Shown one piece after another: positions 1 to 64,000 of a stretch of DNA of 64,000 nucleotides; position 1 is the stretch's first letter, and every line of letters begins with the position of its first letter. The notes below the pieces were generated by a model. The model was given only the letters and a program-made list of their open reading frames with translations, was not told the DNA's origin and did not search any database. Source of the stretch: Atriophallophorus winterbourni (Eukaryota; Platyhelminthes; Trematoda; Plagiorchiida; Microphallidae); contig JACCGJ010018177.1 in the NCBI GenBank assembly GCA_013407085.1, forward strand, positions 38,150 through 102,149. Direction: 5' to 3'. Position numbers and translations under genes: made by a program.

Positions 1-2634
1 AAAATATTTGCCACTGCTTTTTGAAACATATGCGGATCAGGTTTACACTATGAAGTGTTAGACAGATAAAATTGACCTGTTTTACGAATTCATCTACATA
101 ATAGATATGCCTAAGGTTCGATGTCACCCAAAGAACGTCTTTACATCATTGAGAACAACGATATATATGTCAGCTCTCAGCCGAGGGAGAACATGGCCAC
201 TGTCATGTACAGAACTACCATAACTTTGCCATCAGATAAACGTTTTTAATCTACTGACTTGTTGTACGGTATTAGCCTAAAAAACGATACAAATAACAAA
301 CTCGACATATATTTGAATTCATCGACAATAAAAATTTTAGAAATTAATTCATTAGCCATAATTTTGAATCCAATGTTGAAATTAAACAAATTTTATGCGG
401 CAGATCATCGTTAAATTATCGCTACTGACAAAAATTCTCCGTCGAACCAAATGAATTACTAATGGATAGAGACATTCTATTCCTTTAGCTTAGCTAACTT
501 CATCAACAGAACGATAATGGCGATCTCAATATGTCCTAAATCCCGTGTAGGAATACAAATTACTACGACCTTTTGACGATCACTCTGAGTAGCAATTGAA
601 ATCTGCAGAATAACTAATATGGCCAAGATCAGCTTATATTTACTCATTTTTTGAAATGCTCACTTTCTTATTACTTATTACTTATTTACATCCAGTTTTG
701 TGATGTTGGTAATCTTATAGCAAACAAATAAAAACCAATCTAAGTGGAGCAATTGGCAGTCTCAGTTTATTGTGCTTTCAGGAAGTATTGTACGAAAAAA
801 CATGTGGCCGAGAATCACAAGCACGTTTAAGTTACTACACTTTAGATACGCAGTCGATCTGCTGCAACAGCTTAGATAAAACACGTACTCAAAATTCATC
901 ATCCGTGGAAAAAAATGATCGAACTAATGGAAATGTTCCTTTAAATTTGAACCACATCAATGGCACTTAATTTTCTAGAACAAGAAATAGATATAGAACC
1001 ATGCACATTTTTAGTTCGCGAAGATACTTCTTGTGTGTAACGTGTGTTGCATATTGAATTATATTTGCGGCCAAGTTTTCCTATGAACTTTATCTGATTT
1101 AATAGAGCAGCACGAAATTGGTCTCGCTGGATGTGATCCAGCACTGCTCAGATAAATTCAAAACGCCCAGGCAAACTTAATGCTTCTCATATCACAACGA
1201 AGACTCGGTTTTCAAATGCAGACCATTGAAATGTTAATAGAAATTCCAGATTAAAAATGTTTGCGTCCTGTGTTTAATCATCAAGTTAAGTGCCTAGTCA
1301 ACGTGATAGCCATGAGTTTTCAGCGATACGAATGCTACTTGCTGGTGTAGGTCATGGAGTTTCATGTATACTTGGGAAACAAACGCTGAATGCTTGATCA
1401 CTCCGGGATCTCATAATAAAAGGCGCAGATAACTTTAAACAATGGAGCATCAGTTAAAAAATTCCTACGATAGAATGAAGATGCTGAGGAAAAGTACCCT
1501 GGGTTTTTATTCACAGTCGCTCAGAAAAGATTCTGATATAAATTTTAATTCGATTTACATGGAACGAATTTACCTACACGATTCCTGGGAAAATCAATAA
1601 TAATTTTTTTAAACCTAAATGCCAATATGTTGAAAAATTCATCTAAAAATGTTTTGTGACATATTTTGTAAAATTTGAAAGTCGTTCAAACATCAACGTT
1701 TATAATATAAAATTAATTTAATTGCAGCAAATTTATTCACGGAAGCACTTACTTCGAATGGTGAGTGTTGGTTGGTTGTATTGTTGATCGGTGATGTCGG
1801 ACGAACCGCTAGATTAACAGTTGTGTAAAACAGTTAGACATTTAGGGCCACAAAAACAAAAAATATGCTTAATATTATCATTCAGTAAACGTATATCCCA
1901 TACCATACGTGATCTATTTTTCCTAACAAGACAAGATATGGGATTTCAAAATTCATCGTAGTACACGTTAATATCTGTAATAATCCATCGGCTTTACGTG
2001 TAAAATTCCGAGAAATCTAGCTTTCGAAAATTCGATGGAAACAGTTTAGGTGGTAATCCAGTTTCGTTGAAGCAACAGGTGAAAAATATTGGTGAACACA
2101 TTAACAACAGACAAAACGTCACCCGAGAGCGTGTATATTTGTATCAACATAAAGGGCTGAAGTGAACAAGTGCAGTTACGCGACATGTAGTGCATCGAAC
2201 TCATCCGCATCCATTGACTATAAAAGCTAAATTTTTAAAGCCAGTTACTGAAGGTATGGTTTCAAGTATCATTATGTTATTACGTCTGGGAGCTTGATTC
2301 GAACTCTAAATGGGCTCGTGGAATAGCAGTAGCTGGATTCATTTCTCGTTAGGTGCACATCAACTAATTTCGACTGAGAATGTTATACTCGGGTTGAATA
2401 CATAATCATCAGAATCTGGGCTCTGAGCATTTTGTAGTTAGTACCAATTGAGATTGAAATGGTGGTTATTACTTCTCACATATACATCAAAATTACAAAA
2501 TAAATCTTTGTTATTCTTGAACAATGTTGCAACATTTCAAACGATTGCGGTGAATGAGAAGCGACTTTACACTTCATATTATGATGGGTAAAATCTACAA
2601 GTAATAATTTGTGCACAGAGCCTTGAATGCCCAA
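1..2634. other. unassigned sequence 3' of the kinesin gene
   Basis: I see no recognisable gene, RNA or repeat here. Short open frames occur in both directions but none has a recognisable motif or good splice context. The minus-strand part next to 2635 should contain the 3' UTR of the kinesin gene. No AATAAA lies close to the stop on that strand; the nearest I noticed is around 1731-1737, about 900 bp downstream. Confidence 0.5.
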
Positions 2635-3313
2635 TTATTCATCGGAAACGTGATTCTGTGAAGTAGACATGATAACGAACCTGCTTGAAAAGCTCAAGGA
2701 CACAAGGGAACACGATGATCCAGTTTGTGCAATGGCTGGTTGACTTGAACCCGGCGTATCGAGTTCCGCAGGATCCTGTTGAACGTCCAACCCAAACTCA
2801 CCGGCTAGTTTGATATTTGAATCACTCTGACAGGCGAATTCCTCTTCTGGGAAGATTAAGGAACCGAGGCTTATTGTTCCGTCGTTGAAGCTTCCGTGCT
2901 CAGATGCAGTATCGTCTGTTGATTTCGGGGTATATTTTTCAAAAGACAACTCATCACATTGCACACCAAAATCTTGCAAACCGTTTGCTTTGTGGTCACG
3001 CGTTCCTATATTTATTATATCACCGATTTTTGTTGTATGATTTAAACGAGATGGCACCGATCTGGTGAAACATGGTCTAGAATGACCTCTTTTTAATTTC
3101 AGTGCAAAATGGGGCGATTTATTTTTCCGGGACTTCTTTCCTCTTCCAGATGAGGATAGTTTCTTCAAAAGAAATCGGTTCACAGCGCTATTTGGGGAGT
3201 TTGACACATTTAGGATTCTGGCGAGACAATTGGTTTCTGATTGTGTTCGTGAAACTTGGTGGCTCATGCTATGCTTCGTAGGTAATAATTGTATACGCTT
3301 TTCTTGGATCGCT
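2635..3313 (-). CDS. kinesin terminal exon (Ser/Lys-rich tail)
   Basis: The exon begins after CTTTTGAACAG and encodes [14 protein letters not shown] onward for about 225 residues to the TAA after QNHVSDE. It contains a basic patch ([23 protein letters not shown]) and an acidic, Ser-rich half. I see no FHA, PX, PH or START signature. I attach it to the kinesin by strand, position and splice phase, not by homology. Confidence 0.7.
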
Positions 3314-6300
3314 CTGTTCAAAAGAGAGACATACATTTAGAAGAAAACTGGTGTAATATATTTTATGAAGCGAAAAATATTGGTAATCCTGACTGGTTAG
3401 AACTTATATTTTAAAGTACTAAATTTTCGCTGAATTTAGTTTTATTATTTTAGGGAAAAATCAGTAAGACATTAGTTCGTTTCGATGAGACGAGTGTTTG
3501 TAGAAAGCACACTTGCAAGCCTAGTGTAACACTGAAGGAACATTTTACACGTTCAATTTTAGCCACGAAAGATTACATTTTAGAGACTCCAACATATTCA
3601 AAATTGTTTTTAGGTGACTTTGAATTCGGTAGTTTAGAGGTAATCTGGCGTGAAACATCAATGTGAAATTACTCCAAGAATGATCGCGAAACCCGCTTAC
3701 CATCAATGAAAATTGAAAGTTTTTGGCGGCACATCAATGGAGCAATCGAACAATTTTCATACAATAAAACACAGGATAATGTTGGTGAATTAATCGACAA
3801 CAGCACTGGTCTGAATTTCGTAACCTAAAGGAGCGAAGACCAAGTGCCAGCAGCAGCAAGAGAAAAATCGTCTATATATTAACACAATATTAAAGAACAT
3901 TAAACATTAGAACTCAAGAGTTATGAAACAAGAAGACGTTCGACGTGACTGGCCAATAATTAAAATGTTTGTTTTAAAGTATTGGATCTTTGTTTTGCTA
4001 GCCATAGCAGGTTCTAAATTGCGCACCTAACATTCATCCATTATCATAGAGTAATAGTTGTAAACATTACTCGACTTTTATCATTACAATGCACATGGTG
4101 TTATGCACACAATCACCAATCCGCGTTAAGTATCGATTGGAACTTCAGCTTGGATTTTTAAATTACCACAGCTATTTAGAGATCTCAGCAAAACTGACGT
4201 TTGAAGGTTTGTAAGCACTGTATTTCAAACAGAATCTTTATTGCTATTTAAATCGAAATTCAACATTCACATACCTATCCGCTCGTTTCGGATGCCAGGT
4301 CGGTTCCAATCTCGGAGATAAGTGTGCGATGCAGGTTTGAGTCCAATTGGTCACAAGGGTATTCTGAATCGATAAAAACCAGAACAGAGTGTAAAATTTG
4401 AATTTCAATATCAGTGGGATATACAGGGATCATGGTTCTAAAACAGTATATCTAACTTTGGGAAAGTTACACGACGTGATAGATGCCTCATTATATACAG
4501 TTGCCGAATCGTTAATGACATAACCACTCGAACAGCTGCAAAAAATCGATTATTTTATCGGTTCGATTAAATTGTTAAACAGAGATTAAATAAAATTGCT
4601 TTGTGTGGGAAAATCAGACAACATGTTAAATCAAGCAGGTAAAACCGGATTGAAAATCCAGCACCAAATTCAAAGGTCGGGTGTCCTGCTTTCATGATGT
4701 TTACATAATGTATGCATTGGAAGATGTGACTATATATAGAATAGAATTTCTAAAGACCACGTAACATCGTAAGATTCTTATCAAACATCGCTGATAAGCA
4801 CGATAAATGTATCGAAATTATATATTCAATCAACGATCTAGGTTTGTGAAGGCTTTGCAGACTTTGCAAATATTCCACACATTTCTACTGAAGCATTCAT
4901 ATGCATATCGTCAGTAAGAAATATGATCCCAATGTTTTCAAGGCTGAAGAAACTAATATAACTCTAGTGAATGAGTAATAGCCATTATAATTCATTCAAA
5001 AAAATTTCTAGAGAATGAAAACTATGAACCACGTGAATTACTTAGTTTCTTGAGCGGTTTACAGTGATTATAAAAACACATTTATTAGATAAATAGAAAA
5101 GTTATTGGAAACCATACTGAAATATATGTAACGAATTGTTTCACACAATTTACGAACTTCATTTAAATTAATTTCGTTCGTTTTCTACTTGCAGGTGAAA
5201 TTCTCAGTTGGGATTTCAAACAGTACTTATAACATCACTTGAACATTTCCTGCATTTCAATCAATAAATTGTAATATCTACTCGTTCGTGAAAATGATAT
5301 TTTCGCTTCTCACCTCTCGCTTGATTGATTCAATTTCCGGTAAAATTGGTGAGGTACTGCGACTAAACGCATTTTTCAAGCCTTGAAATGGGGATAAAAA
5401 TCACATAGTGAAATGGCAATACACCGTAAGTATCACGTAATTGACCTATCGATTTGTAACGATGATGTCAGAGTTGTCAGATTGTTCTAATTTACGCAGA
5501 AGCTATCAGCGGAAAATGCAAAATTGCTAAACTCCGTTTATGTATCATGACACGTTGGAGTACTGATTACAAATGTTCAAATTCAAAGTCAATGCTGGAT
5601 AAGAAATGTAAGAACCAAGTTCACGTGTGAGCATTGTGTTAAGAGAATCACAAGAGGTTGGTTATGAACAAACTATTCACCAATTAGCTGAAATTAAATA
5701 TTTTTCAATTCTTTCTACATTGAGAATTATTGATATTGCGGCAAAAAATGAGATACGGTGGAAAGTGCAGTCTAGTAAATTTGAAGATTCTTGATTCGAT
5801 TAATATTCTACCGTGACAGAACTAAAAATAACAAATAAATAATTACGGATGTTTTAAAATATGTATGAACTCTACGAATCGAAGACACTAGAGCGAAAGA
5901 TTATTAGCGAATAACATCACCTCTGTGAAGTGCGTTGTTCGGTCCAAGCCTAGTTTGTACACGTGGCGTGATATAAATAAATGATTATGAATTATCTAAA
6001 TTTAATAATAACAGGCGTTAAATTGAAAAAAATCTTAAGGAAAAAATTAAAAAATATGAATCCATTTTATACCCTATCAAATCAGATAAATCTAGTTTCT
6101 ATTTGCATAGGGTTCGAACAACGAACCATGATATTCAAACACAGAATCACATAGTGATTCGTGGTCAAGCACTCATGGCGCTTATGAATGACCCTATGTA
6201 ACAGTGGCATTCAAGTATAACCTTGTTTACCATTTATCCACTGCTTCAAGGCTCACTGAACCTAATCTTACCTTCTCCACCTGATGACGGCAAACAGCCA

Positions 6301-9300
6301 GAAACCGGCGTGGTGTGTAATTTCGGGGGATATGAGCAACACATCACTAGTTTCTGTTTGTTTACTCGTATCAGATTGAAGCTGGATCAAATTAATATCT
6401 ACATTGTTGTTTCTACTACTTGGAATGTGTAAGTAGTTTAATCATTTAAATAACGTTTAAAACATTCCTTACAATCGTTGGATAACACGGGTGCGGTTTC
6501 TCCATCCAAACTGATGCCCGAGTTTCTGAGCTAAATAACACAATTAGTGTTTATCATTCAAGAAAAAAATTATCATGTTTTGGTGATTATAATCCTAGAT
6601 GTGAAATAAAATAAAATAAATATGCCCACATTCGATGTGAATGGTTTCTACTAAAATATTCAATTCAATACTATTTTGGTGATTTTTTAACGGTTCAATA
6701 TGTGCATAGATTTATTCTCCTGTTTATAAAACCATACGTATGGAGATGTGAGCAGGAAGACAGACCACAATTAATGACTATGCCGATGAATGACGAAGAG
6801 GAAATTGACTTTATTAATATAAACGTATTTTAAACAATTGAATAATTTCTCGACAAAATAAGGAAAACTTGAAATGTGTGAACTCACACAAGCCTTCTGT
6901 ATGCAATAGGGATGAAAAATTGACTTTTGCTACTCCAATTGATTTGCTATTTTCTACTGAGATGCCAGAGGAATCGTAAACCTTTACAGCAAAGAGCTTT
7001 TTATACTACATTTAGATAAATTTGAATATGGAAATCTAGAGAAGAATTGCGTGTACATAATACTTGTCTAAAGTGTGCTGAGCACAAAATCTTACCTAAT
7101 AAATCTCTAATCCAAATGTACATTGTGTCCCATATCAACGCAACACTCGGAAACCGATAAGGGTATTATCTCAACGGTAACTTAATAGTTATCATTAATG
7201 CTGAGTTCTAAATACTGTATCTAAATTAATAATTTGATTTATAGAATCGTAATTTCTCTTAGGGTGGTTATGAAACAGTGTTACCGCGTTTTACCTAATC
7301 CCGTCTCACATTCGCATTGATTTACGCAATATACAAATAAAATTCTCTGTTAGCAAAAGTTTACTTGACGGTCACTGTTAAATAGCGTTCGTACAACGAA
7401 CCACAGGTGTTCAATCACATAATCACAAAGTGATTCTTGCTTGTGATGTGAGAAACATTATACTTCAATCGTTTCTCAGCGTCTCAAGCGCTTGGTAAAG
7501 AAGCACTTTGTGATTCTGAAATTGAACACCTGTGATTCATTCAAGTCTAAGTTTGTTTACCACTTTTCCACTGTTTCGAGGCTCACTGAATCTAATCTTA
7601 CTGTCTCCACCTGATGAGAGCATACAACCAGAAACCGGTTATTGTGTTTAGGTGTGGGTGATGTCAACAACACTATACTTTTCTCAGGTAACCTTTTTCT
7701 TGTATGGGGATTGGATGGTGGTAAAACATTTTATTTATTAAATTTCCGAGTCTAAAGCAGTGAGTGAATAATCCTGAATTGAAGAGTGAATCTAAAACGT
7801 TGTATACAAGAGAAGGCATGTTGACAATTTTTCGTACATTTTGGCAAACTAGATGGCAAATTTGAGAATAATCTCACCATCATTATCAGTAGCATAAATG
7901 AGTTAATATTATTCACTGTTCAGTGCTCAAAATCACCTATATATTCATAACACTTTCACTAATTAAATATTTCTATATTCTTGGTTGCAACATATAGTTT
8001 CGTATTAATATATTTGGACGTAATTTTTTCCATTGACAGCTATATCATTGTCATCGACGTGAACAATATTAATATCAACATAAAAAAGCTCACTTGCATG
8101 CATTTTCATCAAACGCACACACCCCACGACCAGTTTACTACTGTTTGAACTCATCATGTAGGGACAGTAAGATCATAAACAGGGAAAAAATGGAACACAT
8201 GCTGCGCTTGAATGTCACTGTTGGATCAGGTTTAGTGTGAGTAACCTGTTAAATCACATGTGCCCCTACACATGTAGACAGGGTTTAAACCCATGATCAT
8301 GAACAAAATGCTCATTTACATGCTTTTCCATCACACACATACATCCCACAACCGGTCTCGTGCTGTTTGCACTCATTAGGTAGGGACAATATATCGACAT
8401 TTTTGCCTAAGTAACCAACCAGGACAAATTTGTACCTCGATAACTGGGTCTTATTGTCTGAAGGAAGGAAATAATTTAATTTGAAATTATATTTATTTCA
8501 CAGCGATGTAAAAGTCACTGTGAAATATTGTGATGTGGAGTAGGTTAGTAATGCGTGTTAATCACGAGCCTTTGTATAATATGCACAACATAACATTCCG
8601 GCAAAACACAATAGCGGCAACGATAAAACCACGGAAAACAACAATTGCGAACCAGCGATTATTCGAGTTCTGGAAAAATTGTATGAGATGGTTCAAGCGA
8701 CACTATCCTCGGAAACATGAAAAGACAGACAACATCATCCGCTCTCGAACGGTATGCATTTTGTTATGGTCAATCAAGCAAGTCGAATAAACCGGTTATT
8801 ACGACATCGACTGGCAGACATAATTAGGACAGAGTTGTAGATGTGTGATGTTTTGTTCAGTTGTCATCTAATAATTGCGTGTTACCAATTGGCTTTCTCT
8901 TGTGTTGTGGGATTCGTAGGTGGACATAGTTACCGTTCGAAGGATTGACCTCAATTATGAATCGGATGCAATCGACAAGAGGGGGTAAAATGCGGAGAGA
9001 GACCGTGGATAATGTTAGATCTGGTGCTATAAAAGCCTGTGTGAACAGCGTAATAGTCGTTAGAACAGTATATGCGATTTGACTTCAATAGACTGAGCTA
9101 ATCTCTCTTTCATTTCTTACAATATGACATCAGAATACTGAGAATGCAATTTAAGAAACGTTCACATATTTGTCACACTCACATCGCCTTCTGAGTTATA
9201 GCGTCGATAGACCATGAGAAAGTTCGGATCACACGGCGACGAGATAGCAAGCTGTAATTCATTAGATTAACATTAGGAAGACATGGTGGTAATCAGTTTA

Positions 9301-12300
9301 CATTTGAGAATGACATATCGATTCATCTTCACTTACCGGAAGCGGTGCATACATAGAGCGTTCGTACAATTGCTGTTTAAGGTGGCTTATTTCATCCAGC
9401 AATTGTCTGATATACATTGAACTTGAATCCTACATTGTTAAAAATATTAACAATTTTCAATCGACATACCAAGTTTATCTTCGGCTGATTCACAATCGTT
9501 TTTGCTTGCTGTGCATAATGTAGTGTATTCACTATTTCGTGATAATCCGTATAGCATGAAGAAATGGCTGAAATGCATCAAAGATTGAAACAAAAGTAGA
9601 GTGTCATTGGAAATTCGGAGCATGACAAGGTACACTGTTCGTTTAGAAAAAAACGTACTTGCAATCATGGTGGTTTTGGCATTTCCACCCAAACTGTCAC
9701 TGAGGAGCCAAGTTAGCTTGGAATTACGGTACGGTACATGGATGGGATTCACCTGAACAAGGCCGGATTGCCGAGAGCTTCGCAGACTGTTCACAGTGGA
9801 TCTACTACTGTTTGTTGCGTTTTCTAGTTCCAAGCATTCTCGTTGTGATTTCTCGGCTATATGATGTGGAATAATTAAAAAATGTTTGGTATTTTATTGA
9901 TGTAACATATTGATATAATGTGTGACAGTTTCAGATTTCTGCAAATGATACTACGATATACACTAACATTATGTGAAAACATATCACCTGTATAGAGTTG
10001 TTCCAAAGAAACCACAAATAAGCACCAACACTATTGACCCAAAACCCGATATGGAATAAAAATAGTTTGAGACTTGCCGCTATCATCAATTGGAGACAGT
10101 AAGCATTTTGCAAGTGAGCCATGAAGCATAGGTGATGTGGTAAATAAAGCTTCTGATCTTTTTACATCTTACACTTACCTAGAAACTGTAAATCGACACA
10201 ATTGATCGTAAGGAGTGTATTTTTTATTTCTCTCCTTATGGAACCATCGGATGAAGAGTAAATTAGCCAGCAAGCTGATCGAACACATTAAGACCGAAGA
10301 CTGTTGCCCCCCTGATTCATAAATTACCGGTATTATCTGCGTATGAATCACTTAATTCTGTGCTAAACCACATACATGCAAAATAAAATGCACACATTAG
10401 AAGTCATTATGCAGTTGGGCGACGGCATATTTTCTTTGCAACGTCTCCATGTATTTGCTTCAGTGTAGAATGATCGGCTTGTATTTCTTGTTTTTGCATT
10501 ACTTTCGTTTTTCTTCCTGTGTTTTTGTGTTAAAGATTTATGTATTGCATCAAACTATCTTGTTAAACGTGTGATGTAGGCTAAGCTTAATTATTTACGT
10601 AGTGCTGTCTCCGAATTGTTTGTCTATGGTAAAAATCCGCAAGACTCAATATTGATTTGAGACTAGAATTAAGAATTATAAAATTACACATTACGATTTC
10701 ACCTTCAATTAACTTACTGCTGTTTTAAGTGATGGAAAATTATAGCGAATTTATTCCCAAATATAATTCAATATCGAAAATTGTAAGTTGATTGAATTGC
10801 GTTGCATTCTTACTGTTTCCAAAGCCAGTCGTATATTTTCAGTTTTGGAAGACCTACCCAATGTGCTGTGTTACTGCCAATTAGACAGAGTAGTGTTCAC
10901 GTCAACATATCTTAGTACCAAGTGTAAATCGTTTAATAAATCGAATGTGTGCATGTTCTACACCGAGCACAGTGGACAGCGATGGAATGGACAATCTCAT
11001 TTTTACTATGGAGAAACAACTTAGGCAACTTGCACGAAACGGTCAATCAAACAATAAATCCAAATTTCGGAAGAGCAACAAACATGCACTGAGTAAAATA
11101 ATAAAAAGGCAAGCGTATCGTGATCGTATTGTCCCATTGTGATGAGTGTAAAACAGCTCGAAATCGGTCGTTTGTTGTGTGATGGAAATGTGTGCAAATA
11201 CGAATTTATTTGTACATTTGTACATTTTAACTATCATTTCACATACAAATAATAATCCAGCGAATAATCTTATTTTGAGCTATTTAGATAGCTCAGTTTA
11301 AGGCTCTCTGCGAATTCGTGAATTTATTGCTCACCCGGTTTGTCAACTTACGAGTGATACATATAAGTTAGCCAATTTTCGGGCAACAACAATTTTAGCG
11401 ATACATCAATCGATCAATTTGAATCTTAGAAAAGATGTGGAATATATTTCTCACATTTACAGAATATTTCCGTGGCACATTTTACAAATGTCTATGAAAC
11501 ATTTACATTAGCATGCTTGAAAACACGTGATTGAACAGTTCGGTCTTGCTAGCCTTATGAAACAGTGGCTTACGATTTCACATCCTGTGTCTAAATATCT
11601 TTTTTTAAATTTTTAATGTTATCTACGAAAAGGAAAATACGAATTCAAAACATGCACGCGTGATTGAAGCTTGTGTTTGTTGCTTTCTTCGGTTTAAAAC
11701 AATCGCTTGTGCTGTAATTATCTCGAAACGCGCATTATAGGTATCTTACCCTGGACATGGTTGAAATATTAGCGGCTAAGGGCAAACTGATTTGAGGGAT
11801 TTAGGATCAACTGTCTTTCGTGATCAGTTTAACTGACACAAGTTACATTTGTTGTCCAAAAGGTGTGTTAACATTCAGTTGTGTGTTTAACGACTCGAAC
11901 AGCTGTGCAAGTTTACCCAATGGCTTGATTAATACCATCCCATATGGCAATCTCGGGATTTGGTGTAGATAAATGAAGCGTGAAATACATACTTTTCCTA
12001 TATTGCTTGTGTGTAATCATACGCTCAGTATTATGATAACATGCTTATTATAAACGAAAACGTTCAATACAAAGTGGATTTGGGATCGCAGCGGTGAAGT
12101 ACGTGACCATAAATCTAGATGTCCCGAGGTTCACATGAAAACAATGTTGCTCATTTTAAAACCCTAATTAGCCATTTCATCTAGGTACAAATTGGCATCG
12201 AGTGTAATCAGAAAATTAATGGTGGCAGAATAGCACCCATGTTATTGGTTTAATGCGTATCGAGCTACTAATCCGTGCCACTGTAAAATGATTTGAGCGC

Positions 12301-15300
12301 TACTTGTATAAACCTAATCAGTTGAGTAAAGAAAGGAAGAAGAATTGAGACGGTACATGAAATGCTCGAGTCATTTATCTCCAGTTGGCTAAGGATCAGA
12401 TGTCATCCAATCCATGGGAGAAAGGTCTTAAGATACCAGTTCATAGTAATTACTAATACATTTTTCTCCTCTATCTAAATGCGTCATGATATATCGATAT
12501 TTTGGGCCAACATTTATCCATTTGCATTCAAATGTTCTAAGCAATGTTATCAACCACACCAATAATGCTAAAACGTTTTGAAAATAAAATGTTGCTTTCA
12601 TACATCGAGAAACAAAATCGAGCCACGTGATATATTTTCTTGTCGCAATCACTGTTATTTGATTAAGTGTTTGAGCTAAGCGCCGTGTACATTTAGAAGC
12701 AATTCATGTTCAGAACTAATACAATTTTGTCTGTAGTCTCAATATAAACTTGGAAAAAAGAGTGTTGTAAAATTGCAAGTGAACATTACAAACGAGAAAC
12801 AAAAAGATAAAGTAAACTACTTCACGCCCAACGCCAAGTGAGTAAAGTTAAAGCGACTAAAGCGGGAACACATGCACTATAATGAGAATAGAATGAAGCT
12901 AATGAATCTAGGTTAATTTATGGGAAATGCTGACGTCCATAGATTCTTTACATGTTTCTCCCTACTAATGCATGTAGATATAATTATAAATCGCTGAACA
13001 TTGGTACACAAAGCGTCCGGCTGGTCGCTTAGCAGTCTAATGAAAACCTGTTCGTAAAATTTTTCGGCATTTGAAAATAAGCAAATCACTTCTCTCAAGG
13101 TTGTATTTGTATCTAATTCAGTTGAGAGCGTATTTAAATAACTCTTCCGATGTCTAGGATATGCAATGAAAACATCATCAGCGTTTTTGAGACTAAAGGT
13201 TGAGGATGGTTTCAGTAGAGCAATTAAGTGTATTGAAAATGAGAATGGAGAATGAATCGCATAAGTCGAGTAATATTCCGGTGATCTAATTAAAACTTAT
13301 AAATAGAATGTCATCAAGTAATCCTGCGAATTCGCTAGTGTTAACGCTAAACCCTTAATTATGAAAAGATAAACGAATTCGTCTAAATTATGCATAGAGC
13401 ATGGTGCATTTGAGAAATCTAAATGAATACTATTGATCAGATTACCTTCATGTACTCAAAAATAAAATGTATAGAATCATTAGTTTGTTTTTGTTTTTGT
13501 TGACCTCCTTTGGTCGATCTCAACTATTGATATACATCACATCGCATGATTTTATTCATGTTCTAGAGCTTTTCGAATGACTAAACAGTCCAATTCGAGA
13601 GAAACAATATCTCCCGCAGCGCTCGCAAAAATAGGCAGAACTCGGTCGATCAGCGTCAGTTGCACGCCGGAGGCGTGATCTGCGTTTCGCAGTGAAGAGC
13701 AGTATCTTCTCCTCCCCAGCCTGCAGACGACGCTTTACACAATGCCTCCAGTGTGAGCAGTCAAGGGCAGACAAATGGACGATTACTATATGTACTCGAA
13801 ACATCGGTCTTGGACTCTTGACGCATTCATTCATATCTGAATTTTTAATGTGCCGAGCTCTTCAGGACATGCTACTAAATTTGTAATGATAGCTTGCGAT
13901 GCTAACATTTGCCTAGTGCACAAAAATGAGTAACAGCTCCCAATTAGTTCAGTACCAGGTTCATGAGTCAGGATGAACTAACATTCGTTTCAAAAATAGT
14001 TCATTGTTTATGTAACACCACAAAAAACCAACAGATTCTGAATATATAGTAGTAATAGTGATATCTTGCCAGAATAATAAGGAATAAGGTAGAACATTTA
14101 AAATATTTTTTCCCTTTTCTTCTATTTATTGCTTTCCGCGGCTCTAATGTGATCATTTAACTGCCATTATAACTATTTAGAAAATTTTTAATGGTGGTGA
14201 TGTTAGCATTCACTCTAATTTAAGAATTGAAATTATTATTCGTTTGCCGCAGAATCGGGTTGATTCGATTGAAAATCGATGAGTATAACAACATTTTCGT
14301 AAACGATATTCGATGGTTCAGTTGATGAAACATACCCAGTTTTGATATCACCGTGCTGAGCGAAGACAACGACAAGTTGATGCTCCTTCCTTCTTCAAAC
14401 CGGGTATCGTCTTGTGATTTGTGAGCTCTCTCGCTGTGATGAATAGAACGGGAATATTTGTTTGATCACATTTGTTGCCTACAATTATCGTTTTAATAAT
14501 TACAAGGCAAACGAGGTAATTATTCATGTACGCATACAACCAAGCAATTGTTGCTGATTTTTATGTGCGGGAAAGTGGTTGTTGACCTCCTTCGGGTGAT
14601 GTCGACTATGGATGTACATCACAATCGTATCATTTTTTTCATGTTCCACAGCTTTTCGAATGGATAAACAGTTCGATTCTGGAGGAACAATCTCTCTCTC
14701 GCAGCGCTCGCAACGATAGGCAGAACTCGGTCGATCGGCGTCAGTTGTACGCAGGCGGCGTGATCAGCGTTCAGAAGCCAAGAGCTGTATCTGTTCCTCT
14801 CCAGCTTGCAGATGACGCTTTACATAATGCCTCCAAGTGAACGGTCAAGAGCAAATTGTTCCCAACTCGCGGAGTCCATTCCTGAAGCTTACATATCTCT
14901 TTTGAAAACGTATTTGTACAGAAAATGCGGTCTGTTTAATAGTCGACTTCATGATTTCAACACACCGCAGGAGGCACTATCATAGTAGGGTAACATGCTC
15001 CGTAGACCAGCTTTTAAAGCACATCAGCATTAGTCACTCTGTCCATCCACGAAATGTGCAAAATACAACGGATGCTCCGTAGATGGAAAGCATTCAGCTT
15101 CCGTTCGTGTCTCGCGTGGGTGGTCCACGTTTCACTGCCGTAAGGTAAAGCAGTTAGTACACACGCGATGTATACCATCATCTTTGTCTTTACAGTCAAC
15201 TTACGGTTACCCAAAACACGAAAGTTAGGTCGGTATAAAATGAAGGCTGCTCTGCCAAACCGCTTAGCAATCTCCGTGTCTAGCGAGAGCTTATCCGCAA

Positions 15301-18300
15301 TGATTGAACCAACATATGTAAAATCATGTGCTGGTTCAAGTTGTAGTTTCCAATAGTGAATAATGGAGGCGATACAACCCCTTGACCAAGGACTTTGATC
15401 TTGTCCATACTGATTGTTAGCCCAAAGTCCTTGCATGCCGACGAAAAACAGTCCATTAACGACTGGAGGTTCTCTTGGGAGTGAGCAATAATGGCTGCAT
15501 TATCAGCAAACAGCAGGTCACGGATTAGCACATCCCGTGCCTTATTTTGTGCTCTCAACCAGTTCAGGTTGAAAAGCTTGCCGTCACTTCGTGTGCGTAG
15601 GTATGTGCCTACTGTGTTCGTCCTAAAATGTGTGCTTCAGAAACAGAATAAATAAAATGCCGAACAGCTTGGAAGCAACAACACACCCTTGTTTGAAGCC
15701 CGAAGAATTTCAAAGGCTTCTGATTGGAACGAGCGCATTTATGCCAGAGTTGAACGAGATAATAAGTTTGAGCAATCTTGGGAGACAGCCTATCATATCA
15801 AGCATTTTGAAAAGACCTTCCCTGCTGATGTAGTCGAATGCTTTGTTCAAATCAATAAAAACAGCTTATAATGTCATACGCTGAGCCCGACACTTTTCTT
15901 GAACTTGTCTCAGGGAGAAGACCATATCAACGGTTGATCTTTCGCTGCGGAAGCTAAAACGTTTTAGCCGGATCTCTAAGACATTAGGAAACAATTTGTC
16001 TACAACATTCACAAGAGAGATTCATTTGTAATTGTTACAGTCGCCTCTATCACCCATATTCTTAACCCTTAACTGCCAGAATTATTTGACAAGCGTCACC
16101 TCACTTCCGAAGTTTGTTGACAACTGGCGCGCCGCATGGCTCAGCCGTCTCAAACGCGTATCAAACGAGAGCAGAACGTGTGCCGAATCCGATACACCCG
16201 GCATACGGAAGTGATCTGTCTCATTTATCCTATCATAAATCTTTAAATTTTGTGTACCGAATTTGACCCATTCGAACGTTAAGGGTTAAAAAGCGTGATG
16301 ATCTTCGTTTCTCGCATATCTTGTGGGACCCACTCCTCCTGCCAGTACAGGAGAAGCAAATTGTGAATGTGCTGTAATAATGCTGTTCCACAGCATTTGA
16401 TGAGCTCAGGTGGAATTTCGTCGTCACCAAGGGGCCTTCTGATTTGCAAATTGGCGGATTGCCCTATTGAGCTCATCAATAGCAAGAGGAGTATCTAGAT
16501 GTTCAATGGTTTGTAACCGCTCAACATTCTCAAGTACATGCGGTAAAACCGTACTGTCTCTAGAGTAGAGAGAGTAGAAGTGCTCTACCCATCTTTCCAT
16601 CTGCTGAGTTTCCAGATACAGACCTAATGAAAGACGTTTCATGTAGGTAAAGTAGGCTCACGAAAATCACTTTGTGATTCAGCTGTTGAAAATCTTAACA
16701 AACTGTATGTAATATTTTTCATTTATATGTTTTTTTATCAATTTTCCCTTGTTTGAAGGTATTACCGAAACTAGTCTTACTGCTTCCACTCGACGAAAAC
16801 AAGCTGCCGAATAACGGTTGTGGAACGTAGGTTCATTAATGCGAGTACAGCGATACATTGTTTTGATAAAAGCAGATATGGCGCTTGACCCTAAGCCAAT
16901 TTCTGTTTCTCTTTTTTGACACCCTGGTTTTAATAAGAACTCGATTTAACCAATGATATCTGGGTTGTAAATTGTTCATTTGCTTGTGTTCCTTTATTGC
17001 TTTACTGCCGATTCTTCTCAAATCCAGACCGTTTCCTGATATTACGGGCTAATGTAGCAGTTGAATAGATTCTCCTTACGGCGCCACTTTAGGTCTTCGT
17101 ACTACTATCGTCTTGGAGATATGCACTAAAAAGTGGTACGGGTCGTTTGAAAGAACTCACTGCTAGGCGTGAGCTTGCAAATGCACCGCAGTCCAGTGTA
17201 GATTATTGATTATAACTAAACACTTTCAACAATGTGCAGTATTTAGTCCAAGCCGTAAGTGCAAATGAATCATCCCCTGTAACATTTACTAAAGTCCATG
17301 GACCTTAATCGAACTCGCAAACATTCAAAAGGTTTAAGCGTTCCACACTCTAGATTGCATATTTCATCCAAATATTTTCTCGGTCATAATTTGGTTTCCC
17401 GTGTAACATCTGTCTCGGAATCCTTTGAGCTTTTCACTTTAAAACTCGATGAATCCACGATGAACGATACGGTATATGATTGTCATCACTCAGTATTGGC
17501 AGATTTTATATTTTCTACCCTGTATACTTTGGCAACCTTTGGCTTTAATCACACTCATAACTTTGCCTACCATAAACATTTCTGAGTTCTGAGTTCAATT
17601 TCCGTGTGTTTTCGCCATGTGTGGTTAACGATGTTAAACTGCATGCCCTTTCTCAATTTAACCGAATGAAACTTACTTGGAATCATCACACAAACCATCA
17701 CAATTTATCTTCAAATAAGTTATTTTCTATTATATCTCGAGCGTTGAAGAAAAAATTATTATTCTGTAGATTTTGAGAGGAAATAGACTCGATCGGAACG
17801 AGATTTAGTCCGAGAATTCCGTCAGGAATGCAGTATATATCATTATCGCGCCGTGAAATATATTGAGTGTTTTCTTTTCACGACAATCCAACTTACCTTC
17901 CTGCAAGGTCAATGAAACTGAGCTTCGTTTCCATTTCAGTGGTAAAATGCTCTTCAGGTTGAACCTGAGGTAAATTAAAAATAAGAACACATCTCTGTAA
18001 ACCGAATAACAGATTTCAGCGACCGATAAGAAATATTTGTTCAGAAAAAATCATTTTCATTTACTGAAACAATAAGTGTACACCACCTCATGCCAATTCC
18101 CATCACTTGGTTGTTTTCACCTCGAAAATGGTATTTATTTGTCTATCAGTGAAGATATTTTTGCGAATCGAATGGCTATTCTTATTTTCTTTATAAACAA
18201 ATTCTTGTTTAGTAGGTGAATGAAAGATCAACATAATTCACCTTGATGTAATCCAAGTGATGATAACCAACGTGAAAAAACGAGTCGCATTACAGAAATT

Positions 18301-21300
18301 TATTTTCCTGCAAACATTTTATGCAACCAATTATGAAGTACACCTCAATTAAAAAACATTGGGATTTCTCGATTCACTAGCAGACTGACGAAATAAACTG
18401 CCTTGCTGAGTAAACACGAGATTTACGACTTGAGGAAATAAGCACGATCTTTGAGTAATAAATGCTTGTTTACTGGAAGCATTGCTATCAGTTTGTAACT
18501 GAGAAACATATACGTGTTTGAAATGAAGTATAGCAAACACATCTGCGCAATGATAACTAGAACAATATAACCGCAGAAAATTACACGAAACGACAGATAT
18601 TTCGCTCTAACCTGCACAAAAAGTTTGAATAAAATACTCGGTGTAACGGATGAAAGTTATTTTTATCATTTCTGGTGAATTTTGGAAAACAGTGAGACAG
18701 CAGAACTCATATTTTCCATATTTCCTGGATGAAGAAGTCCGTGGATACCCTATTCTAACTTGAGGTTAATAATAGTTACAGCAAGAATATATTTTGTTGT
18801 AATGTCACTTTGATGTAAATATTAGTGACCAGAGAGTGAACAATACTCAACATTGAAACACAGAGTGCATGTAAATTATCAGAGAATGCAATACGGAGTT
18901 TCTTAGAACGAGTTGCTAAAGGCTGTGGAATAGGTATTTCCCGAAGTGCTGTGCTGTAAAATAATTCCTGATGATTTTTTACTAAACCATAAAATTAAAA
19001 TGAAGGAAATTCCTTGAGAGATTTCTCAACTGAGCAGCAAAATCGAACAAAAGGCAAACAGCTAGAAGAATTATCCTCGTTTAACTATTCCTTGTTGAAT
19101 TGCTTTGAAAACGTATGTGCCTTAAACTCTATGAATTTCCGCAGAACCATTGCCGTCTACATTAATTTGTTTTATCAATTGTTGTTGGAATCTGATATCG
19201 CAGGCTGTATGAAAGCCTGGGATGGTTCTTACAAAGAACGGTTGTGTTCAAATGAGAATCACAAAGTGATTCCTGTTAATTAGCTCAAGGTTTATGAACA
19301 TACAATGTACTATTTTGCTTTGACCTATACGCCACAACGCGGTTCACTCTGTTATATTGTCTTTAAGTGCAAATATTTGTTTCATTTATAATTATATTAT
19401 ACTACTAAGTACGATTAGATATCCTATAACTGAGAGCAATGTTTGTAGAAGAATCAGTGCGCCTTTGTTGATAAACTAAAAGAATGATAATCTACGCAAT
19501 CAGAGAAGAATTTCTTTGATTAATAAAATCTAAACTTACTTGATGACAATAAATCGTACAGATCACGTGACTCCTGCTACTGCGGAAATGAACATTATTT
19601 TCTGCGGTCTTTCTGAAAAGCGAGAAAAGTCGATGCGAAACGTTTGTATGATCTGATGCTGACACGAATCGTTGAAGGTCATTTAGAACATATATTATAA
19701 TTAATTTCACCTTGTGGCAATCAGATGAAGTTTCAGGTCAGTAGTTTATAAAAAATCAGTTTGACTTATTTTATTCATTGTTACGGTGTCTGCCACCGAG
19801 ACGAGCTTTCTGTGATGATTATCCAGATAAGATGCATTTCTCTTAATTACACAAAGTTGCGGTATGTTAAAGCGAAGCTTGAGATTGAAAACTGTCAAAA
19901 ATACTCAAACCATTCATCTGACAACAAATTTCGAAATTTAATCAATCGAAAAATGTTAATGTAAACAAATAATTCAAGAGCAATACCAGAAACTCAGATT
20001 AATCGGTCCCAATGATCAATTTTAAATTGGGTAATTGTTGATGGCTTGTACATTTTCGCAATCACGTGATTTCTGAGCACCTACAATAGGCCCTTTGGCT
20101 TCTCCCTAGGTTTATAAATTATTTGCTTGTATGCGGTTAAATGAGATTTATCGGCACATATTTTGTTTAACGTTACAGGTATATCATGCCACAAACAGCT
20201 CGACACACTAAATAGCATATCATACAGGACAGTAATTTCGGCTATCACAATTCACGCAAACTTGCCGAGACTACCGCTCAACATTATCATGGTGTATATT
20301 ATATTATTTTTTCAATATTATAGACGCTTTCAAAATTTTGTTATAATAGACAGACAGTCAGTCAACAAATAGAAGCGGAACCTGTATGCGGCATAGATAA
20401 TATCATTCATCAGAAACATCATGCCAAATTATAACCGTGAGAAAATGTTACACATCAATAACGTGCGGAAGATTACTGATGATTCGTAGCTCCGCATTTC
20501 AATTGATAAATGTTACGTTACGTCAAGAAAACTGTGTTTCTAGATCAGATAACCTATTGAATTGACAGCAAAAAAATTGTGATAAAATGCGTTGGCTATT
20601 TCACACAAAACTGTATTTAAGCAGAGTCTGATTGATGTATAAAATCGGTAAGTGGTTGAACGTAATTAAACATGAATGCTCCTTCCGGTTTCGTATTTAT
20701 TAGAGATGAATAAATCGTTGATTTTCAATTGTGGTATGATTTGAAATATTTCGTTTCGAATTATATCTTGAAATATTGAATAGTAATCATAGAGTAATAA
20801 TGAGTTCAATGTAAATCATTTTAATATGCGTTTCAAAATCTGAGTTTAACGACACCACTATGTATTTGGAATTACAATCAGGCATTTTGTCTGTTTATCT
20901 TTGTATTATAAAAACCTTGATACAAAATGCGCAGGCGCGATATTCAAAAGTATAGTCAAGAGTACACTCTTTTGTTTTTCGGGAAGTTTGAAAATGTTTT
21001 ACTGCGTCGATCCATTAGATGAATTCCGATAAACTTAACAGAAGCTTGAAGTTACCCATAATTTTATCGTTTTTTTCCTGGAATTATTTCACTTTGATTC
21101 CATACATTTGAGCTAATTTGAAAGCACTCAGCCGGGTCAGCGTGAGTAAGAAATGCTGGCATCAAGCTTTTACCATCATAAATTATATTTTTGAAACGAG
21201 TGAGGAAATCTCGATATTTGATTGTAAGATTTCTGCAAACAAGCACACAAGGCGTTTACTTGGTGATTGCAGGCATCTAGAAAATAGTGAAAATCAATTA

Positions 21301-24300
21301 TGGTATTTGGGTTAAGAATTCGTTTGATTTTAGCCGTAGACAGACTGCATATATTTATTAATTTTTTGACGGCGGTTGAATTGAATATTGGAAACCAAAT
21401 GAAAATTAACTCATCTAATTTCAGTATGCATATAATATGTATGTAGGAATCTTCCAAATTTTACGAAATTATAATTTTCCTTGTTATCGGCCTGTTTTCT
21501 ATTCTGTAAATTATTATTTTAGGACTATAGAGTTCTACTATCCCCAGATTGAGATAAAATGCGAATTCAAATATTTTAAAGTTTGTGATCTGATGGTTAA
21601 ACTCATATTTAATTGACAATAGATTATTTAAGATATTGGTTCGTCTGCACGTTTAGTTTTATACAGGTATAATTTTTAGGATGTTTGCTGTCGTAAATTA
21701 ACTACTTTATATATCTGATGCGCCAAACGATAAAAACAACTTCAAGGGCAGCGTTAACAGCGAATTTCGATATGTTTAACCAAGACAATATTAGTGATTG
21801 ATTTACGAAACTTGTGATTTAAAGTGCTTAAAATAATGCCCGTCTAGTGTCTTGCTGTGAAGACCGTGCTAACAAAATTAGAAAGGTCATTAGATGGGTA
21901 CATTTTATATTTCAGAAAATATCAGATGCTGGGATCTAAAGCCACTAGTATAAGGTCGCACTTAATAATTTTCCCGGTGAAACTGTTTTGCCATGACACT
22001 TGTTATAGTTACTCGTGTAATGACTAAATGGATCTATCAAGCTATGATATAAAGCTTGCACCTTACTTAACCTAACAAGAGTTCTTAATGGAAAACCAAT
22101 AAATGAATGTTTGTTGAAGATAGCTGATGAAAATATTTATAAATATTTGCGATTTATTATTTGTCCTAATTTAAAGCGCAATTTGTCTAATAAACATCAG
22201 CATTGAATTAGGATTTGTAAAGAAATTTGATCAAGTCAGTGTTCATCAATGGCTCATTCAAAGGATGATACGCTTGGTACCCATTCTGTGAATGATTATC
22301 TTCTCAGTCGCGAATGTTTAGTGTTTTAAGATGTACGTTATTCCGTCGATGGTTGGCATTTTGCATCACGTTCTGTCGCGTATTTTGAGGGTAATTTGCT
22401 TGAATCTAGTTCAATAGCAAACACAGATGGAAAATAGCCATAGAATATACTCGAATGAATAACTGCAATAGATGAGCACAAATTCCAGCATGAAATTTAA
22501 CAATCTTACCACTTCATGTCGACAAAACTTGCCTATGGCCACAACAAACAATAAATTATAAAAATGCTATCTGTTTATTCTCAGTGTATACATTTATCGT
22601 GCTCATGGATGATAATCAAACGTTAATTTTTCATTTAACACTCTAGAACAAAGTTTCACGAAATGACAGATATGCTATTGTGTGAATGCTAGTTTATGGT
22701 TATTTTACCTGCATTATCCCCCATCAAATAGACGGAGACAACGAAACTATTTTCGAGAAATTTTAATTCGGAATCGCCTAGCTTATATTCAACTGTGCAA
22801 TTTCAATAGAGTAAAGTTTCGATTTTCCGTAATCACTTAAAGCTTTCTCCTAAATCACCAACGAAATACTTGAAACGACCACCTACTAAATTCTAAACCA
22901 ACTTCCGCATCTGATGACTGCTAAACTTAAAATTCTCAGTGTGTTGTAAATTAAATTGCCCTCAACATAATACTGTTCCATTGATCGCAAGCCGGCTTGC
23001 AGTTTTCAGCGCCCAAATCATATGCAGAATTAATCACAATATACATTCTAGCCAGCATTTTCCTATCTGTCGCGATTGAGTGTGCGTTTTTTTGTAAGAA
23101 ATAATAAATCAACGTCTATGAAATAGGCTTGGATTATTATTTTAAAAATTAAATGCAAAACCTTGTAAAAATGCTCATTTAGCAAGATTCACTTTACTAA
23201 GGTATGTGGAGTTTATTTTAGATCGTAGAATTTTAAGAATCTAGGCACATTCAAAAATGACAGCTTTTATTTTTTTCAATTGACGCCGTATATTCTTTAT
23301 ATCCATTCCTTGTCTGGCAAAATTGTTTATGTATGAGTAATAATACCATAATAGAAAAAAGGCTTGAAGAGAGTATTTAATAATTAAGTACTTTAGAGAT
23401 GAATAGTAAGTCTATAAGCATACTAAACCAACTATAAAATGAGTTTTGTATTATACGTATCCTTTCAGAAATGTATCCCTGCATATTACTTCACATTATA
23501 AACATTGTCTGCCACCACTACTCAGTATGAACAAAAATCATGTTATTATCGAAGCGAAAGGGCAGGCGGGAATTAAATGATGAAATAAAGACCAGATTTT
23601 GGTGTGTTCACATCCCGTGTACCTAAATTCTACTAGCGCACTCCAGCTGTTTACTGGGGAATAGATTTGTGCGATATTCAATGAAATAATCTGGCAAAAT
23701 ATTCTGCAGATCTGGCAATAGAAGCTTAACAGGCAATAATAGATGCAATCACAACCTAGTTCACAATTTTTGATGTTCAAACTCGGTAGGTGTATGCGGG
23801 ACTCAATTCATGTTGGGATATTCTTCACTGAGTTAAACGAAATTACGGCCAGCCTGATACAATGTGAGCAAATATGAAGAAACGCGTCTATACACAAAAA
23901 TGATGCTCCAACAAGTGTAACCACTCGAAAGCAATCGATATTTGTTCTGTTAAAATTTCTTCACTCTCAATAGTAAAACACGACGTATAAACTAACGAAA
24001 AATTGTCACCTTTTTACCACGTTGTTCTATGCAAATCTACTTTAAGTTTCGTGCTGATTTACCAAAATGATAGCAATTTGAAAAGAGCTCAATGTTCATT
24101 TTTTGTATTACCAATAGAAAACACTCGAGAAACAATTTACCTGTTAGCTATCCCGCGGGCAATGATCGCATCAATGTGGCTTTTATTTTCAATATCTAAA
24201 ATCGTGAGTCCTGAAAGACAAAACATTTTACCAAAAACATAAATAAATAAACGCCGTTTTATAGCACGAATCAAAATTAAATATCTTTAACCGTATTTCG

Positions 24301-27300
24301 CTTGATTGAAAATATGTAAGACTACAAAGACTAGAGATTTCCGCAACGTCTAATAAAAAACTTTTGATTTGCGAAATTTGATATTGGTATTTTCTTGCTG
24401 AAATGGATGGTTATTTATTTGGAATCTTGTTACAGGAGATCATTTTAAATTTATCCCATAGTAGATATTATTACTCCATCTCCATCACAGCAGAATCACT
24501 CTAATTAGTATAGCGCATGAATAATTTGATCGAGAAAATTTCGAGGCATATCAACTTGTGTAGTGTTTTATTTTGTTGAAGAGCAAAGAGCGCCTTCTAA
24601 AACTGCATCTTTTCTGATTTCCTGCCAAAATTCACATAAATCATTACATCTTTTAACTATTCCCAATGTGTTGACATGGAAATATTCTAATTACGTTTAA
24701 TCAGTTTCCCATGTGTCTTCAAATTTCAATTATTTGCCAGAATGCGAATTATTCTGAACAAAACTAGAGCAAACTAGCTGCAATTCAATCGCGTCAGCCA
24801 GTATTTGGTAAGGTTCAAGATATTAAGTAAAATTAGCATATGTTCGATCTTATAGAATATACGAAAAGACTCGTTTTTCATCGCTTATGACGCTATTCGA
24901 CATCGGTGAATGGTATATTAAATGCGGCAGCGATTTAATAAAAATTGACTTCGGATATGGGGCGGTTTGTAAATTTCGAAGTTATCACCTTCCCTGTGAA
25001 ATTATCCCTGAAGCATTTAAGGTGCATGAATTTCTTCCATTGAAATTAAAAAAAGCAACATTCGTATAAGAAACTTGATTATATGCATCGGATTACCTGT
25101 GCTGCGATAAGTTTAATACCAATTGCTTTCCATAGATTGCTTAGATTTGAAGCTAGTCATTTGTTTTATATTCAAGTGTCATAATCGATTCTAGATGCAC
25201 AATTTTGGCATTTGGAGGCCTCAAGATGCACAGCCGATTCTCCAAGTCACATTGTTAGGAATTGTGTAATCGACTGAAAACGCAAGCTCAGGTTTTACTC
25301 TCTTACCCCAGTCAACTAGGTAAGTTAGTATCGAACAGTTGACCTCCATAAAACCACATTTGGATTATGTTACGATATTTGCTTTGCTATTATACGTGCT
25401 GTGTGGCCAATGCATCCTGCTACATCGGAGAACATGAATACATGTTGAGTTTGACTGAGTAGGGAACTCGTCATTAAGCCTCTTCCCGATTATTCAATTG
25501 TATGTTTTTACTGACACATATTCATCCGGAAACGATTAGTACGTGGCGTTTAAGACTTTGGAAAACATCAAAACCTTCTGAACCGGCTTAAGTAATAGCG
25601 TAAAAATGTTTTGTGGATAGATATAATGAGTTAAGGTTTTATGGTTCGAAATTCTAATAATTGATAACACGACCGGATTTAGGTATGAATGAAAATGTGC
25701 GAAATAACTATATATTACTATATATAACGATTAGATCAAATGTACGGGTTAGATATACTAGCTTTATGACCGGTCCGTTTTCATTCTTATATTCAACTTG
25801 GGACCCGACTCGAGAAGACATCACGAAGGATAATTATGTTCACGTTGTACAGAGATCAATGATTTTCACAAAACCAGTTCAAATGGAGCACCAGGTTAAA
25901 CGTTAAAGCATTTGTAATTAATTAAAACTATTATTGCGTTTTATTACTCCTTATCGAAAATGTTGTGTATCTGATATAATAAAACGTTAATGTATTGTAC
26001 AGTAGGTTCCAAGGTTGTCACGGCCGGGGCGGTTTTGGGAATAAGCTCACAATTCCGAAAATGCTCAAATGGCGCGCGTCTCCTATACCCTCTGACAACA
26101 AAGTCCAGCTCATGTCCTGCACGCGTGGTCCTGTGTGACCCGGTGGAACTGCTTCTACTGACAGGAGAAAAGGCGAAGGTGGCTGACTGGTGCCTGAAAA
26201 CCAGCATGATTCGGGAAGGTGGAGCTCGTAAGCCCATGTAGGCGGTCCACATAGGGAAACGAAAACCCCTACCTCCACTACCTTGTGACTACAACTTCGT
26301 CCTGCCAACTCCTGCGACGGCATCGTTGTCCAAATGTATCAGCCTAGCTGTTCCTATGGTTCCGATGGTGCCGTGGAGAGGGAGCACTTGCTGCATGAGT
26401 AACAGCTAGTTATCCATGTTGATATTCACGGGCGTACATCGTAAGACACCAATGGAAAGGACACTTCTTCACTTCTACGGATAATATCACGGAAAGCAGC
26501 AGATACCGGTTAGAAGCTATTGCTCTACTGACGTAGAGCTTTCAACGACGGTGGGAGAGATTTTCAAGTCTCATTGGACGGCTACGGCCCGCCTCAAGAT
26601 GGGCAGTTCCCAGTCAATTAGGTGCCGTCTCGCCACGGTCTGCTATCCCCATTGGGTGCATCGGGATTAGGAATCAAGCGACGAACAGACTGTATTTTCC
26701 CGCACAAGCGAAACGAATTAATAAACGACAAAGGTCAGTTCTGAAACTGGGAACCTGGAACGTCCAGTGCATGCCTCCTGGAAGTCATGACGACGTCTCG
26801 AATATCATAGGCGTAAGTAAATAAGCTGTGATTTACAATGAGTTAAAAATGGATGAAGAACAAGGTGGCTGCCCTGAAAGAGATGCGATTATCAGACAGT
26901 TGTATGCTAACAAAAAGAGATTACACATTTTTCGAATCAAACGGATTCTGATGAAACTCTGCTGCATGGAGTTGAGTTTGCCGTGCGAAATAGCCTACTT
27001 AAAGCAGCAGGACCAAGCAGCAGCGGGAGTGAACGGATATGGACTCTTAATCTGAAGTGATTTACTGGTACCATTACGTTGGTCGACGTTTTGGCGACGA
27101 TGCTCTCTGCGATGCCAGCTAAAAAAGATGTTTTTTATCATAACTTCTCAACAGTCCTCAAAGACGTGCCACATAAAACTATGTAGTGGTATTGGATGAT
27201 TTCAATGCAGAGTTGATCCACATTACGAGTCTTGGCAAAACGATCTCGGAAGCTTTGGAGTAGGTAAAACCAATGAAATTTGACAACGCTCTTTAGAAAT

Positions 27301-30300
27301 GTGCAGACAGTTCACTCTTTGTGTCACTAATACTATCCTTCAAACCAAACCACAGCATAAAGTCTCTTGGAAAAGTCCTCGCTCTAAGCATTGGCATCAC
27401 CTTGGTCTTATTCTTGTTAAGTGCACTAATATAGGAAGCGTACTTTTCACCAGATCATATCAAAACGCAGACTGCGACACTGATCATTCACTAGTCCGTG
27501 CAAAACTGAAGTTTCCCAGCATGAGATTTCACCGCACAATAATTTTCCGCTAAGCCAAGGATAAACGTCACTCGCATGTGCGAACCTAATCTAGCTGCGG
27601 AATTTGCAAAAGCCTTCACAGCCGAGTTCAACAAGACAACCTCATTCGGATCAGCTTCAAAAAACTGGGAATCGATAAAACGCTGCACATGCCGAATTGC
27701 ATTTTCCACTTACGATCCGAAGAGAGCTCAAACAAGCGACTGGTTCCAAGCAAAAGCTTGTAAGATGAATGATGAAGATGAGAGAAACTGTCAGCATTCT
27801 TGAGTTACACAGGTAAGTCAACATATGAAAACTTACGACTTCTAAAAGCAGCTAGAAATAAGGTCTAACAGACTGCAAGGGAATGTTAACATGACTATTT
27901 AATTGGAAGTAGTCTCGATATCCAAAAAGTTGCAAATACTGGACATTTTCACGGTGTGTATGACGGGATCAAGAGATTTATTAGTACAAACAAACCTAAA
28001 ACGGCTCACTTTAATTCTGTAACTGGTAACCCGATTGTCGAAAAAATCAACAGATGGAAAGCTTGTTAGAGCCGTTCTCCTCTATCTAATTTAGGTACAG
28101 TAAGTTTTTACGCATGTACTTGAAAATGTTGAGCGGTTACCAACAACTGAACATCTAGATACTCCGTCTAATCTTGATGAGCTCAATAGGGTAATCGACC
28201 GCTTAGCGAATGAAAGGCCCCTGATGACGGCGAAATTCAAACTGAGCTCATCAAATGCTGTAGGCGCATTATAACAGCCTCTTTGCTATTTTCATCTTCA
28301 GTGCTGACAGAGGGGTGTCCCACAATAGATGCGATACACAAAGATCATCACGCTATTTAGGAATACGGGTGATAGAGGCAGCTGCAACAGTTACAGAGGG
28401 AACTTCATTCAGAATGTTGTAGGCAAATCTTTTGGTAAAGTCTTACAGATCCGGCTACAAGTTTTAGCTGATAGAATTTACTCCGAATATCAAAGTGGCT
28501 TCCACAGGGAAATATCAACCGTTGACATGATTTTCTCCCCGAGACAATTTCAAGAAAAGTGTCAAGAACATCGCAAGCCATTATACGCTGTTTTTATTTA
28601 TTTACCAAAAGGCATTCAACTACATCAACAAGGAGGGTCTTTTCAAAATGCTTAATCTAATAGGCCGCCACCCAAGACTGAACAAATTTTTTATTTAGTT
28701 CCACTCAGTCATGAAGGGCTCCATCCATTTTAACGGTTTCAGTTCAGAAGCCTTTGAAATTCGCCGAAACGTCAAACAAGGGTGTGTTCTTGCTCACACA
28801 CCGTTCGTCATTTTCTGTGCTCTGCATCTGAAACACACTTTTAGGACTAGGACAGAAGGCATTTAGCTACCACGCGAAGTGATGGCAAGCTTTTTAACCT
28901 AAACCAGTTGAGATCACAAACCAAGGCACGGGATGTGCTAATCAGTGACCTGCTGTTTACCGACGATGCAGATTTTATTGCTTACTCCCATGAGAACCTA
29001 CAGTCACTAATGGACGTTTTTCGTCGACATGCAATGACCTTGGGCTAACAATCAACATGAGCAAGGCCAAAGTGCTTGGTCAAGGGATAGTATCGCCTTT
29101 AATCATCACTTTCGGAAACTGTCAGCTTGAACCAGTACATCAATTCCCTATCTTGGTTCAACCATTGTGGATAACCTCCCGCTAGACACGGAGATTGATA
29201 AGCGGATTGGTAGAGCAGCTGTCATTCTGTCCCGTTTAAACTTTCGTGTTTGGGGTAACCGCAAGCTGACTGTAAAGACAGAGATGATGGTATACAGAGC
29301 GTGCGTACTAAATGCTTTACTGTACGGCAGCTGAACCTCGACCACCCACGCAAGACACGAACTGAATCTAAATGCATTTCATCTAAGAAGCATCCATCGG
29401 AACTTGAACATATCGTGGATGGACAAATTGAATAATGCTGAAGTGCTTCAAAAGCTGGTCTACAGAGCATGTTCGCCCTATTAAGACCGCGCCGTCTGCG
29501 TTGCATGGTAAAGTCTACAGAATGGAAACGGTCGTATTCTGAAAGATCTACACTATGATGAATCACGAAGTAGACCATTGAGAAGACCGCACTTGCGGTA
29601 CAAAGACGTTCGCGATAGATATATAAAAGCTCCAGTCATTGAACTCGTGAGTTGGGAATAACTTGCACATGACCGCTCACATTGAAGGCATTATGTAAAG
29701 CATCGTCTGCAAGCTGGGGAGGAGCAGATACAAATCTTGGCTACTGAACGCAGATCATGCTGCCGACGTTTAACTGACGCCCAACGACCGAGTTCTGCTT
29801 ATCGTTTCAAACCGGATCGGACTGTTTAGTCATTCGAAGAGCTGCGGAACATGAAAAAATGATGCGATTGTGATGTCCATCCATGGTCGACATCGATCAA
29901 AGTACGCCAACAACAATTTACAGTATCTTATAGCTGAATTAGATCGTGTTTGTGTCTCAGATTATTGCCACAAATTTAGTGGCGACTTTGGATGTTAATC
30001 AGCAGTAATCGAAACGAATTAATTCAGCTGGGCCATCGTTACATCCTTGTACCGCGTGAATGACAACTATATTAAAGCTGATAATCTCCGGTTCTATAGA
30101 CTTGTTTAACAAATTTCAACAACATGGCATGTGTTAAAAACGAATGTTTGAATAATACCAGGAAAATTAATCAAAATTATCGAAGAAGTATGCATGTCGT
30201 CTGCCCACCTTCAACGTATGGCCCGGTAACAGGATGTTCTCTGATCCGAAGCGAGGTAGTTTCGGGAGTTGTGTCCGCAAGCAGATCGCGTACTTTTTCA

Positions 30301-33300
30301 TTGTAGATCTCCAGCATGCTATAAGAATATGTTTAGAAAATCAAGCTGATGATATATATATATATTTGATTTGATTCTAAAAGTTGAATCATTCGAAATA
30401 AATTAGATTTTAAATTGTTTACCGGTGTTTAGCAATTTATCGCATGATGACTTCAGATCTTGTATACGTACCCCTATTCACCTCCGTTGTAATAATCGCC
30501 GTAACTAAGTTCATCTCAAAAAATTCATGAATGCAAATGGTGATAAAGCGTTCGTATTGTGATGTAATCAATCAAGCGATAGCCTTTTACAAATATGTGA
30601 GCAACAATATCGTATTAATTCGGAAAATGTTTACTCTAATTCCAAATTCCAAAGCCACGATAGTAAGAAATGTAAGTTATTAAAACCGTTGGTTACAAGC
30701 AACATTTTAATTACATTAGTAGTTTGACCATATAATCAATTCAATGGAATCACGGTACGATTTAGAATTTAGTTGATAACATTAGAGTTAAACTAAAAAA
30801 TCTAGTTGGGTTGAAGTTGCATATAGGGGGGAAACGTCGGAGAGTTTTTTTTTGCTTCTAGATTTTAAATGTCAAATATTGGCTTCAAAATTCGAAAACA
30901 AAAAAAACAGATTTTCCGATTCAAAGTAAGTATATACCTGTACCGTATTCATTCGGGCGGCAAGCGAGACGTCCTGGATATGGAGTTCGCTTATTCAAAA
31001 CATCCGTCCTGTGGAAGTTCAATCTCTCATCCTACGGTATATCCGCATAAATTTTCAACCAAAATGATGTAATGAGTGTATATTTTAAACGCTTAACTCT
31101 TAGTAATTGGTTAATCCATCCGACAACTTTTAAATTTCCTCTATGTGTAGAGTATCTACCAATCGAAATTTAAATTCGATAGTAAATGGCTATTGGTTGG
31201 ATTCAGGTACCAGAAGTTTGACACGAAACATTTTTAACACTAATGTGTGTTAAAACTGAAGGCACAATAACGGAAACACAGTTCAACACAAACCAGTTAA
31301 CACGGTAGAATGTGTTTGACTTAATCAAACGCAATTCTAATTTTTTGATACAGCATAAACGCATAAAATTATCATTGTAGCTGTGAAGCAATTATTGATT
31401 CGATAAAGCTATAGAAATGAGACGTGAAGTACTGGGCTTTCTTTAACAGTCATCAGCATACTGCTTCATATGGAACATTTGACCATCTTTTCAAGCAAAC
31501 ATAGGTACCTAAGCACGTGAATTGATGGCAAGCTTTTCAGCGTAAAACGTCTGAAAGCAGGAACAATTGTACGGGATGCGCTAATTCGTGACCTGTTATT
31601 TGTCGACGATGCAGCCGAAATTGCTCACGAGTAAAAACACCACCAGTCGCAAATGCACTATATTTTGTCAACATGGAAATAACCTGGGTTCACAACCAGT
31701 ATGAGCGAGATTTAAATCCTTATTCAAGGAACTGTATTTTCTTCCATCATTGGTTTTAAAAATTGTCAGCTTGAACCAGTACATCATTTTATGTATCTTG
31801 ATTCATGCTTTGCGATTTACTTCTCGTCACGCAAGCAGATTGAAAAACGGGTTGACAGAGCAGCTGGCTTCTCGTCTCGTTTAAACTCTTGTTTCTGGTG
31901 CAACCGCAAGTTGACTGTGAAGACTGGTATACTGCACGTTCTTACTAAATGCTTTACGGCAGTAAAACCTGAACCATCTAGGCAAAACACGAACTGAACG
32001 TGAATGCTTTCCATTTACGAAGTATCAGCCGTATCTTGAACATAAGTTCGATGACTTCTGAAGTTGGTCTACAGAGCATGTTCACTCTACGACGAAAGCG
32101 AGCCCACTTTGGCTGGTTCATGTGTAAACGATGAAAAATTGTCTTATTCCAAGCGATCTACTATGCATTAAGTTGAAATCAATGAAGTCGACCATTTGGC
32201 AGACCGCACTTGCGGTATACAGACGTTTGTGCTGGAGATATGAAAGATTTTGACTTTGAACCAACGAGTAGGGAAGAACTTGCTCATGACCGCTCGCTTA
32301 AAGAGGCACTGTGTAAAGCGATGTTGAGCAGATACTACTCTTTGCCACTAATCGTAGATCATGCTGTCAGCGTACATTTGTCATCGTCTGTCCTAGTATT
32401 GTCTATCGCTGTGAGCTCTGTGGGAGAAACTGTTCCTCCTGAATCGGACAGTTTAGTCATCCGAGAAGCTATGGCGCATAAAATAATTATGGCTTTATGA
32501 TGTGCATTCATGGTCGACCTCGACCGAAGAAGGCCAAAAACAAGATTTCTGCCTAAAATATATTTTGCGGCTATTAATTTTGATGAATCAGTCATATCAA
32601 AAGCTGCTATCTTGAACAACAGCTGGTTGTAATATATGGGATAGCTAAAGGTTTAAAACATTTTGCATAATTGCTATTTACTTTTTGGTGAATTTGAGGC
32701 GATAATCTACTTAAATTTGTTGCAGTGTTGGATTCTGCTACTGAATATTTCATAACTGTAAAATGAAGAAATGTTTGGGTATATTTCACGAGAACTTTCA
32801 ACTAACAGACAGACTCTCGTACCTTGAATACTAAGACAAATGAAAACATCGCAGTATTTGTCATCATTTGTTTAAAACCATTTAATTTGCGTCGTGTTCA
32901 TATCGATCAATTTTAAATGTGCCGTAAACGACGAGTCTTACAACGACATGACCTTGAACCGCTGTGAAAAAAGCTATGCGGGATTCCCTATTGAATGGTT
33001 TTCAGGGTGACACACTAATCGATAATTATATCTTTCATCGTCATTAATGCAGAATGAATTCGTTCGTTTATTTTATGTGCCTCGATTGTTGATCTGGTTC
33101 AGCAAATCATACCTCTCGGTTGTCATGGCAACCAGGATTGGATATGCTTGGCTAAATCTTTGCGGGTTTGGCAGTGTACGTTGTGGCTGATTCACGCATA
33201 CATTTTATTAACTAATGGCAAAGTTTGCTTGCGACAAAAGATTATCTGTCCTCGGAAAGAGTACTCTTCTTATCAATATACATAAATTTTTCTCTTGATT

Positions 33301-36300
33301 ATTGATTAAGTGTTATCTAATGTCCAAATTTACAATTGGTAGTGCATATAAGCAACAGAGTTTTTGGTGAAATCCATAAAGATGTTGCTTGCGAGAGTAG
33401 AATCCGCACTATACAAATGCCTAATGAATATTTTTTTGTTTTAAATTGACTTTTTAACGTACGAACAATACCCTAGGCCGAGCAAGACAATTGGTTCCAA
33501 TGTTTGACAACATAGGTGATTTATTTCTATCATAATAATTGTATCTGACAAAAGTTTTCCATGAATGAAATGTGAAATTTTCGAGCCATTAACTAGGTAT
33601 AGCGGCAACGCAAACCATATTTCGTTAGCTGATCATCCAGTGTACAAACGCGAGCAGTAAAATACAAGCTTGAATCTATTAACCGCATTTTTATAATTTC
33701 CGAGTCGAGAATAGTTTGTTTGTTATAACTGATTGGAATCAGTTAGCAAGGATAGTGAGTTGTGTGAGTGTAATGTATTACACTCGGTAAAAGATATCTG
33801 TAGATGACAAGGGAATACCTCTTAATAGAAATTATATGCTATTTGGTTAAAATATGTTTTTCTGTTAGTTCCTTTCGTGAACCAAATCCTTGCACTCTGT
33901 GTTTGGCTGGCTGATGCAATACTGGGGTTTAACATAAAATAATTCTGATAAAAAAATCATAGGGCTGAAACTCGATGGATTTGGTAAACAGTTCTATTGT
34001 ACGCTTAGAAACTTAGTTTTGCTTTATATAATTTTCGACTAAGTTAACGTTTTATACATAATTCATATGTTATTATGTATCTGCGGGTGTATTCTACGAC
34101 GAATCCTGCATTTCATTAATGGTTGCTCAAAGTTTCTAAGATTGCGCTATATTTTCTCATACTGGCACATAAGCTTGGAAAATTTCAGCCTCGAGCTCGA
34201 TTTTATTGTTTATAAAAGTAAAATCAAATTTTGCCTAATCAACGTCGAGGCATTATGATATAAAGCTCAAATTATACAAAACATTTTTAAACTTTATGGT
34301 CGAATGTTTATTTATTGGTAAACTTGCAATATATAATATATTGTGTTACTCGCATTCTTATTTTTGAATTTCAGACTAATTGCTCTCCTCAAATGTAGAA
34401 TTATATAATATGTAAGTATTGTGGTGCTCACATCCCCTTCCCTTACACACCACTGCCGGTTTCAGGCTGTTTATCATATAATATATAACTTTCATCATTG
34501 GTTCGAGAATAATAACAAAAATGCCTTTGAATAGTCTTTCACAACAACCACGGTAGAAATGCCCTCTACTACTATCATTATCCTGGGTGATAGCTCAGTT
34601 GAGGCACTGGCTTTTCATTCGAACCGTTCAGATTCAGATCACGCTGCAGTCGCAAATGTCCGGAAATGTGATTGCCCTATTTCCGAGCCGCACTTTGGTG
34701 GAAAATGGTTGGAAAAATAACAGCTACAGGCTAGTTTGCTTTCAGTTCAATGAAATCATATCACCTGAAGATCGTCATGTTACAGAAACAGCCATATGAG
34801 CCGAAAGTTTGCAATGAATCGGTTAGAGCAAGTTTTTTGGTAACGTTTCGCTTTTGAACACAAAAGGATCTTCGTCGTGATTATGGACTACCGATCGGTC
34901 TCGAATATTTTCAAATACCTAGCCATATGAGCAGTTTCCGTGTGATTCAATTCAAAAAATATTTCTCGTTATCTTCCATCAAATATGAGTACTGACAATC
35001 ACAGAAAGCGTTAGCTCTGTGTTTCAAATGTTTTTCCCGTTGCCGACAGTGCTTTGAATGTCATCATAACTAATTTGATCTTACTATTCCGTGAGTATAA
35101 GCATAACAAAACTGTAAATAAAAATAAAGTGCAAATAATATGATAAGTCTGCAAAGTGGTCTCTTGGCGCACTGTGTAGTTTTATTGACAGATCGTTTGG
35201 AAATACAATCCAAATAAAGGGTAGATTCTAAGTATAAATGGTATTAAACTGTAATTTATGTGGAAAACAACCAAATTTAGTCATTACTACGTGTTTTATC
35301 GTTTCGGCAGAATTTATTCAGTGAATACGCAAATTGACCCGATCAACATTTTTGCTCTAGTTCTCGTCACATTTTGCATTGCTCACTGAATTTGATCTTC
35401 ATTCAGTTTGAAATGAAATCATACGAGTAAAGTAGTTGAGATGCAGTGAAGGAAGGCGCGAAAATGTTTTACTTGGATTTTGTTCGTTTATTCTTCATAC
35501 AATTGCATATGGAATCGCTTGTTTTTTTGTATAAAGTGAAATCAATAGCTCGCATTGAATAATAATCTTAGAAAATGACACAAAGATTAACCAATTTTAT
35601 GACCAATTTATTATGATTCTAACAACCCTGGAAATTACACTTTAATATTAATCCTATTGAACCTTGACTTCCTAGTAAAACTTTGTTTCATGTCATGACG
35701 AGTTGACACCTGTAGATTGTTTGGAGAGCGGAATCATCCTATCTAAGCGAATGATTGTATTACAACCTTACAGAAAATTCTATACAAGAAACCTAGATCG
35801 GTACACCCAAGGTTCGGTTAGTGCTGGTCGAGTGTTCAGTGCTTCTCGATCGCCAGACGTAAACACACGAAAAGTTATCGATTTCCCGTAAAAATATGTA
35901 AATTGGGAGAAATCGGGATAAGTGACACAGGTTTGAAATGGTGATGAATTTAGCCGCCGTATATTAGGTAAACAAGCAATGTGAAAAACTAAATCGCCGC
36001 AAAATTGCATGACTCATCAATGTGCACTTGATGCGAATTTACAGTCAAACTCGAACTGAAATAAATAAAGTATTTAGTCATTAAGGAGATAATTACGAAT
36101 GTTTGCGGTATTGCAGTTGGAAAATTCACTGAAAATTGATTTAACATAGGATTATCAAATTGCCAGTGCTCAAATTATCACATATTTTTATGAGTATATG
36201 TGTATGGTTAGGAGTAGATTCGTGGGACAGGTTGCGTAGCAAACGGCAATATCGAAATATGAAATATTATCAAATCGTACCTGATTTTTTGAGAAAGTCT

Positions 36301-39300
36301 GGTTTCTCTGTTCTTCTGAGTTCGCGTACGATCGAAAATCTCCTTTAAAATGGCAAGGAAGGATTTAATCAGAAAAAATATTCAAAGAGTCGACGATAAA
36401 AATGCATGAACTTACACGGCATACAAATTACGATTCGCAAAATACATCAAAATTGAAGTAATCTGAAAATAGTTAACTTATCATTTAATAATCTTTTGGT
36501 CGCTGTCATTGTTATACCAGTACATATGTGACAAAACTGTTTAAATTATCCCATTAGACACAGTAAATCTCAGGTATCGTGTCGTTAAACGTCCGACAGA
36601 CTCAACCGAAGGGACCAAGAGACTGACAGTTCTTAAACGTTCAGCCCCGTTCATCTTATGCCCGTCGGATTCGTTCCACCTAATAAAGTTATAATTTTTG
36701 TTTTCCCTTTAAGGTTTTACATCAACTCTACGCATGCTCACTAATTTCTTCAGTCTTCTGGATGAGGATTTTCTGTTAAGGGAATTGATAGATTGAGTTG
36801 CACCTTCGCGGACTTAATTCCAGACGTGATCATTGATCGCGACAGACTGGTCAACTTCATTTCCTTAGATGGTGCACACTCAGTGCACAAGTCTTTTATT
36901 GCCTGCTGATAATTCTCCTCCACGCGAAGCCAATATTTCGGGTAAATTAAAACACTTACATGTTCTTTTCTTAAGAGGTCACCTGGCTGACAAACCAAAG
37001 GATGTTTTACGTTTGAAGACTCAGCTGACAATTAGAAAACTGATGTAAAGCGATCTCCATCATTTTATTCTAAATTTTGAAAATTCCTGTAGAAGAATAA
37101 AGCTGTTACCTTTTTTTCCATCTATCAAAGCTCTGATAAGTTATATATAAGCGCTTAAATAACAAACGAAAATTAACCACTGGTATTTCTAATCTATAAT
37201 TCATCAACTTTATCGGCAAATTGTGAAGTTTTATCTTGAAGTTGAGAAATATCCAGTGCTACTTTCGATAGCCGAATGGAAATCACGCCGACACCACATG
37301 GACGCTGCCATTTGAAATCTTTCAAAAACAGTCTCTTGTTTCACCACGCAACGATTCAGAGACACTCTTACCGAATTTTACCTCAGAGATGTTTCAATCA
37401 CTGAAAAACGATGTGAACTTATTTCTGACGTGTTATTAGCTCATATATAGAGATAAACTCTGCATTCAATGTGTTTTCCATCCGTTTAAACCGAGATGGA
37501 CGCTTTCGTTACTTTCATGTCCGGATAATGCAAACGCTATAGAGAATGGGATTAGTAAACAATGCTATCATTTTCGTTGAACAACCAGTTCGCCGAGAAT
37601 CAGCACAGTGGCGTTCAAACTGGATAAATGCGATGCTCTATAGCTGTGCTAATTCATTTCTGCTACTTTTAAACTTTTAAATGCACTATTCAAACTGAAA
37701 TAAGTAAAGCGATATACTTATTATATCTGTAAATACTTAGAAGTGCTGAAGGAGACGATTCAATCCCCTGACCATGATCCATAGTACAGAATGTGCTGAT
37801 AACCGGACAAAATTCGTTTTACTGCGAATGAATAACTGAAGTTTTATTTTGAGTGAGTATTAGATAGATTCATACCAAGTTTATGCATAGAATCATGGTT
37901 TAAGATGTCCTAAAAATAACAATATGTCGCCATTGAATAGTGTTGCGTCACGCCCCTTTCGAGTAAAAGCTCGCGAGTTCCAACTGCATTGTTGTACACA
38001 ATTTGTAACATGTGCCTAAAGTTAATTTCTCAACCTGCTCAATAGTGAAATTTGCACCGAAGTAATGAGACAATCGACTGTAACAGCTTAGCTCATCGCC
38101 TAATCGGTTAAATCGTATTACCAACTCCAAATCATCATAACGATGCCAGAAAAAAACGGGACTGGCAACGACAAAATGTTGACGAGATTGTGTAATGACG
38201 GATCGGAAACATGTGTAGTTGTATGGACGTTAAAAATTGGACATTATTTAAAGTAGCTTACGGGGGAGGTGGCTTTAATAATAGGACAGAGCTATGAAAA
38301 TATGTAACTGCGTATTGAACTGCAAGTGCCCATCACCATTAGTATTATAACTTTTGTCCTGAGCAGGTTGAAAGAGTTAGATTAGTTTAAAAACGCTTTA
38401 TACATAGAGTTGTTGGGCAGAAAACTTTCTTACGGAAACCTTTGACATAACAGAATGCTGGGACAAACGTTGGGGTGTCTTAAAATGAGCTATCTGTCGT
38501 GTGTCTCAGAGCAGCCGCATTTGAAATACAATAAATGTCTCATCCAACGGATGAAGAGCTCAATGATAGTTTCAGTTCGCAATGAATAACTGGAGAGATT
38601 AATAAAAAAGTTTTTCCTTGAATCATCTTTTACATCAGGATTGTAAAATTAACCATGTTGTTCACAGACAGAATCACCAAATGTCACGCATTGAAACGTA
38701 CATACATGTAATTCAAGGTAATTCAAGGTTTTTAATGGTCTAATATATTCCATGTTTCGGGGTCTCCTCACATAAAATTCATGATTCATATGCTTTCATT
38801 TAACCGGAAATTTAAATTGGACGAAATATATTTACTATCCGAATTTGTTTAGATTTGCTTAGATGATTGTTTTACAACGAGGACACAACTTCCGGTAAAT
38901 TTTCCAGTGAACATTTAGCTTGCAAATGACTTTTGCAAATTTGCAATATTTATATATACAACGCGCAATAGTTACCTTGACAGAGAAGATGAATAATTGA
39001 TAATTTTAGTTAGAATTTAGAAATTGACAGCAAATAGACACAAATAATCAAAATAAAATGATGAAATTTATGTAAACAATTTTGTGCAAAATTTGGCAAA
39101 CTTACTGCGCAAATTCGGGGAACCAAACCAGGAGCTGTCTGTAGTAAAAAAAGTAATAACAATAAGAAGATCGACGATTTCAGCAAAATAAGAAATGTCT
39201 GTAATATATTGAGAACCCTAAAAAATAAAGTGTTTGGCCATCTGAAACATGATATTTTATAGCAATTGTTCGTTATTGTTAAACATAATCGATCATTAAA

Positions 39301-42300
39301 CATTCATTGGGTTCAGTGAAAGATAATGGGAACAACATGGACCACATTGAAAGGGTTCATCGCGGCTTAAAGAAAATAGAATGAGCAGTTAAGAAATGTT
39401 TTAAGCAGAGTCCAGTCCTTGATTGTTATATTTAGCTGGACTCGTTTCGATTTATCATTTCCGTAATTTATTTCTGAATAAATTATTTTCGAATAGTTTT
39501 GCATGATGAAACTGATAAAGCTAAGTATTATTCTAAAGCACACAGTCGATTAGATATACATCATGAAGTCTTAATCTCTATGAATCTCACAGAATTATGT
39601 CTTTACTCTGATAATAGGTGTGCCATTCTGATACGTTTCACTTCACCCGAAAAAGTTCTAACCAGAGTTTCAACCTGGAGATAAAAGTTTCCATGTCGCT
39701 TGCCCTAATATTCCGTTCAATTGGTTAGGATCAGCTGAAATTAATTCTTTGTCATAGGTGTCGAAAAGGAGACCTGTTATCGTGAAAATCAATATCACAC
39801 CACGGTCGGAAAAGAGAGAAATCGATCTGAAATTAGCACTAACGAATCTAGTACCCACTCATTGCGGATTGTCTAGCCCCCCATTGCAAGAATATTCGGG
39901 GAGTTTGGAAGATTGATAAGCCTGTTGGTCACCTCGCTATGATGGCGATGTTATTTATTCCAAATTTGGATGCATGCGCCACTGCCACGAGTCCTATAGA
40001 TAAACCCAACATTTCGATTGGGAGACCACTTTTCATAATTGAATAAATCACGCAAAATTAATGAGCAGGTAAACAAGGTTATACTTGTATACTAAGTGTT
40101 ATATAGGGTTCGTACAACGAACCACGATGTTCAGACACAGAATCACAAAGTGATTCTTGATCAAGCACTCGAGGCGCTTATGGATGACCAAAGTAATGTG
40201 TTGCTCACATCCCCATCCCTTACACTGTTTCAAGGCTCACTGAACCTGATCTTACTGTCTCCACCTGACGAAGGCAAAGAGCCACAAACCGGTAGTGGTG
40301 TGTAAGGGATGGGGATGTGAGCAACACATTACTTTAATGAGCAGGTATTTGTAAAATTGGTTATTAACCAATGGTTTATTTGTGCATCTACAATAGGCAA
40401 GCAATATCATCTTGTCGTGACTGTGTTTACATAATTAGTGTTGTTGATTTTACCGACGAAATAGGTTTAACTTTCTCTGCAGCATTCACGTTGTTACAGG
40501 GGCGGTGAACTTCTTACAAATCGGTGAATATGTAAAAACATCATTATTCATTTGCTCTCATATTATACAAGGTCGATTTCCTTATGTTTGGGCTTAACGA
40601 GAAAAGAAGTAAAGGTGTTCAAATCTGAATAAATTGAGTTATTGAGAGAATGTTACATTAAATTGATTGTTTCACGAGAGCAAATTGACTCAGGTGGATA
40701 AAACAGCATAGGCAAACTATCGCTGTAAACTTAGATTTAACTAAACTGGCGCCATTATTTCAGCACAAAATGGTTGAAAATACTAGAACGCGTGTCCACA
40801 GAACTAGATGGGAACTCGCCTTTCTCGTGTCACAAAAAATCCATAGTGCAATTAAATCTGTGTGAATGTGGGACAGTATTTTCAGAAGCAAAAAGTTTCT
40901 GAAAAGTTTTTGTAACATTAGCATGCTGAATGTTTCACCGAGCGATACGTTGAGGCTAATTTGCGAGATTCAGACTTAACGTACCAGAATAAAATTTGTC
41001 AACGTTCGGTTAACGTAGAGAACGAAAGACATAAAAAAATTTGCACAGTGCAAAAACATTTACTGTTAAAACGCAAAATTATGATTAGTAGTTTTAAAAT
41101 AACAAGGAATTCCGGTTAGGTATGCAAAAAATAAGCGAACGAATGATTCGTAGTAAAATTTAGAGATACGGTATTTATATGTAAGTGTAAGTTTTAAATT
41201 TTTTCGTTATTTAATTTGGAAATTATGGTCTTTATATGATATAAATGTGAGAAAGAAATAAAAATATCACGCTTTGTAGACTATGCATGATGTATCGTTC
41301 GGGCTACAAATATGTGAGGTTAACCGAGTCAGAGGAACCTTAAAATATCGCGTCAACATTACAGCAAGTTTACGCTCTACATGCATCATTGAGACAGAGA
41401 AATCTATTCTAACAGGCATTTACAATTTCTCCTCAAATTGTAGAGATTCGTACCAGATGTGATAGGAAAGAATGCATACAAAGGGTCACTGTGTTTCAGG
41501 GTCTGAGATAGACATCTCTAGGCCAATAGTTATGAATAAAGGACGACATGTTGATATGTGACTGCTAGCGTTAACTGCTGCAGCGAACTCATAGGCATAT
41601 CAATGAACGTGATATGCGCTTTTGAAATGATCCAAGACTGGTTGATTCGCAGAGGGCACGCCGTCCCGAATACCAAACAAACGATGGGTATTTTGAGTGT
41701 TGAAAAGCTCCAACCGATAATAGATAGTATTTTATGTTCAAATATGAAATTGATGGTATATTTTGTAATATTTTACTAAGAAAACGTTTTCCAGAGATAT
41801 TAATAAAGCAATACTCTTCCAGTTACGACAATTCGCTGAACCAGTATTACATTATATAATCAGATAGCTCGCACGATGAGTTTTGTAGTAGTAGTAGTAC
41901 AGATAAGCTCACTTTTGTGGTATATACGTTTTAGTTAAAATGTGCGTTTCATCCCAAAAATATTCAAATACGCGCGTTCAAGCCGACGTGCTAAAGAGGA
42001 TTATCTGAGATAGAGTAGTAAATTTGCAAATACAATCTAACGGATGGTAATTTAAAATCTGTGTGAAAATAAACGTTTTCTGTGATTCATCAATTCCTCT
42101 ATTGACATATACCACCCCGTACTACTGTGCCCAAGTGAAAACGGTGATATCAGCCTTTGTGCCACTTGGTTTAAAACAGATCAAACAATAGTGTGCATAA
42201 GCCTTTCTTCCAAAGCAATTACGTTGTTTCAAAACAACGTGACGCATCTGAACGAACCAAAACAGTTTCTACGCTTGTGCACTGACGACTAATTCTAGTT

Positions 42301-45300
42301 TATTAGTTTCATTTTCTTTCGAAATTACTAAGCATCTACAACGAATTGTTCCAGTAATTGTAAATATGATGTGAATTCAGTTCACACCAACCCTTTGTTT
42401 AAAACAAATCTTATTTTAGGCGAAATATATTACGCCGAACAAATATAACTGATGTATTATCATAATCATATTATCATAACATTTCACAGATTTTATCAAC
42501 CGAGATTTTCAAAATTTTGAGACAGCTGGTTGAACTTGGACACAGCGTAGCTTTACGACATATGTTTGATGTCAGCCACGGTAAAAAATTAAATCACCTT
42601 TGAACAGGTTGGTCGTACCAGCCTTATCCAACAGTGGCATACAAGCGCTCCTTGTTTACCATTCTTCCACTGTTTCAAGCGCATGCGGATCCTGGTCTTA
42701 CTGTCCCTACCTGATGAGTGCAAACAGCACGAAACCGGTCGTGGGGTGTGAATGACGGAAAAGCATGCAAATGAATGTTTTGTTTCATTGTTATGGGTTT
42801 AACCCCATTTAACATGTGTTTGGACACATGCTTTGAACAGGTTGGTCGTACCAGCCTTATCCAACAGTGGCATACAAGCGCTCCTTGTTTACCATTCTTC
42901 CCCTGTTTCAAGCGCATGCGGATCCTGATCTTACTGTCCCTACCTGATGAGTGCAAACAGCACGAAACCGGTCGTGGGGTGTGAATGACGGAAAAGCATG
43001 CAAATGAATATTTAAATCACCTACAGTTGTTGAAATAATACACCTAATAGGTGGTGAGCATATTGTAACAAATTAGTGAAAAGGTTATAACAATGTTAGC
43101 GACAACTCGAAGTCAACACAAACAGTCAATATACCGTTTCACCGGATTCATTGACGTGTTGGACATAATGATGACAGAAAATTAATCAGTATCAATATAT
43201 CATTTGCAATATAATGACAGGTTTGATTGAATTCTGTTTTTACTTTGAGCTTGCCCTTGAACGTTTGAAGAAATTAAAATTAGGTTTTGAAAATTGATGG
43301 ACATATTGTTGTTTCTTTTGTTGCATTTTGACATCCGAATGATGATTGTATAATTTCAAAAATGAGGGCTTTCGGAAACAGGAGTTTCTCTACTCTGATG
43401 TATTTCATTCGTAAACCTGTCAAACAATCAACAGCAAAGAACAATAATCTAAACTGATGAAAATTCATTAGCTCTTCCGAATATGTTGCATTCGGGAACG
43501 ATGCAACCATAAAATTTATTGAATATGGGAATCTCTGGTATTACCGGTACATCTCTATATCGGTGAATGCCTATAAAATAGAGCATTTAAGCACTTAAAA
43601 ACGCTTCATTCATTAAAGCAATGCTTCTTATAATCTTAAAAGCATAATGAAATGTTTTGCCAGAGAAAGAGCCCATAGAAAAATGGGTTATTCTGATGCA
43701 CAACAAGCATTGAAAAATTCACTAACTACATTCAGTTTAAGGAATTCAAATTGATAGCAATATCATCGCGATGAATAACATAAAGTTTATAAATGCTGTC
43801 AAACAATTGCTTGCCGAAGTTTCTAGATGTTGTTGTATTTGAGGATTGATGTAAGTGTGTTTACTGATTAAAAATCGAACAATTATAGAACACCTTCACG
43901 TGTGTTAAAACATGTTGATTCCTTTCCCTCACACATGAAGTTTCCAGCCAATTTCAAGTAATGAGCTTTAGAAGTCTTCAAATTTTACAAAAATTTCAAG
44001 TTACTATATTTTTGCCCAACACGTTTCGGTTTATTCTCGTTGGCTTGTTCAACCATGCTTCTAACAAGAGACGAGAAATTGCAATGAATGTGACTAATCT
44101 AATTAAGGTATTCATATGTGCATGCCATGACTCAAACCTATACAATCGGATTTCATTATAAATTTTATTTGTGGTACTGGATGTGCTCATTAGGGAACGT
44201 TGTCGAATTCCCATTGCACAGCGATTGCTCACGCGAAAACTGCTTCTTTTGTTTATTTACTGCTATTCATCAAGATACAAACAAGTTGGTGGAACAATCA
44301 CACTCTTGGTTCAGACACTGTTTCGTTCCATCAGTATTCTAATTGTCAGTCTTTACAAGCACATCGTTTCACCTGTTTCGGTTCAATTATCTCTGGCAAT
44401 CGTGATCGATATTTGCACCCTAGCGCGTCTCTCGTTTTGTCCTGTTCGAACTCGGTGGTGATTGTAAACTGGCCGTGAAATCAAAATGATCATACACCTG
44501 CAGCGTATCAAATGCTTTATCTTATTGCAACACAATTTAAACCGCCACAGTAAGAAAGGAACGATCGCCGAAAGTCTTCTCTTGATGCAATGTCCGTCGT
44601 TGGTTGTGTCTTGTCTATAGACTGAAGTATAGTCATACACCAAAATATCTATTTTACAAAGCGTTGAAACAAGAAGTCAGCCTTTAAATAAGCACACCTT
44701 CAGTAAAATCACATTTGTAACTTAGCTATGAAATCTCTCGAAATCGGCAGCAGGACATCGGAAGAACAGCTTTTGACTGCTTACCTCACAGATATTGTGT
44801 AAAGTGTCATTTACATGCTGAGACAGAAAGAGTTCCGGCTCTGTATTTAATCAAGTAAGTATAACACATCGCTTCGAAATTTGTGGGAGATGTTGCTACT
44901 CTTTAATTGATATGAGTGGTCAAACAAAAGGTTTTGACTATCGAATCTTCCCTTACTTGCATAATTGACAGGTTCATGTAAAATCAAATGTAAAGATCGT
45001 AATATGTTGCTAAAATTTGCATCTGTCAAGCTCACGATTTCGGGAAGCGCTGGTAAAATGCAGCTGCAAACACTAATGTAATTTGGTTGTGAGGAAGAAT
45101 CTATAATCAATATATTTTTTTGTTTCTCACGTTCATCAAATTTGCCCAAGCCTAAAACTTCCGGATTATTTTTCGTCCTATTGAGGTGAAAAATCATTTT
45201 AAGCAGCAAAAGTTGGGCTTTTACACTTATTTTAACCCGTACATATACTTCAATATCGGTTTCAAACTGTTTAGTTTCAGCAATCGAATAATGTCTGCTT

Positions 45301-47348
45301 ATTTTCCGGGAGTGAAAAGATTTTAACAGTTACATGTTCTATGATGATGTTGAATACACACAACGAACTAAAATGATGAAATACAAAAATATAAAATACA
45401 TTTGCATGCATCTCCTTCACACAAAACACACCACGACCGGTTTCGTGCTGTTTGCACTCATCAGGTAGGCACAGTTGGATCAGGATCCGCATGCGCTCGA
45501 AACAGTGGAAGAATGGTAGACAAGTTGCGCTTGTATGCCACTGTTGGGTAAGGTTGGTACGACCAACCTGTTCAATCACATGAGCCCCCACTCATGTACA
45601 TACATAATTCAGAACTCAGAACGTTTCATGGTAAAAAAGTTATAAGCTTAACAATAACCCTATGATGACGAGGTATATCGAGTAAAAATACAAAATCGTA
45701 CAAACTAAATAGGGACAGTCACATATAGCATGGTTCTTCATATGCTCAGCGAATTAAGAAGCAAGAACCGCAACAGATTTCGAGCGTGTGATTTCTTCAA
45801 GCAAAATCTTCCAAGTAAAACAACTTATCGAGAAAAACGTATGACGAATACTCAATCGAAAATGCGGAATGCTCAAATCCTTTGAATATTTTCGTGTTCG
45901 AGTAAGGCCACTGGGCTTTATCAGGTATTTATGGGGATGTTTTTAAGTATGCAAGAATTTAAATGTCAACAGGAGGTCATTGCACATCATTCGTTGGGTA
46001 AAATCGTGTAGATTAAGTTTTAACATTCTCTCTTTGAAAGGCAAGATTGTATAACAGTAGACCAATTTTGTCGCACGATTATAAATCCTGTTAAGTGGTT
46101 CGATATCCTTCCTCAGCCACGGTGCTCAATCTTGGATGGAATATTTCATAACAGGTCGTAAATACATTTTAATTAACCGGGGTAAAGTTTCGGGCGTAAT
46201 AATCTTGAATATTTTTTAGAAGACTCAAGATACGGCTGGCGTTTTTGTAAACTATCCGTCAATGATTTGCAGACCTAAGTTTAATCGACATCCAGCTACC
46301 TAGCACTTTTTCTAAGGTAATTCAGATGAGATCTTGCATGCCAAGCTGACAGATTTTCCAAGCCGCAGCATTCTACATTTAGCAGGTTAAATATCAACTC
46401 ATTTGTCTGAGACTAAAGAAATAAGGTGTAAGTTCCCGGTGTAATGCTATACAGTCATTAACAGACTTGACACATTTCCATATTTTAATATTATCGGCAA
46501 ACACTATTAAGTAACATCATACCATATCGTTCATATGCACCAAGAGGTCCAAGCACCAAGCTTTGAGGAACTCGACTTGTGATATATATTATTCTAGAGA
46601 GGGTGCTGCCATCGCAAACTTAGGTGTGTCTATCAGTAAGATAGACCCTTATCCAATTCATAAAGTGTTTCTCCGTCAATTAATAAATACGATCGCAAAT
46701 TACTAGCGTAATATGTTGCTGAAATCGTTAGGTTTGTTGCATCAAGTCTGTATATAGCTAGAGAGTTTTAGATTCGAACTCTAAAAATTTCTGGGTGTGA
46801 ATAATTATTAACGGGATTTTTTCTAGAATATTTGTCGATGAAATGCGGGAAATGTGTGCTGCATAGAAGGAATGTTCACTTTTGTAACCTTGCAAGTGGT
46901 AAGGCAATCGAAACGCTAAAATATCAGAGTTTACATTATTGTTATACTCAATTGCCATTGTTTGTGATTGTAGAAAATTTCTAAATAACCCAAGTATTCT
47001 GTTCTCATCGTCAAGCCTCACCTCAGATCCAAAGATGGTATGCGTCTTGCCCGTTCCAGTTTGTCCGTAGGCGAATATGCTACAGTTGTAGCCATCGATA
47101 ATCGCGTTCATTGCCGTTTTCCCAATTTTATCGAAAATCTGATGTGAGCTTGTTAACCATTGCCTACCTGCGTCTGTACAACATTATCATTCTGCCCTTC
47201 CTCAGTGTGAAAAACATGATCGAATGTGAATACCCGACGCCGTCTTCTGTTGTCCGCGACGAGTGGGAATTGATTCTCCAGTAAGTTGTTCAGAATTAGT
47301 TGATTTCCGCGAATCGATATACACGTATCTCCAGTAGAGTCTGGATTC
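2635..47348 (-). CDS. kinesin motor protein, kinesin-3-like; 14 exons, 5' end missing
   Basis: This encodes a microtubule motor ATPase with an N-terminal motor. Exons on the minus strand are 47168-47348, 47022-47138, 39106-39138, 36416-36462, 30209-30318, 24141-24210, 19540-19612, 17897-17964, 14336-14433, 9659-9856, 9470-9567, 9337-9429, 4275-4363 and 2635-3313. They total 1954 bp: one carry-over base plus 651 codons including the stop. Motor motifs run in canonical order: [10 protein letters not shown] (P-loop), [29 protein letters not shown] (switch I), FIDLAGSERA (switch II), [26 protein letters not shown], then a neck helix starting [14 protein letters not shown]. The KLTWLL signature and the neck resemble kinesin-3 (KIF16B/STARD9 type), but I see no FHA, PX or START domain. 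The tail is short and Ser/Lys-rich. The start codon and VRxRP strand were not found. The weakest exons are 36416-36462 and 4275-4363. Confidence 0.9.
3314..4274. other. kinesin intron, no recognised content
   Basis: AT-rich intron of 961 bp between the tentative post-neck exon and the terminal exon. I recognise no element in it. Confidence 0.5.
4275..4363 (-). CDS. kinesin exon (tentative), post-neck
   Basis: An 89-bp candidate with good sites (acceptor TTATCGATTCAG, donor GATAG|GTATGT). Read in phase 0 it gives 29 codons starting [15 protein letters not shown], and its phase 2 exit matches the terminal exon exactly. Another frame of the same stretch reads like a helix ([16 protein letters not shown]) but ends in TAG at the donor, so the assignment is not secure. 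Confidence 0.5.
4364..6099. other. kinesin intron, unassigned part
   Basis: AT-rich sequence with no open frame or repeat I recognise. The rest of this intron (to 9336) contains three members of the hammerhead repeat family, described separately. Confidence 0.5.
6100..6350 (+). repeat. hammerhead-family repeat, single decayed copy
   Basis: It begins with a small hairpin (GTTCGAACAACGAAC) and an AATCAC/GTGATT hairpin, then shares the blocks TTTACCATTTATCCACTG, GGCTCACTGAACCTAATCTT and CACCTGATGACGGC with the copies at 7.4 and 40.1 kb. The ribozyme core CTGATGA (6281-6287), a 3-bp stem II around AAACA, and GAAAC are visible. The base before the cleavage-site C is changed, so the core is probably inactive. 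Confidence 0.75.
7380..7690 (+). repeat. hammerhead-family repeat, single decayed copy
   Basis: It shares GTTCGTACAACGAACCAC, AATCACAAAGTGATTC, GGCTCACTGAATCTAATCTT and a core-like CTGATGAGAGC...GAAACCGGT with the copies at 6.1 and 40.1 kb. Stem II is broken. The AATCAC/GTGATT motif occurs twice (near 7420 and 7510). Confidence 0.7.
8082..8390 (-). mobile_element. decayed tandem hammerhead element (retrozyme-like), 222-bp period
   Basis: On the minus strand two hammerhead-like modules lie 222 bp apart. The first is at about 8344-8386 (CTAATGA, stem II GTGC/GCAC, GAGA) and the second at about 8122-8164 (ATGATGA, broken stem II). Core substitutions in both should abolish cleavage. The stretch between them aligns with the 42.6 kb unit: GGGTTTAAACCC hairpin, ACATGTG/CACATGT hairpin, then AACAGGTTA. 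Nearly identical decamers flank it (ATATCAACAT at 8072-8081, ATATCGACAT at 8391-8400), a likely target-site duplication with one mismatch. Confidence 0.75.
8401..9336. other. kinesin intron, unassigned part
   Basis: No identified element. The base composition is slightly less AT-rich than its surroundings. An 86-codon plus-strand frame at 8530-8790 has no motif I know and no good splice context, so I do not call it a gene. Confidence 0.4.
9337..9429 (-). CDS. kinesin exon (neck helix)
   Basis: Its 31 codons read [20 protein letters not shown] then [11 protein letters not shown]. They form the I-R-x-L-x-x-E-I-x-x-L-K neck helix typical of kinesin-3 motors. The acceptor is AACAATGTAG and the donor CCG|GTAAGT, phase 0 at both ends. 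Confidence 0.93.
9470..9567 (-). CDS. kinesin exon (alpha-6, end of motor)
   Basis: It encodes T(ACC)[19 protein letters not shown] then [13 protein letters not shown]. This is the last helix of the motor plus the start of the neck linker. The acceptor is GCATTTCAG and the donor TTG|GTATGT. The introns on either side are only 91 bp (9568-9658) and 40 bp (9430-9469). Confidence 0.94.
9659..9856 (-). CDS. kinesin exon (loop 12, [10 protein letters not shown])
   Basis: Its 65 codons include [14 protein letters not shown] and [14 protein letters not shown], the loop-12/alpha-5 microtubule-contact region. A Ser-rich insert, with [17 protein letters not shown] at its core, precedes it, where kinesin-3 proteins also have a variable loop. 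The acceptor is ATCATATAG and the donor GCAA|GTACGT. Confidence 0.95.
9857..13494. other. kinesin intron, mostly unassigned
   Basis: AT-rich intron with no coding exon that I can support. Two short pieces resemble the hammerhead repeat family: 11160-11200 (TGTGATGGAAATGTGTGCAA) and 11530-11577 (TGATTGAACAGTTCGGTC then GAAACAGTGGC). They are fragments without a ribozyme core. Confidence 0.5.
13495..13800 (-). mobile_element. RTE-like LINE, 3' fragment
   Basis: On the minus strand this encodes the C-terminal end of an RTE-type polyprotein: [18 protein letters not shown] and a cysteine/histidine tail, [18 protein letters not shown] short tail ending near GTTGACCTCC follows. The same tail ends the 14.6 kb copy, so the two 3' ends can be compared directly. 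It lies in a kinesin intron, on the gene's strand. Confidence 0.85.
14336..14433 (-). CDS. kinesin exon (SERA to alpha-4)
   Basis: It completes DLAGS and encodes [19 protein letters not shown] then [13 protein letters not shown]. This is the helix-4 microtubule-binding region, where most kinesins have INKSL and this one has INLSL. The acceptor is ATTCATCACAG and the donor CTGG|GTATGT. It is phase 2 in and phase 1 out. Confidence 0.92.
14578..16645 (-). mobile_element. RTE-like LINE, 5'-truncated, interrupted by a MITE
   Basis: On the minus strand the RT and C-terminal domains are readable in broken frames: [52 protein letters not shown] (the RT F-A-D-D-A site altered to FADNA), [14 protein letters not shown] and [19 protein letters not shown], then the HWRHCVK region and 3' tail. 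The endonuclease end is missing. A 220-bp element with TTAA duplications splits it at 16066-16285. Frameshifts and stops show it is dead. Confidence 0.9.
16066..16285. mobile_element. 220-bp piggyBac-like MITE nested in RTE copy
   Basis: Both sides carry TTAA (16062-16065 and 16286-16289). The ends are inverted repeats beginning CCCTTAAC. The uninterrupted RTE copy at 28.35 kb reads straight through the insertion point (ATCACGCTATTTAGGAATAC), so the insertion is clean. A second inverted pair, CACTTCCG (about 16101) and CGGAAGTG (about 16205), lies inside. TTAA duplication plus CCC...GGG ends is the piggyBac signature. It has no coding capacity and is visibly richer in GC than its surroundings. 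Confidence 0.85.
16650..16830 (+). repeat. hammerhead-family repeat, decayed copy
   Basis: It contains AATCACTTTGTGATTC, a diverged TCTTACTGCTTCCACTCGACG and AACGGTTGTGG, matching the repeat family in order but with the ribozyme core destroyed. It abuts the 5' break of the minus-strand RTE copy. Confidence 0.55.
17290..17600 (+). mobile_element. CR1/Jockey-like LINE, 3' fragment of ORF2
   Basis: The plus-strand frame reads [18 protein letters not shown] and [20 protein letters not shown], the pattern found at the C-terminus of CR1/Jockey-type ORF2 proteins. A second copy of the same sequence ([16 protein letters not shown]) is on the minus strand near 45.85 kb, which shows that it is a dispersed element. 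Confidence 0.65.
17897..17964 (-). CDS. kinesin exon (switch II, DLAG)
   Basis: Its 22 codons run from [13 protein letters not shown] to KLSFIDLAG. The last Ser codon of DLAGS is split AG|C across the next intron. The acceptor is TTACCTCAG and the donor GGAAG|GTAAGT. Confidence 0.93.
17965..19539. other. kinesin intron, unassigned
   Basis: AT-rich, no recognised element. A short piece at 19248-19285 (GAATCACAAAGTGATTCCTG, just beyond the DLAG exon's upstream intron) matches the AATCAC/GTGATT hairpin of the hammerhead repeat family. Confidence 0.45.
19540..19612 (-). CDS. kinesin exon (switch I, SSRSH)
   Basis: It encodes [20 protein letters not shown] followed by YCHQ. This holds the canonical switch I motif N-x-x-x-SSRSH that senses the ATP gamma-phosphate. 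The acceptor is TCGCTTTTCAG and the donor CAA|GTAAGT. It is phase 2 in, completing AG|A as Arg, and phase 0 out. Confidence 0.93.
19613..24140. other. kinesin intron, unassigned
   Basis: AT-rich 4.5-kb intron between the switch I exon and the beta-5/alpha-3 exon. I recognise no element. A minus-strand stretch near 21.18-21.24 kb has splice-like ends but the wrong phase for the gene. Confidence 0.5.
24141..24210 (-). CDS. kinesin exon (beta-5/alpha-3)
   Basis: It encodes [19 protein letters not shown] followed by IAN, matching the kinesin pattern leading to G..NR. The acceptor CTTTCAG joins G|GA to complete GPYVEG, and the donor AACAG|GTAAAT leaves AG to be completed as Arg by the next exon. 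It is phase 1 in and phase 2 out. Confidence 0.88.
24211..25984. other. kinesin intron, unassigned part
   Basis: AT-rich sequence upstream of the plus-strand RTE element. I see no gene or repeat I can name. Confidence 0.5.
25985..29935 (+). mobile_element. RTE-like LINE, near full length, inactive
   Basis: The most complete copy in the window, lying in a kinesin intron antisense to the gene. A GC-richer 5' leader (about 26010-26740) is followed by endonuclease remnants ([10 protein letters not shown] near 26750, [14 protein letters not shown] near 27500). RT begins near 28330 ([25 protein letters not shown]) with an active-site region [19 protein letters not shown] near 28950. The C-terminal part has [33 protein letters not shown] and a 3' tail near 29880-29935. 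Many frameshifts and stops interrupt it. RTE elements move by target-primed reverse transcription with an APE-type endonuclease. Confidence 0.9.
30209..30318 (-). CDS. kinesin exon (LEIYNE...REHP)
   Basis: It encodes 36 complete codons from [13 protein letters not shown] through [17 protein letters not shown], matching the kinesin beta-4/loop-8 region. It is phase 2 in (acceptor TCTTATAG) and phase 1 out (donor GAAG|GTGGGC). The exon begins about 270 bp beyond the 3' end of the plus-strand RTE element. Confidence 0.92.
30319..31439. other. kinesin intron, unassigned part
   Basis: AT-rich. There is a short (TA)n run near 30350. No element recognised. Confidence 0.5.
31440..32545 (+). mobile_element. 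RTE-like LINE, 3' fragment
   Basis: The plus-strand sequence parallels the 28.7-29.9 kb part of the longer copy: [15 protein letters not shown] near 31580, [15 protein letters not shown] near 31900, [17 protein letters not shown] near 32205 and the tail GGTCGACCTCGACCGAAG near 32510. It is 5'-truncated, badly frameshifted, and antisense to the kinesin gene. Confidence 0.85.
32546..34424. other. kinesin intron, unassigned part
   Basis: AT-rich sequence with no recognised element. Confidence 0.5.
34425..34480 (-). repeat. hammerhead-family repeat, short 3' fragment
   Basis: On the minus strand it reads AAACAGCCTGAAACCGGCAG followed by a TGTGTAAGGGAAGGGGATG arm. This corresponds to stem II/GAAAC of the ribozyme plus one arm of the long inverted repeat seen at 40.3 kb. 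Confidence 0.65.
34481..36415. other. kinesin intron, unassigned part
   Basis: No recognised element. A minus-strand stretch near 34762-34850 is an alternative candidate for the missing exon before LEIYNE (correct phases, weak splice sites). Confidence 0.4.
36416..36462 (-). CDS. kinesin exon (tentative), helix before LEIYNE
   Basis: A 47-bp exon candidate, phase 0 in and phase 2 out, reads [15 protein letters not shown] plus two bases. The acceptor CTATTTTCAG and donor CCGT|GTAAGT are both strong, and the phases are exactly those needed to join GLVPRICA to the LEIYNE exon. The residues themselves are not diagnostic. A rival with the same phases and weaker sites lies near 34762-34850. Confidence 0.5.
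36463..39105. other. kinesin intron, unassigned
   Basis: It contains a minus-strand open frame at 36750-37031 (contains [15 protein letters not shown]) that looks somewhat protein-like but has no recognised domain, and a short frame at 37948-38130. Neither fits the kinesin phase pattern convincingly. Confidence 0.4.
39106..39138 (-). CDS. kinesin 33-bp microexon (GLVPRIC)
   Basis: Eleven codons, [11 protein letters not shown], match the G-[IL]-[IV]-P-R-[IVL]-C element that follows the P-loop helix in kinesins. The acceptor has a strong pyrimidine tract (TTTTTTTACTACAG) and the donor is GCA|GTAAGT. It is phase 0 at both ends, which fits the preceding exon. Confidence 0.85.
39139..40084. other. 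kinesin intron, unassigned part
   Basis: AT-rich, no recognised element. Confidence 0.5.
40085..40335 (+). repeat. hammerhead-family repeat with a perfect 34-bp inverted repeat
   Basis: It starts with GTTCGTACAACGAACCACG and AATCACAAAGTGATTC, as in the 6.1 and 7.4 kb copies. Positions 40192-40225 and 40300-40333 are exact reverse complements over 34 bp, with 74 bp between them. The spacer holds a ruined hammerhead core (CTGACGA instead of CTGATGA, CAAA instead of GAAA). A transcript would fold into a long hairpin. Confidence 0.85.
40336..42588. other. kinesin intron, unassigned part
   Basis: AT-rich. A small GTAGTAGTAGTAGTAC run lies near 41888. No gene or repeat recognised; a 73-codon plus-strand frame at 41558-41779 has no motif. 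Confidence 0.45.
42589..42599. repeat. target-site duplication, left
   Basis: TTAAATCACCT, repeated exactly at 43012-43022 on the far side of the tandem hammerhead element. Confidence 0.85.
42705..42746 (+). ncRNA. type I hammerhead ribozyme, unit 1
   Basis: Stem I pairs CCCTAC (42705-42710) with GTGGGG (42741-42746), six pairs including one G-U. The core CTGATGA is at 42711-42717. Stem II is GTGC/GCAC (42718-42721 with 42727-42730) closed by AAACA, and GAAA is at 42731-42734. The stem III region is only CCGG before the UC cleavage site, so cutting falls between 42740 and 42741. All invariant core positions are present. ACCGGT is self-complementary, so two copies could pair through stem III. 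Confidence 0.9.
42812..42831 (+). ncRNA. conserved linker hairpin of the hammerhead element
   Basis: CATGTG (42813-42818) pairs with CACATG (42825-42830) around a six-base loop. The same hairpin occurs at 8256-8275 (ACATGTG/CACATGT, minus strand) and at 45578-45597, where it reads ACATGAG/CTCATGT. One base pair has changed on both sides there, preserving pairing. Confidence 0.7.
42938..42979 (+). ncRNA. type I hammerhead ribozyme, unit 2
   Basis: Identical to unit 1 through the whole motif. Core CTGATGA is at 42944-42950, stem II follows, GAAA is at 42964-42967, and the cleavage site is between 42973 and 42974. Confidence 0.9.
43012..43022. repeat. target-site duplication, right
   Basis: TTAAATCACCT, the partner of 42589-42599. 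Eleven identical bases at both edges of the insert mark a staggered-cut integration. Confidence 0.85.
43023..45399. other. kinesin intron, unassigned part
   Basis: No supported element. Minus-strand pieces at 44373-44468, 44785-44840 and 44957-45177 have splice-like borders and compatible phases but were rejected as kinesin exons (see rejected list). Confidence 0.45.
45400..45605 (-). repeat. hammerhead-family repeat, single unit with intact core
   Basis: On the minus strand it runs from ACATGAGTGGGGGCTCATGT through TGAACAGGTTGGTCGTACC and GCGCATGCGGATCC to the hammerhead and GCATGCAAATG, in the same order as the 42.6 kb unit. It is a single copy with no obvious flanking duplication. It lies in the large intron between the P-loop exon and the 33-bp exon, on the gene's strand, so it would be part of the pre-mRNA. 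Confidence 0.85.
45431..45469 (-). ncRNA. type I hammerhead ribozyme, single copy
   Basis: On the minus strand the core CTGATGA (45458-45464), stem II GTGC/GCAC with loop AAACA, GAAA and ACCGGTC are intact. Cleavage would fall between 45435 and 45434. Stem I is shorter than at 42.7 kb (four pairs, CTAC with GTGG) before a mismatch, so activity may be weaker. Confidence 0.75.
45680..46740 (-). mobile_element. CR1/Jockey-like LINE fragment (RT to C-terminus)
   Basis: On the minus strand, in shifting frames, I read [29 protein letters not shown] (a form of SGVPQGSVLGPLLF), [10 protein letters not shown] (the FADDIKLW site with D changed to N), [13 protein letters not shown] and [16 protein letters not shown]. 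These are the RT palm and the C-terminal part of a CR1/Jockey-clade ORF2, in the right order. It is heavily decayed and lies in the kinesin intron. Confidence 0.8.
47022..47138 (-). CDS. kinesin exon B (P-loop)
   Basis: It encodes 39 residues from [12 protein letters not shown] to THTIFGSE and contains the nucleotide-binding P-loop [12 protein letters not shown]. The acceptor is CACATCAG and the donor GAG|GTGAGG, phase 0 at both ends. The reading frame stays open for about 270 bp past the donor, but the exon at 39106-39138 supplies the expected GLVPR motif, so I end the exon here. Confidence 0.9.
47139..47167 (-). other. 29-bp micro-intron in kinesin gene
   Basis: It starts GTAGGC and ends CATCAG. 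Its length is not a multiple of three, and reading through it leads to a stop shortly after VQTQVGNG. Removing it joins VVQTQ to [14 protein letters not shown] in frame, which restores the motor alignment. Introns of this size near the 5' end of a gene are a known schistosome trait. Confidence 0.85.
47168..47348 (-). CDS. kinesin exon A (motor beta-1 to loop before P-loop)
   Basis: The exon encodes 60 residues beginning [14 protein letters not shown] and ending NDNVVQTQ, with the kinesin strand VFTFDHVF before the P-loop exon. The acceptor is TATCACAG and the donor CAG|GTAGGC. It enters in phase 2 and leaves in phase 0. The phase 2 entry means an upstream exon supplies two bases of the first codon, so this is not the first coding exon. 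Confidence 0.88.
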
Positions 47349-50300
47349 CTGTGATATGAGTAACGAATCGTGATTAGTTTTGTGAAAAAACTATGAGGCA
47401 TACTAAAGTAAAACCATTAAGGTTAAATACAGAGCATTCCATGTGAGTTCTGAGAAATTTTCGATTTAATAGAAAAACGTTTTGCAAATGTGCCGTTTTC
47501 GCGTTAATTAAACTCAGCATTCAAACGTAGTACCTTTAATTACGTGTGTTATTCTGACTCACGCAGATGCCAGTCCTATTATTCTACCATAAATTTTCTC
47601 GTAGCAGTAATACTGCTAGGATACTTGCGAAACGTTATTCACATTGTTGCAGCAAACCGTACAAACCATTTTGTGGTTTGATTTGCTACTCAGGCATTCT
47701 ACTCGTTTGCACTTACTGAAATAATTAATTACTTTAGGTTACTTTACGCGAATTAGATGAATTTATTGATAAATACTAATGGTGTTCATTAAATTAAATT
47801 CTGAAACGATTTGGGCGAAAGGTGAATTCTAAACATTTTTTAACACAATTCATCAGAGACAAAAATTGTACCTTACACCTTGAAGTCTGATCCAGTATAA
47901 CAAACTGATGTCAAGTTCCGGCCTGACTATCAGGCTATCTTGGCCAAGAGAAACTACAGAATTTGAGTATATGCCTTAATCAATGCAAAATCAAACTTTT
48001 GTCGTTTTTCAATCGTGGAAATATTCAAGTCCATTAGGGAACTTCAATCGGTTTTTCATAGATATAAATGCATTTAATGAGATTTTATGCACTGAATTTA
48101 CAGTTTTACTAAGAATATTTTGAAATCTCTAGATTTTTGCGGCAAGAGAGAGAAGCATCTCAAAACGATACGAAAAAGATAAGACCGTTTCCGTTGTTAT
48201 GTAATAGCAAGAAAACCTGACGTCAAATTGAATAAATAGAAGAACACATGAAATAAACAGTTTTTATTATTATTCGTAATATTATTAATAACAATTACAT
48301 GACCGTATTAATTTATTGACAAAAAAGGGCACAAAAATCGATGAAATGTATATGAATACAATAAGAAATATATTGATGGCTTCACTGTATGCAAATTTCT
48401 TCGCCATTTTATGGTTGATAACTTTAACTAAAAAATATAGTGTACTCAACATTTCGAGAACGCGAAAAAATCATCAACCATTGACTACTTTATCCGAATT
48501 TAAAGAATTTCTGTGTGCGCATTTTTAGTAATATGATACAGAACTTCTTTGAACGAACAACAGTCTTCATGTGATAATCTATAGTGATCTACAGAAATAT
48601 GGATTGAAATCGTGTTCAGAATTTGAGCATATTTTTGAAGTGTTTGATTAATCTTATACGAACTCGAGTATAGTGGCTATGAAATCTCATTATAATGCAC
48701 ATTATTTGAAAGTCAATGATGCTTTCCTACTTGTTCACAAATTTAGATTAAATGCATATATAATTCGAGGTGTTGGCATCAAAAATCAGCGTATCTATGA
48801 TAACCAAACTGTATATTTCCCGCCTTTATAAATTATCACACCCCGAACTATTTCTAATTATTTTGTGTCATATTTTATGTCATTTGTGTATTTGATAATT
48901 TTTATCGATATAATGCAATTCATAGTAAAGAAATAATGAACATTTTTAGGGTAAAGTGCATTTCCAGACTAAATCTGGTGTTAAATCGAATAAAATGTGG
49001 CACATTAATGCTTCTTAACTTCAAAACATTTTGAGTTATTTCTACAAAAGGTGCAATGTGCATTTAAATGGTGATTAATATAAATGTAACCGGAATGGTA
49101 TGAATGATAACGATATTAAAATAATAATAATGGTTTGGATTATAAATGCGCACATTTCTTTATATAAACTAGTGTGAGCTCAATTCTCAGAAATTCAAAC
49201 GTTTTTGAGCCCAAAATGTAAATTTATCAAGCTCTGCTTTAACTGATAATGTGAATTGATAATTTTTACAGTAACTGGATTGTGTGTATGCAAACGTTTA
49301 ATCACAAATAAAGTGCAAGTTTTTTTTACGAAGATATCATTATTGGATAATTTTTCTATAAATGAAGATAAATATTTTCAGCATAATGTTCAAACAAATT
49401 CATTTTATAAAACTTAGAGTAACAATATATATGTTGATGATTGCGAACTCGAATTGTGGTTTTTATTTCGGTTTGGAGCGTGATAAACTATAATTTAAAA
49501 CAAATTTATTTTGAAATATCTCATAAACACACTTTTGCGACTCATTCAGGTGATTGCAGCTCATTGATCATTGATTAGTTAAAAATTTAATATTTCATTA
49601 ATAGTATTATTTCTATATCTTATATAAATTTAGTTGAACTGAGATCTATGCTTCTTGAAATCATTATGTGTGTGATGATATAAATATCGAAGTAAATTAT
49701 TAAAAAGTATATTTATTAGTTGATTCATGCAGCCCTTTGTTGAGAACTTCGTCACTGTTTGAATTCTTGTTTAAAATATTTTGAATGTTTCCATTCCAGG
49801 AAAGCGAATAGCTTGAAAATGCTTGTCAGGTGTATATGTAAGAAGGTGAACGCCAGAATGCAACTAAAAGAAGGTCAGCGTGGCAAGATATCGAGGAGTC
49901 TTGTTCGGATAATTGAAGAAAAGATTCAGTTCGGAATGTGAATAATTCAAATTGTTCACCATATCGTATTGAATCACTCAGCCGTGAACGTTTCATTAAT
50001 AATCACGAAGAAGTCGCATTAACATTATGAGACCCACTGTTTCAACGAATAACATGAATATTGTTAACGGAAATATCAAATTAAAATCAGTTATTGTGTA
50101 AGTTTGTCCAATTTGCTTACAACACATTGAGCAACTGATTTTTTATGAACAAAAAGATGAATTGAGCGTTTTTGCTCACGTATATACGTAATTCTTTTTG
50201 CTAATATATTAACAATAAAAACAATTGTTAAAATGCACTTTCAGATACAATGCAGCAATCACGTGATAGAACATATCACTCACACGTAATATAATGGTTT

Positions 50301-50564
50301 TAATCTCACTGCAACACATAAGTTTGCCATTTTGTTTTTGAATTCATTTTATGGTGTAAGAAAGAAAACAATATTCAAATTATTACGCATATTGAAGGTA
50401 CAATTTCAAACCGTTCAAACAATTTAGGCATATTGAAAACGCTACTCAAAAACCTAATGACATTAAATTATTTAGTGTTCCAAAATAACGAATATCAGGA
50501 TTTTGTATCACATTTAACTTAGTTGCATATTTTATTCTTTGTAATTTATATCATTTTTAATCAA
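47349..50564. other. unassigned; may contain upstream kinesin sequence
   Basis: AT-rich with no supported gene. The start codon and VRxRP strand of the kinesin must lie upstream on the minus strand. I searched by eye and did not find them here, so they may be beyond the window. Confidence 0.45.
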
Positions 50565-50735
50565 TTCGTTTGCGGTTCAGTTCAGTTTGCACAGGACAGT
50601 ATGTGGCTGACAAGCCAATCGAGTGTCCCGAATTTCTTTCGGTGGAAAGCTGCGGAAAAGCGCCCACCACTGCCAAAGGGTCAATCTTCTTTCTCCGTGT
50701 GGAACCTCTGATGGTCGTAGGACTAGGAGAATGTA
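50565..50735 (+). repeat. unnamed dispersed repeat, copy 1
   Basis: It matches the reverse complement of 57430-57660: TTCAGTTCAGTT, GGCTGACAAGCCAATCGAG, CGGTGGAAAGCTGCGG and CCACCACTGCCAAAG all have clear counterparts. The copies have diverged at many positions. The frame fragments (such as PEFLSVESCGK) look like decayed coding or antisense sequence; the family is not identified. Confidence 0.7.
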
Positions 50736-51119
50736 CAAGCATATTTTGTATCATCTTGATTTGTAAATTTTAAAAATTTTATTTTACTTCGAATATTGAT
50801 AGGAGTAAATTAATATTATTTTTTCATTGTTAACATTGATATCTCATTAACTCATTAACTCAGTTAACTTTATTCATCTGCTAATTACTATGGTTTATTG
50901 ACAATATATTAAATATACTCAATTTCCAGGCGCATTACACGATACAGTCTGGTTGTCTCGGTTTTTAGTGGTCCTGCTTTTCCGTTGCTTACAGGGAGTA
51001 TGATTCTTTGATAAAAATTCATATCTTGGACAAGATATGAATCTGAATCTATATTTTGTGTGGATCTATCAAGAGCACAGGCGCTTGAAAATCCAATCCT
51101 TAAGTTCCACTAAAAGGTT

Positions 51120-51498
51120 TATGGCATTTTTCTGTAAACATTTTTGTTTATATCAATCAATGTACACTTTTTGAATTGTACCCGGACTTTACGAATAGAA
51201 ATTTTCGTCCGCTTGGAGTTGCTCTTTTCCTCTCCCTTGATACCCGTACTGCGTGCTTCGAATTCTGGATGTGGATTGTGGAAACATTGCTTGCTTGCTA
51301 TAAAAAGACCGCTCGATATTTCAGCCGCACCTTAGATTTACCGCGGTTGCTTCGGTGATAATACTTTGATGTCTGGACCGGAGTAGTCAATTGCCAAGCC
51401 GGGGAGAATCGCTTTCAATTCAATCGAAGAATTATTGTGAGTGGTTACCTTTTTACTTTTTACACACACTGTAATTTCACGTAGCCTGAACCACCACA
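51120..51498 (+). repeat. 5' LTR
   Basis: It starts TATGGCATTTTTCTG and ends CCACCACA. A TATA-like TATAAAAAG lies near 51299, a likely promoter. It matches 55593-55973 along its whole length with about 5% differences and a 2-bp length difference near the 3' end. Confidence 0.93.
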
Positions 51499-51516
51499 AT
51501 TTAGTGAGCCCGATTG
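51499..51516 (+). promoter_or_regulatory. primer-binding site
   Basis: TTAGTGAGCCCGA, immediately inside the 5' LTR, matches the CsRn1-group tRNA-Trp-type site (TGGTGACCCCGA) at 10 of 12 bases. It would prime minus-strand cDNA synthesis. Confidence 0.65.
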
Positions 51517-51581
51517 TTTTCGCTATAGCATACTCCCCACTATTTTGATTTTGTAGCATATTTTTACATTTTTTCGTCAAT

Positions 51582-52387
51582 ATGGACAGTATTCCACAGG
51601 CAGCACCTATCCCAGCAGATATTTGTCATTTATCACTTCCTGAGTTTGGCGTAACAAACCCTAGATTATGGTTCGCTCAAGTAGAAGCTATTTTCGAAAC
51701 TCGACGCATTACTAGCCAAAAAACAATGTACTGTTAGGCCATAGGAAGTTTACCACACGCAGTCGCATCCTAAGTTGCTGATATCATATACAACAGACCT
51801 GCAGATAAACGTATGATGTACTGAAATCAGCTCTGATATCGCGTATAGCAGCATCTGATGAGAAAAACTTACGCAAATTACTCTCGGGTATCGAACTAGG
51901 TGACAATACATCGTCGCAACTCCTTCGCCGAATGATCGAGTTACATGGTACAACAGCAGTTGGCGAACCTATTTTAAAAGAATTGTGGCTGCAAAGACTA
52001 CCCAACGATGTTCGAAAAGCACTTTCGGTGGTCAAAGAAGATTACAAGTTAGATAAGCTTGCTGCCATCGCCGATCGAGTGTATGAAAATCATAAGCCAA
52101 CCATTGCAGTAGTACAATCGCCTCATAACTCAACTCCTTCAACTTTAGAATCAGAGATCTCCGAGTTGAAATCGCGACTCGACGAACTTTGCATGCACAT
52201 ACGTACTTCACGAAATGATCGATCTCGGTCATCACAGAGACACAGTCCGAATGGACGATATTCACGAAGTCGGAGTAGTCTTTGCTATTACCACCGCAGA
52301 TTCGGTGAACGCGCCTACAGATGCACCAGACCCTGCAGTTTTGTTTCCAAATCTAACGAGCAGGGAAACGATTATGCCAGGCAGTAG
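51582..52387 (+). pseudogene. gag of LTR element, broken
   Basis: It opens MDSIPQAAPIPADICHLSLP and EFGVTNPRLWFAQVEAIFE, the N-terminus typical of CsRn1-group gag. Stops interrupt it near 51736 and 51770, and a one-base shift near 51810 moves the frame. The rest (51932-52387) continues through IELHGTTAVGEPILKELWLQ and coiled SEISELKSRLDEL to an unusual CHCC zinc knuckle, CYYHRRFGERAYRCTRPC. It then stops at 52387. Gag would form the particle and bind element RNA; this copy cannot make it whole. Confidence 0.88.
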
Positions 52388-52398
52388 GAACGGCTGCA

Positions 52399-54453
52399 TT
52401 GCCTGGCAACAAAGTTAGTCGTCTCCTCTATATCTCTGACAACACAATGAAATTGCGTTTTCTGGTAGACGCCGGTGCGGAACTCAGCGTCATCCCACCT
52501 ACCGAAACCGAACGCAAGTGTTCGTCGGGATTGACCCTTAACGCGGCCAACGGTACTCGGATAGCCACTAATGGTCATCGGTCCCTCGCGGTAGACCTGG
52601 GCTTACGAAGATCGTTCCACTTGGTGTTCACCATTGGAGAAGTGAAAACTCCGATTTTGGGTGCAGATTTGTTGTCCAATTTCAACATCGCGGTGGACAT
52701 AAGACAACGAAGGCTTATTGATAACACCACGAAGTTAAATTCAATAGGCAAATACCATTACACATCCATACAGTCTATTCAAGTTTTGACTCCACTCGTC
52801 ACCCAGCCTTGTAAGGAACTCATAGTCCAGTTTCCAGGGATCTTCAAACCAAAGTCATTCACAAATGTGGTCAAACACCAGGTCGAACACCACATTGTCA
52901 CATGTGGCCCTCCAGTTTTTGCCAAACCACGTAGACTAGCTCCAAACAAACTGGCGATCGCCAAACAAGAGTTTGAACATATGTTGGAGCTAGGAATCAT
53001 CCGCCCGTCGACCTCACCATTGGCTTCTCCACTACATATGGTTGAAAAAAGTACCGCAGATACGTGGCGCCCATGCGGAGATTATAGGGCACTTAATCGC
53101 ATTACGGTACCAGACCGTTACCCCATTCCACACATCCACGATTTTACGGCGCCCCTAAACGGAAAAACCGTGTTCTTGAAGCTTGACCTAGTACGCGCCT
53201 ATCACCAAATCCTAGTTGCGAAGGAAGATATCCCTAAAACGGCTGTCACGACACCATTTGGCTTATATGAATTCGTACGAATGCCATTTGGTCTCCGAAA
53301 TGCCGCACAAACTTTCCAGCGTTTTATGGATCAAGTATTTAAGGGATTGCCCTTCGTATACGTTTATATTGATGACGTGCTAATTGCTAGCAACACATCG
53401 ACAGAACATGTTGAGCATCTTCGAGAGGTTTTTCAGCGCCTATCTCAGTATGGTATTGTCATGAATCCCGATAAATGCATCTTTCATGTGGAAACACTAG
53501 ACTTTATCGGTCACCGCATCGATTCCACCGGAATTAAACCCGTTGAACAGAAAGTCTCTGCCATCCGCGATTATCCATGCCCGAGTTCAATCCGCCAGCT
53601 GCGTCGATTTCTGGGCCTAGTCAACTACTACAGACGATTGATTCCCCATTGCGCGAAGTTAGCTCAACCGCTTACAGATTTACTTCGCTGCAAAGAAAGA
53701 AATTTTTCAATGAATCCACAAGCGATCGAAGCTTTTGACGCGCTTAAATCCGCTTTTGAGCAGGCGACAACTATGACTTATATATCAGCTGAGACAGATG
53801 CTCGTTTATCGCTTGTTACCGATGCATCAAACGAAGCGGTAGGCGCAGTACTCCAACAAGAGGTGGATTACAGGATTAGACCCATAGCCTTCTTCTCACG
53901 CCGACTGCAGCCAGCGCAGACAAGATATAGTACCTTTGGTCGCGAGCTCCTCGCTGTGTATTATTCCATTCGCCATTTCCGGCATTTACTCGAAGGTCGC
54001 AGTTTCACGGTTTACACCGACCACAAACCGCTAACGTTTGCACTCGCCACAACTTCCGATCGTTATTCACCGCGAGAGATCCGTCAATTAGACTACATCT
54101 CCCAATTAACGAGCGACATTCGTTACCTATCCGGCTCGTCAAACACAGTGGCGGATACGTTTTCTCGGATCCAACTGTGTGCCATCGACCTGCCTGGAAT
54201 CGATTTGGAACAACTAGCACGTTCGCAGCAATCTGTTCCGGTACTAAGTCGCTATGAAACTTCAGAGATGGGAAAAATCCGCCGAATCCCGATATCCGAT
54301 TCTCCACATTACCTGGTTTGTGACATGACAACAGGAAAACCGCGTCCGATTGTCCCCTCAGACATGAGACGTAGAGTTTTTGACCACTTGCATGGTTTAT
54401 CACATCCTGGAGTAAGAGCGACACGAACATTAATCAGTTCTCACTACCTCTGA
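52399..54453 (+). CDS. pol, protease-RT-RNase H part (long intact frame)
   Basis: A 684-codon frame. Residues about 18-95 are an aspartic protease, with [13 protein letters not shown] where D-T/S-G is usual and a later ILGADLL. RT spans about 200-380: [40 protein letters not shown] and the catalytic YIDDVLIAS near 320. RNase H spans about 470-590: [33 protein letters not shown]. It ends in the integrase zinc-binding region ([12 protein letters not shown]) at a frameshift near 54450. The start at 52399 is simply the first ATG after the gag stop; the true gag-pol expression mechanism is not visible in this damaged copy. Confidence 0.93.
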
Positions 54454-54454
54454 C

Positions 54455-55355
54455 ATGCATAAAGACATACAACTTTGGACAAAAAGTTGCTTGCGATGTC
54501 AACAGAGCAAGGTTGAACGACACACTATCAGCTACCCTGGTACGTTCCCACCTGTTACTGAACGTTTCCAACAAGTGCATTTGGATCTCGTAGGCCCCCT
54601 AGCAGTCTCTAACGGATGTTGCTACATACTTACCTTCATTGATCGTTTTACGCGTTGGCCAATGGCAGTAGCAATCCCTGATATCAGTGCAGAAACTGTT
54701 GCTGAAGCTTTTGTTCAGAACTGGATCAGTAATTTTGGCGTGCCAAGCACGATCACTACTGACAGAGGTTCCCAATTCCAATCTACGCTTTTTAAGGAAC
54801 TGAACAACATGCTCAGTACGAATCACACTTAGACTACAGCCTACCAACCTTCTTCGAACGGCTTAGTTGAAAGATTTCAACGCCAACTGAAAGCCGCACT
54901 CATGTGTCATGGGAATACTGAACGTTGGTCCGAGACACTACCCCTAGTACTTCTTGGTATACGTAACGCAGTGAAAGAAGACCTAGGGTGTTCAGCTGCT
55001 GAAATGGTGTACAGTAGTACACTTATCCTTCCAGACGAATCCCCGACATCTTCCGACTCATCATTGTACCTTACTGTGCCACAATATGTCAACCGCCTTC
55101 GCAGCTTCATGAAAAACTTACGGGCTACTCCAACTCGACAGCATGAGCAACCCAGCTACATTTCACCTGACTTGAATACTTGCGACTTCTTTTGTGCGGG
55201 TAGATCATGTACGTCGACCGCTACAGCCGCCATACATAGGGCCGTACAAGGTAATCAACAGGTATCCAAAATACTTCGTTATTGACCGCAACACGAGACA
55301 GTCAGCGTCGATCGTTTGAAAGTAGCCTACGTCGAACCGGCACCAGAGGCGAAAT
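54455..55355 (+). pseudogene. pol, integrase part, broken
   Basis: It continues pol in the next frame: [20 protein letters not shown] (the CxxC of the H2C2 finger), then the DDE core with [16 protein letters not shown] and NGLVERFQRQLKAAL. A TAG after STNHT (near 54830) interrupts the core between the second Asp and Glu. A C-terminal GPY/F module (PPYIGPYKVINRYPK) is readable near 55225-55285 after a frameshift, and another shift follows before YVEPAPEA and the stop near 55355. Confidence 0.88.
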
Positions 55356-55580
55356 AAAATACCCCGAACGTTGCTCCTCAAGATTTTGTCCCTCCATCAC
55401 CCAAACCGGAGCTCACCGGTACTCCCGATCCCTCAAGGGAACCCCCTTCACCCCCGTGTATCAAACAAACCGACCCTAACAGGCAAACCCGATCTGGTCG
55501 TAGAGTCCATTTTCCATCAAAGTTTGATGAATTCACAGCCTAACGATTTCTTCGAGCGTCTTATTTAGGCCCGGCGCTCT

Positions 55581-55592
55581 AGGGGGGAGTAC
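55581..55592 (+). promoter_or_regulatory. polypurine tract
   Basis: AGGGGGGAGTAC directly precedes the 3' LTR and would prime plus-strand DNA synthesis. Confidence 0.85.
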
Positions 55593-55973
55593 TATGGCAT
55601 TTTTCTGTAAACATTTTTGTTTGTATCAATCATTGTACACTTTTCGAATTGTACCCGGACTTTACGAATAGAAATTTTCGTCCGCTCGGAGTTGCTCTTC
55701 TCCTCTCCCTTAATACCCGTACTGCGTGCTTCGAATTCTGGCTGTGGATTGAGAAAAGGTTGCTTGCTTGCTATAAAAAGACCGCTCGATATTTCAGCCG
55801 CACCTTAGATTTACCGCGGTTGCTTCGGTGATAATACTTTGACGTCTGGACCAGAGTAGTCAATTGCCAAGCCAAGGAGAATCGCTTTTAATTCAATCGA
55901 AGAATTATTGTGAGTGGATACCTTTTCACTTTTTATACACATACTGTAATTTCACGTAGCCTGAACCACCACA
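55593..55973 (+). repeat. 3' LTR
   Basis: Counterpart of 51120-51498, from TATGGCATTTTTCTG to CCACCACA, followed by the GGTT target duplication. TATAAAAAG lies near 55772. Confidence 0.93.
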
Positions 55974-56177
55974 GGTTCAAACAGCAAAGAAGGGAAAGCA
56001 GCTGTGCGGCTAACCGATCTCATGGAGTGATTAAGTTCGCATATTTCACGGATGCGTCAGTGACTTTAAAAAAATTTAAACTTCTAATTGGAGACTCAAG
56101 AATGATAAGTTAGCTTTTTTACACAGTTGCTGTTTGAATATCCCGAATCGACATTTGTAATGTGATGTATGGTTTGA

Positions 56178-56438
56178 TTACTTATGTATCATTGGACGGA
56201 ATAGCACGAGCGGCTGGTAAGGAATCTTAGCAAAGAAAGTTGACCAAATTACGGTACAATCTGCACCGATGTATTCAAGACGTCCCTGTTCAGAATTAAA
56301 ATAATAAGTCGCTAAACTAACTCTCTTGGTGAATTGGATTTCATCAAAATCATTCAACCAATGACTATCAAAATCTATATCTGGTCTGTCCAGAGTCCCT
56401 GAGAGCATATACGTCAACGGGAGAAGTATCATGGTCAA
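56178..56438 (-). other. unassigned open frame, possible exon
   Basis: An 86-codon minus-strand frame. After MTMILLPLTYMLSGTLDRP it reads DSHWLNDFDEIQFTKRVSLA, TYYFNSEQGRLEYIGADC and TVIWSTFFAKIPYQP. The composition is protein-like and an acceptor-like TATGCTCTCAG precedes GGACTCTGG, with a possible donor ACC|GTAATT inside. I do not recognise the family. It could be an exon of an unknown gene, part of an unlisted mobile element, or chance. Confidence 0.3.
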
Positions 56439-56749
56439 TGTTTGTAGGTTCAGTAAAACACAGTTGTTGCAAAAAAACCGTCCAAGACATATGGTCCAAG
56501 GAGCCTTTTGATCAGTATCTGCGGTTGAATAGGCCTAACGGTGCCAGTTCATTCCAGTCTCTAACATAGCATCTCAGCAACCATTCACTCCGAAGTCCGC
56601 CAGGGCATTAGATCTATATGGGTCTATAGCAGAGGTCACCGTGGTAAGGTAATGATTATAATGTATATTCTTGTATACACCAAGTCATGTCATACATGAT
56701 CATTTGTTTATATGAACAAGTACATCAAATAAAACAGTGAAATTTTATG

Positions 56750-57230
56750 CTTTTTAGATAGAGTTTCCAAGACACTGGATGAAGGCGTACATGTAGGGGT
56801 CATTTACTTAGACTTGAGTAAGGCCTTCGACTCGGTTAGTCACAGGTTCCTAGGGATGAAGCGCGCGGCCAAAGGCATATCTGGTAAGCTTCACGACTGG
56901 ATAACCAGTTTTCTTCGTGATAGATCCTTCTAGGTCCGTGTAGGCGATACTACCTCTGAATTCGCAACAGTCTAATTTCTTTAGATATCTTCTTCCTTCG
57001 GCGTCGGTGTCTACGGGTTGACCTAATAGAAACTTTCAAAATCGTGAAAGATTTAGGCGACGAGGGTTGTCAAATCTTGTTCTCTCGAGCGATCAACCCG
57101 TCAACTACAGGACATACATTGAAGCTCGCGAAAAAACCACAGCCGTCTGAATCTTAGGCAGCACTTTTTCAGTTAAAGAGTGGTAAGCTTCTGGAACAAG
57201 CTGTCTGAGGAACTAATCGCTTGCAGATCA
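56750..57230 (+). mobile_element. CR1/Jockey-like LINE fragment (RT)
   Basis: The plus-strand frame reads SKTLDEGVHVGVIYLDLSKA, FDSVSHRFLGM and LHDWITSFLRDRSF followed by VRVGDTTS, the RT fingers and first catalytic Asp region of a CR1/Jockey ORF2. A gap then joins RRLRVDLIETFKIVKDLG-like C-terminal sequence near 57020, so the middle of the RT is deleted. This is a dead copy. Confidence 0.8.
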
Positions 57231-57394
57231 ATATGTGCCTTTTGGCATAATCTTCTCCAGACTTTTTCCCATGAGTATACAGGTCGTCTGTCGACAGAAT
57301 TGTCCATTTTTGTTCATTTTGAATTTATATGGTCTTTACCATGATTTTAAAAAATCCTGTTATATAATGCCTCGTTTTAAATGTCATGTTTTAA

Positions 57395-57665
57395 ATGTAC
57401 GCACCAATTTTTCATAGCTTACCTCTCACCGGCTTGGCGAACAGAAACCCTTTCCGTTTTTCACAGTCGCAGTTACAAATTCTAGGACCGAAGTACGACC
57501 TGGTAAACACCTTACGTACCATCGTATACGACGAGGATACCAGAGAAGAATCAACCAACTTTGGCAGAGGTGGGTTCTCCTTTGAAGCTTTCCACCGACA
57601 GAAATTCTGGATGCTCGATTGGCTAATCAGCCATTTACAATTCTGTGCTAACTGAACTGAACTGA
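57395..57665 (-). repeat. unnamed dispersed repeat, copy 2
   Basis: The minus strand reads TTCAGTTCAGTTAGCACAG, GGCTGATTAGCCAATCGAGC, CGGTGGAAAGCTTCAAAGG and CCACCTCTGCCAAAG, paralleling the plus-strand copy at 50565-50735. The open frame contains NCKWLISQSSIQNFCRWKAS. The family is not identified. Confidence 0.7.
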
Positions 57666-58139
57666 ACAAATGTTAAGGTCTAACATGAATACATATTTTT
57701 CGTTAGAAATCAGAAAAAATAGTTGGGTAACATTCGTACAGATGGTAGCTTGTGTAAAACATAAAAATTGATAGATTACCAAAAACATAAATAATAAAAA
57801 TTCTTATTTTTACAAAATAACAGTAAATGTTTGAAATATATCAAAAGGGGGTAATTACAGTTTGGGTGGGTCCGAATCGCAATGTTTATTCATGAATGAT
57901 GTTCGACATGCAATTTCAAACATATATCAGCGGATCGGGAATTCACTCCATCGAGTCCAGAAAAGATGACTGGTATCGTCATTTCAAGAATTGGGAGAGT
58001 GTATTTTGTTGAATTTCAACGATCCTGAAATGTAAATTCTCAAGATAAAAGTTATATGCCACTTTAGATTTTTTTATTCCTAACAAAACTAAAAGCCGTT
58101 AATGCGTATAAGTATAAATTATATATAGTTGTTTTAATG
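57666..58139. other. unassigned sequence
   Basis: AT-rich, no recognised element. Confidence 0.5.
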
Positions 58140-58720
58140 TTAAATATCTCACCCAATTTTCCGGTGTTAAAAATGAGTTGAGTTGCTTTTTGTATTTAGT
58201 TTGTGAAGGGCTCAGTCTTCTATTATTGTGAAGTAAATTCCATAAACGAGAATATTTAGAAATAAAGAACCGACCAAAACTAAGCCGAATAACGTCTCAC
58301 ATGCGGTGAACATGATGCTTGAATGGATTGCCCGTCTGGCATGGTATTAGGACGAAACCAGTAGGAGCTGATGAATGCGCTTCCGTAGGCTTGTCAACGA
58401 AGAAACAGATGCCTCGAAAATACAGTCCCCGTTGAAATTCCCTGCATCCCCAGGGTTGAAGGCAAATGGACTGAGCTGGATAAAGCTGGGTGGTGTTACA
58501 AGTAGGGCTGGTAAGAACCTTGTCTGATAGAGTTCATGTTGGACAGTTAGTGCTCATTGCTGGGGCTACCTGGTAGGTTAACGACCAGCGTCGGTGGTCC
58601 GTGTATGTCTTTGCGTCAGTAGCAAGTGTGCCTATGTACCTGAGGGGGTCAGTAGAAGAAAAAATATCTCTGGTACATGGGTTTAAGGTCACAAACGAGT
58701 GATAAATACGAAGTAGGAAA
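58140..58720 (-). mobile_element. LINE fragment, ORF2 C-terminus (probable)
   Basis: The minus strand reads DVIRLSFGRFFISKYSRLWN then LLHNNRRLSPSQTKYKKQLN, matching the FFxxR...WNxLP...S...FKxxL pattern at the C-terminus of CR1/Jockey-type ORF2. The part at 58300-58720 is less AT-rich and looks like further decayed element sequence, but I cannot align it to a domain. Confidence 0.55.
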
Positions 58721-59027
58721 TACGAAGTAGGTGAAATACACCAGTCGGTAGATACATGTTAAATCTGCACTACATTAATCGCATCCTCCCCATTTGCATA
58801 TTTCGATGCAAACTAGATAAAACTTATTACTGTGTGACATTAAGCTAAAAAACAACTTTTTTACCCTGTAAATTTACCATCCTTTATTAAACGGAAAAAT
58901 GTTCAAAAGTTCCGCTTGATAAGGTCATTTTTACAATTAATTTATTTCCTACACATTGATAACTTGATCATGTTCTACATGCCTTGGTTCACAAAGAATA
59001 TAGTATTAATATTATAGTCGGCTAACC

Positions 59028-60900
59028 TTAATGGTTGCCGTTATTTCGCCTAGTTTTTGCGGTGGCCGTCTCTGAGTGAGTAGTGGATGTAGTAGGGCTC
59101 ATTACCGGATATGCTGATGTTGTAGGTCGGCCTTGTGGATTAACCGTGTCAACTGTATCGTCCATCAAGGTCGGTTTAACTTTGTCAATCGAGTCAGTGT
59201 CATGCCAACCGTCGCGGTCAACCAGAACTGTTTTTGAAAACCGCTGAATTATCCTAAACGGTCCAGCATAAAGAGGGTTAAAGGGTTGCTTCATCTTCTC
59301 GTAAGGAGAAAACATACTGGCAATGTGCCAACTCATTCGGAATGTAGAATGATATGGTGTGAATCCGCGCGTGTGTGTGTGTGGGAACAGCTTATATAAT
59401 GTCGCAAGCACGCCAGGTAATCTCCATAGACAAACGGTGATTGCCTAGCCAGGTCGACATACTCACCAGGTAAAGCGATGGTACGGCCGAATGTCAATTC
59501 GGCGACGATGGCTTGCAAGGGTTTCAAAGGTTGATCATGAACCTAGGAGGACAATTTGTATGATTCCGTCCAGTCAGTACATGCGTGCGCCATAAGCGAG
59601 GACTTGAGTTGCCTATGTATCCCATTCACCATGCCATTAGCCGCAGGGTGGTATGAAGACGTTTGGTGATATTCGCAACCCAGAGTAGCCGGTAACCAAC
59701 TGAGGGCGCCTTTGAAATAGGAACCTCGGTCTGCTGTAACAATATCCGGTCAACCGAACTGTGCCACTCATCGTTCGAAGAAAGAGTGCGCAGCTGTCTC
59801 GAAGTAGCATTTGTGTAGCGGAATTGCATCGGGCCACCTGGTAAGACGGTCAATGCAAGTGACGATGTATGTACGCTTATGTGAGGGTGGCAACGGACCA
59901 ACTAAATCTACTTGGATGCAAAAGAATCGCAAATTTAGTTCAATAAAAGTTACTAATAGACTCCTGATGTGTATGTGGATTTTTGTGCGCGGGCATTCAC
60001 CGCACGTTTAGGGATATTGCCGAACGTCCGTTCGGCCAGATAAATCTACCAATAAATAGCCTAACGCTAGCACAAATGCTAAGATGGAAAGGACTACGTA
60101 GGGTATCGAACACTCGCCGTCTGAACGCAGATGGGATAAACGTTTGGGGGCGGTTTGCGATACACCGTAAAGGCCGTCTGATACGGGTAGAGGTTTAATG
60201 TCAATGGATGATGAGTCCATCAGCTTGCGATTTCAGCATCAACAGATTGCACTGCAGCGATTTCTCTGAGGTTGAGAGAGGTTGGTAACTCTATCACACC
60301 CATTCTAGAGAGTGCATTCGCGAAATGATGTGTCGTATTTCAGTCGTGAATTGACTTACAAAATCCAGGTGTCAGGTCTCTCTGAGGGAATATCCTTCCG
60401 CAGATCTGCTTATTGCGTGAATTAGGGGCTTGTGATCAGTTAACATTGTAAACCTCTGCCCTCAAAATGATGACGGAAAAGATTGACGCCCAGATAGATT
60501 GCCAGTATTTCTCGGTCGAATGTGCTATACCGAGTTTTTGCAGGTTAAAGTCGCTTCAAGAAAAACTAAATCGAGAACCACGACTCTTCAACAAACTGTC
60601 ATAGCACTGCTCCCATTGCCTCGGCGGATGCGTCTGTGAATATTGACAGTGGGGAATCGGGTCAATAGTTCTTCAGAAATGTGATCTTGTCGATTGCAAA
60701 TGGAATCGTAGCGATCGTAAAAATCCTGCGAAATTCACGTCGCTAACCAAAATCAAGGGTCAAGTAGAGTTGACCGTAGGTTGTATAACGGATCAGTTTG
60801 GTGTCCTCAAGTGTTGGCTTATCGGACTAGATGTTGCGCAGGAGTCCACTGGCAGGACACTAACTTCTGTACTAGTGTCTAACGGAAAACTTAGACCTGA
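59028..60900 (-). mobile_element. Ty3/Gypsy fragment, internally deleted
   Basis: Read on the minus strand from 60900: a protease remnant (TEVSVLP, LTLDFG), then directly RNase H (LSIFTDASAEAMGAVL near 60640, STFDREILAIYLGV near 60520), so the RT is missing. Next come integrase remnants: QVDLVGPLPPSHKRTYIVTC near 59880, TADRGSYFKGAL near 59730, HPAANGMVNGIHRQLKSSL near 59640, and the GPY/F module NPLYAGPFRIIQR near 59245. The catalytic Glu of the usual G-[LM]-V-E is Asn here. Stops and shifts occur throughout. It belongs to the same broad CsRn1-like lineage as the 51 kb element but is clearly a different family. Confidence 0.85.
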
Positions 60901-61189
60901 CTACTTATTCTGAATGAACAAAAAACGACCTAACCGCTCTGGGCTGACGACGGCAGTAATCATTATCTGTTGGTTCGAGTTTTTCGCTCGCGAAGTAGCA
61001 ATGTTCAATGCAACGTCGTACATCATAGCCGTATTTCTGATGTATCCGGCAAATTGGCAACAGTGTATGGCTAATCAAGCGTTTTTGGGAGGGAGTGCAT
61101 GATCGTGGCTTACGGTTGAGTGTGAGGTTTCGAACCTCATTGTGTAAAGCTGCAATGTTACATCCGTTTTAGGCATCCAAATAGTCTAT
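60901..61189. other. junction between two Gypsy fragments
   Basis: Sequence between two oppositely oriented Gypsy fragments. A 62-codon frame at 60914-61102 has no recognisable motif. Confidence 0.4.
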
Positions 61190-62150
61190 TCTTTTATGGG
61201 CATCTTGGTCGAATCGGCCCTATGCCAATATCCCAAGTATATCCTTTCATCCAAACGGCGTTTGATCCCTCCAATTTATGGCCTATTGCTGTTTCGGTGA
61301 AAACACATGTTCTGATGTTGTAGCACACACCTTCGTTGAAAGTGCGAATTTTAGCACACAATCTATCATCACAACTGACCATGGCTCTCAGTTTTAATCG
61401 ACATTGTTCGGAAATTTGGCTTGATTCCTTGGCTGTCAGTACATCATAAAAACCGCCTCCTACCCTAACTCTAATAAATTGGTTGAACGTTTCAACCGGC
61501 AGCTCAATGCTTTTTAGGCTAGCCAGGCTGATCCTAATTGATGGACTAAAAATTTATCACTTTATGTTCTTTGACTCCGTTTAACTATCAAAGAAGGCAT
61601 GCAATGCTCAGCCGCAGAGCTAGTTTTTGGTAATACGTTGTATCTTCCCGGTAAACTTGTTGTGCCTTGCCAGTCATTATATTCTATGTCAGATTACATG
61701 ACTCGCTTGCGATTGTTTATGTCCAAGTTGGATTTTACGCCTCTCCGACATCGCAATATCCACCAACAGAAATCACTTCATCTCCATTCCTGTGAATTTG
61801 TTCTTGTGCGACGTGACTCTGTTTACAAACACTCCAACCATCCTATCATCAACGGCGCAGAGTTATTAAGCGTAAACTCAAGTATTTTGTTTTGTATATT
61901 AAAGGTCAATCTAATACGGTGTTTATTGGCAGTCGAAAACCAACTTTCATAAAATTTAAGCCGCTCCGTGTAATCCTCATGTGCTTACTTCCCCTTAGTT
62001 CATCCCAATTCTCCAGTCCCGTTTGAACTCAAACTGAACGAATGTGCATTGGCCCCTATAGTCTGGGTGACTATATGACCTCATAAACAATGCAAGCGTA
62101 TGTTAGCCATATTTCAAGCCTGACTAACGCTCAAGTTGGGGAGTATTTTA
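61190..62150 (+). mobile_element. Ty3/Gypsy integrase fragment
   Basis: The plus strand reads a decayed integrase core: GHLGRIGPMP (for the first Asp region), LWPIAVSV, LTMALSF-like second Asp region near 61375, and KLVERFNRQLNAF near 61480. An open C-terminal frame at 61599-61952 begins QCSAAELVFGNTLYLPG. Stops interrupt it and no LTR was found. Its orientation is opposite to the fragment at 59.0-60.9 kb. Confidence 0.8.
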
Positions 62151-62639
62151 GTGATTCAATTTCATTTTGTGTTTTCCTATTTTGTAAGTAAGCTTGTATG
62201 TTTATTTTTGCATTGATTGCTTCATTTGCATGAATTCCTTTAAAATGCACATTTTGGTAGTCATTTAAATAATTTCGTATCCTCGGACTTTGTCTACTTC
62301 CATGTTTTCAAAGTTTGTGCGCATTAAATTGTGCGGAAATTGTAATTAACGGATGCCCTAACTCTTTGGCGTATTCTGCATATTAGGTTCCATCTCGTGG
62401 AATTTCTTGTCTATATTTATTTGCTATCGTAAGGCTTCATTGAATCTTTTGTTCGACTTTTTCTCATTTAACATTTCAGTGAGTTCATTCCGTTTTTGTT
62501 GTATTTTGTGTAGTGCTGACTATTTTTGGTCCACTATAGTATGTATCTTAGTTAAAGCTGGATTGTTGATGTCCTTCTTCAGTCATTTTTATCCGTTGAT
62601 GTACACCATAAGCGCATTAAGGTTTTATGCTTCATAGAA
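62151..62639. other. unassigned sequence
   Basis: T-rich sequence with short open frames but no recognised motif. Confidence 0.45.
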
Positions 62640-62910
62640 ATTTGAGTGACTAAATAATTCGATTCGAGGTAACCATCTTTACCGCTGCGCTCACAGCGAT
62701 ATTCAGTACTCGCCGAAAGATGTTAGATGCCAGCTAACACCATGATCTAACATTTAGCATCAGGATGTACTATCTGATATTCCTTTATCTACGACTCTAT
62801 ACACAATGCAAAACATTTGAGTGTTCAAGAGCATGTTCTTTGCAACTTTCATATTTCTGTTGCAAACGTCATTGTGTCGCAAGTGCGGTCTGTCCTTTGC
62901 TCGACAACTA
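62640..62910 (-). mobile_element. RTE-like LINE, short 3' fragment
   Basis: GTGACTAAATAATTCGATTC and CCGCTGCGCTCACAGCGAT parallel the 3' ends of the RTE copies at 13.56 and 14.65 kb. They are followed by a decayed GTGTTCAAGAGCATGTTCTT block that parallels the HWRHCVK region. It is highly diverged. Confidence 0.6.
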
Positions 62911-63009
62911 TATTTTAAACCTACCATACATTATAGAAGCTTGATAGTAAAATGATATTAGTGTGTTTGATGAAGATGCATATAAATGCGCATATTTCCA
63001 ATCGAATCT

Positions 63010-63205
63010 AAGGGTGGATCGTGATTGATCAGGTTAGTGGGGCCTGATTTTTCTCACAGTAGCTCAAAATTCTACACGTTTTCTACTATTTCTTTGTTGT
63101 TTGATTGCACTCCGATCTTGATTCTATTGTTCCTACCCGATTAGTGTAGGCGGCACTAAACCGGTTTTCGTGTGTGTAATGGAAATGTATGCAAATACGA
63201 TTGTT
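63010..63205 (+). repeat. hammerhead-family repeat, decayed copy
   Basis: CTGATTTTTCTCAC, CTTGATTCTATTGTTCCTAC, CCGATTAGTGTAGGCGGCAC and AAACCGGTTTTCGTG follow the unit order up to TGGAAATGTATGCAAATAC. The core CTGATGA has become CCGATTA, so the ribozyme is dead. Confidence 0.65.
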
Positions 63206-64000
63206 GTTTACATCTTGCTTTAGCTTCCTACAATCCATATTTTCCGGGCTTCTGCTGTAAAACGAAATACAACTTTGAAGTTTTATTCAGTAAAAACATT
63301 TTGGCTCTAATGATTACTTATCTTCGATTATTAATCCGTATATATGTTTTAGAAAATACCCACAATAGTTACTATCCAATTTTCGGTAAGGATTAGATCC
63401 GTAATGGATTAACCAGAGCTATTTTCCGATCCTTTGCCATAAATTTATGACTTTCAGTCAAAAACATCTTAGCATCATTTAGAAAAGTAAATTAGGTGGC
63501 TTTTAACCTAGCTGAAAGTTTGGAATCGAGCATTGTCTCCACAGAATTATTTCCAGTGATTCGCAAAAACGAATATAAAAGTTATCGAAATTTGATTGAC
63601 ATAAATAATCTGGAAAGTCTAACTTCAGAAGCGAATCAATCGAAGCCAGATTAGACCTATCATTTAGGAAGGCAGCTCAATTCTGCAATTTTTATTAAGA
63701 GTCAAGTCATTTAATTCTGATATTTTATATAATGTGGCACAAAGTTTCGTTGCAGTAACCGTGGTTGAATTATGCTAGCTAGAATGTTGAAAGAACCGTG
63801 AACCATAGATTGATTCTCAACAATTTAATTTTGCATGAACTTCAAATTGCAGTGCGGTATTTTATTTAACATCATTGTCATTAATCCTACTTACTATGTG
63901 AATATTGAAAAGTTTAGGCCCGGTTAATCGGTGATAAGTAGTACAATGACATGAGGCCTGAGGTTGTTTCATCATATTTACTGATCGTTGTAAAGGACTC
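63206..64000. other. unassigned sequence
   Basis: AT-rich, no recognised gene, RNA or repeat. Confidence 0.5.

Follow-up and report, generated by a model that had tools for sequence, protein, structure and literature searches.

Does a pair of hammerhead ribozymes lying between two copies of a short direct repeat in a trematode genome record the arrival of a small RNA-borne mobile element and, if so, to which kind of element does it belong and what moved it? The question arises at positions 42589-43022 of the window analysed here, a stretch of 64,000 nucleotides from Atriophallophorus winterbourni that forms the end of contig C11228 in a host assembly of 537 Mb and 15,840 contigs. The initial annotation of this stretch had proposed a retrozyme-like insertion, from a family that might be undescribed. 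We examined the anatomy of the locus, its relatives in the window and in the host genome, the ends of the inserted copies and the candidate enzymes that could have moved them, and weighed the resulting evidence against the known hammerhead-bearing repeats.

Anatomy of the probable insertion

Read directly, the window holds 1.77 tandem copies of a 233-bp unit (GC 47.1%) at 42600-43011, bounded by the 11-bp direct repeat TTAAATCACCT at 42589-42599 and 43012-43022. Both copies of this repeat rest on direct reading, a repeat search, an offset count and the analysis of ends described below, and their initial interpretation as a target duplication was borne out: at offsets of 400-459, exact recurrence of an 11-mer is rare (4 of 3.81 million position-offset pairs, the TTAAATCACCT pair being one of the 4). 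Unit 1 (42600-42832, plus strand) is complete, and unit 2 (42833-43011, plus strand) is shortened at its 3′ end to 179 of 233 bp. Aligned over 42598-42780 and 42831-43013, the two copies keep a period of 233 bp and are 98% identical, differing at 42669, 42695 and 42777 among the 183 positions compared; the near-identity noted initially therefore stands, but its count of 2 in 176 does not, one of the three differences, at the edge, having been left out. A junction segment, or linker (42781-42832, plus strand), is present between units and missing after the last one; it contains an inverted repeat, ATGGGTTTAACCCCAT, at 42793-42808 and a hairpin, CATGTGTTTGGACACATG, at 42813-42830, and is common to this dimer and to an old tandem of the same window (8257-8392). 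Tandem Repeats Finder did not list the unit pair at 42600-43011. No long reading frame was found in the 233-bp unit, the frame that opens at the ribozyme ATG of the first unit running for 13 codons, and an ARAGORN scan of the window returned no tRNA gene.

Exons of a kinesin-type gene are spread over 37 kb of the window, with motor exons recognised by Pfam at 46758-47183 and 9447-9893, both on the minus strand, and a further minus-strand segment at 19495-19737 that we take to be the kinesin-like SSRSH exon, from a motif scan with kinesin landmarks. Judged by sequence, the dimer probably sits in an intron of this gene, antisense to it. Because the gene lies on the minus strand, its own transcript would not carry an active ribozyme, and a plus-strand transcript would be needed. 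A Ty3/gypsy-type retrotransposon occupies 51809-55285 of the window; its domains for reverse transcriptase, RNase H and integrase are distributed over several frames.

A hammerhead that probably acts as a pair of units

Both units match the Rfam type I hammerhead model RF00163 end to end, 233 bp apart and at 32.9 bits each (42705-42746 and 42938-42979, plus strand), with E-values of 4e-6 for 1,020 bases searched and 2.5e-4 for the whole window, in agreement with the two intact motifs of the initial annotation. A default Rfam scan lists nothing, because this score falls just under the gathering score of 34. A strict core-plus-stems pattern occurred four times on the plus strand of the window and not at all on the minus strand, and was absent from one strand of 60 first-order Markov samples, each 64 kb long; this absence and the window-wide E-value rule out a chance motif. 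The annotated stems were confirmed, with 6 pairs in stem I, one of them G-U, and 4 pairs in stem II. In the first hammerhead, stem I lies at 42705-42710/42741-42746, stem II at 42718-42721/42727-42730 and the palindrome ACCGGT at 42734-42739, with the expected cut after C42740; the second would be cut after C42973.

At the positions of stem III the RNA reads ACCGGU, a bare palindrome, and a canonical stem III is absent from the unit. This near-absence, named initially as a trait of a family that may be undescribed, is already on record for the hammerheads of amphibians and of Penelope-type elements (PMC7229834; PMC7761336). Since ACCGGU leaves no room for a loop, a single unit alone cannot form stem III, and in its predicted fold of lowest energy the ACCGGU region is taken up by pairing with part of the core. 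Two units can pair their palindromes into a 6-pair helix, for which an intermolecular duplex energy of -8.3 kcal/mol was computed, and with this palindrome as its whole stem III the ribozyme is probably active as a cis-dimer of two units. The predicted cuts would release the RNA 42741-42973 (plus strand), of 233 nt as the initial annotation had it, but such a release depends on a plus-strand transcript while the surrounding gene reads on the minus strand. This predicted RNA folds only modestly better than its shuffles, at -68.9 kcal/mol with a z of -1.87, a stability equalled or exceeded by 5 of 200 shuffles.

Comparison of 16 diverse copies is in keeping with the proposed stems, which are paired in 71.6% of cells; shifting them by 1-3 columns brings the figure down to 32-49%. 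In stem II, the second pair alternates between U-A and G-C. Shuffle controls on these copies were mixed: the percentage paired was reached by 4 of 500 and the covariation score by 32 of 500, and 268 of 500 had an equal count of pairs with double changes.

Relatives in the window and satellite arrays in the host genome

Four further loci of the window belong to the same kind of unit, hereafter A-type. A single copy at 45393-45598 (minus strand), 88% alike in its unit part by comparison with the unit, has a 5′ hairpin and no clear duplication; the older tandem at 8084-8392 (minus strand) is shortened at its 5′ side and includes the junction segment; an old copy lies at 63024-63206 (plus strand); and an old 3′ half at 11106-11218 (plus strand) is accompanied by a 5′ piece at 11510-11579. 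Copies of a second subfamily, B, were found at 6192, 7552, 16733, 34472 and 40217. Subfamily B consists of hammerhead-bearing repeats with hairpins of their own, seen at 6050-6450, 7420-7800 and 40080-40470 of the window and at 2380-3000 and 7230-7600 of the genomic stretch L043, where two B copies stand head-to-head about the palindrome AGAATCACAAAGTGATTCT. In the B-type copy at 40191-40334 of the window, the 5′ side repeats the copy's 3′ tail in inverted orientation, so that the ribozyme forms the loop of a large inverted repeat. Subfamily B is commoner than the A-type across the sampled stretches; eight other stretches (80 kb) held two A-type relatives only, both degraded, and B copies more frequently. 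Diverged pieces at L045:3809-4069 and 7623-7899 match the 5′ half of the unit only, and may represent another subfamily, one that lacks the ribozyme.

A search of the host genome with the 434-bp stretch gave 49 matches from the 40 scored of 747 first-look candidates. We examined 34 stretches, one per matching contig and leaving out the window's own contig; they are mostly head-to-tail arrays of the unit, the longest within these stretches counting 23 units, with a few fragments. Many arrays reach the edge of the stretch or contig, and copy number varies. The unit is therefore abundant in arrays, and these many copies, with the further relatives in the window, rule out a unique local duplication. 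The proposed retrozyme-like insertion is thus upheld, as a multimer of hammerhead units between duplications whose family has many genome copies, and to it is added that the 233-bp unit also builds satellite arrays. In collections of viral and prokaryotic contigs, no exact match to the ribozyme core was found.

The 34 stretches yielded 310 full monomers with a mean divergence of 2.4% from their majority sequence, a sample weighted towards close relatives, since the search puts the most similar sequences first. From this majority, unit 1 of the window differs at 3 bases and unit 2 at 1; the two differ from each other by 1.66%, against a mean of 4.0% between adjacent array monomers, and 13.4% of 253 adjacent array pairs are as close. 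Core, cut site and stems are intact in 214 of the 310 monomers (again a sample biased to close relatives). Majority bases are kept at 98.1% in the ribozyme versus 97.2% in the rest of the unit, and all 13 core positions carry the majority base in 77.1% of monomers, a figure that averages 69.4% (sd 8.8) when the pattern is moved to other places. As conservation of the hammerhead barely exceeds that of the remaining unit, there is little sign of selection on the ribozyme in most array units.

Insertion footprints

Eleven elements have both ends within the sequence examined, and in three of them (the window dimer, L019 and L011) a duplication stands well above chance; the other eight have none beyond chance. 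Beside the 11 bp of the window dimer, these footprints measure 10-11 bp. L019 is a 2.85-mer of 664 bp with AAGTTTAACCT at 1496-1506 and 2171-2181, and L011 is a pair of arrays placed head-to-head (4.2 and 3.0 units) within one duplication, TGAATATCCA, at 1474-1483 and 3145-3154. Among 4000 random pairs, a score of at least 10 occurred at a frequency of 0.0005; when the flanks of the 11 elements were cross-paired, 1 of 110 pairs scored at least 10 and 5 of 110 at least 8, these cross-paired pieces containing up to 12 bases of the element ends. A frame of MULE/FAR1-type transposase (L011:69-989) adjoins the inverted hammerhead arrays of L011.

The three elements also share one end, at unit positions 179 (window), 188 (L019) and about 181 (L011). 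The ribozyme cut falls after position 141, and the shared end lies 38, 47 and about 40 nt past it, respectively. Across arrays and fragments of the 34 stretches, 7 of 19 true 3′ ends fall at unit positions 175-194, a clustering with a binomial p of 0.0007 for this chosen window and of 0.04 as a scan over all windows; the 19 leave out one L015 end, 10 bases from the contig end, and include L015 position 111, which adjoins a run of G and may be an assembly fault. In the window itself, all five A-type loci whose 3′ part can be read lose similarity at 181-190, and where another unit follows, the similarity continues through the junction segment; these ends were taken from whole-unit comparison, and readings with the profile A5 were left out because A5 itself was cut at that end. 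The 5′ ends are looser and often at the hairpin, just after it at 42600, inside it in L019 and at its start at 45598. All three distinct direct inverted array junctions (L011, L034, and L015, identical to L017) are head-to-head. A second group of true 3′ ends, 4 of 19, falls at unit positions 47-59, becoming 5 if the L012 end at 59 replaces the piece beyond, and possibly marks a second breakpoint.

Probable origin and rival explanations

We consider it likely that the locus is a young insertion of a metazoan non-LTR retrozyme, which arose when a circular or multimeric RNA was copied in a target-primed reaction. This reading builds on the anatomy, the multimers between duplications, the shared end and the abundance established here. 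Because a multimer stands within one pair of duplications, more than one unit was copied per event, the template being either a circle or an uncut multimer, and because the preferred end lies inside the unit, away from the ribozyme cut, the inserted ends differ from those of the cut RNA. The route of movement proposed for animal retrozymes is a circle that yields cDNA of more than one unit (PMC7229834, PMC7761336).

From these footprints and the predicted structure we infer the transcription, the cleavage, the circle and the enzyme. Tandem units would be transcribed, and the two hammerheads of one transcript would pair through ACCGGU, completing stem III, and cut. The cuts would free the 233-nt RNA, whose ends a host ligase may circularise, as is known for relatives. 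The reverse transcriptase of another element would then begin copying at a near-fixed site, 38-47 nt past the cut, and proceed more than once around the circle, or along an uncut multimer, before halting near the 5′ hairpin or elsewhere; insertion of the product at a staggered break would leave the duplication of 10-11 bp.

The RNA and the enzyme could also be of another sort. The unit might be the pLTR of a Penelope-like element (PLE), or the locus an internally deleted PLE (pLTR, short remnant, pLTR), moved as uncut linear RNA with copying initiated internally, ribozyme cutting and circles being incidental; we judge this rather unlikely, even though much of the footprint fits it. The pLTRs of PLEs measure about 193-218 bp and have palindromes at their 5′ ends, their inverted copies are mostly head-to-head and their duplications are of 8-10 bp (PMC3846280), and in the sole PLE studied in vitro, copying begins within the RNA downstream of the hammerhead and the ribozyme is unneeded (PMC11167929). 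The 5′ hairpin, the end 38-47 nt past the cut, the duplications of 10-11 bp and the three head-to-head junctions observed here are PLE-like, though the cases are few. The genome does contain GIY-YIG fragments (of 1370 candidates 150 were scored, giving 17 matches), and some resemble PLE endonucleases, with frames judged by eye. Yet the unit has neither a reverse transcriptase nor a GIY-YIG frame, nor any long reading frame, and a PLE using it as pLTR was sought around the 17 GIY-YIG loci with no A-type unit found within about 1.5 kb at any of them, for which reason the moving enzyme is put forward conditionally. The lone weak match of the A profile, in L048 (12.6 bits), is better fitted by the B profile (27.0 bits); B-type pieces, present in L050 as well as in L048, appear to be dispersed copies of independent origin. 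A reading frame beside the array of L039 that looked like a PLE endonuclease by eye was discarded, as Pfam gave nothing up to E 10 and a PDB search nothing relevant. At four of the 17 loci (L053, L056, L057 and L063), a motif resembling the hammerhead core (CTGATGA, a 6-bp stem II, GAAACG and the palindromic ACGU) follows the GIY-YIG match at a distance of about 175-255 bp and in the orientation of the endonuclease fragment; it was not counted as a hammerhead because no stem I is visible by eye. The loose core pattern also matched L050 twice, at unrelated sequence.

Mobilisation of a short, SINE-like transcript by a LINE, with the ribozyme as a passenger, would be compatible with the duplication lengths, and reverse transcriptase or endonuclease fragments of non-LTR type lie nearby (RVT_1 in L046 and L012, Exo_endo_phos_2 in L045), but we find it improbable: the window has no tRNA gene by ARAGORN, and the copies read end without an A run. 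To our knowledge, a head-to-head multimer within one duplication, as in L011, is not a usual LINE product. Duplications of LINE type, of 15 bp, have nevertheless been reported for the hammerhead repeats of Nematostella (PMC4918200). We attach equally little credence to a plain satellite, whose arrays would grow by unequal exchange while DNA repair moves short pieces and the hammerhead persists as a fossil. The long arrays of varying copy number, the scant sign of ribozyme selection within them and the several scattered array ends devoid of duplications speak for it; against it stand the dimer, the 2.85-mer and the inverted multimer, each within one duplication of 10-11 bp, the 3′ end common to copies and, in a sample biased to close relatives, the 214 of 310 monomers that retain core, cut site and stems.

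Retaining the retrozyme reading, we advance with due reserve a broader proposal, which we would sooner expect to fail than to hold: that animal retrozymes are moved by Penelope-like machinery, that their multimers, head-to-head ones included, come from a single target-primed event starting at a fixed site about 40 nt past the cut, and that the need for two or more units in a productive source copy follows from the cis-dimeric ribozyme. As the family comprises both satellite arrays and dispersed insertions, it bears on the origin of hammerhead satellites; if the proposal is true, large hammerhead satellites are the long products, or the seeds, of that same target-primed event. PLEs are named only as a strong candidate for the autonomous mover of animal retrozymes (PMC7229834), and among the eight listed open-licence PMC papers that contain "retrozyme", none contains "head-to-head". 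Multimers in duplications of 10-11 bp, a shared 3′ end and the head-to-head multimer of L011 are footprints that make the mover testable.

Comparison with known systems

Tandem hammerheads delimiting a non-coding RNA that circularises, here by prediction, are shared with the LTR retrozymes of plants, which differ in having type III hammerheads, LTRs, 4-bp duplications and a length of 600-800 nt (PMC4918200); the type I hammerhead and the 11-bp duplication exclude that class. The SM-alpha (W36) repeat of Schistosoma, compared by description only, is likewise hammerhead-bearing, a few hundred bp long and both satellite-like and dispersed, with a unit of 335 bp (PMC8490949), and a tRNA-like part has been reported for the schistosome repeat (PMC4918200), whereas none was found in the present window. 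The minimal hammerheads and pLTRs of PLEs resemble the present family in a near-absent stem III and tandem hammerheads and, going by a few cases, in a 5′ palindrome, head-to-head copies, an insertion end shortly past the ribozyme and duplications of similar length (PMC3846280, PMC11167929, PMC7761336); in contrast to PLEs, which have a telomerase-like reverse transcriptase with a GIY-YIG endonuclease, the 233-bp unit has no frame for either, and no PLE carrying it was found, the 17 GIY-YIG loci having been viewed to about 1.5 kb.

The suggestion that the family might be undescribed does not hold as to its kind, since the non-LTR retrozymes of metazoans have been described with platyhelminths among their hosts (Cervera and de la Pena 2020, PMC7229834). 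They resemble the present family in their type I hammerhead, their non-coding tandem units of a few hundred bp (the 233 bp found here lying within their range of about 150-450 bp), their occurrence from dimers to large multimers and arrays, a GC content under 50%, target-site duplications of more than 4 bp, when present, and many copies (PMC7229834). Further marks of that kind are the lack of LTRs, of a primer-binding site and of a polypurine tract, a strongly self-paired RNA, and self-cleavage with linear and circular RNAs of unit length. The bare-palindrome stem III sets our family apart and brings it nearer to the amphibian type, which needs dimers, most invertebrate retrozymes being reported to cut as monomers (PMC7229834); a further difference is the head-to-head multimer within one duplication. 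By the sequence features tested, the element of the kinesin-type locus belongs with the metazoan non-LTR retrozymes; its stem III is of the sort seen in amphibian and Penelope-type hammerheads.
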